Assembly: GCF_037392515.1 (NCBI RefSeq)
Contig: NC_090288.1
Location: 10,895,969 to 10,959,968 of the forward strand
Length of the DNA stretch: 64,000 nucleotides
From: Haliotis asinina
Lineage: Eukaryota; Mollusca; Gastropoda; Lepetellida; Haliotidae
Direction: 5' to 3'
Positions within the stretch are counted from its first letter, which is position 1. Each line of letters starts with the position of its first letter. The notes below the pieces were generated by a model. It saw only the letters and a program-made list of their open reading frames with translations, searched no databases and was not told the origin of the DNA. Positions 1-64,000 of the stretch are shown piece after piece. The position numbers were made by a program, and so were the translations under genes.

Positions 1-540
1 CTGAAAGGTATCAGAATCAGCAAAGTTGTGTTTTACATTGCATGTGACCTTTAAGGTAATACAAAGTGATTTTAGTATTTATGTGGTCAGTAACAGATGA
101 CGCTCCCCACACATGTAGTGTGAATTTCCTTGCATACTCATCTGTTACAACAGCCATATGAATAACAAAGTTAGCATACCGAATGTGGCATAAATTTTGG
201 AATGGTTTCTTTAAAAACAGAATTTTATGAATACATTAATATATAATGCCAGAATAATAAGCATGCCTGATTTTAACAATATGAAGCCCTCACTACAAAT
301 TTATACAATACAATAGAGTAGCATAGATATGAATAATGCAAATTGGTGCAATCCCAAGCTGCAACCAGTTACTTTGTCGAAGAATCAAAATAGTGCTTAA
401 TTTGTGTACCATTGCATGATAAATATTGAAATGGCACGGATGAAACATTTTCAATGTGCCCTCAGAGCACAACTAACATTATCTAGCCTCATGTAAGAAT
501 GTCAAGTTTTGATGGGTCCATGTGACTCTGATAAAATACC

Positions 541-725
541 ATGTACATCCATCACGATCCGCCAGCGGGAGTATACGACTTTTATACTCCCGCTGCGAAA
601 GTCATATCCTCCCGCTACGCCTCGGTGACGACGCGAGAAGTGAGAAAGTGTGCATCGACAGGCCTCGGGGAATACAACCTTACTCGGGACTGATAAAACC
701 CTGTATTTCCCTCGACACGATGTGA
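541..725. repeat. GC-rich island with a perfect hairpin; possible small mobile element
   Basis: A 12-bp perfect stem (564-575 with 583-594, loop 576-582) sits in a short GC- and CpG-rich island in AT-rich surroundings. A weaker second inverted pair follows (about 663-676 against 701-715). Compact nested inverted repeats of this kind suggest a non-autonomous element, but I cannot assign a family. The short open frame across it is unlikely to be a gene. Confidence 0.35.
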
Positions 726-1063
726 TAACTTATATTGTGATAATAATGCTCACAATGATACATTGAATGGAAAAGACAATAAATTTGACCAAATGAAGTG
801 ATTCAAAACATGTTTTTGCATCTCATCAAATGTTTATCATTGACACTCTCAATTATACAGCTTAACATTGGTTAGGTAGTTTGTATGCCAGTGCTTATAA
901 CAGGATATCCTGTTTCCAGGATGATAATATTGCTTGTGGGTTTGTGTACGAATCCTGTACAAAGGAAGCTAAACTATACTAGCAGGCAGGATAGTGTTCA
1001 AGATATGTTTAGAGGTTTACATGATGTTAAGAGATGTAGTAAACAGTAAATTGAAATGATATA

Positions 1064-1497
1064 ATGTAAAACGCCAAATTTTCGTGACCGTTTAATTTTC
1101 GCGAATTTTCGCGTCAGACTTCATGACACGCGAATAAAAAGGCGATAATATAGATATATCATACACTCTATTCAACAACACAAAAACAATACAGGTGCCA
1201 TTGCTCAATCACGTGTCACCGCTGGATTAACACGGCTCAATCACATTCTGTTTTCATTGCTCTAGCACCTAATTAAAAAGGATTAATTCTGAGATCAATT
1301 ACATTAATTTGTTGTTAGATCACTTTGCAGATCTGTTATTTTATAACATCTCAAAGGTCACGCACCTGCTTGTCATGTAAAAACATTCAGAGACACCCCT
1401 GTAACAAGATCACCTCGCGAAAATAAGAAGGCGTGAAAAGGTTTAGTGGCCATCACTCGCGAAAATTTAAAGGGGTGGAAATAAGACAGTTTACAGT
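1064..1497. mobile_element. Putative MITE with TTTTCGCGA-bearing inverted ends
   Basis: The left end (about 1064-1140) and the right end (about 1410-1497) are imperfect inverted copies. Both begin TGTAAA, continue through TTTAA and reach TTTTCGCGA, with further CGCGAA motifs inside. The interior codes for nothing recognisable. The structure fits a non-autonomous DNA transposon of about 430 bp. The superfamily is not determined and the target-site duplication is unclear. Confidence 0.5.
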
Positions 1498-2095
1498 AAT
1501 TGATGTGATGTTTTTAGTTTAACTGGAAATATCAGAAGTTATAGGTACACTTATTTTCACAAAGGCGTACTGTATTACCTGAAAAGATTTCAGTTCTATC
1601 CCTGCAGTGATTATATATAATATATATTCATTCATGCAATTAATTTTTCAGCATTGGCAATTTTATTTAGTTACATTATTATTTTGCTTTGTGATACTTT
1701 CCCCTTATTCATAATATATATTCTGTAAAAAATAATTCATGAGAATAATTTCTACTGCTCTGTTTGTTCTACCTTCCACTATAGCTTGTCTTTACATGCA
1801 TGTACATTGTTAGATTTGTGAAGATGTATTGTTGCCTCACTTCCTGGTCTGTTAGTGACAGACGGAGGTAGGTGTCATAGAAATCTTGACAGATGTCATG
1901 TACACAAGCCAGGCAAGATTAAGGTCATTTCAAGTTTATTTCATTGCAAGAATATTGCACAAGTTTATTACCTTTGAGGCTAGGTACATTCATTTCTAAG
2001 GATAATTCATACCAACGAGAATCCCAACACAAGGTACAGGTGTCAGCAATCAAAATAATAAATCTTTGCCACATGAGACTGAACATTAAAATTCT

Positions 2096-2216
2096 GATAG
2101 CGTGGCATAGTGGTTAAAGCATTTGCTCCCCATGCCAGGTTTGATTTCCTTACATCGATACAATATGTGAAGCCCATTTCTGGTCTCTCCCTGTTGTGAT
2201 ATGGCTGGAATACTGC
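2096..2216 (+). mobile_element. tRNA-derived SINE
   Basis: The 5' part resembles a tRNA gene with an internal pol III promoter: an A-box-like TAGTGGTTAAAGC and a B-box-like GGTTTGATTTCC about 35 nt later. A tRNA-unrelated body ending near GGCTGGAATACTGC follows. The same arrangement recurs at about 31027 and 53576 (+) and, reversed, at 13240, 14770, 21995 and 48628. Confidence 0.6.
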
Positions 2217-2860
2217 TTAAAGCAGGGTAATACCAACCAACCAGCCTCCTTCTCTTCTTCTCTTCCTCCCTCAGTCACTCACTCACTGCCTCACTCACTC
2301 ACTCAGATTCGAGTTTTACCTTCCTGTTGCTTGGTTCGTCAGCGGCATACCCATGGGTTTCAAGTACATGATAAATATCTGAAACCGGCAATAGTTTTTT
2401 CACTTACCTCCCAACTGAATAGGGGAATACTTGTCAAATCAACATTACACCCTACTCACAACCACTGTGGTAAGCATGAGGATTAACAGATGACTCAGTT
2501 AATATACTTTGAAAGTCCCAGTGGAATCAAAATGGTGTAAATATTGGCTTGTTTGAAACTAATTAAATCATCCATTGATAATAGCATAAAACGTAACCAA
2601 GAATTTGTATTTAATTTGCTGTTAAGTCGGTGATCACTTCAGGCCCCCCAGCATAAAGTGCCTAGAGTCTGGATGACCTGCAAATATGTATTTTGAGAAA
2701 CAGGTACATCTGTGTAATGGCTCAAAACTCAAAACTAAAAAGCACATCCAAAATCATGCTTTTTCACCAATGTTTAAGGAATATTCTCCATAGATGTAAA
2801 ACCAAAACAACAAGAGGTTTGAAAATGTGATGTCTTAAATTATTTGTTTCGTCATTTCAG

Positions 2861-5800
2861 GGTATATGAAGAACATTCACAGAAAAAATGACCATGTGAT
2901 CTTTGTCCACTGTCCAGAGTACCACACAATCATCCAGTCACGTATGTATCAACATGCATGAAAAATTTCCATGTTAATGATTCATTCACGTCAAAATAAA
3001 TTACTTCACTCAAACTCCCATCTTTATAAATATTCATGCTGATATGTGAACAGCTGGGGACATGTTATTAAAGCCGTCTATTGTTTGCTCAGTTGTTCAC
3101 AGAATCATATTGTTTCCAACCAGCATTTCCCTACTCTCGCCGTCCGTGAACTGCTTTGTTGTTCCTACTGCCCAGCCCTTCTGCAATGCTAAAGCACCAA
3201 ATTTAAATGAAACAAGTCAATATTTCCTCAGTCGGAATCTCCCATTGCACTAGGGATCCTTTTCACCATTATTGTACCAGTCATCCATGTCTATTCTCTC
3301 ACTACTAGTTCATTGCATATTTACAATATGGCATGTTCTGATAATTCTCATGTTCATCTTTGACCAACCTTCCTTCTTTCCTCGCCATTGCCAGCTCAAC
3401 ACCTCTTTGAATTTCAATGGACATTCATTATTTTGTATTATCCCATACTATATTTGCAAAGTATATTCATGTATTCATTTGCCATGCTTCTCCATTTCTG
3501 AACAACACATTACATTGATAACTGATTTAATAATCACCATGTGACATGATTCCTAAGTATGCCCTGTAGCCACTGAAACTGCCTTTGTTATTGTAATTGT
3601 AAATTTTATTGTGTCATTTGCACCACTGCTTGCAAGTATCGTGAAATTGAACCCTGCACAAGAAAGAATCTGTAACATACTTTAGAAGGATGACTCCAAA
3701 TGGCACAAGCTGAAAAACATAAAAATTTGCTAAAGTATTTCAAGTTCAGATTTTAGAAAATTGAACTAAAAGGCAAATAATAAAGTATGGTTTATACTAT
3801 CTCCTGGTAACTTGCAGGGAGCTGACGCTATGTATAACCAAGTCACCATTTTCAGAAGCAGTGTTGTGTGAACTCAGAATTCTCATTGTTACACTGTTGA
3901 TATGGAAGTATCCAAAATCATATCAAAGTACAAATTGAACATTGCGTTAGTCAGGGCATTCAAGGTCACAGAAAAATTTATAATTGCAGTCAGTTGCATT
4001 AGATATTTTTAAGTGATTAGATCAATTTGTGATAAGACCATTCTTCCTCAAGTCACGAAGGAAATGGCAGGCATGACAGACCGGTACAATCTGTGTCAGA
4101 TTTGGCATGGTGGGAGTATAAGCTATGATATTGTTGACCATGCACAGATCACTGCCTGTGGCTTGTGAAAGAAGGACTCCCAATGCAAGCTTATCAAGTT
4201 TGCATAATCTAACTTTGATTTTCACCAACAGCGATGGTGATGGCTGATGTGACTGTACTGACTGACCTGTACAGGGATGAGGAGAAGAAGGTGAAGGAGT
4301 TCCTGGAGACCCTGGGGAAGAAGCTGAGGGATGCTGGGGTGAGAGCAAGTGTAGTTTTACGCCAGCAATATTGTGGCTATTTGTAAATAATCACACCTCA
4401 ACCAGACAATCCAGTATCAAAAGCATGAGTACCAATCTATGCAGTTCTAAGCTGAATTTTCATTGAGGGGTTGGTGGAGAGAGGATGGGTTGAGATCTGG
4501 GAGGGAAGTGGGCTAGTGGGGAATGGATGGGTTGAGAGCTGATCAGAGGTTGGTCAGAGGGGAGTGGGTGGGTTGAGAGCTGGTGGGAAGTGGGTTTGTG
4601 GTGAGCGGATGGGCTGAGAATTGGGTGGGTTGAGAGCTGGTAAGAGGTGGATTGGTGGGAAGTGGATGGGTTGACAGTGGGGTGGGAAGGTGGATTGGTG
4701 GGGAGTGGATGGGTTGACAGTTGGGTGGGAAGGTGGTTGGTGGGGAGTGGATGGGTTGACAGTTGGGTGGGAAGGTGGTTGGTGGGGAATGGATCGGTTG
4801 ACAGTTGGGTCGGAAGGTGGTTGGTGGGGAATGGAGGGGTTGACAGTTGGGTGGGAAGCTGGTTGGTGGGGAATGGATCGGTTGACAGTTGGGTCGGAAG
4901 GTGGTTGGTGGGGAATGGAGGGGTTGACAGTTGGGTGGGAAGCTGGTTGGTGGGGAATGGATGGGTTGACAGTTGGGTGGGAAGGTGGTTGGTGGGGAAT
5001 GGATGGTTGACAGTTGGATGGGAAGTTGGTTGGTGGGGAGTGGATGGGCTGAGATCTGGATGGGTAGGTAGAGAGTGGATGTGTTGAGAACTGGGTGGGA
5101 AGTTGGTTGCTAGAGTGAATAAGTTGATTGTTAGGTTTCTAAGAAGCTGGAAGATGGGGAGAGGATATGGCTGAAGGGGCATTAAGACGGAACATTCTTT
5201 ATTTTTGAAACAACTGGAATCAGAGGGGTTGAAGGAACATTATCAGTGTGTTTGGGAGGAACTGAAAGATACTGAGGGAGAAGAGGATAGGGAATGGCAG
5301 TTGGGTGGGGGGGAAGGACTAACTTAAGTCTGTGTTAAGGTATGAAAGTAATGATGGCATCAATGCTAAGATCACTTTGTACAATGACATCCTGAAGGAT
5401 ACTGGTGTGAGAATGGGATTTTTTTCTGCTTTCAACCAGGAACTGATCATGGAATCTGAGATAAATCTGTATTCTGGTTAGATTGCTCTCCTGTTTCCAT
5501 GTAGATTTTTTGTTTAAACATACATGACACATTATACTACAAAAGAAAAGTTTGGGAACACCCTAAGATTTGACATTCATATATAACTAAAACATGGTGA
5601 GGTCATTTATTCTCTAAGGTGAATGCAACTTTTTGCGTGCTTTGGGTTTTAGGGTGTTCTCGTACTCTGTAGCACTAGTATATTAACATTACTATCCATT
5701 CCAATGTGAAGTTTATGAATAAAACAGGCAGAATGCTCAATTTCTATGATCTTTCTATTTTTGAACAAATATTTATTTTCTTTGAAAGGCATTTTAGAAG

Positions 5801-6453
5801 TTGTATAGATGAAGGAAAAACAAGTTCTATGGATAGTCAACTTCTTTATTGCAGTGGATGCCACTTGGCATCACTCGGTAATAGTACCTACACTGAAACG
5901 TCACATCCATTGCAATAAAGAAGTTGACTATCCTTAAAACTTCGTTTTCCTTCTATTATTTCTTTACTCAACTTTCAACCCATCTGCTCCCCACCAACCA
6001 CCTTCCCATCCAGCTCTCAACCCATCCGCTCTCCACCAATCACCTTCCCACCCAACTGTCGACCCATCTGGTCCCGACCAACCATCTTCCCACCACTTGT
6101 TCTGTGTCTTTTATGAAGACAGAGTTTGACGTTTGATCCCACTGTCAAAGTACAACTTTCAAATTACTAAATATCCTCCTCCACACTTGAATAAAGTGAA
6201 GGGGAAAGTAAATTGCTGAGTTATTTACTTTCAGATTGGTGGTAAAGTTAAGAGCATAGGTGGAAGCCCTGGCGAGGTTGTGTGTCAAGTTGCCGATGAG
6301 GAGAAGGCGAGTCTGATCGTAACAGGAACACGCGGAATGGGGCAGATCAGACGCACATTTGTTGGCAGTGTCAGTGACTACATTATTCACCATTCACACG
6401 TCCCTGTCGTCGTATGTCGACTGAAGGGCTCCCATGACAAACATGGACATTAA
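2861..6453 (+). CDS. Universal stress protein (USP) domain gene, 3' three exons
   Basis: Exons 2861-2941, 4232-4338 and 6235-6453, with stop TAA at 6451-6453. All junctions are AG/GT and the phases agree (81 nt, then 107 nt, then 72 codons plus stop). About 135 residues are visible: an N-terminal part with HVIFVHCPEYH, a lysine/glutamate-rich helix (EEKKVKEFLETLGKKLRDAG), then the alpha/beta C-terminal half. The nucleotide-binding signature G-2X-G-9X-G-S is intact in GTRGMGQIRRTFVGS, followed by a hydrophobic VPVVVC strand, so this belongs to the ATP-binding USP class common in molluscs. The family is usually about 150-160 aa, so only some 15-25 N-terminal residues are missing. Its exon was not recognised upstream and may lie outside the window. 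USPs are small cytosolic stress-response proteins; no specific partner can be read from sequence. The second of the two introns is enlarged by a 42-bp minisatellite. A candidate poly(A) signal is at 6828-6833. Confidence 0.88.
4352..4432 (-). mobile_element. Fragment of the second SINE-like repeat
   Basis: A short reversed piece in the USP intron carries CCAGACAATCCAGT followed by a GCATGAG/GATCxATG-like segment. It matches the core of the longer copies at 9234, 54345 (-) and 14228, 31352 (+). Confidence 0.4.
4464..5110. repeat. 42-bp minisatellite in a USP intron
   Basis: About 15 tandem units of roughly 42 bp, purine/G-rich on the + strand (core GGGTTGACAGTTGGGTGGGA). Units are nearly identical at about 4670-5010 and diverged at both ends. 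Because 42 is divisible by three, several frames stay open on both strands; these encode only low-complexity repeats and are not genes. Confidence 0.85.
5531..5665. mobile_element. Possible small inverted-repeat element
   Basis: An 11-bp GAACACCCTAA near 5566 is inverted as TTAGGGTGTTC near 5650, and partly matching flanks (CTACAAAAGA and the reverse of a TCTGTAG segment) extend the inverted ends. The size and ends suit a tiny MITE. No coding content. Confidence 0.3.
5831..5933. mobile_element. Foldback repeat with 23-bp inverted ends, Penelope-terminal-like interior
   Basis: GGATAGTCAACTTCTTTATT at 5831 is repeated inverted up to 5933 (23 bp perfect, arms 5831-5853 and 5911-5933). The interior contains GGTAATAGTACCTACACTGA then AACGTCAC. 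A closely similar stretch lies at about 26850-26945 next to other Penelope-like sequence. I read it as a terminal fragment of that family with an inverted arm; the assignment is tentative. Confidence 0.4.
5965..6100. repeat. Inverted block of the 42-bp minisatellite
   Basis: About three diverged units of the same family as 4464-5110, here in reverse orientation (C-rich on the + strand, core CCACCAACCA / CTTCCCACCCAACTGTCGAC). With the main array it forms an inverted pair separated by about 0.9 kb in one intron. Confidence 0.7.
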
Positions 6454-6833
6454 TTGCTAGAATTGACACTTCCATTTGAGACTGACGTTTTGGTTAATAC
6501 CACTCATGGACTGTGTTATCAAGGCCGTTGTGTCTTTTTAGCTCAATTCTTCTGTTACTCAGACAAAGTAGTAAGCTGGAGAAAGTTCGTGGTTTCTGCT
6601 GACGGTTCTGCTAAAAAATGAAGCTTAAAAGTTGAAAATACTCTGTGCCTTAGTATACCCAATTTAATTAGTTTATTCAATCCTTTAATCTGTCCATATT
6701 GAGCTTGCTTTGAATGTCGGAGCAGTTTGTGATTCTTGGTTTAAGATGGTTTCAAGTGATATGTCTCTTAGCTCGAAAAACAGTGTCATGAACTAATGTC
6801 TGTGAAAACTTAAACTTTAATCACTGTAATAAA
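6454..6833 (+). other. 3' UTR of the USP gene with candidate poly(A) signal
   Basis: AT-rich sequence after the USP stop. The first clear AATAAA is at 6828-6833, giving a plausible 3' UTR of about 400 nt. Confidence 0.45.
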
Positions 6834-9233
6834 TGTCATGCTTAATGAGTCAACTTCAAATCAGTATATAGACTTGTTCAGGGGAAAACTCTGTTTTCCT
6901 GGATGTCTCTCAGTTATGAAGAATATTTATCTATGAGTTTTTACTAACTGTCAAAAGTGTTCTCATTTTCATAAATTCTGATAAACTGGAACTATTTCCA
7001 TTCAAATTTGGAACATTTCCACCCATTTTCTGAAGGCATGGGACCAAATGTCAGTTGCAACTATTTTGCATAGAATAACAAATTCAACCATGCAGAACAC
7101 TATTGCATGTGTCAGTAGGTGAAATAAGTGTTGAAAATTTGCTTCATAACTGACAAGAAAACATTCCAGGACAAGACCAAAGGATTTATTAAGCATTATG
7201 TTCAAATATTAGTCAGAGTGTTGAAGCTTTATTTTGTGCTTTAGAAGATACCAAATATTGAATATCTCTCCATATTCAGTAGTGTAGATTTTCCTATGTA
7301 TTTATTACTATTCATATAATCAAGTCGTTTGACTACTCACTGCATTTGTCTTTTTTCAAAGTGGCTGGGATATTAAGAGAGATATGGCTGACTTGCAGCA
7401 TCAGCTGTACGCGTTTTGGCTGGATAACCATAAGCCTTGTTTACAGTGCAAATATATTGGTTATCCGTTATCAAAATATCAGCTTGGTCTTTTAGGTGTC
7501 ATTAAGGAAACATTTTGTTTATCCAGACATATCAATATTGTTCTGGCAAGTGAAATGTGTGTAAAACGTAAAATTATTATACCAGATATTAATTTGCAAT
7601 TGTGTGCCTGTTTGTTTCAATGAATATTGATTGTTGATATTGTTAGTGTATGCAGAGGCATGTTATAATCAGACATGATTGATTAAACAGTTGGCAGGAA
7701 AAGACACGTTGTGTTGTATTTCTATATCTTTTGAATATATCGGTATCATATTGTCCACATGTTTACATGTCTGATGACTTCTTACATTGTTAAGCTGTTC
7801 ACACATCTGTCTTAGGAAAGGTCTGTCTTTATACTCCTGGCAGCATGGCGTCAAAAGAAGGTTAAAGGTTGGCTCTCTGTTTCCCTTGCTTGTTCTCAGT
7901 CTTTTGGAGATAAAACAAGATCTAACTGCTGAGAATCACCTTGCTGTATCTGAGTAGCTTCCCATGGTGAACTGCACATACAACATTTAACCCTGCCTCA
8001 CAGAGGTAACTGATATGACTACAGTTGCTTGACTGGCATTTTAGAAGATGCTATTTCATGCACAGAAAGAGTTTTCTGATTTAATGTACCCAGGGAAATC
8101 TTTCTTCATGATATGACCACAGCAATTTACTCACACAAAATAATCAATATTTCCACCATCACACAGCGTTCAAAAGAAAACTTGGTTAAAGTAATTGGTA
8201 AGACTGAATCATATGAATAGCATTTTTTTCCCTGTTGTACCAGATAGACATTATGTAAGAGTTTTCATACTTTCAAAGACATATGACCAAGGCAGGTCAC
8301 AGGTCAACATTCAAGGTCACTACTACCAGTTACGATAAAACCTTTCAGACAGCTTCTGATACCTCTAAATTGAACTGAAGCGCTCTCAGCTATGATTAGG
8401 TAAGTTTGTTTGGACAATCAATTTTTTTTACAGTTTCCTAAAGGTCAAAGTCACAAGATTGCATGAGGCCAATCTAGTAATCACATTAGAGTCCTGTTTG
8501 ATAGAATATCTACTTGAGGATCTCTGTCTGACACTTACTCAACACCAAACACGACTACCAACAAAGGAATGTAGGACTTTGGGAGCCGTCTTGTTGTTTA
8601 GACTGAAAACAAAATATTGAAGAATAATGCTGGGTTTTTTTGTCAGAAGTATGAAATATGTTTAAATGTATCATCAGATTGTCCATCACATACATTCAGA
8701 TGTATTCTATTGTTTGTCTTTTTGAAGAACCTTTTTTTCTAGAGCGCAGCTTCCCCAGAACAGTTCTGTTGTCCAGGCATGTTAGGTTCTGTCAGTATAA
8801 ACAAGTCTGGCAATTGTGGCAATACAAAATTAACGACTTCCACCGGGCACGCAACATGCCAATTGAGGTCACTATTGATTCAATAAACCATCAGGAATAC
8901 ACAACAGGTCCACATGTGTATATTTTCTCTTCCCAAAGTATGTTATCTCAACAAGCGATTTCTCAAATCGGCTCATGCATATATGTGTTTGGCGAAAGAT
9001 AATACTACTAGTTTGCAGCTCACTGTTTGTATTGAACGTTGAATGTTAAACAAAATCAAACTTAAACCCTCAGTTATCAAGGGTGCATCAGATTTAATAC
9101 TTTGATTACTAACAAAGTAAATTTGCCGATGAATGGGAAGAAATTCACAGATTTTCTGTTTTTCAAATATCAATACTGCAAAAACTTTGATTTGATTACA
9201 TGACCCTCAATAAGTACATTACATTACACATAC

Positions 9234-9425
9234 CAGTGAGTGAGTTTAGTCTTTAGTCAGCAATATTCCAGCTATATGGACCAGACAATCCAGTGATCAA
9301 CAGAATGACCTGAGAATGGGGAACCGATGACATGTGTCAACCATGTATGCGAGCCTGACCACCCGATCCGTTAGTCGCCTCTTGCGACAAGCATATAGTC
9401 GCCTGTTATGGCCAGCATGGGTTGA
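9234..9425 (-). mobile_element. Second SINE-like repeat family
   Basis: Read on the minus strand it carries the series seen in copies at 14228 and 31352: a CCATGCTGGCC head, GCGACTAACGGATCGGGTGG, GACACATGTCATCGGTTCCC, ATCACTGGATTGTCTGGTCC and an ACTCACTCAC-type tail. It is reversed here and lacks part of the middle. Confidence 0.6.
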
Positions 9426-11061
9426 TGAATACTACCAATAGCAGCTTGCAGCCGAGTCAGTAAGAACGTTAAATATAATAAGGCTTCTAGTAATACGAAA
9501 TATGATTGCCTTATTGATTTTGTCGATTTGATGGGACCTCGCCCTTGTCTGTTATTGAAACCATGCTTTTCTTGCTAAGAATAAGGGACAACTGAGAAAG
9601 TTGATCCTTTCGCTGCGTTACCATGGTTACAGTATTTACCTTACCGAGGATTCCTAACCCAAAACGTAGAGCCTTATATTAGCAACTTTCATGTCCCTAT
9701 TTTGGTCGCAGTCCACAGTCTTCACAATCACAGCAGGAAGTGTGTTGTGTCAAGGTATGAAAGAGGAAGCCATCAATGCTGGAGACCAATGTGAAAGTGA
9801 TATCGACATATCAATCGGCTTCCGTCGTCTGTAGCATTTACCGCTGGCAAAATCAATGGTCTATGTAGCCCTGTGTAGACATGGTGGTGTAACGGGATCT
9901 TACATGACAGGAATGAACCAGCCAAGGTCATCTGTTCCTTAATATAACGCTGTCTCACTGAACAGAGTAGCACGCACGTCTTTCAAAATCACCCAAGAGG
10001 AGGAATTAGGGATATTTCGAGAGGGAAAACATTGAGCGTCCTGGTATTTGGATATTGGATGAATGTGTCCAAAGGATTCCAAGTGATCTCGATTGTTATA
10101 TCCTCTTAAATCGAATATCGACTTGATGGTTTTCAAATCAATAATTAACGCCCAGTCTTTGAACAGATACAGCTTTGACGGAAACAAATAATTCCCTTTA
10201 AATTGAAAAAGAACAGTGGATAGTGTGATTAAAAACCCGAGGAAATCAGGATTCGCTTCATAAAGAGATTTAGCATTGCAGAAAGAGCTTGACAGAGGGG
10301 AAAATAATGCAGTTCTGGAGCTGAGAAACAGACAAGTAAACTGACCCTCCACAAACTAGTGTGACAAGCAAACCGAGATCGTAATATAAACATCGTTCTA
10401 TGTCCCTGCCAAGATGTTTTTTCCTACTCTACCGATGTATTATCGCAAAGGAACAGGTTTCCAGAAGACCTCAGCCGACACTACACCAGCCTTTCAGTGG
10501 TAACAAGGGCATCACTGGGTATGGACAGCACTCACAGCTCATTCCTACACTTCACCTTGAATGCGGAAGGTTATGCCTTCCCTGCTACTCGAAACAACTG
10601 ACCAGCAAAATACACCCCCTATATCTACTGACCACATTCTTCACAGGGAAATCCTGCATAACATGGCTTTCTCAGAACGGAGCCTACATGACCACGGAAA
10701 GTTGTAGTTCATAAGCCCTGTAATGGAACCTTGGTCGCCTTGTACCATCGAAGACACATCAAATTAAAATAGTGCCCTAATCAGATATGGTTCCGAAAAT
10801 ATGACTGTACAACAAATCTTTACCCTCTTAAATAAACATCATCGAGTTAATAATAGTGACAATGTTTATTATTGTGAAAACTACTCAGGCTATTCGTCCT
10901 CGTTAAGCCCAACAATGGACGGCTTACCAGCTCCCCAGTCCAGTCCACGATGCGTTGATTCAGGTTCTAATCGATGACGAGAGCTACTTAGAGTTGAATT
11001 GCTACACTGACCAGTCAATAATTTTGTACGAATAAGCCACACTTATTTCAATGGTAAGGGT

Positions 11062-11232
11062 GGTAGCCCGGGGTAGAGTGGACCTTCAGCAAACCATGCT
11101 TACCATAAAAGGCGACCCAGCTTGTCGTAAGAGGCGACAAACGGGATCAGGTGGTCGGGTTCACTGACTTGGTTGGCACAAGTCATCGGTTCCCAATCGC
11201 GCGGATCGATGTTCATGCTGTTGGGAACGAGA
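11062..11232 (+). mobile_element. Second SINE-like repeat family, 3'-truncated
   Basis: It begins with the GGTAGA-GTGGACCTTCAGCAA head, followed by TTGTCGTAAGAGGCGACAAA, GACTTGGTTGGCACA and CATCGGTTCCCAATCG. The copy stops after the GATCGATGTTCATGCTG segment and has no ACTC tail. Confidence 0.6.
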
Positions 11233-11980
11233 ATTAGAAAATGTTAAAAAAAACATGCTCTGATCAGTGACGATGAAAACATACAGTTTTCCGCACGTTT
11301 CCCGTACGCGACAATGTGCAATCGTGATAACCGTACGTCAACCCTGAACGCCCCGTGAGATACTTCGCGGAGCAGTAACAGCCTCGTATAAGACCCCGTA
11401 AAGATACGACTGACTACGGAAGCGGCCCCGTAATGGTCATGACAAATTAATTACTCAAAAAAAACCCCCCAAAAAACAAAGGCGTTCCCGACACGGTTTG
11501 ACACGATTTGGCCTACAGTTAGTACTCACCTGTTACAGATCCACATGGTCAGTCTGCAGTCTCTAAGCTGTCCTGAATCTTCTTGACAATATGGCGACGA
11601 CCTGATCCTACCTCTGAATTGTTGGCTCCTCTCACCCTTATTGCAACAGTAATTTTGTCACGTGTTTGTTTGAGACCGTAAACAATGGGTAAAATGTAAA
11701 CTAATCCGTCAATAGTATGATGAGTTCGTGATTCTAAAATATCGTGTTGATCTAAAATATACTGGAATAAAGATATGTTGTTGAGTTTGAAGAAAACAAA
11801 CCCGTTGCTTTATGTTCACTTCCGGTCATCAAGTTCTACTTCTGTTATTAACAATTATCCACAATCTGAGGCTGGGTTTTATGTTGCATTGATGCTTCCT
11901 ATTTATATACTTCTGCTGTAGCACTGCTTAAGTCGTTTGGACAACACTCTCTTGTTCACTCGTACCCATGCAACCATGCA

Positions 11981-11999
11981 ACCCCCCCCCCCCCCCCCC
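11981..11999. repeat. Poly(C) tract
   Basis: An uninterrupted run of about 19 C on the + strand, just upstream of ACTCACTCAC. Such a run is prone to assembly error. Confidence 0.9.
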
Positions 12000-12277
12000 A
12001 ATACTCACTCACTCAGAAAAATCCTTTCGACATGGTATTCTGGTGACGTAACGTGTCTAACATCAATAAATGAGTTTCAATACAAGTTTCTTTGCTAGCC
12101 ATGATGGGATAAACTTCTCAGACCGCCCCTATGTGAAGACGGTGTCGAAGAATTTGCCTCCCCATTGACGTAGCGGTCAAGCGCCTGATGGAAGTGCTCC
12201 TCTGTAGCCTGACGGGGTAGCTTAGTCTGTGACACTGTGTAAGTGAGTGAGTGACGTCGGTCTGTGACTGTGTCGGT

Positions 12278-12352
12278 CAATTATATACAGACCGCCGGCA
12301 TGCAGCTGGTACAGTGTTGAGTGGGGCGCAAAACTAAATTCACTCATTCATA
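12278..12352 (+). mobile_element. 3' fragment of the second SINE-like repeat
   Basis: Only the tail part is present (TACAGACCGCCGGCATGCAG to AAACTAAATTCACTCATTCA), lying directly beside the exon-2 remnant of copy Z. Confidence 0.5.
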
Positions 12353-13239
12353 CACTGCGTGCACAGTTCGCCTTATTAGCAATCAAGAAACTGATTTTTA
12401 AAATCTCACTATTTTCTTCACTTGTTAGTTTCTATACAGAAACGACCCACTCATTAATAGAAGCAAGTTCTCAATCCACAGAGTTATCGACCTTACCTGG
12501 AGAAACCACAACAAGAAGTGGCCATTTAATTACTCAGTCAGCAGAGCTTTATGTATACTAAGATCACCATACAGCAGATGGGTAGTTTTCACTTTAGGGT
12601 GCCTTGAGGGTGCCTTAAACATTTGAACGTTTCTAGAATATCAATACGCGTGAAACATAGGTAAACAATTTCACATCTACCATGATTAATATTTCTTCGA
12701 AATGAATAAAACTAAAAGTATTTTTTGTTAATATTATCTGTCTAACACAAATGACAATACCTATACATATCCTCTGACGAATGAGACGTATTTGGCGTTC
12801 CTTCACTCACTCTCACTCACACACTCACTCACACACTCAGCCCAGAACTGTCTTATATGATCGATATCGTTCCGAGACATGTTGGCCACTTTCAGCTCAG
12901 ACCTCCTTGAAAAGTTGTTGGTCACTAGCTCATCAGCTACTTCTGCAAGCTTTGCTGTACGGGGTGAAGAACTTCGACAGCAGCAAGATACCCGTTTGCA
13001 ATCTATCGGTTACTGCAGTTAACTAAGTCACTCTGGTAAGATAAGTTGGCAACGCAAATTTGAAAATTATAATCTTTGGTTATAATAAGGCATCTTTGTT
13101 GGGCCTAGTTCGTTTGCTTCAGTGTGTATTCAAAAAGGAGTTAAACACTGTTTTCTGTCACCTGACGTACAATTTCCAGAATTCATAATTTCCAGTGATG
13201 ATCTGCACGGTAAACGGGGTGACGTGCTCTGAAGAGTGA

Positions 13240-13372
13240 GCGAGTGAGTTTAGTTTTAGACAGCGTTTAGCAAAAATAACGGACACTAAAAATGTCCTCC
13301 GCACATTGAACCCAGGTGGGGAATCGAACCCGGTCTTCGGTGTGACGAGAGAACTAGGCCACCCCGCTGTCC
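13240..13372 (-). mobile_element. tRNA-derived SINE, reversed
   Basis: The reversed B-box region reads GGGGAATCGAACCCGGTCTT on the + strand, with an A-box equivalent further right (AACTAGGCCACC). It belongs to the same family as 2096-2216. Confidence 0.55.
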
Positions 13373-14227
13373 TGACTCTGACGAAATTTAGTTGACACCG
13401 AAACGAGCGTTTGAGCTTGGTATTGGAGGAAGCACAGGTTCAATATTTTTGGTGAAACGCATGAGGTATGGTGTCGAATGGTGGGAATAAGGATTAAAAC
13501 TTAGGTTGGAAACTTTCTGGCGTGAACCAGAGATGGAATTTATCACAGGAAATTGCTGTGTCATTCATAATTAATGTGTATACTCTTAAAAAAAGTAGAG
13601 GATAATGAACTTTCAATAAGAAGTGTAAACGTTAACAAACATTTCAAGGACAGACATCTTATGAACGCACCACCATTTCCCTCTATTACAACCACTAAAC
13701 CCAACGCAAGATATGCATGTGCACAACGCAGTTGCCCCATACACGTGCATGGGGTCCTATTCTTGATTTTGACGTTTTTTAGGGACCGCTTAGAAGATTA
13801 ATTATGACACTCATCTTGCATCACACATTTGTTAGTGTTCGTTTCTAGTCGTTTGTATTAACATGAAAATCTTATACATGCAAATTACATGCCATACACC
13901 AATTATCTTTTAAAAGCGATTACATTCCAAATAACTATGGTTTTAAGGAAGTGCAAATGGTGATGCACTCTCAAAACATTCAATAACATCATATCAACAT
14001 TGATTGCCTCCAATAAATCTCCTAAAGATGTTTAATAGATATAAAAAAATGAAGATCCCTACTTTTTTGAAGAGTATATGTGAAGAAAAATACTGCATAT
14101 GACTGGTGTCAGGATTGTGAAGGAGGTATACTACTTTCAGATGTCTTTTGTCAATCAGCAATATCGTCAGGTGCAGTACACCCTGTGTGACTTATACAAT
14201 GTACTAGCTTTACATAGTCACTGATGA

Positions 14228-14497
14228 TGATCTGGGGTAGAATAGGCCTTCAGCAATCCATGCTTGCCATAAAGGGCGACTATGCTTGTCGTAAGAGGCG
14301 ACTAACGGGTGGTCAGGCTTGCTGACTTCATTGGAACATGTCATCGGTTCCCAATTGCGATGTTCATCGATTCCAAAGATCGATGCTCATGTTGTTGATC
14401 ACTGGATTGTCTGGTCCAGACTCAATTGCTTACAGACCGCCGCCATATAGCTGTAATATTACTGAGTAACTAAACTAAACTCACTCACTCACTCATG
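14228..14497 (+). mobile_element. Second SINE-like repeat family, near full length
   Basis: One of the most complete copies: head GGGGTAGAATAGGCCTTCAG, then TTGTCGTAAGAGGCGACTAA, GACTTCATTGGAACATGTCA, GATCACTGGATTGTCTGGTC, ACCGCCGCCATATAGCTG, and the ACTCACTCACTCA tail. It serves as the reference for partial copies elsewhere. Confidence 0.7.
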
Positions 14498-14506
14498 AGT
14501 GATCAC

Positions 14507-14541
<35 letters not shown>

Positions 14542-14542
14542 C
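14507..14542. repeat. ATG/GAT trinucleotide tract
   Basis: About 12 GAT repeats. The poly-methionine open frame it creates is not a gene. Confidence 0.9.
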
Positions 14543-14769
14543 AGTCTCCCACTTGTGCAGATGCAGCTCAAGATGTAAATCACTGGATTGTAGATAATAG
14601 AACAGTATCTACTTTCTCTGGAGGGATTGATGTCAACAGGAATATATTATACAAGGTAAGAAAACAGCAAACAGCCACCCTGTCTAATAACCAGATTCTG
14701 TATATAAAAAATTATCAGATTTATGATAACCATCATAATGGCACAAAAAAATCATCCAAAAAAAAGGCT

Positions 14770-14850
14770 TCACACAGTGTGTCCATGTGGGGAATCAAAC
14801 CCAGTTCTTCAGTTGACAAGCAAACACTTTAACCACTAGCCCAATGCCTC
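14770..14850 (-). mobile_element. tRNA-derived SINE fragment, reversed
   Basis: Carries the reversed B-box (GGGGAATCAAACCCAGTTCT) and the reversed A-box region (CTTTAACCACTAGCCCAATG). Confidence 0.5.
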
Positions 14851-15359
14851 TGTTTATTGTTAACTTGGATTCTCTCTTTGAATCCAAATGAGGGGTTATT
14901 TCTATGATAATATACCCCTGTATGTCCAGAAAGAAGGTGTCACTCTACCAATACCAACTAGGGGCACTTACTGGCTCAAAAAGGACTAGTTCAGCACCGA
15001 CCTGACAATGACCTTGTGAGAGGCTTATGAGCAAGGCATGTGCTGCTACAATCAATTTGTGTGCACTTGCATATGTCTGCTCTCCCTTTCACAAAACAAA
15101 TAGTTTTGCTCATTAATGTACACTGCTTAGTTCTCAAAAACACATTCTCTGCACCAGTCTGACTTATCCATGTTTGCCAGTACATGTTTTCAATTTATGA
15201 TTTGATGGTACTTATTTAATAATTTATGGCATCAAGGTATCCAGGAAAGCTAACGGTTTTCTTAATAATTTTGAATTGATCAAATGATACAAGAATCTAA
15301 TTCCATAGTTGATTCATATGGCATTAATGTTGTCACTTCTTGTCAACTCTGAGATGTGG

Positions 15360-18300
15360 TCAGTTTGTGTTCGAGACAAAATAAGATGACTGGAAGGGAT
15401 TACTCCTTGACTTGTTCAATCTCCACACCATTTCATACGGATATGGTATTCTGGGTTCAGAAACTTTGTCCAATCGAGCCATCTGGAAAACAAAAAGATA
15501 TTACAGGAAACTCATCATAAAAGTAAGATCAAAGTAACAATACAACTATGTCACATTCACTTCCTTATAGAAGAATTACTTGTGATGTCAACTTCTGTAT
15601 TATGAGGAACTTAATTTCCAGAATATATTCTAATGCCTTTATCATCCATCACGTGAGCAAGAAATACAAAAAGTTATTAGTGCAAACTCACCTCCTCAAA
15701 AGACAGTGCCCTGCCACCAGCAGCACCCAAGTTTTCTTCAGATGTTACAGACTTACCTCTTATGAAGAACATGCTCAGCCACCAGCAGCACCCAAGTTTT
15801 CTTCAGATGTTAGAGACTTACCTCTTCTGAAGTACATGCTCAGCCACCAGTAGCACCCAAGTTTTCTTCAGATGTTAGAGACTTACCTCTTCTGAAGTAC
15901 ATGCTCAGCCACCAGTAGCACCCAAGTTTTCTTCAGATGTTAGAGACTTACCTCTTCTGAAGAACATGCTCAGCCACCAGCAGCACCCAAGTTTTCTTCA
16001 GATGTTAGAGACTTACCTCTTCTGAAGTACATGCTCAGCCACCAGTAGCACCCAAGTTTTCTTCAGATGTTAGAGACTTTCCTCTTCTGAAGTACATGCT
16101 TAGCCACCAGCAGCAGACGTCACAGACTCACCGCTTCTGAAGACATGTCCAGCCAACAGGATCACACAAACAGGCTTCAGATATTCCAGACTCACCTCCT
16201 CTGAAGACAGTGTCCAGCCACTAGCAGCTCCCAGGTTGTCATCCAGCTGTCCCAGACTCACCTCCTCTGAAGACAGTGTCCAGCCACTAGCAGCTCCCAG
16301 GTTGTCATCCAGCTGTTCCAGACTCACCTCCTCTGAAGACAGTGTCCAACCACTAGCAGCTCCCAGGTTGTCATCCAGCTGTCCCAGACTCACCTCCTCT
16401 GAAGACAGTGTCCAACCACTACCTGCTCCCAGGTTGTCATCCAGTTGTTTCAGACTCACCTCCTCTGAAGACAGTGTCCAGCCACTACCTGCTCCCAGGT
16501 TGTCATCCAGCTGTCCCAGACTCACCTCCTCTGAAGACAGTGTCCAACCACTACCTGCTCCCAGGTTGTCATCCAGTTGTTTCAGACTCACCTCCTCTGA
16601 AGACAGTGTCCAACCACTACCTGCTCCCAGGTTGTCATACAGCTGTCCCAGACTCACCTCCTCTGAAGACAGTGTCCAACCACTACCTGCTCCCAGGTTG
16701 TCATCCAGCTGTTCCAGACTCACCTCCTCTGAAGACAGTGTCCAACCACTACCTGCTCCCAGGTTGTCATCCAGCCGTCCCAGACTCACTTCCTCTGAAG
16801 ACAGTGTCCAGCCACTAGCAGCTCACAGGTTGTCATCCATCTCTTCCAGACTCACCTCCTCTGAAGACAGTGTCCAGCCACTAGCAGCTCCCAGGTTGTC
16901 ATCCAGCTGTCCCAGACTTACCTCCTCTGAAGACAGTTTCCAACCACTACCTGCTCCCAGGTTGTCATCCAGCTGTTCCAGACTCACCTCCTCTGAAGAC
17001 AGTGTCCAGCCACTAGCAGCTCCCAGGTTGTCATCCAGCTGTCCCAGACTTACCTCCTCTGAAGACAGTGTCCAGCCACTAGCAGCTCCCTGGTTGTCAT
17101 CCAGCTGTCCCAGACTCACCTCCTCTGAAGACAGTGTCCAGCCACTAGCAGCTCCTAGGTTGTCATCCAGCTGTCCCAGACTCACCTCCTCTGAAGACAG
17201 TGTCCAGCCACTAGCAGCTCCCAGGTTGTCATCCAGCTGTTCCAGACTCACCTCCTCTGAAGACAGTGTCCAACCACTACCTGCTCCCAGGTTGTCATAC
17301 AGCTGTCCCAGACTCACCTCCTCTGAAGACAGTGTCCAACCACTACCTGCTCCCAGGTTGTCATCCAGTTGTTTCAGACTCACCTCCTCTGAAGACAGTG
17401 TCCAGCCACTACCTGCTCCCAGGTTGTCATCCAGCTGTCCCAGACTCACCTCCTCTGAAGACAGTGTCCAACCACTACCTGCTCCCAGGTTGTCATCCAG
17501 TTGTTTCAGACTCACCTCCTCTGAAGACAGTGTCCAACCACTACCTGCTCCCAGGTTGTCATCCAGCTGTTCCAGACTCACCTCCTCTGAAGACAGTGTC
17601 CAACCACTACCTGCTCCCAGGTTGTCATCCAGCTGTCCCAGACTCACTTCCTCTGAAGACAGTGTCCAGCCACTAGCAGCTCACAGGTTGTCATCCATCT
17701 CTTCCAGACTCACCTCCTCTGAAGACAGTGTCCAGCCACTAGCAGCTCCCAGGTTGTCATCCAGCTGTCCCAGACTCACCTCCTCTGAAGACAGTTTCCA
17801 ACCACTACCTGCTCCCAGGTTGTCATCCAGCTGTTCCAGACTCACCTCCTCTGAAGACAGTGTCCAGCCACTAGCAGCCCCCAGGTTGTCATCCAGCTGT
17901 CCCAGACTTACCTCCTCTGAAGACAGTGTCCAGCCACTAGCAGCTCCCTGGTTGTCATCCAGCTGTCCCAGACTCACCTCCTCTGAAGACAGTTTCCAAC
18001 CACTACCTGCTCCCAGGTTGTCATCCAGCTGTTCCAGACTCACCTCCTCTGAAGACAGTGTCCAGCCACTAGCAGCTCCCAGGTTGTCATCCAGCTGTCC
18101 CAGACTTACCTCCTCTGAAGACAGTGTCCAGCCACTAGCAGCTCCCTGGTTGTCATCCAGCTGTCCCAGACTCACCTCCTCTGAAGACAGTGTCCAGCCA
18201 CTAGCAGCTCCCAGGTTGTCATCCAGCTGTCCCAGACTCACCTCCTCTGAAGACAGTGTCCAGCCACTAGCAGCTCCCAGGTTGTCATCCAGCTGTCCAG

Positions 18301-21300
18301 ACTCACCTCCTCTGAAGACAGTGTCCAGCCACTACCTGCTCCCAGGTTGTCGTCCAGCTGTCCCAGACTCACCTCCTCTGAAGACAGTGTCCAGCCACTA
18401 CCTGCTCCCAGGTTGTCATCCAGCTGTTTCAGAGTCGTGGCTCCGATGATGACTGATGGGACAGTGTCCTTCTGTAGCAGCCAGCGGAGAGACACCTGGG
18501 CCACAGACTTGCCTGAAGGCGAAAATGTTAACAGAACTTCAAAGTATGTTGCAAATTACACTGTGTATCAGGTTTGTCATAACGCTTGCCAAGTTTTTGA
18601 AAATGTTCACAAGGTCTCTTTGCAAATGTTCTTTGCCAGGATTGTCTTCCCAACTTGTCACAATGTCTACTTGGTTGGTCACAATATCTACCACCCATGA
18701 AGATCCGGATTAGAATTGATGTTCTGTAACCCATGTTGGGTGGTCAGTCTTGCTGACTTGGCAGACACATGTCATCATATCCCAGCTGCATAGATTGATG
18801 CTAATTCTGATGATCACTGGATTGTCTGGTCCACACCATCGCCATACAGCTGAAATATTGGTGTGTGTAAAACAAAACTCACTCACTACCAAGTGTGTCT
18901 ACTTATCGCAATGTCAAACAAGTTTCTCATACTCTCCATCAGTTTTCTCACAGTATCTACCAGATCTGTATCTACCTATTTTTACCAAATGTCTATCTGG
19001 TTTGTCACTATGTCTTTTTGTCAACCATGTAAAGAATGTTACTCACTACATCTACCATATATATCCACTACTTGTCTGTATGTTGCCTGTATATATCTAC
19101 CAAACTTCTCATTGTCTCATTGTTATAATAAAAGACACAATAAGTACCTAATTTTTCAAGCATATCTACCACATCTCTCACAATCTACAAATCTTGTCAT
19201 TGTTCTCTACCAGGTTTTACTGAATGTCTACCTAATCAGATGCAATATCTACCAGGTTTTACAGAATGTCTACTTAATCAGTTGCAATATCTACCAGGTT
19301 TTACAGAATGTCTACTTAATCAGTTGCAATATCTACCAGGTTTTACAGAATGTCTACTTAATCAGTTGCAATATCTACCAGGTTTTACAGAATGTCTACC
19401 TAATCAGCAGCAGTATCTACCAGGTTTTACTGAATGTCTACCTAATCAGTCGCAATATCTACCAGGTTTTACTGTATATCTACCTAATCAGTCGCAATAT
19501 CTACCAGGTTTTACTGTATATCTACCTAATCAGTTGCAATATCTAAGAGGTTTTTCACATTGTCTACAAGTTTATCATACTGTCTGTAAGGTGTATATAA
19601 GATGTCCGAGAGTCATCCTTCAAGTGACACCTACCATGTGTCGTCGCAATGTCCTTCAGGGCATCGATGATGTTCCAGATCTGATCATTCCCTTCTAGGG
19701 TGCTCCATCCCGGCATGGCCTGGTTTGCCCGTTTCTCATCATCCCTCACCCAGCCCAGGCGCCCACTTGTCGGGGGAGAGTCTCGTGTGTACTTCCCAGA
19801 CAGCAGGCCACTGGTCATGACATTGATTTATTCAAAACAATTATCATATGGTGAATACTGAATTTCTCTGAATGGCATTTTAAGTGACAAATTTATGGAT
19901 TAAAGTTTTCATATTTTGTGAATGCGATTTTTCTTAGATTCTTGTATTGCTGCCAAGCAGGACTTACTGGCTAATCAGCCAAACCACATTTGTCTGAGAG
20001 CTAATTTAAGTAGAACCATTGAAAAATGTATTGAAAAAGCACACAGCACACAATTAAATGGAATGTTGTACAGCATATTCTTCATGCATACATCACTAAA
20101 GAGATTGGCCTCATTAAAAATGTGCTCATCCTTCAAGAAAGATTACACAATATGAGTAATCCTTGATTAAACGCAAACCTACTGAACCTTACTTCCATGT
20201 GCTCATTACTCTTTAGCAAATTTTACTTGCTGGTAGGGGAGAATGACGGGTTTGGGTGGTCAGGCTCGTTAACTTAGTTGACCATGTCATTGTAATCCAA
20301 TGGTGTAGGTGACTGCTCATCCTGTTCATCACTGGATTGTCTGGTCTAGACTCAATTATTTCCAGACCACAGCCATATAGTATTAAACAACAATCCAATG
20401 AGTCACCCACTGACTACCAGACCAACACAACACATTCACCCATTGACTACTAGACCAACACAACACATTCACCCATTGACTACTCGACCAACACAACACA
20501 TTCACCTATTGACTACTAGACCAACACAACTCATTCACCAATTGACTACTAGACCAACACAACTCATTCACCCATTGACTACTAGACCAACACAACTCAT
20601 TCACCCACTGACTACCAGACCAGCACAACTCATTCACCAATTGACTACTAGACCAAAACAACTCATTCACCCACTGACTACCAGACCAGCACAACTCATT
20701 CACCAATTGACTACTAGACCAACACAACTCATTCACCCACTGACTACCAGACCAGCACAACTCATTCACCCATTGACTACTAGACCAACACAACTCATTC
20801 ACCCACTGACTACTAGACCAGACCAACACAATTCATTCACCCATTGACTACTAGACCAACACAACTCATTCACCCACTGACTACCAGACCAACACAACTC
20901 ATTCACCCATTGACTACTAGACCAACACAACTCATTCACCCATTGACTACTTGACCAACACAACTCATTCACCCATTGACTACTAGACCAACACAACTCA
21001 TTCACCCATTGACTACTCGACCAACACAACTCATTCACCCATTGACTAGTAGACCAACACAACACATTCACCCACTGACTACTAGACCAACACAACTCAT
21101 TCACCCATTGACTACTAGACCAACACAACTCATTCACCCACTGACTACCAGACCAGACCAACACAACTCATTCACCCACTGATAACTAGACCAACACAAC
21201 TCATTCACCCATTGACTACCAGACCAGACCAACACAACTCATTCGCCCACTGACTACCAGACAAACATAACTCATTCACTCATTGACCACTATACCAACA

Positions 21301-24300
21301 CAACACATTCACCCATTGACTACTAGACCAACACAACTCATTCACCCATTGACTACCAGACAACAAAACTCATTCACTCACTGACTTCTACACCAACACA
21401 ACACATTCACCCACTGACTACTAGACCAACACAACTCATTCACCCACTGACTACCAGACCAACACAACTCATTCACCCACTGACTACCAGACCAGCACAA
21501 CTCATTCACCCACTGACTACTAGACCAACACAACTCAGACATCCAATGAGACATGGCTAGGGTAACCGATCGACACGATGCTTTACAATGTGATTTTTGT
21601 GCCAAGGTAAAAGGTATCACCATATGGTCATTTACCGGGTAATCATTCAGTTAACATCACAGCAGAATTGTTGAGGGATCTCCAGGACATTACTACAGAA
21701 CTGTAAACTCCACCACAAAACTGTTAAGTGATCGCCATTTAATTCATTCATGCCAAATTGTCCATTAATATTCATCCTTCCCTAGAATTTGATTGATGAC
21801 GCAATGCACCATTTATACACCCAACTCACCCCTTGAGAGGACTCCAAGGCAGTACCCCTAATCCCTCCATCTTGCACACCTGTAGGGGTTCAAACTCCGG
21901 TTCCCGACACGCCAGGCTGTATTGTTGCTGGAAGCCAATACATTGTCTCATTAGAATTATAGATACTGCAACAACATGAGAATGCTGGGTTAAAGTGAAT
22001 GAGTTTAGTTTTATGCTGCTTATAGAATATTCCAGAAATAATATGGCAGAGGACATTAGAAATGGGTTTCACACATTGTACCAATGTGAGAGTGATGAGT
22101 GAAAGCTTTACCCACTAGGCTACCGGCCTACAACTGGGTTAGACGGGGCACACAAATGTTGGTCAGGATCAGTGACGTGATTCATCATTTTCAAGTTGTA
22201 AACTAATTCTTCCAGAAACAATGTTTGATCAAGACTTGAAATTATTCACAGACTAGTGAAGTACAACTGGAAAAATGTGTGTTGTTGCACAGAAAACACT
22301 CAGACAGAAATTTTACTTCATTTCAAACACTGTCAGTATATAGAGATTACTGAGTGTGTTTCCATGACAACAATATCATATATCAGGAATAAAAATTATA
22401 TTACATGACACATTTAATGTCATTGTTAAAATTATTCTTTAAAAAAAAGCAGCAAATGATACATAAAGAGAATTGAGCATTCACGTCAGAATACACAGTG
22501 CAAACCAAGGTGATGTAATGTTTTTGGATTTTCATGGCATGTATGGAGTTTTGTGGAAGTAGATTGGATCTAATTTGCATATTTGTCAGATTCGGTCACC
22601 AAGTTTATCAGATTGCTTTATTGCACCGATAACACCCGCCATGATATGATAAAATGCTATACCATTAATTTGGTTCCAGCTATCTTGTCCTACCTGCAAG
22701 AGAGCAGAAGCATTTATACCTTTAGAGTCCTACCTGTAAGCTGATAAAGGGGTTCAGGCCAAGCTTCTCTGATGTGCAGACTATCTTCTGTAGTTGCCAG
22801 CCCACCACATTGCTAGCACCAACATAGCGCACCTTCCCACATCGAACCAGGTCATCAAATGTGCGGAGTGTTTCTTCAATAGGCGTGCCATCATCCCAGA
22901 GGTGCATCTTGAACACCAGCATAGTCCTTGGTTAGACTATGGCAATTTAAACAAGACACTTGAGAAACAAACGCTTTCCAAAAAGATGGCTATGTCCCTT
23001 GCTGCTAAAGAAGAATGAAATATAATTTATTTACTAGTTTCATCTTTTGGTATCATAGAAAATTATCTTTTGTGTGATGTAGCTTTTAATCACTTCTAGA
23101 ATCTTCTGCTAACTCAAGAAGCTAAAGAATATAGTTGTTTGAATGTACCAGTGCAGACAGACATATCCACTGTCAGTATCAGAGCTTATTATGACTGGGA
23201 CAGTTGCAAATTCTCAACCCAGATACCCCAACCCTCTATTACCCTACCCTACCCTGATATCTGTTATGTTAGTTCCTGACATCAAATTTATAAGAAATGG
23301 TAATATCCCCTCAGTTCAGAGGCTAAAACATGGTGCAATGTTTTATGAGATATCGCATTTACATAAGCATGAAACTGGTCAAAGTGTCATGGTGACCTTG
23401 AAAATAATGTGTCAACATGTTCCCCCAATGTAGAGTGTCACCAAATTTGAAGACACAGGATACAACAGTGTATGAGATATAGTATTAACAAGAATCGAGA
23501 CATAAGTACATAAGGGTGGACAGTCTGACACAGTTTCCTGTTCCAGGTTGCAGCAGGAGAGTATCAGAGAGACAGTATACACAGATTATAGCATATAGCT
23601 GGAATATTGATGAGTGCAGCATAAAACTACACACTACACAGTGTAGAGACTGACAAAATACAGCCAGTACTCACCTGATACAGATCAACAAAATCTGTCT
23701 GCAGCCTCTCAAGGCTGCCTTCAATGCTCTTTACAATATGGCGCCGACTCAGACCCTGACCAAATGATGTGGTTCCTCTCACCTTTGTGGCCACAACAAA
23801 CTTCTCCCGAGATTGTCTGAAATTGAAACCAAAGTCTCTTTTCATATGTTGTCTCAAAATGCATTCAATTACTATCCAATTAAGATTTAGTGGGTAAGTC
23901 TCTATCATCAAACTGCCATGCTCCTAGCTTTTGCTTGACACAATGGTGAAATGCACAAAATGAAATATCACCAGTGAAACATCCTGTAAGATAAGAAAAT
24001 GATGGGAACTTACTACTGAGAAAGCACTACAGTTAGTTTTGAGTATCGTCCATCAGTAGTGTATGACAGAATGAGGTGTGCATGGTAGACTTGAGTATTT
24101 CCAAAATTTGCAAATTGCAATTAGTGTAACGCATGGTTTAGGGTACTGAAACTTCTGTTTCCTTTCTTTTGAAACAATGCCACTGGTAGGACTCAGATGT
24201 GATTGAATAAGAGATAAAATGAAAACATTCCCTAATTGAAGACTTCGCATTAAAGTTTGAAACACAAGAAAAAGTGTCGTGAGAGGTGTCCTCCATTTAG

Positions 24301-26535
24301 GTTTGTTCATCGCTCCAACAAGTAATGGCAATAAACTATTTTCTTATTTAAATGGTTTAAAAGTCAAGCAAATGCAATTATATAACCAACAAATATTCTC
24401 AAAACTATTAGTGTATAATATATATATAGGAGATACAAATGTTATTTATATTTTGAAGTCAAGGTCTACCATGACCGGTAGCAACAGACAGACTGTGTTG
24501 AACCTTGAGGTGATTCTTTATTGCAGTTTTTAACAAAGGCATTCAGAGCTTAGGAAAATAAAATGATGTCTAGATAATGTGAGGGCATGACATGGTACTG
24601 TCGGTGATAATAAAAAACAGTAGAAATTTCTTAACACATAATGCCCATATAAGACATCCCCAACTATTTAACGGCATTGGTATTCATATTGGTCCATTAC
24701 TACACACTTTGAGAGCCAGGATCCGATGAACTTCTCAGACAGTCCTTGTGAGTAGACGTCAGCAGTGTCAAGAAAGTTGCCTCCCCACTCGACATAGCGG
24801 TCAAGCACCTGGTGGGAGTATTCTTCCGTGGCCTGACCAGGTAGCTTAGCCTGTGACACAAAGTGAGTGAGGTGAGTACAATATAAAGTTGCTTTCAACA
24901 GTATTTTACTTCCAGAATAGCATATAAATATGCAGGCACACATTACATACTTACTTCTGCTGTAGCTATGCATTGAATTAGTGACTTATCCCACTTGGTA
25001 CCCATTTTCTGTTGGGTGAACAGAGGTAATTTTCAACAAATTCACTTGAATAAGGTGAGACCACATGTATCAAATGTGCTTCATTGTAGGGCAGGAAGAA
25101 ATTCTAAAGAAACACGCTACAAAGGACTCTCAGTGACCAACATTGCTTGCAACATGGTCCTAATAATGACCTAGCTAAGATTAATAATGGTGTCTGACGA
25201 GCGAGAAATAATGGCATGTAAAAAAAATACCTTGTGGCGTCTGATTATTTATAAAACAAGTTAGAAACCAAGCCCTTGCCAAGACAAATGTGCAGTTCAG
25301 AAACTGAAACACATTATATAAATCTCAGTTCAAAAAGGGACACACTGCACATAGCTTATCTGACAGGGTCAAATATATTTCTCCATTTTGGTGTTCAGAT
25401 TCTACAGGATATGCCCACATTGTTTCAATAGTACCTCATGGCATACTTGCACAATGATACACAAAATCTCAATTAAAAAATATAAAGTTCTTTGTTGCAA
25501 ATGTTTATTCACATTAATCACAAAATACTGTCTGAAATTATAACATAAACGTTATAAGTGATATAGAACCTCTTAATGTCCCATTGGAGGTGTTGTCACA
25601 CATTTTGAAAAGTTATGTTTGTATTTTTATTTCATTAAAAATAATTACAACTTTTAACACTATGAACAAGTCAAGCTATAAACATCATGTTTCAAGATGC
25701 ATTGTGTGGGGCAAGTCCATTCAGGCAGTAATGGTTTAGTAAATGTTAAAGGGTAAAAAGAAACCAGCAGATTGACAAACGAAGGCCATACCACAAGTTC
25801 ACTTGAACCTTGCTCTGGGTGATATAAGCATGTCAGCAAAATATTAGAAGAAGGTTAAGCAAAGCCCTGTGTGGGGTCATAGATTAACACCACTAGCTAT
25901 GTTGTAAAGGTGAATAGGTAGAATGATATAGGTTGTGTGTCCACTAGGATAGGCTATTGACCCTGTGATGAGATTCACCTCCCTGGCCAAAATATGGGTT
26001 GTCATGCTTACATCTTTCAAATGGGGTGCCAGTCAAATCGCCCCAGCACATTTGGTCAAAATGCCCCAGATTTTTGGTCAGATCGCCCCATGTTTGGCCA
26101 AATCGTCCCAAGGGGGTAGTCAAAATGCCCCAATTTACTTAATAGCGTTTAATATAAGCCATAAATGCATAGTATTTGTCAACTTCCGTATAAAATTCTT
26201 CAGATAATATTATGTAGAAATATTTCTGATAAATTTTATGTTAGTAAACTGATAAGATCAAAAGCAATATGTGTAGACCGCGCTGTAAAAACAGTTGTTT
26301 GGTAAAGAATCACCAGAATAAACTAATGGTTTGTAGAATATGTTTAATGGAAAAGCTGTAAATTTATGCATAGTTTTTCTGTTTGTGTTTCTCCAGAGTA
26401 CTGCAGCAGCCTAGCTCCCCGACTTACCCCCGAATCGCCAAACGTCATCGTCCCGAGGCACAAGTTTGCCACCTTCAGTCCAGACTTTCCTAAGAACTTG
26501 TAAGGTAATTTACTCTCCTCTGGTACAGCTGTCAT
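15360..26535 (-). CDS. AKR gene A: NADPH-dependent aldo/keto reductase, 8 exons
   Basis: Exons in transcript order: 26535-26428, 24850-24708, 23816-23675, 22907-22734, 21927-21830, 19810-19635, 18512-18373, 15482-15360. Lengths are 108, 143, 142, 174, 98, 176, 140 and 123 nt. All boundaries are GT-AG, phases match, and the frame is intact for 367 aa. The start [12 protein letters not shown] is the conserved family start. The AKR catalytic tetrad is complete: Asp64 and Tyr69 in LDTADVY, Lys95 in ATKVRG, His133 in [13 protein letters not shown]-site residues lie in [15 protein letters not shown] near 301-315. The product should be a soluble (alpha/beta)8-barrel reductase of carbonyl compounds, closest in feel to YajO/Kv-beta-type AKRs; the substrate is unknown. 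Introns 5, 6 and 7 are enlarged by 33-, 42- and 66-bp minisatellites, the last seeded by exon 7's own donor. The gene is divergent from B, and its intron 5 is nearly identical to that of D. Confidence 0.9.
15690..16110 (-). repeat. Older 65-bp sub-array of the exon 7 donor repeat (gene A, intron 7)
   Basis: About six units with a 65-bp period (GCCACCAG anchors 65 bp apart, for example 15841, 15906, 15971). Each is a diverged copy of the 66-bp unit to its right. The lost base breaks the reading frame, yet most units keep the donor-like reverse of AGAGGTAAGTCT. Confidence 0.85.
16190..18372 (-). repeat. 66-bp minisatellite seeded by the exon 7 splice donor (gene A)
   Basis: About 33 tandem units directly adjoin exon 7 (18512-18373). 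Each unit repeats the last ~56 nt of the exon plus ~10 nt of intron and ends in GAGGAG|GTGAGT or GTAAGT on the minus strand. 66 bp is 22 codons, so a unit reads [22 protein letters not shown]. The frame closes after the second unit because one unit near 18290-18300 is a base short. A higher-order period of 858 bp (13 units) is visible: a distinctive CTCACAGG variant unit at 16821 recurs at 17679. The long open frame on the + strand is an antisense artefact of the unit length. Confidence 0.93.
18735..18890 (+). mobile_element. Second SINE-like repeat, 5'-truncated (gene A intron 6)
   Basis: It starts at the GGGTGGTCAG segment and runs through CACATGTCATC, GATCACTGGATTGTCTGGTC and the ACTCACTCAC tail. 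Confidence 0.6.
19208..19553. repeat. 42-bp minisatellite in gene A intron 6
   Basis: About eight units containing CTACCAGGTTTTACAGAATG and a GTCTACTTAATCAG segment. Looser, older copies of a CTACC/TGTCTAC motif extend left to about 18900. The unit is divisible by three, hence spurious open frames. Confidence 0.85.
20236..20400 (+). mobile_element. Second SINE-like repeat abutting a minisatellite (gene A intron 5)
   Basis: Segments GGTGGTCAGGCTCG, ATCACTGGATTGTCTGGTCT and CCAGACCACAGCCATATAG are present. The usual ACTC tail is replaced by the start of the 33-bp array. Confidence 0.55.
20401..21540. repeat. 33-bp minisatellite in gene A intron 5
   Basis: About 34 units with core GACTACTAGACCAACACAAC and a CTCATTCACCCA segment. 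A few units carry a 5-bp GACCA insertion (near 20822, 21157, 21226), which interrupts otherwise open frames. Not coding. Confidence 0.9.
21995..22130 (-). mobile_element. tRNA-derived SINE, reversed (gene A intron 4)
   Basis: Reversed body and tail (TTTAGTTTTATGCTGCTTAT, CACACATTGTACCAATGTGA) and a reversed A-box region (CTTTACCCACTAGGCTACCG). Confidence 0.5.
26030..26125. repeat. Short degenerate repeat in gene A intron 1
   Basis: About five copies of a 17-25 bp phrase of the form GGTCAAAATGCCCCA or GGTCAAATCGCCCCA in tandem. The origin is unknown. Confidence 0.6.
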
Positions 26536-26844
26536 CTTGAGTAGATGTTCGTAACGTCTTTTCTCAACGGTGGACGACTTGTCTCGGGAACGGGGTTAAC
26601 CCCACAAAGGGGGGGCAACTCTATCCAACATGATTTTCCATTTTTCCTGGCCAAGCTTTTGTAAAAAAATTGATGTTCGAATCAAGTTTTCATTTTTAAA
26701 ACCCTTTCATTAAAAATATCGGTGTTTTGGAGTAATAGATTTGTTATATTTGAGTTGGAAAAGGTATTAATGGTTTCCACTGCTTAAATAATTTTGAAAC
26801 TATTTCTCGTTCAAAGAAGTCAAAACTTCCACAAAGATCAAGAC

Positions 26845-27060
26845 TGACATACTTTATGGATAACAATTTCTTTATTATAGTATAGTAATATAGTGTGACG
26901 TTTCGGTACAGATTCTAGCACCGTTGTTAAGCAGGAATGTAACATTACAGTGGTGGCAAAATATATATAATGAGGCTAACAAAGACAACAAGAAAACAAG
27001 GTAATTAACACAATAGGGTGGGGAATGAGGTGATGTTTATACAGCTGATGGTATACAATT
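26845..27060 (-). mobile_element. Penelope-like retroelement, terminal fragment
   Basis: The stretch ACTTTATGGATAACAATTTC, then GTGACGTTTCGGTACAG, then AGACAACAAGAAAACAAGG and GATGTTTATACAG corresponds in order to the end of the Penelope-like piece at about 59440-59640. Read on the minus strand it contains a hairpin followed by GAAAC, as in the hammerhead ribozyme motifs reported for Penelope-like terminal repeats; the rest of the core is not well kept. A degraded fossil. Confidence 0.5.
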
Positions 27061-27129
27061 AAGTGATCACGTGCCACCCATGTTGCTCTGTTGCGGACTC
27101 TGAGACTATATTCCTGGATGCACACATAG

Positions 27130-27790
27130 TAACAGGAGCGAAAACGGTTACAATGTGAGGAGTTACGTCCCTTTGCCGCGTTGACGCAATAACACCGGCG
27201 TTGTGCCAGTGGTGGAGTGAATTACAATTTTGGGGGGATAGATCAGATCTGAAGGAGGCAAACGTCTCACGAGGGTGTACTTCTGTCTCCATGTTTTACT
27301 GTATTTATTTGTTTTATGGTTTATGTCACCTGACTCACTGACACTAAGTTGAAGCGTTAAAGTAATAAAACGAAGATGACGATGATAATGACGATGTTGA
27401 TATTGATGACGACGACAATGGTAATGACAGTGATGATGAAGATGACGACGATGATGACGACAACGACGATGATGATCATGATGATGATGATGCCGACGAG
27501 CGACAACGATGGTTACAACGATGATGATAGTGTAAAAGTTCGAGATACAATCTTGAACGGCCCCGCAGTAACCTGATACGAGATATATCTCCTCGAACTG
27601 TAACCATATCAGTATGAATGAACGTGACCCGTGTCACTCTCAGTCTGAGCAGTCATGTGACAAATGAAGTTGGCTACTTTGACGTCATCGCCTCGCCTTA
27701 AACCGGCGGCGCACGCCTAAGCAGCATGGACGTTTTCTCTTTAAAGTGCGTGCAAAGTGAATGCGTTGATAAGATATGAGTTGTTTTCTT
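27130..27790 (+). repeat. Segmental duplication, left copy (upstream of AKR B)
   Basis: Matches 34320-35040 in the same order: GAGGAGTTACGTCCC, a GCAATAACAC segment, TTTATGGTTTATGTCACCTG, TTAAGTTGAAGCGT, a GAT-rich tract (27367-27530), GATACAATCTTGAACGG, CATATCAGTATGAATGAACG and GACGTCATCGCCTC. It marks the duplication of the upstream region of an AKR gene. Confidence 0.75.
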
Positions 27791-27837
27791 TGTTGGTTTC
27801 TTTATGCTGATTGTCCGGCAATGTAGCGTCTATAAAT

Positions 27838-27945
27838 GACCTAACCCGGACCAGACAATCCAGTGTTTGACATAATGAACGTCGATCTTCTCGGTATCAG
27901 GTGACACGCATCAGTCAAGGCACCCTCTTACGAGGACAGGTCTCT
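27838..27945 (-). mobile_element. Partial second SINE-like repeat
   Basis: Reversed CCGGACCAGACAATCCAGTG with a following GATCxTC segment. The counterpart at 35112-35200 sits at the matching place of the segmental duplication, so this insertion predates the duplication. Confidence 0.45.
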
Positions 27946-28023
27946 GTGAATCAATTTTAATCTTGTTCTTCATGGTGGTGAAATTGTGTGCACTTTCATA
28001 CACAGGGCAGCAGAAACATAAAC

Positions 28024-28147
28024 ATACTGAACAACAAAAGAAACGCAAGTTTAGGAAAAATAATATTTCATAAAAGGAAGCATTGTTATGTTTTTATTCT
28101 AAATCTTGACAAAAGATGATTTGCGTTTCTTTTGCTGTTCAGTATAA
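28024..28147. mobile_element. Small element with 25-bp terminal inverted repeats
   Basis: ATACTGAACAACAAAAGAAA then CGCAA at the left end is mirrored by TTGCG then TTTCTTTTGCTGTTCAGTAT at the right end (one mismatch in 25). The interior is about 70 bp, AT-rich and non-coding. It looks like a MITE; the family is not determined. Confidence 0.65.
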
Positions 28148-28394
28148 CTTAACAAGTAAGAACAAAGATGTAATTTGTACGTGTGCATGTATGCATGTAG
28201 GGTCTCAGTGTTTCCAGGTGCCATTACAGGTCGTGTATAAGTATTCACGTCCAGCTCCGGGTATTGGTGACAACATTTGATGCAAATGGGCAAGAATATG
28301 GTGCTGTACTTTGAACTGAACTGTTACTGAATGCAGTGTCACCAAACAAGCCTGAATAAAACTTGGTCATACGATGCTATATCACGCTATGTAC

Positions 28395-28480
28395 GTTTAC
28401 CTCCCTTTGCCCCCAGTCGATCACGATATAAACACGAGTGTCAATCCACTGTCGTCGTCATTACTTGCCCAGCAACAAAG
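28395..28480 (+). promoter_or_regulatory. Conserved core promoter block of the AKR family (gene B copy)
   Basis: TTACCTCCCTTTG, then GATATAAACACGAGTGTCAA (TATA box at 28427-28432), then GTCGTCGTCATTACTTGCCC, directly before the ATG at 28481. Recognisably the same order stands before the start of D (about 40790-40862, GATAAAAC variant), before E (61192-61270, minus, GATATAAC) and before the vanished start of C (about 35583-35677, GATATGAAC). Confidence 0.55.
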
Positions 28481-31400
28481 ATGGCAGCTGTGCCAGAGGA
28501 GAACAAGCTTTCTTATAACTTCTTGGGGAGGTCTGGACTGAAGGTGGCTAACATATGTCTTGGCACGATGACTTTTGGGGATTCAGGGGTAAGTGATGAA
28601 TGTTGACACGAATGGCAGTGAGTGAGACCTCTGTTCTGAGGGTCTTAATATATGTGCTCTGTCACATGATGAATGGCCTGTATTTACTCACCATCTTGGA
28701 CTGTCGCCATTGTGGCAGCCCCTCCACAATTTCAGTCCAACCAGTTTATTTGTATATTTATTTATCCTATCGTCTTTTTCAAATGATGTTTATTTGCTCC
28801 TGCAGCATACGATCATTCGTTCTTTCTTCGAAACGTTTACTTTTCCCACTGTAGTATGAATATACTTTCGTTCGCAATATCTGTAATGCACACATTATTT
28901 CAAATTGATTTTTTAAAAAGGGAACATTTTAAAAATTTTGTCTTTCACTTCGACTATTTTTGTCTTTCGTTGAATTCTTGCTCGTGAATCAAAATTACAA
29001 TTATTCTAGCTCTTTTTTCGATTATATTTTCCGTATTTCAAAATACCGAAATTTCAATCATATTTTCAATTATGTAAAAAATGCAGTAATTTTGTCGTCA
29101 ATTAAACTATTTTCTTTCAATTTCAAATTATGAAAGTGAACTTGAACTAACGAGAACATAATTAGTATTATGATAAATTAATCGGAATAATGGTAAGAAA
29201 ACCTCGGCAATTTGAAGCTAAATAAACAAATAATTAAAATAACAACTTTCGATGTAACAATGAACGTGTTTCACCTATGTGGCGCCTTAAGGATTTTGCA
29301 TGAACGTATTTGATCTGTCGCCATGTTACAGGTCAAGCGACCCGGTCAGGCCACAGAGGAGTACTCCCACCAGGTGCTTGACCGCTACGTCCAGTGGGGA
29401 GGCAACTTCCTCGACACCGCTGATGTCTATTCGCAAGGACTGTCCGAGAAGTTCATTGGATCCTGGCTGTCAAAGTATGTTATAATCGATTAGCAGTGCG
29501 AGGCACTGGGGTACACCAACTGTAAATGGAGTAGCGTGTGCAGGGAATACCTGTACCTTTGAACTTCTAGAATCTGCTGGATCTGACGAAGGCTGTTGTT
29601 GTACTGGATACTGGAGTGAGTGAGTAAATGAGTGAGTGAGAGTCTATTTGAATAATGCTCCAGTTGTATCAGGTAGCACTATTTTGAGGTAAGAGAAAGT
29701 CCTCAGTAAGGTGATTGGTAGCTTCAGTTTTAAATATACAGAGTCAATACAGACGTATAAGCATTTTTGACTATCAACAGAAATAGATTTAATTTGTAGC
29801 AAGGTGCAAAAAGGCTGTGAAACTCGTATGAATGGACAGGTGTTCGTTACCATGGTAAGCATGTCCTGCCCAGTAGGTTGTACCCGCAATCTGCAGAATT
29901 TGCAAGTATTAGAAGGCCGATACCACACAACATTATTTCTGCTCTGGAAAAACTTGTATACAAACCAGACAAACAAGTGATTGATGAATGAGAAAGTCCA
30001 GTTGTTAAATTGGGATTACGACTAACATGCAGTCGTTCCGAGATATATTTGGAATGTGTAAAAGAAAAACGTTTTGGAAATAGATGAGTCTATGACCACT
30101 CTTTCTTTGTATTTTTGGTCCTAGAGCTTAATGTATTTCTTTAATGTATAATGTATATCTTTTATTAATGCAGACAGTCACGTGAGCAGTTCGTTGTAGC
30201 CACTAAGGTCAGGGGTAACTCGGCGGTTGGTGTCGGACTCAGTCGTCGCCATATTGTCAACAGTATCGAGAGGAGTCTTGAGAGGCTTCAGACGGACTAC
30301 GTGGATCTGTACCAGGTGAGTACTGACTGTAGTGTGTGGACCTGTACCAGACCTCTGTGAGGATCTCTTCCGGAATAGTATAGGTGTACTGCCTGGAGTG
30401 GAACCAGGTTTACCTCACGCTTTTCTCGAATCCAAACCCACGATAACGAGGCAATGGCACCATTCCTAAGTGCGTGGAATATTGTCACATCTTCCAGATG
30501 CACCTTTGGGATGATGGTACTCCTATTGAAGAAACACTACGCGCATTTGATGACCTGGTTCGATGTGGGAAGGTGCGCTACATCGGTGCCAGCAACGTGG
30601 TGGGCTGGCAGCTACAGAAGATAGTCTGTACATCGGAGAAGCTTGGCCTGAACCCCTTTATCAGCTTACAGGTAGGACATTGTTTCATGAACCGACTTGC
30701 TCAAATACAGATCGACTTACAGCTGGGACCCCGTCATCAGCCATCAGGTATTACGTGATATCTTGAAACAGTTTATACATTTTTAACCTGAAAATTATTG
30801 TCGTAATTGTTTTCAGCAACAGTACAGCTTAGCGTGTCGGGAGACAGAGTTCGAACCCCTACAGGTGTGCAAGACGGAGGGATTGGGTGTGTTGCCTTGG
30901 AGCCCTCTCAAGGGGTGAGTTGTAACTGGTGGACTGATTTAAGAGGCAAGCAATAAGGAAGAGTATTTACTGAAACATACAAAGTACAGATTTTTCAGAG
31001 GCGGAGTAATGTACCAAGGCACTCTCTTATGGCGGTAGGGTAGCCCGGTGGTTCACTCCTCAGTCCGGGTCCGATTCCCTACATTGGTACAAAATCCATG
31101 TCCGGTGTTCACTCCAGTGATATTGCAAGAATACTGATAAAAGCTGTGTAAATCCCAACTCACTCTTAACTGTTCGGTAGCAATGTCTTAGAGCCAGATA
31201 GGTGTCTTGTAAATACCTCAACAGTTTAATAAAAGTGGTTAGGAAATGTCTCATTCGTTTGTTGGTCGCATGCAGAAGGTCCTTGAAGAATGTAGTTGTA
31301 ATGTCCTAAAGATCTCTCAGCAGTAATGGCGTCCTTTAGATGTGACCCATAAAGGTCCGTGGTAGAATAGGCCCCTAGCAACCCATGCTTGCCATAAAAG

Positions 31401-33073
31401 GTGATTCTGATTGTCGTAAGAGGAGATTAACGGGATCGGGTGGCCAGACTCGCTGACTTGGATGACACATGTCATTGGTTCCCGGTTGCGCAGATCGATG
31501 CTCACTGGATCACTGGATTTGCTGGTCCAGACTCTATTATCTACAGGGATATTATTTAGGTGGAATATTGCAGAGTGCAGGGTAAAACTAAACTCACTCA
31601 CTCTTTTAGATGTTTCGCAAGGAGTGTCACCTGCGTATCGTTACGGGTGAGTTGACCTTGATATCGTGATATGGTACATTACTATTCTCATGCACATCTC
31701 ATTCTTATCTCTTTTCCGTTATTAGCTCAAGTAAAATGAAACAACCCTGCATCAATGTCGCCGGAAAGTGTATAATCAAACATCCTCTCGATGTCAGAAA
31801 GCGTATCCGATTGTTTACAAGAAGTCAGTACTATTGTGAATGTCTTATCGCTAATCTATTATACCACACGACTCACACAGAGGCCTGCTGTCTGGGAAGT
31901 ACACAAGAGACTCTCCACCGACAAGTGGGCGCCTGGGTTGGGTGAGAGAAGATGAGAAACGAGCAAGTCAGGCCATGCCAGACTGGAGCGCCCTGGAAGG
32001 GAATGATCAGATTTGGAACATCATTGATGCACTGCAGGACATCGCCAAGTCACATGGTAAGTAGAGCTGTAAGAGCGAATGCTGCTTGTGACGTAACAGT
32101 ACGGAATTTGACAGACAATATGGAGACCATTGTAGACACTGAGAGGAATCCGGTAAATGCTGTGACAAACTGAACAGGTATTAGTCCAAAACACAGACGA
32201 TAAAACCTTGTTGAGAAGACCAAGATTGAAATATGTGATAAGATTACACATATGACATTGTATGGCGTTTTTTCCTTAAGGTAAATCCATGGCCCAGGTG
32301 TCACTACGCTGGCTACTACAAAAGGATGTGGTTCCATCAGTGATCATCGGAGCTACATCCCTGGAACAGCTGGATGACAACTTGGGTGCAAGTAGTGGTT
32401 GGGCGCTGTCATCAGAGGAGGTGAGTTTGTGACTGACAGAGACTGGATGATATCTCAAGAGGAGGTAAGTCTGGCACAGCTGTTGAACAACATAGGTACA
32501 CCTAGATACTGGATGATATCTCCAGAGGTGGTAGGTCTGGCACAGCTGTTGAACAACATAAGTGTTGCTGGAGACTGGACGATATTTTCAGAGGAAGCAA
32601 ATCTGGCAAAGACGTTGGATAACATAGGTCCTAGAGACTGGACGATGTCATCAGAGAAGGTCAATCCATGTTAGATGACTGACAACGACCTGTTGTTTTT
32701 GAGTGGGTACAACCATCAGAGGAGGCGAGTCTTTGACATATATGACTGACTACGAGTGTTGTTTGTGGCCGTATGCTGTCTTCAGATGCCGATGTGACAG
32801 AAAGATTACAGCAAGGAAGCTACTCAGGTTATTTCCCTGGGCCCTATGACGTGATCGTAATTTTACCACTACATAAGGCATCAGGCAATATCAAATCACA
32901 AGATGATTTTTGTTTGTCATACAAATTATCAAGTTCACCATGCTTTTCAGATGGCACGACTGGACGAAGTGTCTCAACCCAGAATACCGTATCCATATGA
33001 AATGATTTGGAGACTCAACAGGTCTCGGCGCAATCCCTACCAGTCATCATACTTCGTCTCCAACTCAGACTGA
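28481..33073 (+). CDS. AKR gene B: NADPH-dependent aldo/keto reductase, 8 exons
   Basis: Exons 28481-28588, 29332-29474, 30174-30315, 30498-30671, 30817-30914, 31881-32056, 32281-32420 and 32951-33073 give an unbroken 367-aa frame; lengths are identical to A, D and E. Starts [20 protein letters not shown]. Catalytic tetrad Asp64, Tyr69, Lys95 and His133 is present, as is the barrel-core run [17 protein letters not shown] and the cofactor segment [15 protein letters not shown] at 301-315. The C-terminal exon encodes [20 protein letters not shown] and ends SNSD. A cytosolic reductase by family; the substrate is unknown. B is the most compact copy (4.6 kb): exon 3's donor has one extra 35-bp unit and exon 7's donor only a few decayed 66-bp units. 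Introns 2, 3 and 7 are close to those of E (inverted). Poly(A) candidate at 33376-33381. Confidence 0.92.
30316..30350 (+). repeat. Single extra copy of the exon 3 donor unit (gene B)
   Basis: After the real donor at 30316 there are 20 nt of intron and then the last 15 nt of exon 3 again with one change (GTGGACCTGTACCAG), followed by a non-donor (ACCTCT). It is the minimal state of the array that is expanded in C, D and E. Confidence 0.8.
31027..31165 (+). mobile_element. tRNA-derived SINE (gene B intron 5)
   Basis: Head GGTAGCCCGGTGGTTCACTC, B-box-like GGTCCGATTCCC, then the shared body (TCCGGTGTTCACTCCAGTGA) and a short CAACTCACTC tail. Confidence 0.6.
31352..31605 (+). mobile_element. Second SINE-like repeat, near full length (gene B intron 5)
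   Basis: Head GTGGTAGAATAGGCCCCTAG, then CATGCTTGCCATAAAAGG, GATTAACGGGATCGGGTGG, GACACATGTCATTGGTTCCC, and the AAACTAAACTCACTCACTC tail. Confidence 0.7.
32421..32700 (+). repeat. Decayed 66-bp exon 7 donor units (gene B intron 7)
   Basis: About four diverged units follow the exon 7 donor, recognisable by GAGGAGGTAAGTCTGGCACA, CAGCTGTTGAACAACATAG and GACTGGATGATATC. Only some keep a GT donor. Pairwise similarity looks far lower than in the arrays of A and D. Confidence 0.75.
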
Positions 33074-33794
33074 TCACAGCAAACTGCGAAGCTTAGAGCG
33101 TCCATCTGGTCTTTTACACGTATCATTGCACCTCAGAATATTATCTTAAATGTTACCTGCATACTTCATTGGGATATAAAATCAAATTCTCGCTGAGTGA
33201 CAGCACAAAGACTTTATTACTGGTACATATATTTGCACTATTTTCATTAAACTGACATATCACATATTACATTCTGTCGACGTGTATTTCGGCCATGTTG
33301 CCAAATTGTCTGTCTGTCGTATTAGTTTTCTTTCAACCAGCATGACAGATTTGTATCCTTTGGTGTGATTTCTGTAATAAAAAACAACCTTTTTCCCTTC
33401 TCATTGATTTCCTTATACTCACGACCTTTCGTCGTTTAAAGACTTTCTGTTGTTGCTTAATGCTTTATGCTTCCACAACATAATTCTATTTAACGTTATG
33501 TGTACAAAGGCTGTATGACAGCCTCTGAGCTTTCCTTCTTGTCGTTCCGGTAACCACGTATAGTGGACAGATAGCACATATTAAATAGTTCTGTCCATAC
33601 GTAACGGCTGCATTTGGAACAGAACCAGTGAGCATATTTCTGTTGTCATGAAAGTGTCAAGGTATATGTTGTTCATCTTAATGACAAAACTGACGGTCAT
33701 AAAGTCTACAATCTCAAGAGAAAGAGTGCTTACACGGCGCCTCATCCACATCACTCAGAGACATGTTCTAAGCGCATAACATATATACAGGTTC

Positions 33795-34262
33795 CGTGCT
33801 CAGGAAAGTTTACGTTCACAGATATTTCCTGAAGAGATGACTTTTGAGTTTGGACTTAAAGACTGGCAGTGATGGGGAGGTTTTAAGAACTGGTGGCAGA
33901 GCGTTACAGAGAGTGTCATCAGCATGACAAAAATGTATTTGTACGAAAGGCTTTTTGTTTCTACACAGGGACAACTAACCGATCTTTCAGATTTACGTCT
34001 GCAATAGGAAGGTGTAACTCCCGCAGCTAACGTTTTGAAAGATGGACAATGTTTTATTACATAATCCCAACAAAGCATAATAATACCTTTTTGAGGGTAT
34101 CAATGGAGGCAACATGTGTGCCAAACACAAAGACACGAGGATTCAACACAAAAGATGAAACAAACTTGATCGAGGGAAACAAATACCAGCGCCTTGAGCA
34201 TGCAATAGTTGCATGGATATGTGCGCTATATAAATATCCAATAATAAATAACAATATATAAT
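33795..34262 (+). mobile_element. Interspersed repeat with LINE/SINE-like tail
   Basis: The right end reads GCGCTATATAAATATCCAAT followed by AATAAATAACA, a tail I know from retroposons of many marine animals. The left part is unassigned. Family unknown. Confidence 0.35.
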
Positions 34263-34319
34263 AATTTTGTGTTAAAGTCCGTGGAACCGTTTGGGTCAGA
34301 GGTTAAGCAGCTTTCAACT

Positions 34320-34712
34320 GACAAGAACCAGTACACTATGAGGAGTTGCGCCCCTTAGTCGTGTTTATGCAATAACACGCTCGCCGTGGCAGCGGGAGTG
34401 TCCTAAAATGTCTTGGGTAGATCTGGTCTGAAGGTGGCCAATATGTTTCATTATGTGACATTTGGGGAACCATTCTAGCACCTCCTATCTGAGACTTTAC
34501 GAGTCACAGGCCTGGGATGGAAGGACCCAATTTTGTTTCCACGTTTTACGGTATGTACCTCTCTGGTTTATGTTACCTGAGACCCTGGCATTAAGTTGAA
34601 GCGTGTAAGTAGCAACGACGACGACGATGATGATGTTGATGATGATGATGTTATGGTGATGATGATGATGATGATGTTGTTGATGATGATGATGTGGTGG
34701 TGATGTTGTTGT

Positions 34713-34747
<35 letters not shown>

Positions 34748-35040
34748 GTGGTTGTGACGACGACGACGACGACGACGACGACAGATAGTGTAAAAGTTTG
34801 AGATACAATCTTAAGCGGTCCCGCAGTAACCTGATACGAGATAGGCCTCCTCGAACTGTATCCATATCAGTATGAATGAACGTGACCCGCGTCTGTCACT
34901 TGGAGCTGTCATGTGACTAATGAAATTGGCTACTCTGACGTCATCGCCTCACCTCAAGCCGGCGACACACATATTAATAGCATGGACGTTTTCTCTTTAA
35001 CGTACGCGCGACCTGAATGTGTTTGATAATGTTATTACAT
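34320..35040 (+). repeat. Segmental duplication, right copy (upstream of AKR pseudogene C)
   Basis: Partner of 27130-27790; the shared markers appear in the same order. The GAT-rich tract (34610-34790) differs in length and sequence between the copies. Its downstream neighbour is the C promoter block, mirroring the arrangement at B. Confidence 0.75.
34408..34470 (+). pseudogene. AKR exon-1-like scrap
   Basis: TCTTGGGTAGATCTGGTCTG then AAGGTGGCCAATATG and ACATTTGGGGAA match exon 1 over the [11 protein letters not shown]...TFGE stretch. No start, no donor and no following exon is tied to it. Confidence 0.6.
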
Positions 35041-35111
35041 GAGTTGTTTGTTTGTTGTTAACCGCCGCTGTCGGAGATATTTCCGGCTAAGTAACCCAGT
35101 TATGTAAATAA

Positions 35112-35200
35112 CCTGCATATAATTCGGATCAGACAATACAGTGATTGATGTCATGAACATCATTTAGTCGGTGAGACTGACCACTTTTTCCATTAGACGC
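35112..35200 (-). mobile_element. Partial second SINE-like repeat
   Basis: Reversed CGGATCAGACAATACAGTG segment, equivalent in position to 27838-27945 within the duplicated block. Confidence 0.4.
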
Positions 35201-35428
35201 CTCCTAGGTTTGTTTGTCTGTTGGTTAACGTGACATATAGCGATGTTCCAACTATCAATCATGTGTTACGGATGAAATATTCTACAAACTTAACGTGCAA
35301 CACAAACTTTTTTATATTCCAAAGAGAGGATTTTACGAAGATTTCTCAGGGACAGTTGTTGAAAGAGAGAGAAAGAGGAGAAGGAAAGGGGGTGGATTAG
35401 GGTTTGACCCCACCTTTGAGCCCCCATT

Positions 35429-35429
35429 G

Positions 35430-35501
<72 letters not shown>

Positions 35502-35505
35502 TTTG
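35429..35505. repeat. TTTA microsatellite
   Basis: About 19 TTTA units, responsible for a poly-(LFIY) open frame that is not a gene. Confidence 0.95.
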
Positions 35506-35696
35506 ATGCACGCCACCCTTTTATGAAAGGAGTCCTAGTCCAAATATGAAATAGCCACGTTGTACTATACCATGCTATGTTGGGGTTACCTCCCTTTGAA
35601 CGCCGTTGTTCTCGATATGAACACGAGACAATTTAATCCTCTGTCGTCGTTATTACTTGCCGATAACAAAGACAAAGATGACAGCTGGTGGGGAGG

Positions 35697-35720
35697 GTGT
35701 GTGTGTGTGTGTGTGTGTTA
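35697..35720. repeat. GT microsatellite replacing exon 1 of copy C
   Basis: A run of GT dinucleotides lies where exon 1 of the intact copies would end. Confidence 0.85.
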
Positions 35721-36645
35721 AGTAATGAATGTAGCCAAGAATAGCTGTTGGAAAGACCTCTTTTCTGGGGGTGTAAGCACGTGTTCTCTATCATGTGATG
35801 AATGGCGTGTATTTACCTCCGTATACTTTCTATTTCTCATTCTCAACTCCCTTGGGACAATATAACCCGACCTGCCATTTAAGGCTTTAACATTCGCATC
35901 GCAGTTCGGGAATCCTCTCCCGTCTACATATTTGGAAAATGTTTGAACGACGTCACTTGCCCAAGGAGATACAAGAGTCTTTTCCCACATGTGCTTCGGG
36001 TGTATGAACGTGCTAAAGTCAAATAGTGACAGTTTAATTGGTAGCATAAATTCACATTTTGAAATAGAAATTTAATGAAATGTCAGTTACATTTTAGCCT
36101 GCCTTTTAGAAGATGCTATTTAACGAATTTTATGATTTGTATTCAGAAGAAAAAGATGAAAGCCAGAATGTTTTTCTGTAATGGCAGTTGCTTCCACGTT
36201 ATTCTAACTTGATTTTAAAGAATTCATTTTTTTTCAAAATGCTATCGCTCCAAATAGTTCCTTTTTTTGATTATTTTCTCTTTCCCTCAGGTCTATTGTT
36301 AAAATCAAGGACAAGATATTTTCTCTTACATCACCTCAAAACTGCCTTATAAATGTTTGTCGCCATGTTACAGGCTACGGAGGAGTACTCCCACCAGGTG
36401 CTTGACCGCTACGTCCAGTGGGGAGGCAACTTCCTCGACGCCGCTGAGGTCTATTCGCAAGGACTGTCCGAGAAGTTCATCGGACCCAGGCTAGCAAAGT
36501 ATGATATAATGGATTAACAGTGCGAGGTACGGGGGTAAACCAATAGTAAATGAAGCATCGATGTACGTTTTAAGACATCTATCTTTGTATCTTTGACCTA
36601 CCAGGATCTGCTGGTTCTGAAGAAGGATGTTGTTGTACAGAATAC

Positions 36646-36692
36646 TGGAGTGAGTGAGTGAGTGAGTGAGTGAGTGAGTGAGTGAGTGAGTT
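36646..36692. repeat. GAGT tetranucleotide repeat
   Basis: About eleven GAGT units in intron 2 of copy C. Shorter runs sit at the same place in B (about 29612-29640) and, reversed, longer in E (about 58606-58638). Confidence 0.85.
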
Positions 36693-37055
36693 TGAATATT
36701 GTTCCAGTTACGTCAGGTAGCGCCCTTTTTGATGTAAGAGAAATCATCAAGATGGCGATGGTGCTGGTTCAACGGACGATCAGCAGTAGCTGCAGTTGTA
36801 GACGTGTAGAGCCAATACAAACGAATACCCAGTTTTGACTATCCACAGGAACAGATTCACTTTGAAGTAAAGGGCAAAATAGCTGTAAAACTAATAGTCA
36901 GTGAATGGACAGGTGTTCGTTCGTTAACACGTTTAGCGCGTCCTGCCCAGAATGTAGTAGAATTTCCCTAAAGATGTACCCACAATTTGCAGAATGTCCG
37001 TGTAGACTTACGGGCAATTTGCAGAATTTCCCTAAAGATGTACCCGCAGTCCGAA

Positions 37056-39545
37056 TCTGTAGCAAGTGAGAACTGAATGTAGTGTGATATCTGTCCCAAG
37101 TGAGTACTGACAGTAGTGTGTGGATCTGTAGCAAGTGAGTAATGACTGTAGTGTGTGGATCTGTAGCAAGTGAGTAATGACAGAAGTGTGTATCCGTAGC
37201 AAGTGAGTAATGATGTGGTGTGTGGACCTGTAGCATGTGAGTACTGACCGTAGTGTGTGGATCTGTAGCAAGTGAATAATGATGTGGTGTGTGGACCTGT
37301 AGCAAGTGAGTAATGACTGTAGTATGTGGATCTGTAGCGAGTGAGTAATGACTGAAGTGTGTGGATCTGTAGCAAGTGAGTAATGATGTGGTGTGTGGAC
37401 CTGTAGCAAGTGAGTAATGACCGTAGTGTGTGGATCTGTAGCAAGTGAGTACTGATTGTGGTGTGTGGATCTGTAGCAGGTGAGTAATGACCGTAGTGTG
37501 TGGATCTGTAGCAAGTGAGTACTGATTGTGGTGTGTGGATCTGTAGCAAGTGAGTAATGACAGTAGTGTGTGGACCTGTAGCAAGTGAGTAATGATGTGG
37601 TGTGTGAACCTGTAGCAAGTGAGTAATGACCGTAGTGTGTGGATCTGTAGCAAGTGAGTAATGACTGTGGTGTGTGGATCTGTAGCAAGTGAGTAATGAC
37701 TGTGGTGTGTGGATCTGTAGCATGTGAGTACTGACCGTAGTGTGTGGATCTGTAGCAAGTGAGTAATGATGTGGTGTGTGGACCTGTAGCAAGTGAGTAA
37801 TGACTGTAGTATGTGGATCTGTAGCGAGTGAGTAATGACTGTAGTGTGTGGACCTGTAGCAAGTGAGTAATGATGTGGTGTGTGGACCTGTAGCAAGTGA
37901 GTAATGACCGTAGTGTGTGGATCTGTAGCAAGTGAGTACTGATTGTGGTGTGTGGATCTGTAGCAGGTGAGTAATGACCGTAGTGTGTGGATCTGTAGCA
38001 AGTGAGTACTGATTGTGGTGTGTGGATCTGTAGCACGTGAGTAATGACAGTAGTGTGTGGACCTGTAGCAAGTGAGTAATGATGTGGTGTGTGGATCTGT
38101 AGCAAGTGAGTAATGACAGTAGTGTGTGGACCTGTAGCAAGTGAGTAATGACTGTGGTGTGTGGATCTGTAGCAGGTGAGTAATGACCGTAGTATGTGGA
38201 TCTGTAGCAAGTGAGTACTGATTGTGGTGTGTGGATCTGTAGCAAGTGAGTAATGACAGTAGTGTGTGGACCTGTAGCAAGTGAGTAATGATGTGGTGTG
38301 TGGACCTGTAGCAAGTGAGTAATGACAGTAGTGTGTGGACCTGTAGCAAGTGAGTAATGACTGTGGTGTGTGGATCTGTAGCAAGTGAGTAATGACAGTA
38401 GTGTGTGGACCTGTAGCAAGTGAGTAATGATGTGGTGTGTGAACCTGTAGCAAGTGAGTAATGACCGTAGTGTGTGGATCTGTAGCAAGTGAGTAATGAC
38501 TGTAGTGTGTGGATCTGTAGCAAGTGAGTAATGACTGTGGTGTGTGGATCTGTAGCATGTGAGTACTGACCGTAGTGTGTGGATCTGTAGCAAGTGAGTA
38601 ATGATGTGGTGTGTGGACCTGTAGCAAGTGAGTAATGACTGTAGTATGTGGATCTGTAGCGAGTGAGTAATGACTGTAGTGTGTGGACCTGTAGCAAGTG
38701 AGTAATGATGTGGTGTGTGGACCTGTAGCAAGTGAGTAATGACCGTAGTGTGTGGATCTGTAGCAAGTGAGTACTGATTGTGGTGTGTGGATCTGTAGCA
38801 GGTGAGTAATGACCGTAGTGTGTGGATCTGTAGCAAGTGAGTACTGATTGTGGTGTGTGGATCTGTAGCACGTGAGTAATGACAGTAGTGTGTGGACCTG
38901 TAGCAAGTGAGTAATGATGTGGTGTGTGGATCTGTAGCAAGTGAGTAATGACAGTAGTGTGTGGACCTGTAGCAAGTGAGTAATGACTGTGGTGTGTGGA
39001 TCTGTAGCAGGTGAGTAATGACCGTAGTATGTGGATCTGTAGCAAGTGAGTACTGATTGTGGTGTGTGGATCTGTAGCAAGTGAGTAATGACAGTAGTGT
39101 GTGGACCTGTAGCAAGTGAGTAATGATGTGGTGTGTGGACCTGTAGCAAGTGAGTAATGACAGTAGTGTGTGGACCTGTAGCAAGTGAGTAATGACTGTG
39201 GTGTGTGGATCTGTAGCAAGTGAGTAATGACAGTAGTGTGTGGACCTGTAGCAAGTGAGTACTGATGTGGTGTGTGGATCTGTAGCAAGTGAGTAATGAC
39301 TGTGGTGTGTGGATCTGTAGCAGGTGAGTAATGACCGTAGTGTGTGGATCTGTAGCAAGTGAGTACTGATTGTGGTGTGTGGATCTGTAGCAAGTGAGTA
39401 ATGACAGTAGTGTGTGGACCTGTAGCAAGTGAGTAATGATGTGGTGTGTGGACCTGTAGCAAGTGAGTAATGACAGTAGTGTGTGGATCTGTAGCAGGTG
39501 AGTAATGACCGTAGTGTGTGGATCTGTAGTAAGTGAGTACAGACT
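37056..39545 (+). repeat. 35-bp minisatellite seeded by an exon 3 donor (copy C)
   Basis: About 71 units of the form GTGGATCTGTAGCAA + GTGAGTAATGACTGTAGTGT; a common 34-bp variant carries GATGTGG. Compared with the exon 3 end of intact copies (CTGTACCAG|GTGAGT), nearly all units here read CTGTAGCAA|GTGAGT, so the variant spread through the whole array. A higher-order period of 835 bp is visible: the rare phrase GTGTGTGAACC at about 37601 recurs at 38436, and GTAGCATGTGAG at 37716 recurs at 38551. Long open frames on the minus strand with a 35-residue period are artefacts of three 35-bp units. Confidence 0.93.
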
Positions 39546-40789
39546 GTTGATTGTGAGTCTGCATTAGGTATACCAAGACCTGTTACATCAAACGGTTTGA
39601 TGTGTATCTAGTATCTAGCTGGCAATAAGATGTTGAAAACGTGCTGACACTGTGTTGTCTGCCTCTTCTGGAATCTTTGATATGTTTCTTTGGTAATAAA
39701 TAAAGATTGATGAATATGTCGCCTGAAATTTGGTTCCAGATGCAATTCTGGGATGATGGCACTGGGATTGAAGAAACACTCTGCACCTTTGATGACCTCG
39801 CTCGATGTGGGAAGGTGCGCTACGTCGGTGCCAGCAACGTTGTGGACTGGTAGCTACAGAAGATAGACTGTACATCGGAGAGGCTTTGCCTGAACCCGTA
39901 TGTTAGCTTACAGGTAGGACACTGATCATGATCACTTTCGTCACCATGGACGTAACTAAGGAAAAAGAAATTGTATGCAAATAGCAACAGATAAGTCGTG
40001 AAGCGAACTGACCGATAGCGCGTAACGCTCGAGCCTGCTAGGGGACATGTCCCCAAGAGAAAACTTTGAACTGAAAACGATCTGAAATACGTTTTCCTGC
40101 ATTAGAGAAGTAAGTTAGCGATATGCTTTAGGGCATTTCTGTAGATAATTTAAGATGTCCTGGGTGCCTTTCCTGACATTTTATTTGACTGACACATACT
40201 GAGACATAGTATTTTCAAACCTCTCTCGGCGCTAAGATAGTCGTTGGTCCCATACATTAACACTTACGATTGTCGTAGTGTTATGATTGCTCCGAAAATC
40301 TAGGGTGAGTTCTTTAAATGTTAAAGTAAATATTACCCGGATTTTCATGGTCATGACATTGATGATCTGTAATATCATAAACATCCACGTTCAGAGATAT
40401 CATCCACAAAATGTGACTTACGTTTTTTTTCTATCATGATGAACGTGTCTTCTTTAAGTATGTCCGGAAACCCGTTTATCCACCCATACAGTTCACACTG
40501 AGATCCCGGACAAATGGATGTCCAGATTACAGAGTATATGACTAAATCAAACTAAGATGTTTCCTTTGTACATGTCCGAATGGTGAGGTGTCCAGGCCGG
40601 CAAGGCTGCAGTGTTTAGTCCTCTTAGAAGCTCTGACGGTCATCCCTGGGTGCTTGTGGCGCTGAACCTCCTTTACGGAAGATATGAGGTGCTATCCTCC
40701 AGTAAATTTGTTGCCAAATGCGGCCTGTTAAAAGTAAACAAAGCACGATAATACTGAGTTACATCATGCTAGGTAGGGTTAACTGCTTT

Positions 40790-40862
40790 TGCCAATCAGG
40801 TGATCGCGATAAAACACTAGTGTCAACCCGCTGGTGTCGTCATCATTCGCCCGACACCAAAG
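40790..40862 (+). promoter_or_regulatory. AKR core promoter block (gene D copy)
   Basis: TGATCGCGATAAAACACTAG, then TGTCAACCCGCTGGTGTCGT and CATTCGCCCG, directly before the ATG at 40863. It aligns with the block upstream of B, with GATAAAAC in place of GATATAAAC. Confidence 0.5.
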
Positions 40863-43800
40863 ATGGCAGCTGTACCAGCGGAGAGTAGACTGTCCTACAA
40901 CTTCCTGGGGAGGTCTGGACTGAAGGTGGCCAACATTGGCCTTGGCACGTTGACGTTTGGGGAGTCAGCGGTAAGTGGGTAGGGGAAGTTGAAAGTTTGA
41001 CCTCTACGCTGATTGTCTACATGTGTTGCGTAATCTCTCGCCACTGTGCACAGTTTCTGGAGCAATGCGTCACTATGCTTTTGGGCTGAGTTGCAATGGG
41101 TATCGGCGTTCGAAATAATCGCCTGCCCGGAGATCCAGCGCCGGTTGTTATTTCATTGGGCTGGCAGTTTCAAATATCTGTAGGCCCTTGTTGCCTTCGG
41201 TTTCCCTTGTTTTGTACCCTTTGTTAACGTTGGGGATATCACCCATGATCTGTCATGTTACTTTAACTAAGTTTAACTTCTTGGTATTTCAGAGCTTTAC
41301 TCATAGGAATGTCCACACCAGTCTTCAACAAATAAACACGTCTCTCTGCGCCATAGGGTTCGCTAATTGATTTTATAGAAACAGCACGATGCTGTGACCG
41401 GTGTAGCTTATTTCGTTTGTTTGTTTTTTATGTTTTTTGTTGTTGGGTTGACTGTAACACGATGGGCCCGCAGGTTTCATTCAGGGCCTGTAGATTTTAA
41501 AACCTGCAGGCGGCCGCAGGCCCTGATGGCCAACTGGCAAATTAAAGTATTGCAAACACTGATGGGTACACCTATTTATACAAACATATACGCATTTTCA
41601 TACCTATAGGCTACTTTACAAGTATAACCACAGCATGTATAGTTTTGAACGTTGCACTATATTTACACCGTGCACGATAACTTTTATCAATGCAAGCACA
41701 GTGACAGTGCGCGTGCGTGCGAGCATTATTATTTCTTATTTCCAAGTTCAAAGCATTTGAGTCCATTGGATCAGTTTAATGCTGATGATATGACAACGTC
41801 TTTTGTCAACATAAACTCGTTTACAAAATATACACTTCACCTTTTGAGATTTACTCGATTTCGGACCGGAACTGTTTTCTATAACGAATCCCCGAGTGAT
41901 TCAGTTCTCGGAGAATCATTGGGAGAATGTGTATTGACCGGAATATTTGGATTGCATTGGGAATCCAGAAAAAAAAGTAAAAAATGTCATCTATAATGAC
42001 ATATTTGATGTGTAGATGATATGATAGATGTATATTCGACATAGATGACAACATCATGACCGTAGACGTAACGTATCATGAACGTAGACGTAAAGTATCA
42101 TGAACGTAGACGTAACGTATCATGAACGTAGACGTAAAGTATCATGAACGTAGACGTAACGTATCATGAACGTAGACGTAACGTATCATGAACGTAGACG
42201 TAACGTATCATGAACGTAGACGTAAAGTATCATGAACGTAGACGTAACGTATCATGAACGTAGACGTAAAGTATCATGAACGTAGACGTAACGTATCATG
42301 AACGTAGACGTAAAGTATCATGAACGTAGACGTAACGTATCATGAACGTAGACGTAAAGTATCATGAACGTAGACGTAACGTATCATGACCGTAGACGTA
42401 ACGTATCATGAACGTAGACGTAAAGTATCATGAACGTAGACGTAAAGTATCATGAACGTAGACGTAACGTATCATGAACGTAGACGTAAAGTATCATGAA
42501 CGTAGACGTAACGTATCATGAACGTAGACGTAAAGTATCATGAACGTAGACGTAACGTATCATGAACGTAGACGTAAAGTATCATGAACGTAGACGTAAC
42601 GTATCATGAACGTAGACGTAAAGTATCATGAACGTAGACGTAACGTATCATGAACGTAGACGTAACATATCATGAACGTAGACGTAACATATCATGAACG
42701 TAGACGTAACGTATCACGAACGTAGACGTAACATATCACGAACGTAAACGTAACATATCACGAACGTAGACGTAAAGTATCATGAACGTAGACGTAACGT
42801 ATCACGAACGTAGACGTAACATATCATGAACGTAGACGTAACGTATCATGAACGTAGGCGTAACATATAATGAGATGAAAGTATCACGACCGTAGACATG
42901 ACGTATGATAAACGTAGAAGTAACGTATCAGCGACGTAGAAGTAACGTATCATGACCGTAGACGTAACATATCATGAACGTAGACATAATGTATCATGAG
43001 CATAGAGGTAACGTATCATGAACGTAGATGAAAGTATCATGAACGTAGAAGAAAGGCTCGTCCAAGAAGAAAATTGTATCATTTTCATAGATGATATAGT
43101 AAACTATATTTTTATACAAATGATTCCTGTTCCACACTGAAAATAGCTGAAACAACAATCCAACTGAAATCCACAATGGTTTAGCAAGTCTTAGGTGCCT
43201 CAGCTCTGATAAACACGGACTGTTCTGAACCAGCATTTCGATGTCACCTTCAAATTTGTAACTAAACGCTTGCTACAATCAATCAGCGATGCTGACACTG
43301 GGATAAGGTTCCCAACACAACACATGTTCGGTCACAAACTGGACAGTTTCCTGGAATTGTTCAGAATCAACGGAAACACAAAGGAAGCGTGTTTGTTTGC
43401 ATTGCTGAGTCAAATGACTTTTCTTTGCATTACAGAACAAACGACCTGGCCAAGCCACAGAGGAGTTCTCCCACCAGGTGCTTGACCGCTACGTCCAGTG
43501 GGGAGGCAACTTCATCGATACTGCCGATATCTACTCGCAAGGACAATCTGAGAAGTTCATTGGATCGTGGCTAGCGAAGTATGTTATATTGGACCAGACG
43601 GATTAGCAGTGTGAGAACGTAGGTAGACCAGTGGTTACTGGCGAAGTAATACGTCTTTGAAGTACCAGGATCTGCTGATTCCGTGTTTACACACCAGAGT
43701 TACTGCACAAAAATAGAAACCAGAGTGTGTGGGTGAGTCTGTAAGTGAATCCAATTCATGGTATTAATGTGTTTAGTGCTGAGAACTTTTAGAAAATGCC

Positions 43801-46800
43801 AACAAACTTTCATAGAGCAATCGAGATAACATAGATAGCAAACATGGTCAAAATTTGAATACAAACATTATCACGTCAGAAACCAGCACCAAGAAGCATG
43901 GATCAATTTTTTACCGCAATTTGACGTATTAATGTGAAAATCATTTATATTACCTCCGGATTGTTTTGATAGTGTGAGAGACAGTCTCGCATTCTGGTCC
44001 CAGACTCGGTTTGGTGGCGGATTTGGTAAAACGAGTGCAGGAGGGCCTGTACGTCTCGCGAGGCGCTACTTCTGATACGAGGCCGGATCCCGTTTCCCTT
44101 TGCGCACTCCAAGTTGCGACATCCAAGACGGGCCCAGCGTCCTTCCGGTACCATGTTTCTGGTGACAAGTGCATATTCAAGAGCAAGTTCTGGTTCCAAA
44201 TTGCATGACCGCCAAATATAACTTTACTAGACCGAATCAAGTGTACAACTTGCTTGGCTGTCACAGCTGTTGACAATCGTAACAGCTGGCTGATTTGGGG
44301 AGGGTTAGATCGGAAATTTGTTATGCCTGCAAGGATCTTGGGTCGCCTACTGAAAACCGACAAACATGAGACCATTCGAAAAGGTACTATACGTTGTGTC
44401 TCACCGGAAGTACTAAAGTCTCGCGAAGTAACATGACCTACTTACGGGTCCTATTGTTGCACAGCATCCTGTTTTGGTACATGCATCTTTAGAATGACGA
44501 CAGAAACACCATGGACGGTCTAGCTTGATATTTGCTACCTATTATTGAGAACTGTAAGCAATAAATATGATATGCCAGGTCGGCACAACGCAAAAGTTCG
44601 ACGTCTTTCTGTGAAGAAAAATATTTGAAGTTATCGATATTTGAAGGATCGACATTTATACTTCCTTGAATTTTTTTTAAAGACAGTCACGTGAGCAGTT
44701 CGTTATAGCAACAAAGGTGAGAGTAACGACTCCGATTGGGGTCGGACTCAGTCGTCGCCATATTGTCAACAGTATCCAGCGAAGTCTTGAGAGGCTTCAG
44801 ACGGACTATGTGGATCTGTACCAGGTGAGTACTGACTGTAGTGCGTGGATCTGTTCCAGGTGAGTAGTAATTGTATTGCGTGGATCTGTACCAGATGACT
44901 ACTGAGTGTAGTGCGTGGATCTGTACCTGGTGACTACTGAGTGTAGTGCGTGGATCTGTACCAGGTGACTGCTGATTGTATTGCGTGGATCTGTACCAGG
45001 TGACTACTGAGTGTAGTGCGTGGATCTGTACCAGGTGACTACTGAGTGTAGTGCGTGGATCTGTACCTGGTGACTGCTGATTGTAGTGCGTGGATCTGTA
45101 CCTGGTGACTACTGAGTGTAGTGCGTGGATCTGTACCTGGTGACTACTGAGTGTAGTGCGTGGATCTGTACCAGGTGACTGCTGATTGTAGTGCGTGGAT
45201 CTGTACCTGGTGACTACTGAGTGTAGTGCTTGGATCTGTACCAGGTGAGTGCTGATTGTAGTGCGTCGATCTGTACCAGGTGACTACTGAGTGTCGTGCG
45301 TGGATCTGTACCAGGTGAGTGCTGATTGTAGTGCGTGGATCTGTACCAGGTGACTACTGAGTGTAGTGCGTGGATCTGTACCAGGTGAGTGCTGATTGTA
45401 GTGCTTGGATCTGTACCAGGTGAGTGCTGATTGTAGTGCGTCGATCTGTACCAGGTGAGTGCTGATTGAAGTGCGTGGATCTGTACCAGGTGAGTGCTGA
45501 GTGTAGTGCGTGGATCTGTACCAGGTGAGTGCTGATTGTAGTGCTTGGATCTGTACCAGGTGACTACTGAGTGTAGTGCGTGGATCTGTACATGGTGACT
45601 ACTGACTGTAGTGCGTGGATCTGCACCAGGTGAGTGCTGATTGTAGTGCGTGGATCTGTACCAGGTGACTACTGAGTGTAGTGCGTGGATCTGTACCAGG
45701 TGAGTGCTGATTGTAGTGCTTGGATCTGTACCTGGTGACTACTGAGTGTAGTGCGTGGATCTGTACCTGGTGACTACTGACTGTAGTGCGTGGATCTGCA
45801 CCAGGTGAGTGCTGATTGTAGTGCGTGGATCTGTACCAGGTGAGTACTGAGTGTAGTGCGTCGATCTGTACCAGGTGACTACTGAGTGTAGTGCATGGAT
45901 CTGTACCAGGTGAGTGCTGATTGTAGTGCGTGGATCTGTACCAGGTGAGTGCTGATTGTAGTGCGTGGATCTGTACCAGGTGAGTGCTGATTGTAGTGCG
46001 TGGATCTGTACCAGGTGACTACTGAGTGTAGTGCGTGGATCTGTACCAGGTGAGTGCTGATTGTAGTGCGTCGATCTGTACCAGGTGAGTGCTGATTGAA
46101 GTGCGTGGATCTGTACCAGGTGAGTGCTGAGTGTAGTGCGTGGATCTGTACCAGGTGAGTGCTGATTGTAGTGCTTGGATCTGTACCAGGTGACTACTGA
46201 GTGTAGTGCGTGGATCTGTACATGGTGACAACTGACTGTAGTGCGTGGATCTGCACCAGGTGAGTGCTGATTGTAGTGCGTGGATCTGTACCAGGTGACT
46301 ACTGAGTGTAGTGCGTGGATCTGTACCAGGTGAGTGCTGATTGTAGTGCGTGGATCTGTACCAGGTGAGTGCTGATTGTAGTGTGTGGATCTGTACCAGG
46401 TGAGTGCTGATTGTAGTGCGTGGATCTGTACCAGGTGAGTGCTGATTGTAGTGCGTGGATCTGTACCTGGTGACTACTGAGTGTAGTGCGTGGATCTGTA
46501 CCAGGTGAGTGCTGATTGTAGTGCGTGGATCTGTACCAGGTGAGTGCTGATTGTAGTGCGTGGATCTGTACCTGGTGACTACTGAGTGTAGTGTGTGGAT
46601 CTGTACCAGGTGAGTGCTGATTGTAGTGCGTGGATCTGTACCAGGTGAGTGCTGATTGTAGTGCGTGGATCTGTACCAGGTGAGTGCTGATTGTAGTGCG
46701 TGAATCTGTACCAGGTGAGTGCTGATTGTAGTGCGTGGATCTGTACCTGGTGACTACTGAGTGTAGTGCGTGGATCTGTACCAGGTGAGTGCTGATTGTA

Positions 46801-49800
46801 GTGCGTGGATCTGTACCTGGTGACTACTGAGTGTAGTGCGTGGATCTGTACCAGGTGAGTGCTGATTGTAGTGCGTGGATCTGTACCAGGTGAGTACTGA
46901 CTCTAGTGCGTGGATCTGTACCAGGTGAGTGCTGACTGTAGTGCGTGGATCTGTACCAGGTGAGTGCTGATTGTAGTGCGTGGATCTGTACCAGGTGACT
47001 ACTGAGTGTAGTGCGTGGATCTGTACCAGGTGAGTGCTGATTGTAGTGCGTGGATCTGTACCAGGTGAGTGCTGATTGTAGTGCGTGGATCTGTACCAGG
47101 TGACTGCTGATTGTAGTGCGTGGATCTGTACCAGGTGAGTGCTGATTGTAGTGCGTGGATCTGTACCAGGTGAGTGCTGATTGTAGTGCGTCGATCTGTA
47201 CCAGGTGACTACTGAGTGTAGTGCGTAGATCTGTACCAGGTGAGTGCTGATTGTAGTGCGTGGATCTGTACCAGGTGAGTACTGACTCTAGTGCGTGGAT
47301 CTGTACCAGGTGAGTACTGACTCTAGAGCGTGGATCTGTACCGGGTGAATAGAAATTGTAGTGCGTGGATCTGTACCAGGTGACTACTGACTGTAGTGCG
47401 TGGATCTGTACCAGGTGACTGCTGATTGTAGTGCGTGGATCTGTACCAGGTGACTACTGAGTGTAGTGCGTGGATCTGTACATGGTGACTACTGAGTGTA
47501 GTGCGTGGATCTGTACCAGGTGAGTACTGACTGTAGTGCGTGGATCTGTACCAGGTGAGTACTGAGTGTAGTGCGTGGATCTGTACCAGGTGAGTGCTGA
47601 TTGTAGTGCGTGGATCTGTACCAGGTGACTACTGAGTGTAGTGTGTGGATCTGTACCAGGTGAGTACTGACTGTAGTGCGTGGATCTGTACCAGGTGAGT
47701 ACTGCCTGTAGTGCGTGGATCTGTACCAGGTGAGTGCTTACTGTAGTGCGTGGATCTGTACCGGGTGAGTGCTGATTGTAGTGCGTGGATCTGTACCAGG
47801 TGAGTACTGACTGTAGTGCGTGGATCTGTACCTGGTGACTGCTGATTGTAGTGCGTGGATCTGTACCAGGTGAGTACTGAGTGTAGTGCGTGGATCTGTA
47901 CCAGGTGAGTACTGACTGTAGTGCGTGGATCTGTACCAGGTGAGTACTGATTGTAGTGCGTGGATCTGTACCAGGTGAGTACTGACTGTAGTGCGTGGAT
48001 CTGTACCAGGTGAGTACTGATTGTAGTGCGTGGATCTGTACCAGGTGAGTGCTGATTGTAGTGCGTGGATCTGTACCACGTGAGTACTGACTGTAGTGCG
48101 TGGATCTGTACCAGGTGAGTTCTGACTGTAGTGCGTAGATCTGTACCAGGTGAATACTGACTGCAGTGTAGGATCTGTTCCAGGTCACTACTGCCTGTAG
48201 TGTGTGGATCTGTATGAAGAAAGTACTGACTGTAGTGTTTGGACTTGGAGTGTATCCAGTCGGTATGAGCTGTTGTCAATGATATAGAATCAACTCTAGC
48301 AAAGCCTCAGTCCATACTTAAACAAGTGATATGATAGCATCGTTCCATCTCTGATTGGCTGTAAACCTCACTGAAGCAGTTGAACATCTTCCTATTGTAG
48401 TTACACATTTGGGATGATGGCACTCCTATTGAAGAAACACTCCGTGCATTTGATGACCTAGTTCGATGTGGGAAGGTGCGCTACGTCGGTGCCAGCAACG
48501 TGACGGGTTGGCAGCTACAGAAGATAGTCTGTACATCAGAGAAGTTGGGCCTGAACCCCCTTGTCAGCTTACAGGTAAGATCAGATATTGTAGCATGAAA
48601 CGTGGATTGTGACTATGTGTCTTAGCCCACCCAGATGTCAATGGGTACCTCGTGTTGAGAATCAAACCCGTATCTTCAGCGTGACGAGTGAACGCTTTAA
48701 GCATTCGGCTTCCTCACCTTCCCTGAAGTGAAAGAATGGTATAACCATGATGTTTGAAATACAACTAAGTTGTTTTGCTTTCTGTTCTGCAATTCACAGG
48801 TCTAAGAAGGAATGATCCAGTTATACTATAATTATAACCGCTCCAAATTTCAAGACTGGGGGACACTAACCAGTAGTTTATGTAGTAAACAATGATTCAC
48901 AACTTTTGGGTAATGTTTAAGGAGCAGGTACTGAGTGTATGGTAAAGCATTGTATTCACAGCGTTTGAATTATTGTGGATTGGCATATTTATAAGACCTC
49001 AATGTATATTGTTCAGCAACAGTACAGCCTGGTATGTCGTGAGACGGAGTTCGAACCCCTCCAGGTTTGCAAGACGGAAGGAATAGGGGTGCTGCCTTGG
49101 AGCCCTCTCAAGGGGTGAGTTGGGTGTATAAATGGTGCATTGCGTCATCAATCAAATTCTAGGGAAATATCAATGGACAATTTGGCATGAATGAATTAAG
49201 TGGCGATCACTTAACAGTTTTGTGGTGGAGTTTACAGTTCTGTAGTGATGTCCTGGAGATCCCTCAACAATTCTACAGTGATGCCCTGGAGATCCCTCAA
49301 CAGTTCTGTAGTGATGTACTAAAGACCTCGACACGATTTAGTAGTAATGTAAGGGTTGTTAGTCAATACTTCATTAATAGTTTATAAGGATCACTCAGCG
49401 ATTTAGTAACGGTGTCTTGGAGATCTTGCAAACATGGAACAGTTGTTTAGTGGATACCTCGCTTGGTGTGAGTTGACCTGGGTATCACTAAATGGTATAC
49501 CAGTATTCTCGTTGATGTCTTTGCGTGCCAGACCACGAAACATGGAGTAACTCTCTACAGTAAATGTGTCGTTAAATGAAGACCAACAGAGACATCCTCA
49601 CAGAGACAGTGACTATATGAAGGCGTGTTAGTGGTAACGTTGTTGCTCAAATGATTTACGCAGAGGCCTGCTTTCTGGGAAGTACATACGAGACACTCCC
49701 CCAACAAGTGGGCGCCTGGGTTGGGCGAGAGGAGATGTGAAACGAACAAATGAATCCTCTCCAGACTGGAGCTCCATAGAAGGGAATGATCAGATTTGGA

Positions 49801-52800
49801 ACATCATCGACACAGTGCTGGACATCGCAAAGGCACGAGGTACGCACAGCACCTAATAACACCAGATGAATATTATGAATCTGTGATAGACAATCTCAGA
49901 AACTTAGAAGAAGTTACCAATATCCCGGTAGACCGTACAAAAAAACGGAAATACATTGTGACAAACCTGGAAGATGCTATATGAAATACTATTTAGACAC
50001 AACTTGAAACATACGTTTTGTCCACAGACAAATCTGTGGCCCAGGTGTCTCTCCGCTGGCTGCTACAGAAGGACATTGTCCCATCAGTCATCATTGGAGC
50101 CACGACTCTGAAACAGCTTGATGACAACCTGGGAGCTGCAAGTGGCTGGACACTGTCTTCGGAGGAGGTGAGTCTGGAACAGATGGATGACAACTTGGGA
50201 ACTGTTAGAGGCTGGACACTCACTTCTGAGGAGGTAAGTCTGGAACAGATGGATGACAACCTGGGACATGCAAGTGGCTGGGCACTGCCTTCAGAGGTGG
50301 TGTGTCTGGAACAGATGGATGATAACGTGGAAACTGCTTGTGGCTGGAAACTGTCTTCAGAGGAGGTAAGTCTGGAACAGCTGGATGACAACCTGAGAGC
50401 TGCTAGTGGCTGGACACTGTCTTCAGAGGAGGTGTGTCTGGAACAGCTGGATGACAACCTGGGAGGTGCTAGTGGCTGGACACTGTCTTCACAGGAGGTG
50501 TGTCTGGAACAGCTGGATGATAACCTGAGAGCTGCTAGTGGCTGGACACTGTCTTCCGAGGAGGTGTGTCTGGAACAGCTGGATGACAACCTGGGAGGTG
50601 CTAGTGGCTGGACACTGTCTTCAGAGGAGGTGTGTCTGGAACGGATGGATGATAACCGGGAAACTGCTAGTGGCTGGACACTGTCTTCACAGGAGGTGTG
50701 TCTGGAACAGCTGGATGACAACCTGGGAGGTGCTAGTGACTGGACACTGTCTTCAGAGGAGGTAAGTCTGGGACAGCTGGATGACAACCTGGGAGCTGCA
50801 AGTGGCTGGACACTGTCTTCAGAGGAGGTAAGTCTGGAACAGCTGGATGACAACCTGAGAGCTGCGAGTGACTGGACACTGTCTTCAGAGGAGGTGTGTC
50901 TGGAACAGCTGGATGACAACCTGAGAGCTGCGAGTGACTGGACACTGTCTTCAGAGGAGGTAAGTCTGGGACAGCTGGATGACAACCTGGGAGCTGCAAG
51001 TAGTTGGACACTGTCTTGCGAGGAGGTAAGTCTGGAACAGCTGGATGACAACCTGAGAGCTGCAAGTGGCTGGACACTGTCTTCAGAGGTGGTGAGTCTG
51101 TAACAGCTGGAAGACAACCTGGGAGCTGCTAGTGGCTGGACACTGTCTTCAGAGGAGGTGAGTCTGGGACAGCTGGAAGACAACCTGGGAGCTGCTAGTG
51201 GCTGGACACTGTCTTCAGAGGAGGTGAGTCTGTAACAGCTGGATGACAACCTGGGAGCTGCAAGTGGCTGGACACTGTCTTCAGAGGAGGTGAGTCTGTA
51301 ACAGCTGGATGACAACCTGAGAGCTGCAAGTGGCTGGGCACTGTCTTCAGAGGTGGTGAGTCTGTAACAGCTGGAAGACAACCTGAGAGCTGCTAGTGGC
51401 TGGACACTGTCTTCAGAGGAGGTGAGTCTGTAACAGCTGGAAGACAACCTGGGAGCTGCAAGTGACTGGACACTGTCTTCAGAGGAGGTGAGTCTGTAAC
51501 AGCTGGAAGACAACCTGGGAGCTGCAAGTGGCTGGGCACTGCCTTCAGAGGTGGTGAGTCTGTAACAGCTGGAAGACAACCTGGGAGCTGCTAGTGGCTG
51601 GACACTGTCTTCAGAGGAGGTGAGTCTGTAACAGCTGGATGACAACCTGGGAGCTGCAAGTGACTGGACACTGTCTTCAGAGGAGGTGAGTCTGTAACAG
51701 CTGGAAGACAACCTGGGAGCTGCTAGTGGCTGGGCACTGCCTTCAGAGGTGGTGTGTCTGGAACAGATGGATGACAACCAGGAAACTGCTAGTGGCTGGA
51801 CACTGTCTTCAGAGGAGGTAAGTCTGGGACAGCTGGATGACAACCTGGGAGCTGCTAGTGGCTGGACACTGTCTTCACAGGAGGTGAGTCTGGGACAGCT
51901 GGATGACAACCTGGGAGCTGCTAGTGGCTGGACACTGTCTTCAGAGGAGGTGAGTCTGTAACAGCTGGAAGACAACCTGGGAGCTGCAAGTGGCTGGGCA
52001 CTGCCTTCAGAGGTGGTGTGTCTGGAACAGATGGATGACAACCAGGAAACTGCTAGTGGCTGGACACTGTCTTCAGAGGAGGTAAGTCTGGGACAGCTGG
52101 ATGATAACCTGAGAGCTGCAAGTGGCTGGACACTGTCTTCAGAGGAGGTGTGTCTGGAACAGCCTGGATGACAACCTGAGAGCTGCTAGAGGCCGGACAC
52201 TCATTTCAGAGGCGGTAAGTCTGGAACAGATGGATAACAATCTGGACACATTTCTTGTGACTTGCCCCTACCTTCAGAGAAGGTGTGTCTGTAACAGCTG
52301 AGCGACAATTGGGTATTGCTAATAACTGGACACTGTCTTCTAAATAATAAATGGATAGCATCGGAGCTCTTTGAGACTAGACACTGGTCTGTAGGGAGGT
52401 GAAAGCTGAGTGGCAGTCTGGTGCTGCAAACTATAGTGACTGGACAGTCTTCTAAAGATGCGAATCTGGTATAGCATGGTGACGCCGAAGTGGACATTAT
52501 TTTTATTGGGATTGAAGAATGGAAAGCTGGGCGCTGCTCATATCTTAATGAAAATCAGGGTCTCATTGTGATGCGCTCCTCCTTCTGCATGTCAAAGCGT
52601 GCATTACCTTGATGAAATCGGAGACGACGATAAAATACAAAAGAACATCTGGTGAATCATGTGAAGATAAGAATGCACAGACTTACGCTGAATTATGGCA
52701 TTAACTTGTGTCGCCGGTACGTCACATGATAAATTCAAATCGTTCGGGTTTTTTCTATCATGCAGTTTCTCAAGATGACTCTGTTTTTCAGATGGCTCGA

Positions 52801-52914
52801 CTGGACGAAGTGTCGCAACCCGGAGTACCGTATCCATATGAAATTATTTGGAGACTCAACAGGTCTCGGCGCAATCCCTACCAGTCATCGTACCTCGTCT
52901 CCAACTCAGACTGA
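40863..52914 (+). CDS. AKR gene D: NADPH-dependent aldo/keto reductase, 8 exons
   Basis: Exons 40863-40970, 43436-43578, 44683-44824, 48401-48574, 49017-49114, 49664-49839, 50028-50167 and 52792-52914, coding for 367 aa with all phases consistent. Starts [20 protein letters not shown]. Catalytic Asp64 and Tyr69 (FIDTADIY), Lys95 (ATKVRV) and His133 (QLHIWDDG) are present. Exon 4 begins with Leu where other copies have Met. Exon 6 is the most diverged ([10 protein letters not shown]). The cofactor segment is [15 protein letters not shown] soluble AKR reductase by family, substrate unknown. Three introns are inflated by arrays: 22-bp in intron 1, 35-bp exon 3 donor units in intron 3, 66-bp exon 7 donor units in intron 7. 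The frame stays open from exon 7 to 51103. Intron 5 is nearly the reverse complement of gene A's. Poly(A) candidate at 53811-53816, beyond a SINE in the 3' UTR. Confidence 0.92.
42055..43060. repeat. 22-bp CpG-dense minisatellite in gene D intron 1
   Basis: About 45 units of 22 bp containing CATGAACGTAGACGTAACGT. Much of the array alternates between AACGTAT and AAAGTAT forms, giving a 44-bp dimer. Each unit has two or three CpG sites, which stands out in AT-rich intron sequence. Units are degenerate after about 42850. Confidence 0.92.
43960..44440. other. Unexplained GC-rich block in gene D intron 2
   Basis: About 480 bp of higher GC content within AT-rich intron. A 141-codon frame is open on the minus strand (44375-43950) but resembles no protein I recognise. 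It may be an insertion; no terminal repeats were made out. Confidence 0.35.
44825..48190 (+). repeat. 35-bp minisatellite seeded by the exon 3 splice donor (gene D)
   Basis: About 96 units begin exactly at the donor of exon 3 (44824|44825). The unit is GTGAGTGCTGATTGTAGTGC + GTGGATCTGTACCAG: 20 nt of intron and the last 15 nt of the exon. Period 35 is exact over long stretches (lines 420 bp apart are in register). Many units keep CAG|GTGAGT; others have CAG|GTGACT or CTG|GTGACT. In the exon's frame a TGA is met at the start of the second unit, so the array is not coding. The flanking exons (3 at 44683-44824, 4 at 48401) are intact. Confidence 0.95.
48628..48715 (-). mobile_element. tRNA-derived SINE fragment, reversed (gene D intron 4)
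   Basis: Reversed B-box region TTGAGAATCAAACCCGTATC and A-box region GAACGCTTTAAGCATTCGGC. Confidence 0.5.
50168..52210 (+). repeat. 66-bp minisatellite seeded by the exon 7 splice donor (gene D)
   Basis: About 31 units adjoin exon 7 exactly at its donor (50167|50168). A unit is GTGAGTCTGG plus the last ~56 nt of exon 7 (ACAGCTGGATGACAACCTGG through ACACTGTCTTCAGAGGAG). The exon 7 frame stays open for about 14 units, until TAA in a GTCTGTAACAG variant at 51101-51103; that variant is frequent in the right half. Donors at unit ends are mostly GTGAGT or GTAAGT, with some GTGTGT. CTGG is present at both edges of the seed (CTGAA/CTGGAACAG in the exon, GTGAGTCTGG in the intron), fitting a microhomology-mediated first duplication. 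Confidence 0.95.
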
Positions 52915-53575
52915 TCACAACAACCTGCCATGCACAGAGCCACCAGCTGGGCTTGTACGTGAGACATCGCATATCAGAACCATGAAATACCATCCATACA
53001 GAGATTGTGCGCAGAATTATATTGAATGTATCAAATAACTTATCAGCTTTTTCTAGGTCCAGTTATGGATAAATTGAAATGATTTTAGCTGTGAAAATAT
53101 TAAACGCCTAAATGAAAGTCAAAGATGAACATGCTGCCAAACATGAATGCGCACACTGCCACTTCCTTCTAGATATCCAGATCTAAACCCCCACCCAACA
53201 GTTATTGGACGATCTTGATGCAAGCTTGCCATCACGTCTGGAAAAGCCACGGACATGCGCACTACAGGACGAGTGCATAGACATTCCTTTCGCCACATTT
53301 CTTAATAATTGGTTAGAAGGGGCGACGATGACAGGCAGGTCTGGCCATACGAGATATTTATAACAGATGACCTTCATCTTGACATTCCATTCTCCATGTG
53401 TTTCTGGTCTGGTTTTGTCTGGTCTAGACTGGTTTTGTTTACAAACGACATCGTACAGCTAGATGTAATACTGGTGAAACAAATATAAACTCATTATATT
53501 GTTACAATTATACAGAGATTTCTCATGGATGTGGAAAGGGTTTTGTTGCATCTATTTCCGTAATGAACCTATGAC

Positions 53576-53745
53576 GGTGGGGTAATCTAATGGTTAAAGC
53601 GTTCACTCCTCACACAGAAGCCTGGGTTCGATTCGCCACATGGGTACAATGTGTGAAGTCCATTTCTGGTGTTCTCCGCCATAATAGTGCTGGAATATTG
53701 TTGAAAGTGGTGTGAAACTAAACTCGCTTGCTCACTCACAATGAA
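53576..53745 (+). mobile_element. tRNA-derived SINE (3' UTR of gene D)
   Basis: The best-kept copy of this family: A-box-like GTAATCTAATGGTTAAAGCG, B-box GGGTTCGATTCG, body TGAAGTCCATTTCTGGTGTT, then GTGCTGGAATATTGTTGA and a CTCACTCAC tail. It lies before the poly(A) candidate, so it may be part of the D transcript. Confidence 0.7.
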
Positions 53746-54344
53746 CCTCGGTCAGAGACAATGATTTGTGAACTGTGACCAATTTGCTATGATCTGCTGA
53801 TTGTTTGTACAATAAAGATTTGAAACTGTTTTCCCTTTGTTGTTTTTAGTTTTTTTGTTGATTTTTGTTTGTTTGCTTTTATTGCAGAGAACATGTAATC
53901 GGCAGTCCTGTCAAGTTAACCCCAGAAATAGTGACTCAACATGTGGGGATCGACCACGAGAGACAGTGATGTTAAACTTGTTACTGACTGTTTAATTTGT
54001 CTTTGTAAACAGTGAAAACAGGCCATTTTAAAGACCACCATTTATGTTCAGCAATTTCTGTCCTACATTCATTTCATGTTGGTGTATTTGGCCGCCACGC
54101 TCCTATATTGATGCGTGCATGTGCTTCCTCCACTTTCACTTTTTTGCCGTACCCGAACAAATCACTCCTGATGCATGTACACGAGAACATCATATTCATG
54201 TTGTATGAATATCAGTAAAACTCAGTCAGATATTCAAATTGTTGACTTTTGCGTTTCTTTTTCTTTCATAGTATATTCGTTATGTTGATTGTGTGTTCTG
54301 TCGTAAACACGTTCGAGTAATTATCTTTACCAATCATCTAACTA

Positions 54345-54575
54345 TGTGTTTAGTGAGGGTTGGTTTGGTCTTGTTTGGTATTTTATCGCGGCACTCAGCA
54401 TTACATATGACAGCGGTCTGTAAATAATCGAATCTGGACCAGAAATCCACTGATCAACAGCATGAGCATCGATCGACGCAACTGGGATACAGTGACATTT
54501 GTCAACCAAGTCAGCGGATCTAACCACCCATCCCATTAGTCGCCTCTTAACACAAGCATAAGTTTCTGAAGACCA
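54345..54575 (-). mobile_element. Second SINE-like repeat family, reversed
   Basis: On the minus strand it carries GACTAATGGGATGGGTGG, ACAAATGTCACTGTATCCCA, GATGCTCATGCTGTTGATCA and the ACAGACCGCTGTCATATG segment, in the same order as at 14228. Confidence 0.6.
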
Positions 54576-54693
54576 GTTGTAACCCGGATGTGAACGAATC
54601 AGGATGGAAGTTTCGGTATTAAGGAAATACAGACTGTCTTCTGTACGTAAATACTAGAAAAAAGAGAAGGTAGGCTCAGAACATTTCAAACCG

Positions 54694-54699
54694 TTTATT
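54694..54699 (-). terminator. Candidate poly(A) signal of AKR gene E
   Basis: AATAAA on the minus strand, about 140 nt after the stop codon of E. No other support. Confidence 0.4.
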
Positions 54700-54839
54700 T
54701 CATACAGCTCTCGTACACATCAGATGATATAAAGTAATTCTGTAAGGTAACGATCAAGCAACGGACAACAGAACCTCTCAGTGACGATAGGAGGCGAATA
54801 TAGGTGCATAGAGATGAGGAGGGAATGAGTTTGCTGTGA

Positions 54840-57800
54840 TCAGTGTGAGTTGGAGACGAGGTACGATAACTGGTAGGGATTGCGCCGAGACTTGTTGTGT
54901 CTCCAAATCATTTCATATGGATACGGTACTCTGGGTTGAGACACTTCGTCCAGTCGTGCCATCTGAAAAGCATAGTGAACTTGATAATTTGTATGACAAA
55001 CAGAAATCATCTTGTGATTTGATATTGCCTGATGCCTTGTGTAGTGGCAAAATTACGATGAAGTCATAGGACCCTGGGAAATAACCTGAGTAGTTTCCAT
55101 GTTGTAATCTTCCAGTCGTGCCATCTGAAAAGCATGGTTAGGCTAATCATTTGCACAACAGACACGTGAACATATGGTGTTTGATTGACTCATCATGTAC
55201 TAGCAACACTTTGTAAACGTCGTCTTTACATATAAGGGCTATTAATATTAGTTGCCTCTGTTTCGGCCACAGAGTCACCCATTGTGGACACAGCGTCTGG
55301 CGTCACACAACGGCTGGTTGTCAGTCACCTCTCGTAGGCTCACCTCATCTGCAGACAGCGCCCATCCACTATCACGGACTGCTCTAAACGCATCGTCCAG
55401 CCACGAGCAGCTTACGGCCTTTCATCCATCTATCACAGACGTCCCTCCTCAGAAGATTTTGTCCAGCCTGTAGCAGCACCTACGTCGTCCAAAAGCTGTG
55501 CCAGACGTTCCTCCTCTGAAGATATCGCACAGTATCTAGCAGCACCAAAGTGTCCAAAGTTGTGCCAGACTGAACTCAACCCTTAGACACAGCCTTACAA
55601 ACTCACCTCCTCCGATGACAGCGCCCAACCATACCTTGTGGTCATCCATCTGTCTTTTCCTCAGGAGGAAATGTCCACTCACTAGCAGTGTCTAGATTAC
55701 CATCCATATATCACAGACTCACCTCCTCTGAAGACAGTGTCCAGCCACTAGCAGCTCCCAAGTTGTCATCCAGCTGTTCCAGGGATGTGGCTCCGATGAT
55801 TACTGATGGAACAACATCCTTTTGTAGCAGCCAGCGTAGTGACACCTGGGCCATGGACTTCCCTGGTGGAGAAAACGCCATACAGTTTCATACTTTCATC
55901 TTGCTTACCAAACAACTTAACACAAGGTATTATCCTCAGTAGTTACTGGAATTGTTACAATATCTGTTACGTCCGTCACAAGATCTACAGGGTTCATCAC
56001 AGAGTCTACGATGATTTCCATATTGTCTGTCAGATTTCTTACAGAGATGTGTAGTTGTAGTTGTGTGTAAGAAGCATTCGCTCTTAAAACTCTACCTACC
56101 ATGTGTCGTAGCGATGTCCCGCAGTGCATCAATGATGTTCCAGATCTGATTATTCCCTTCCAGAGCGCTCCAGCCTGGCATGGGCTGACCTGCTCGTTTC
56201 TCATCTTCTCTCACCCAACCCAGGCGCCCACTTGTCGGTGGAGAGTCTCTTGTGTACTTCCCAGACAGCAGGCCTCTGTTTAAGTCATCTGTTATGTTTG
56301 ATTACCCATTCTGATCTGCACTAACTGACCTTCTGTTAAGGAATCACACATCTTCACAATATAGCTTATAACCCTCTGACATCGAGAGGATGTTTGATTA
56401 TGCATTTACTGAAGACCTTGATGCAGAGTTACTTCAATCAGGGAAAAGACATTAAACATTCACGTTAATACTAATGCACCATATAGAGATATCCAGGATA
56501 TCTCACCCGTACCGATATCCAGGACATATCACCGGCAAATTTCAAAGACCTCAAGGACACTATTACTTAACTGTGGAGGAATCGTCGAGGCAGTGTATTG
56601 TTCAACGGCCATCTGGACGCCACTGATGTATCTCTGCGTCACCATTACAGAAATACCTAGAACATTTATTCCTCTGTAGCCCAAAGTCCTCCACGCTATT
56701 ATCAGACCTTCAAGTGTGAGTGAATTACCAAACTGAGTTAGTGGGTAGGGTTTTACGATGCTTTTTTCAATATTCAAGCCATACCTCAGCAGGGGACATA
56801 GGGTGTTTAGCTTCACAGATTGTACCCATGTACAGAAACTAACCTGGCTTGACAAGTGAACATCTGGGCTAAAACCGCCCCAAACCTTTCAAATATTAAC
56901 ACCCCATTGAAGGTTCTGCAAGACACCTCTACTGACTGTTGAGGGGTCACCGAGACATCATCACTAAACTGTCACTTGTGTAATGTTCGATAAATATGCT
57001 GCCTGACTATTTGCTTCTTAAATCAGTACACCAATTACAACTCACCCCTTGAGAGGGCTCCAAGGTAGCACACCTAATCCCTCGGTCTTGCACACTTGTA
57101 GGGGTTCGAACTCCGTCTCCCGACACGCCAGGCTATACTGTTGCTGAAAACAATAATGAGTAGCAATATTCGGGTTAAAGTGTAAAATAATAGGTTCATA
57201 TCATCCAGCGTGATGAAGTCCATGTTATAACATCGTTATAATGGCGTTTTTCCAGTTATGTGTTCTAAGAGTGATTGAACCGTTCTTGTCACAATGTCCT
57301 CCCGCAATTTAAAGAATGTTATAATGTTATAATGTTTTACCTGTAAGCTGATACAGGGGTTCAGGCCAAGCTTCTCCGATGTACAGACTATCTTCTGTAG
57401 CTGCCAGCCCACCACGTTGCTGGCACCGATGTAGCGCACCTTCCCACATCGAACCAGGTCATCAAATGCGCGTAGTGTTTCTTCAATAGGAGTACCATCA
57501 TCCCAAAGGTGCATCTGGAAGATGTGACATGATTCCAGCGCACTTAGGAATTGTGTCATTGCCTCGCTATCGTGGGTTTGGATTGGAGAAAAGCGTGAGG
57601 TAAACCTGGTTCCACTTCAGGCAGTACACCTATGTTATTCTGGAAGAGAGCAGTCTTGAGGATCTAACCTGGTACAGGTCCACACACTACAGTCAGTACT
57701 CACCTGGTACAGGTCCACACACTACAGTCAGTACTCACCTGGTACAGGTCCACACACTACAGTCAGTACTCACCTGGTACAGATCCGCACACTACAGTCA

Positions 57801-60800
57801 GTAGTCACCTGGTACAGATCCACACACTACAGTCAGTACTCACCTGGTACAGGTCCACACACTACAGTCAGTACTCACCTGGTACAGATCCACACACTAC
57901 AGTCAGTACTCACCTGGTACAGATCCACACACTACAGTCAGTACTCACCTGGTACAGATCCACGTAGTCCGTCTGAAGCCTCTCAAGACTCCTCTCGATA
58001 CTGTTGACAATATGGCGACGACTGAGTCCGACACCAACCGCCGAGTTACCTCTGACCTTAGTGGCTACAACGAACTGCTCACGTGACTGTCTGCATTACA
58101 AAAGATGAAATACATTAAGCTCTGGGACCAAAAATACAAAGAAAGAGTGATCATAGACTCATCTATTTCCAAAACGTTTTTCTTTTACACATTCCAAATA
58201 TATCTCGGAACGACTGCATGTTAGTCGTAATCCCAATTTAACAACTGGACTTTCTCATTCATCAATCACTTGTTTGTCTGGTTTGTATACAAGTTTTTCC
58301 AGAGCAGAAATAATGCTGTGTGGTATCGGCCTACTAATACTTGCAAATTCTGCAGATTGCGGGTACAACCTACTGGGCAGGACATGCTTACCATGGTAAC
58401 GAACACCTGTCCATTCATACGAGTTTGACAGCCTTTTTGCACCTTGCTACAAATTAAATCTATTTCTGTTGATAATCAAAAATGCGTATACGTTTGTATT
58501 GACTCTGTATATTTAAAACTGAAGCTACCAGTCACCTTATTGAGGACTTTCTCTTACATCAAAATAGTGCTACCTGATACAACTGGAGCATTTATCAAAT
58601 AGACTCTCTCTCACTCACTCACTCACTCACTCACTCCTGTATTCAGTACAACAGCCTTCGTCAGATCCAGCAGATTCTAGAAGTTCAAATGTACACGTAT
58701 TCACTGCACACGCTATTCCATTTGCGGTTGGTTTACCCCTGTGCCTCGCACTGCTCATCGATTATAACATACTTTGACAGCCAGGATCCAATGAACTTCT
58801 CGGACAGTCCTTGCGAATAGACATCAGCGGTGTCGAGGAAGTTGCCTCCCCACTGGACGTAGCGGTCAAGCACCTGGTGGGAGTACTCCTCTGTGGCCTG
58901 ACCGGGTCGCTTGACCTGTAAGATGAAACAGTCTTGAGACTACAAAATGTAGGTTGTTTTTTTTTTAAATCGAGAGTTGTTCTATCAATTATTTGTTTAT
59001 TTTGTGTCGAAACAGATTTTATCGTTACCTCGATTATGTTTTTTTTTCGTAATATGCATTATGTTCTTGTCTGTTCAAATACATTTTTAAAATTTGGATA
59101 TTCTTGAAAATAGTGGAAGTAAGGATTCAAAGTCGGGAAAGAAGTGAAATAACGAGAACATAATCGAAGTAAAGATTAGATAGTTTTAGGAACGAAAAGA
59201 AATTCGGATCGTTTTGAAATAACGTTTAAAAAATCGCCGAAACCAAGATATCTTTATTTTATTTTTATCAAAGACTTGAACGGCAACATGATCGAAGTAG
59301 GAAATATTTGGAGCGATAAGAAAACAGAGTATATTATCTAATATATCGAAACATTCCATCTTTCAAATTTAAATTTATGCCGGTTCAATTCCACCTCTAA
59401 TCTTTCATACGTTTGAACAAGAACAAGTTGGAAAGTGCAATATAGGACGCACTTTATGGAGAACTTCTTTTATTCGTGAGAGATACAGATTCTTGTAACG
59501 TTGTCACATATAAATGGAACACGAAGAAAACAACATAATTAACTTAACTGGCAAGACATTTTGAGCTGGTTGAGACCAAACCTTCGCTGATGAGGCCAGT
59601 GATGTACAATTATAAGTGAGATGTTTATACAGGAGACTTTATGCAGTAGATTGGGCTTGGTGAAGGACTGAATAATGGGATGAAGTATCCTTGCTCTCGG
59701 CTGATGGTGGGTTGTTGGCGTTTGACGTTGATGGCTTCGGTGAGCCTCACTTTAGTCAAGTCTGTTGATTGTTAGCAAGAATGCTGATGTCAGACCAACG
59801 TGTTTCATGATTGGGGCTTGCTTTGATATGGTCAGAGATGGCTGATTTGCTGTCGGAACTAGTAACAGAGGACTGATGTTCTTTTACTGGGGTGTTGATG
59901 GGTCGGGGCGCTTCGCTTATATAGACTCTGTCCACAACCACAATTAGTTTTGTAGATGACATATTTCGGGTTGTTGTGTTTGACGGTGGATGGTTTTCTT
60001 CCATTAGCAGAGAGCATGTTGTCGACGCTGGAGGGCACGGAGGTGGTGTCGGTGCCTGCTTGTTTTCGGAGTCGTCTGATTTGATGTACCCGTTTACCAA
60101 TGTAGGTAAAAGATATCTTGTTGGTTGAACAGGCCCCGATTTCCCGAAACAAACTGATGTTTTTACTCAAATTTCAAACTGAGTCTGACAATTGGAAACA
60201 GCTGACATTTTATCCCAACTGCATTTTCAAAATATAAAAGCCCAAACAACTTAAGCAATACATTCACAAACCTCAAACTGTCTACTATTTTTGATTGAGT
60301 TTATTATCAATTTCAGTACATTCTGGGAAATGTATTTTCTCAAATTTGGGTAAAAACTTAAACTTAAGGGTCAAAACTCAGACTTACGTGTGTTTCGAGA
60401 AATCAGGACCAGGTGTTCTTGTCCTTTTCCATGACGTACTTCTGTCCCGTACCTACTGTGACCAACTCCAGACCACTGTATACAGAAAACCCACCTATCC
60501 GGATCAGTACATAAACTACAACTCCAACCATCCTCCGAAAGACATGACCGGCATCATTTACACATTCACCAGAAGGGCCAAGAGCATATGTTCAACTAAA
60601 CTATAGGATGAAATAGAACATCCGAAGAAAGTCTTTGTACATCTGAACCACCATCCGTCAAAACATAACCGCCTGATCCATCTATGATACCCTGTCATCT
60701 ACCAAAAGACCCAAACCAGATTCAGCTCCCATCAAGATATCTATTCTTTGTATTTATAAACCGTCAAATCAAATCAGCCGGCTCTTAAAACAAGCCGAAT

Positions 60801-61191
60801 AAAAGGAGTTGTTATCCATAAAGTTTGTTCTATAGTCACATTCTGACGTTCTTCAAACGTGCCCATAAACAGTATACGGATTGGTTGAATTAATGAATGA
60901 ATAATCGGGATAGAGGATGGCCTACTGACATTGAAAGGCGTTATCTTGGCTAAGTGAGACATTGGCGAACTGCTTGGTGATAGAAATATACTCTATGGAC
61001 GGCATGACTTAACGTAAATATACAGGTAGACCCTCAAGATTGAGGTCTTTCTCGCAACATTTAATGTCAACATTTCCACTTACCGCCGAATCTCCAAACG
61101 TCATCGTGCCGAGACATATGTTGGCCACCTTCAGTCCAGACTTCCCCAAGAAATTGTAGGATAGTTTGCTCTGCTCAGGTACTCCAGCCAT
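54840..61191 (-). CDS. AKR gene E: NADPH-dependent aldo/keto reductase, 8 exons
   Basis: Exons in transcript order: 61191-61084, 58915-58773, 58090-57949, 57514-57341, 57143-57046, 56275-56100, 55862-55723, 54962-54840. Same lengths as A, B and D; 367 aa unbroken. Starts [20 protein letters not shown], ends SNSH. Catalytic Asp64, Tyr69, Lys95 and His133 are present, with cofactor segment [15 protein letters not shown]. Exons 2-3 look the same as B at protein level, and introns 2, 3 and 7 are close to B's in reverse orientation, so B and E share a recent duplication or gene conversion. Exon 3's donor carries eight nearly identical 35-bp units; exon 7's donor only decayed 66-bp units. Intron 1 contains Penelope-like fragments. 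A second acceptor and mini-exon resembling exon 8's start lies at 55124-55053. A soluble reductase by family; substrate unknown. Confidence 0.92.
55053..55124 (-). other. Possible alternative last exon of AKR gene E
   Basis: Upstream of real exon 8 (54962-54840), the minus strand repeats its acceptor and first codons: TGCTTTTCAGATGGCACGAC. From this ATG position 24 codons run to a TAA ([13 protein letters not shown]...). A weaker relic of the same site is in B at about 32780. It could give a short C-terminus or be an unused duplicate. Confidence 0.4.
55330..55722 (-). repeat. Decayed 66-bp exon 7 donor units (gene E intron 7)
   Basis: Five to six diverged units next to exon 7, recognised by CTCACCTCATCTGCAGACAG, CTCACCTCCTCCGATGACAG and CACAGACGTCCCTCCTCAGA phrases at irregular spacing. 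Comparable in decay to the array in B. Confidence 0.7.
57664..57948 (-). repeat. Young 35-bp minisatellite at the exon 3 donor (gene E)
   Basis: Eight units adjoin exon 3 (low end 57949). Each contains CTCACCTGGTACAGRTCCAC and ACACTACAGTCAGTA on the + strand, that is CTGTACCAG|GTGAG on the minus strand. Units differ at only a few positions, mainly GGTCC/GATCC. Confidence 0.93.
59440..60180 (-). mobile_element. Penelope-like retroelement fragment: endonuclease part and 3' end
   Basis: Minus-strand open segments contain phrases typical of the GIY-YIG endonuclease region of Penelope-like elements: [44 protein letters not shown], and a C-terminal REQGYFIP. The left end (about 59440-59640) matches the terminal fragment at 26845-27060. 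The element is a broken fossil in intron 1 of AKR gene E, with more than one interruption of its frame. Moderately old by its divergence. Confidence 0.75.
60290..60720 (+). mobile_element. Penelope-like retroelement fragment: end of the reverse transcriptase part
   Basis: On the plus strand a segment reads [20 protein letters not shown] and then [19 protein letters not shown], phrases I associate with the end of the Penelope-like reverse transcriptase region. It is opposite in orientation to the endonuclease fragment on its left, so the two form an inverted pair. Broken fossil. Confidence 0.7.
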
Positions 61192-61270
61192 CTTCGTTGT
61201 ACGGTGAGTTGTGACGACGCCAGCGGGTTGACACTCGTGGTTATATCGTTATCAACTCAGGTCAAAGTGG
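61192..61270 (-). promoter_or_regulatory. AKR core promoter block (gene E copy)
   Basis: On the minus strand: GAGTTACCCCACTTTGACC, then GATATAACCACGAGTGTCAA and CCGCTGGCGTCGTC, ending about 20 nt before the ATG. It aligns with the blocks of B and D. Confidence 0.5.
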
Positions 61271-62570
61271 GGTAACTCATTTTAGCATGCTATTGCACAA
61301 TATGACCTATTCTGGTTACTCTGCATTTAGCAATAATTCATCTGTAGGACAGCACTTTTCACCTGAAAACAGCGAGACTCTGTTAATCTGGAAACCTCAC
61401 TTTGCGAGCAGTGTGAAGGCATTTGTATGTTACTGAATTACATATCCTCCTTTCTGTAATCTAGATATCTTTACATCCAGAACACTTCACTGTCTGTGGA
61501 ATACCTTCTTTGAAATCTATCTAAAACCAACTATGTATTTCTCATTGCTGTTGTTTTAATAATGATGTATGGGTTTTTAAAATAGTAAAACCTCATCTGT
61601 ACTTTGTACTTCAGCTGTTTATGAAAGCTGACTTTCCATTATGTGGCTAGAATAATACCGATGTGATTTAAAGCCCAATCTCAACTCATGACATAAAGAT
61701 TGAAAGGCGCGTTTCCTAATTACATCTCTCTTCTTGTAGCATAGTATTAAGAGTATGCTTTTGCTGACCTGTTTATGACGGCACTCACATTATTACCACC
61801 ATGATAATTCTTGTTAGGGTTCATATACAGAGACCAGTCCTTATGAGGCCACATATGAGTCACCCACAGGATCGGGTGATCTAACTGGTGCATGTTATCT
61901 TATGCCAATGGCGTTGCCATATGCTCATGATGTCCATCACTAGATGGTCCAGCTTAAAGTCATGGTCACATAGCTTAAATAATAATGAAATGCTCCTTTA
62001 ACATACTTATGAACAGTAAACGATGAATGACGTTTCGATCCCAACTGGTCAGTTTCAAAGGCGACTACGTTCTCGAGGTATGTGTGTCTTTCATTTTTAA
62101 TATATTGAATCTGGCTGTTGTATTTTGCAATTTCTTTATTTAATATCATAAAGTGTAATGCAACAAGTAATTAAAGAACAGAGGCACTTAACAGGGTTAA
62201 ATCTTGGGTTACAATTGGTCTTCAGCAACCCATGCTTGTCGTAAGAGACAACTAACGAGATCAGGTGGTCAGGTTCGCTGACTTAGTTGACACCTGTCAT
62301 TGTATCCCAGTTGTGTAGAGAATGTTCATGATAATATCTGGTGTATTGTCTGGTCCATACCAGGTTATTTACAGACTGTTGTCATATATCGAGAACATTG
62401 CTGATTATCTTATCAAACACACTCAGGTCGCGAGTTGAAGACGTCCACTTACTTCATACATGCATTGCGAGTGAGTGAGGTGATGGGTCACAGCCTTTCA
62501 TTAGTCGCATACCTAATCCAAGTGATAGGCAAGGGTTATTCATATTGACATAATTATATCTCGCACATGT
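61271..62570. other. Spacer upstream of AKR gene E
   Basis: AT-rich, no recognised exon. Holds a degenerate piece of the second SINE-like family (about 61815-61960) and a better copy at 62196-62420. Confidence 0.5.
62196..62420 (+). mobile_element. Second SINE-like repeat family
   Basis: CTTCAGCAACCCATGCTTG, GTCGTAAGAGACAACTAACG, ATCAGGTGGTCAGGTTCGCT, GACTTAGTTGACACCTGTCA and GTATTGTCTGGTCCATACC appear in the family order. No ACTC tail. Confidence 0.6.
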
Positions 62571-62649
62571 CACCGTGAGGTTTTGTGGATTCAAGGTTGT
62601 ATCTCAAACATTGATAGATGATAGAGCTAATTTTATCACTCTTTGCATC

Positions 62650-63785
62650 ATCAGCATGACTGTCATCACCACCATCATCAACATCAGCAACAGCGTCATC
62701 GTCATCACCAACAGTAGCAGCAGCATCGTCGTCGTCATCATGACCACCATCACCATCATTATCGTCGCCATCGTCGTCGTCGTCATCACCATCTCCACCA
62801 CCACCACCATCACCATCGTCGTCGTCATCATCATGATCATCGCTATCGTCATCGTCTTGATCACCACCATCATCACCATCGTCTTCATCATCGTCATGAT
62901 CACCTCTAACACCATCACCGCCATCATCGGCGTCATCATGACCACCACCATCACCATCATCATCACCATTGTCACCACCACCATCACCATCATCATCACC
63001 ATCGTCATCACCACCATCACCATCATCACCATCGTCACCACCACCATCACAATCATCATCACCATCGTCACCACCACCATCACCATCATCATCACCATCG
63101 TTACCACCACCATCACCACCATCATCACCATCGTTACCACCACCATCACCACCATCGTCATCACCACCATCACCATCATCATCACCATCGTCACCACCAC
63201 CATCACCATCATCATCACCATCGTTACCACCACCATCACCACCATCGTCATCACCACCATCACCACATCATCACCATCGTCACCACCACCATCATCACCA
63301 TCGTCATCACCACCATCACCACCATCATCACATCATCACCACCATCACCATCATGACCATCGTCACCACCACCATCACCATCATCACCACCACCATCACC
63401 ATCATCATCATCACCATCGTCACCACCATCATCACCATCGTCACCACCACCATCACCATCATCATCATCACCATCGTCACCACCACCATCACCATCATCA
63501 CCATCGTCACCACCACCATCACCATCATCATCATCACCACCATCACCATCATCATCACCATCGTCACCACCACCATCACCATCATCATCACCATCGTTAC
63601 CACCACCATCACCACCATCATCACCATCGTCATCACCATCACCACCATCATCACCATCATCACCACCATCATCATCACACCATCACCATCATCATCACCA
63701 TCATCACCACCATCACCATCATCACCATCATCATCACCACCATCATCATCACCATCGTCATCACCACCATTATCATCACATTTAT
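62650..63785. repeat. CAT/CAC/CGT trinucleotide-rich tract, 1.1 kb
   Basis: Nearly continuous CAC, CAT and CGT triplets. The + strand frames read Thr/Ile, His or Ser/Pro runs and the minus strand reads Met/Val runs; none has a non-repetitive domain. Local blocks repeat at larger scale (for example CCATCATCATCACCATCGTC). Treated as microsatellite, not coding. Confidence 0.92.
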
Positions 63786-63929
63786 AATCAAATGCTCAAG
63801 TGAAGTAAACTATAGAACATATTTACACAGTCACACATGTACAGTACAGGGTTTTCGATGCCTGTCAAGAGGAAGCGCTTTTACCCATTGACTCGTATCT
63901 TTCAAGTATCTCTGCTTGACCAGTTCCTC

Positions 63930-63995
63930 AAAGCCACAGTGACGATACATGCTTTAGTTCAGACCTCCTCAATGAGTTGTAGGATACTCGACAAC
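63930..63995 (-). pseudogene. AKR exon-1-like scrap at the right edge
   Basis: On the minus strand ATCCTACAACTCATTGAGGA followed by GGTCTGAACTAAAG resembles the [11 protein letters not shown] part of exon 1 (about 30 of 36 bases by eye). The following sequence diverges. It may be the edge of another copy outside the window. Confidence 0.4.
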
Positions 63996-64000
63996 TAGTA

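Follow-up and report, generated by a model that had tools for sequence, protein, structure and literature searches.

The AKR Cluster and Its Repeats at Two Splice Donors

The 64-kb window, by which we mean the whole stretch of DNA analysed, contains several aldo-keto reductase (AKR) genes in a cluster, among them four complete copies of eight exons each (A, B, C, and D), placed via tblastn with the exons of gene B as queries and by their splice signals (Table 1). In each of the four, the coding sequence is open over 1101 nt and interrupted by seven GT-AG introns, and the first donor, the acceptor, and the open coding sequence are intact in all of them. The product of gene D carries a full-length domain, with Pfam Aldo_ket_red (PF00248) matching residues 25–334 over positions 2–290 of the 291 of the profile (E = 2.5e-77), and its top match to solved AKRs, among the best 60 of 188 distinct chains, is PDB 7utf (E = 1.7e-84). 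The eighth exon of this gene (start 52792) is directly preceded by tctgtttttcag. A further copy, E, is broken, as exon 3 and exons 5–8 are absent from its tblastn matches up to E 0.01.

Table 1. Positions of the AKR genes, of two exons of gene D, and of the repeats found at or near the exon 7 and exon 3 donors.
Feature	Position	Strand	Remarks
AKR gene A	26535 to 15363	minus	Complete, 8 exons
AKR gene B	28481 to 33070	plus	Complete, 8 exons
AKR gene C	61191 to 54843	minus	Complete, 8 exons
AKR gene D	40863..52911	plus	8 exons, starting at 40863, 43436, 44683, 48401, 49017, 49664, 50028, 52792
AKR copy E, broken	34398–39913		Pieces resembling exons 1 and 4, containing stops
Diverged AKR remnant	near 12.2–11.5 kb		
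Exon 7, gene D	50028..50167	plus	140 nt; its final 66 nt count as unit 0; from tblastn with paralog exons, splice signals, and alignment to 7utf/8hwn
Exon 8, gene D	52792..52911	plus	Last coding exon, acceptor intact
66-bp array, units 1–14, gene D	50168..51091	plus	Open in the exon 7 frame; from the unit table and ORF 49997–51103
66-bp array, units 15–31, gene D	51092..52214	plus	TAA at codon 4 in ten of units 15–30; unit 31 is 67 nt
66-bp array, paralog A	16196..18372	minus	33 units directly after exon 7; unit 2 (18306–18242) is 65 nt, frame broken
Diverged 65-bp relative of the 66-bp unit, paralog A	15713..16115	minus	Further 6.2 copies
Decayed 66-bp array remnant, paralog B	32421..32661	plus	After exon 7; TGA at codon 4 (32430–32432)
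Decayed 66-bp array remnant, paralog C	55436..55722	minus	After exon 7; TGA at codon 4
35-bp array, gene D	44825..48237	plus	After exon 3; about 98 copies (TRF)
35-bp single extra copy, paralog B	30316..30350	plus	At exon 3 donor
35-bp array, paralog C	57669..57948	minus	8 units at exon 3 donor
35-bp repeat, broken paralog E	37055..39547	plus	71.7 copies (TRF); exon 3 not found

Exon 7 of gene D ends in GAG/GTGAGT at 50167/50168, GAG being its last codon, and the donor base is also the first base of a 66-bp array. In this intron, Tandem Repeats Finder (TRF) gives a period of 66, with 32.4 copies and 89% matches (50107–52245). From the donor onward, 30 units measure exactly 66 nt (50168–52147); a 31st of 67 nt comes next, and then decayed copies. 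Each unit comprises homology to approximately the last 60 nt of exon 7 and approximately 6–9 nt of intron, and GT at positions +1/+2, G at +5, and T at +6 are kept in 30/30 units. The best copy of the junction in intron 7 matches it at 29 of 30 bases, versus 22 in the best of 200 shuffles, which is far beyond chance. The first stop of the array is the TAA at codon 4 of unit 15 (51101–51103), and stops are present in 10 of the 30 units. Because exon 7 ends in phase 0 and the phase of exon 8 matches, donors 0 to 14 would all splice in frame to exon 8. The descriptive part of an earlier note on this DNA thus stands: it had placed the junction and the start of the array at these bases, had described units of some 56 nt of exon plus some 10 nt of intron that re-create a donor, and had counted about 14 open units, any of whose donors would lead in frame to 52792.

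The 66-bp repeat or its remains are found at the exon 7 donor in 4/4 complete paralogs, with a wide spread of copy number between them, as assembled. In paralog A, only zero or one extra unit would be in frame because the second unit has 65 nt. The later units of A are mostly well preserved despite this frameshift, and a long homogeneous array can therefore exist without coding use. In B and C, each of which has only a few decayed copies, the fourth intron codon after exon 7 is TGA. Frame beyond one unit is kept in none of A, B, and C.

A second family of repeats lies at the end of exon 3 (CAG/GTGAGT), whose donor is spanned by a 35-bp unit. Extra copies of this unit are present in 3/4 complete paralogs, with none in A, 1 in B, 8 in C, and about 98 in D. 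As 35 is not a multiple of three, frame would be kept only at every third extra donor. Among the matched units of gene D, 56/88 have GTGAGT and 31/88 have GTGACT. In broken gene E, GTGAGT is found in 61/63 pattern-matched 35-bp units (TRF counts 71.7 copies, some units falling outside the pattern). Conservation of the donor was considered as a sign of function and rejected, given that it is kept to this extent in a broken gene where exon 3 was not found. Since E retains the motif, homogenisation alone can keep donor motifs, with no splicing function needed.

The 28 GT-AG-bounded introns of A–D were all scanned for further copies of their own junctions, a copy being counted when it beat all 200 dinucleotide shuffles. 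Donor-junction copies do so in 8/28 introns, namely intron 7 of each of the four genes, intron 3 of C and D, intron 4 of B, and intron 5 of D, the last by 19 versus 18 only. Acceptor-junction copies do so in 1/28 (intron 7 of C). The single extra copy in intron 3 of B, though plain by eye, merely equals the shuffles (18 versus 18) because its donor half is missing. In gene C, at 54946–55164 on the minus strand, a 57-nt copy (79%) of the acceptor and beginning of exon 8 lies at a distance of 162 bp from the original, an acceptor-side counterpart of the donor copies.

Other repeats are present in the window. Minisatellites of 33 bp (20403–21537), 42 bp (19206–19567), and 22 bp (42053–43049) lie in AKR introns of A and D, none of them starting at a donor. 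A dispersed element occurs on both strands in at least seven copies (9278–9370, 11051–11243, 14213–14447, 18713–18836, 31340–31605, 54440–54533, and 62193–62315), and may be akin to repeats of abalone, as could be expected in a mollusc; its copy near 31340 continues into GTAAAACTAAACTCACTCACTC. An exact-string literature search with the motif of this dispersed repeat gave no match, and a search of Rfam gave no match.

Coding Constraint and Donor Strength in the Gene D Array

The synonymous share of the variants that distinguish the units does not depart from expectation in any of the sets compared. In units 1–14 of gene D, 9/32 distinct variants are synonymous and 27.8% are expected to be (p = 1.0, 95% interval 0.14–0.47). 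The corresponding counts are 3/16 in units 15–30 (0.296 expected), 9/34 in all 30 units of D (0.271), and 8/17 in A (0.312); these counts omit stop-class variants (one per set, and two in the set of all D units) as well as the 65-nt unit of A. The highest share is thus that of paralog A, although it is out of frame after its second unit. With 32 variants, the data of the open units of gene D are compatible with weak constraint at the protein level. The openness of the 14 units was also considered as coding evidence and was rejected. Given a stop-free unit, all 14 units stay open in 22% of 20,000 trials in which 33 variants are relocated at random, and the antisense strand of the array is itself open over 730 codons (49993–52185).

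Donor strength was taken as the energy of pairing with the 5′ end of U1. By this measure, donor 0 of gene D has −10.8 kcal/mol, and donors 1 and 3 have −10.7 kcal/mol. Donor 1 (50234, GAG/GTAAGT) pairs with U1 as well as donor 0 does, and some use of it would therefore be likely. The downstream donors of gene D are not weaker as a class. Weak GTGTGT donors (−4.7 to −6.3 kcal/mol) make up 7/14 of the in-frame downstream donors versus 3/16 in the closed part of the array, and this excess in the open part is the opposite of what one would predict under selection for usable donors. Judging by its motifs, the donor set of gene D does not look like one kept for use, while still being compatible with the use of donor 1.

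Possible Exchange between Paralogs

Exon-by-exon comparisons were made on codon-trimmed exons for six pairs of paralogs. Between A and D, exon 7 (18373–18513 in A, 50027–50167 in D) differs at 9/141 positions and the other exons at 183/957 (p = 7e-5). The contrast goes in the opposite direction between B and D (31/141 in exon 7 versus 119/957 elsewhere, p = 0.004) and, weakly, between B and C (14/141 versus 47/957, p = 0.03), and the remaining three pairs show no difference between exon 7 and the other exons (p from 0.3 to 0.6). After correction for six tests, the A–D and B–D contrasts are still significant. The likeness of A and D ends near the border of intron 6 and does not reach far into that intron. 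A plausible account is that exon 7 would have been converted between these two inverted paralogs, with the long arrays providing the shared homology. Conversion from array to exon, confined to the tail of exon 7, was considered separately and is unsupported, as A–D identity is 0.924 in the last 66 nt and 0.947 in the first 75 nt. B and C, which are also in opposite orientation, are 99–100% identical in exons 2–4 and only 82% identical in exon 1, a pattern that suggests patchy conversion.

Known Systems and the Probable Origin of the AKR Arrays

Minisatellite-like tandem duplications across an exon-intron boundary are known from amphioxus as "mirages," for which Canestro et al. 2002 is reportedly the reference cited. 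In PMC3087553 and PMC3902484, mirages are described in Adh3, in the globins BflGb6 and BflGb9, and in troponin C, and repeats similar to them in PGBD5; they are unstable in length, many of their units have AG/GT signals, and regular splicing is reported to be undisturbed. The unit sizes reported there are 10–72 bp for Adh3 and 150–160 bp for the globins. Common to these and to the AKR arrays are tandem units across an exon-intron boundary, many of them bearing splice signals. As in a mirage, the AKR units span the splice junction, with the tail of exon 7 or exon 3 and the donor inside them, and the arrays abut the genuine junction: the 66-bp repeats of A and D and the 35-bp repeats of B, C, and D each have a first unit that starts at the donor base. 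Unlike the mirages so described, the AKR arrays form two families (35 and 66 bp) that appear repeatedly, at the same two donors, among the genes of one cluster of paralogs, they reach about 98 and 33 units, and one of them happens to be in frame and open over 14 units.

Human IFI6 (6-16) has a minisatellite whose repeat unit, of 12 nt, is far shorter than the 66-bp unit of the AKR genes. This minisatellite is said, after Turri et al. 1995, to provide multiple splice donors. According to PMC4526556, two downstream repeat units of IFI6 (6-16/G1P3) serve as donors, so that three mRNAs and different isoforms arise; the title of the 1995 minisatellite paper is among the references of PMC2572611. 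The two systems are alike, on this description, in having a tandem repeat at the donor of an exon, and they differ in that donor use is reported for IFI6 and would be putative for the array of gene D. Among human segmental duplications, PMC2812944 describes variable internal tandem repeats at exon-intron boundaries, with 27 intron modifications after manual inspection, units that average 30 bp and are repeated 4 times, and transcript evidence. Like the AKR arrays, these are minisatellites at exon-intron boundaries of recent paralogs, where intron structure was altered; unlike them, they consist of about 4 units of about 30 bp and come with transcript evidence (PMC2812944).

Because IFI6, the mirages, and the human boundary repeats are in print, the remark of the earlier note, which knew of no description of such a system, does not stand. 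The AKR arrays are a real instance of an already described phenomenon, donor-straddling intronic minisatellites, here in a paralog cluster. A literature search, whose scope extended to a minority of subscription papers, has no boundary-straddling array of mollusc or AKR genes among the matches listed, and no boundary-straddling case appears in the accessible part of a paper on an abalone intron minisatellite.

In all likelihood, the arrays are unstable minisatellites of introns that arose when sequence spanning a donor was duplicated in tandem, the gene D array being the intron 7 case, with the first donor mainly used. From the position, the units and the frame of the array, the comparison of paralogs, and the second array, we infer a mutational mechanism, a donor usage, and a lack of function. 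Short segments straddling the donors (66 bp at exon 7 and 35 bp at exon 3) would have been tandemly duplicated in ancestors of the AKR cluster. Such duplications would be tolerated, since the exon keeps its correct end at the first donor and the further copies leave with the intron. The copies would then have behaved as ordinary unstable minisatellites, growing and contracting, decaying, and becoming more alike through slippage, unequal exchange, and conversion. The 14 open units of gene D would be incidental, the unit being free of stops and its length by chance divisible by three. The donor at 50168 is most likely the main donor of gene D; splicing from it would join SSEE to MARL, which is gapless at the join against PDB 7utf and 8hwn.

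This explanation is compatible with a short ladder of isoforms as splicing noise, in which gene D would use, at low frequency, between one and three of the extra donors next to donor 0, adding 22 to 66 residues with no selected role. The donor sequences would allow minor isoforms that carry one 22-residue unit more, or a few: U1 pairing at donors 1 and 3 is as strong as at donor 0, and neither stop nor frameshift occurs in units 1–14. With an exon of normal size (here 140 nt), splicing usually prefers whichever donor is closest to the acceptor, which we count against such a ladder. IFI6, with two downstream repeat units used as donors (PMC4526556), is a precedent for it, and the amphioxus mirages, reported to splice regularly (PMC3087553, PMC3902484), speak against it. 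The short ladder is on balance less likely than not.

A functional protein ladder would be an unlikely outcome of an array with these features, and the proposal of the earlier note, in which the choice of donor adds anything from 0 to 14 units to a functional protein tuned by repeat number, is to be regarded as extremely improbable. The unit is divisible by three, the phases match on both sides, 14 units are open, and GT is kept in 30/30 units, all of which would suit the proposal. It finds no positive support, however, in the variation among units, where 9/32 variants are synonymous with no bias and the neutral probability of openness is 0.22, nor in the paralogs, where frame is lost in A, B, and C and the sister array has a unit of 35 bp, nor in the donors, of which 7/14 in-frame downstream ones are weak. 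An insertion at this point would, moreover, interrupt a stretch (LS-x-EEM-x-RL) that is unbroken in the two aligned solved relatives (7utf and 8hwn). A broader reading joins the two aspects of the locus: donor choice in gene D would give isoforms that grow by 22 residues at a time, each addition repeating part of the C-terminal region of the enzyme itself, and the array would in addition be a recombination hotspot carrying exon 7 between A and D. If true, it would mean that one intronic repeat tunes a protein and alters the exon encoding part of it as well; we hold it to be very improbable. There is as slight a chance that the length of the array or the order of its units is an assembly artefact. 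Tandem arrays are hard to assemble, and a mirage is aberrantly assembled in the amphioxus draft according to the globin paper, but donor-straddling repeats are present in A, B, C, D, and E. As these differ in unit variants and in copy numbers, the phenomenon does not depend on one locus.

In conclusion, as evidence for a new protein-tuning system, the gene D array is weak. As a set of donor-straddling minisatellites, the AKR cluster is a natural series for a little-studied phenomenon, with 0, 1, 8, and about 98 extra copies at the same donor in sister genes, and with a second donor, that of exon 7, at which a single gene has an array that keeps the frame through many units. The cluster would permit a clean test of the choice of the spliceosome among near-identical donors, and of the extent to which such arrays drive exon conversion.
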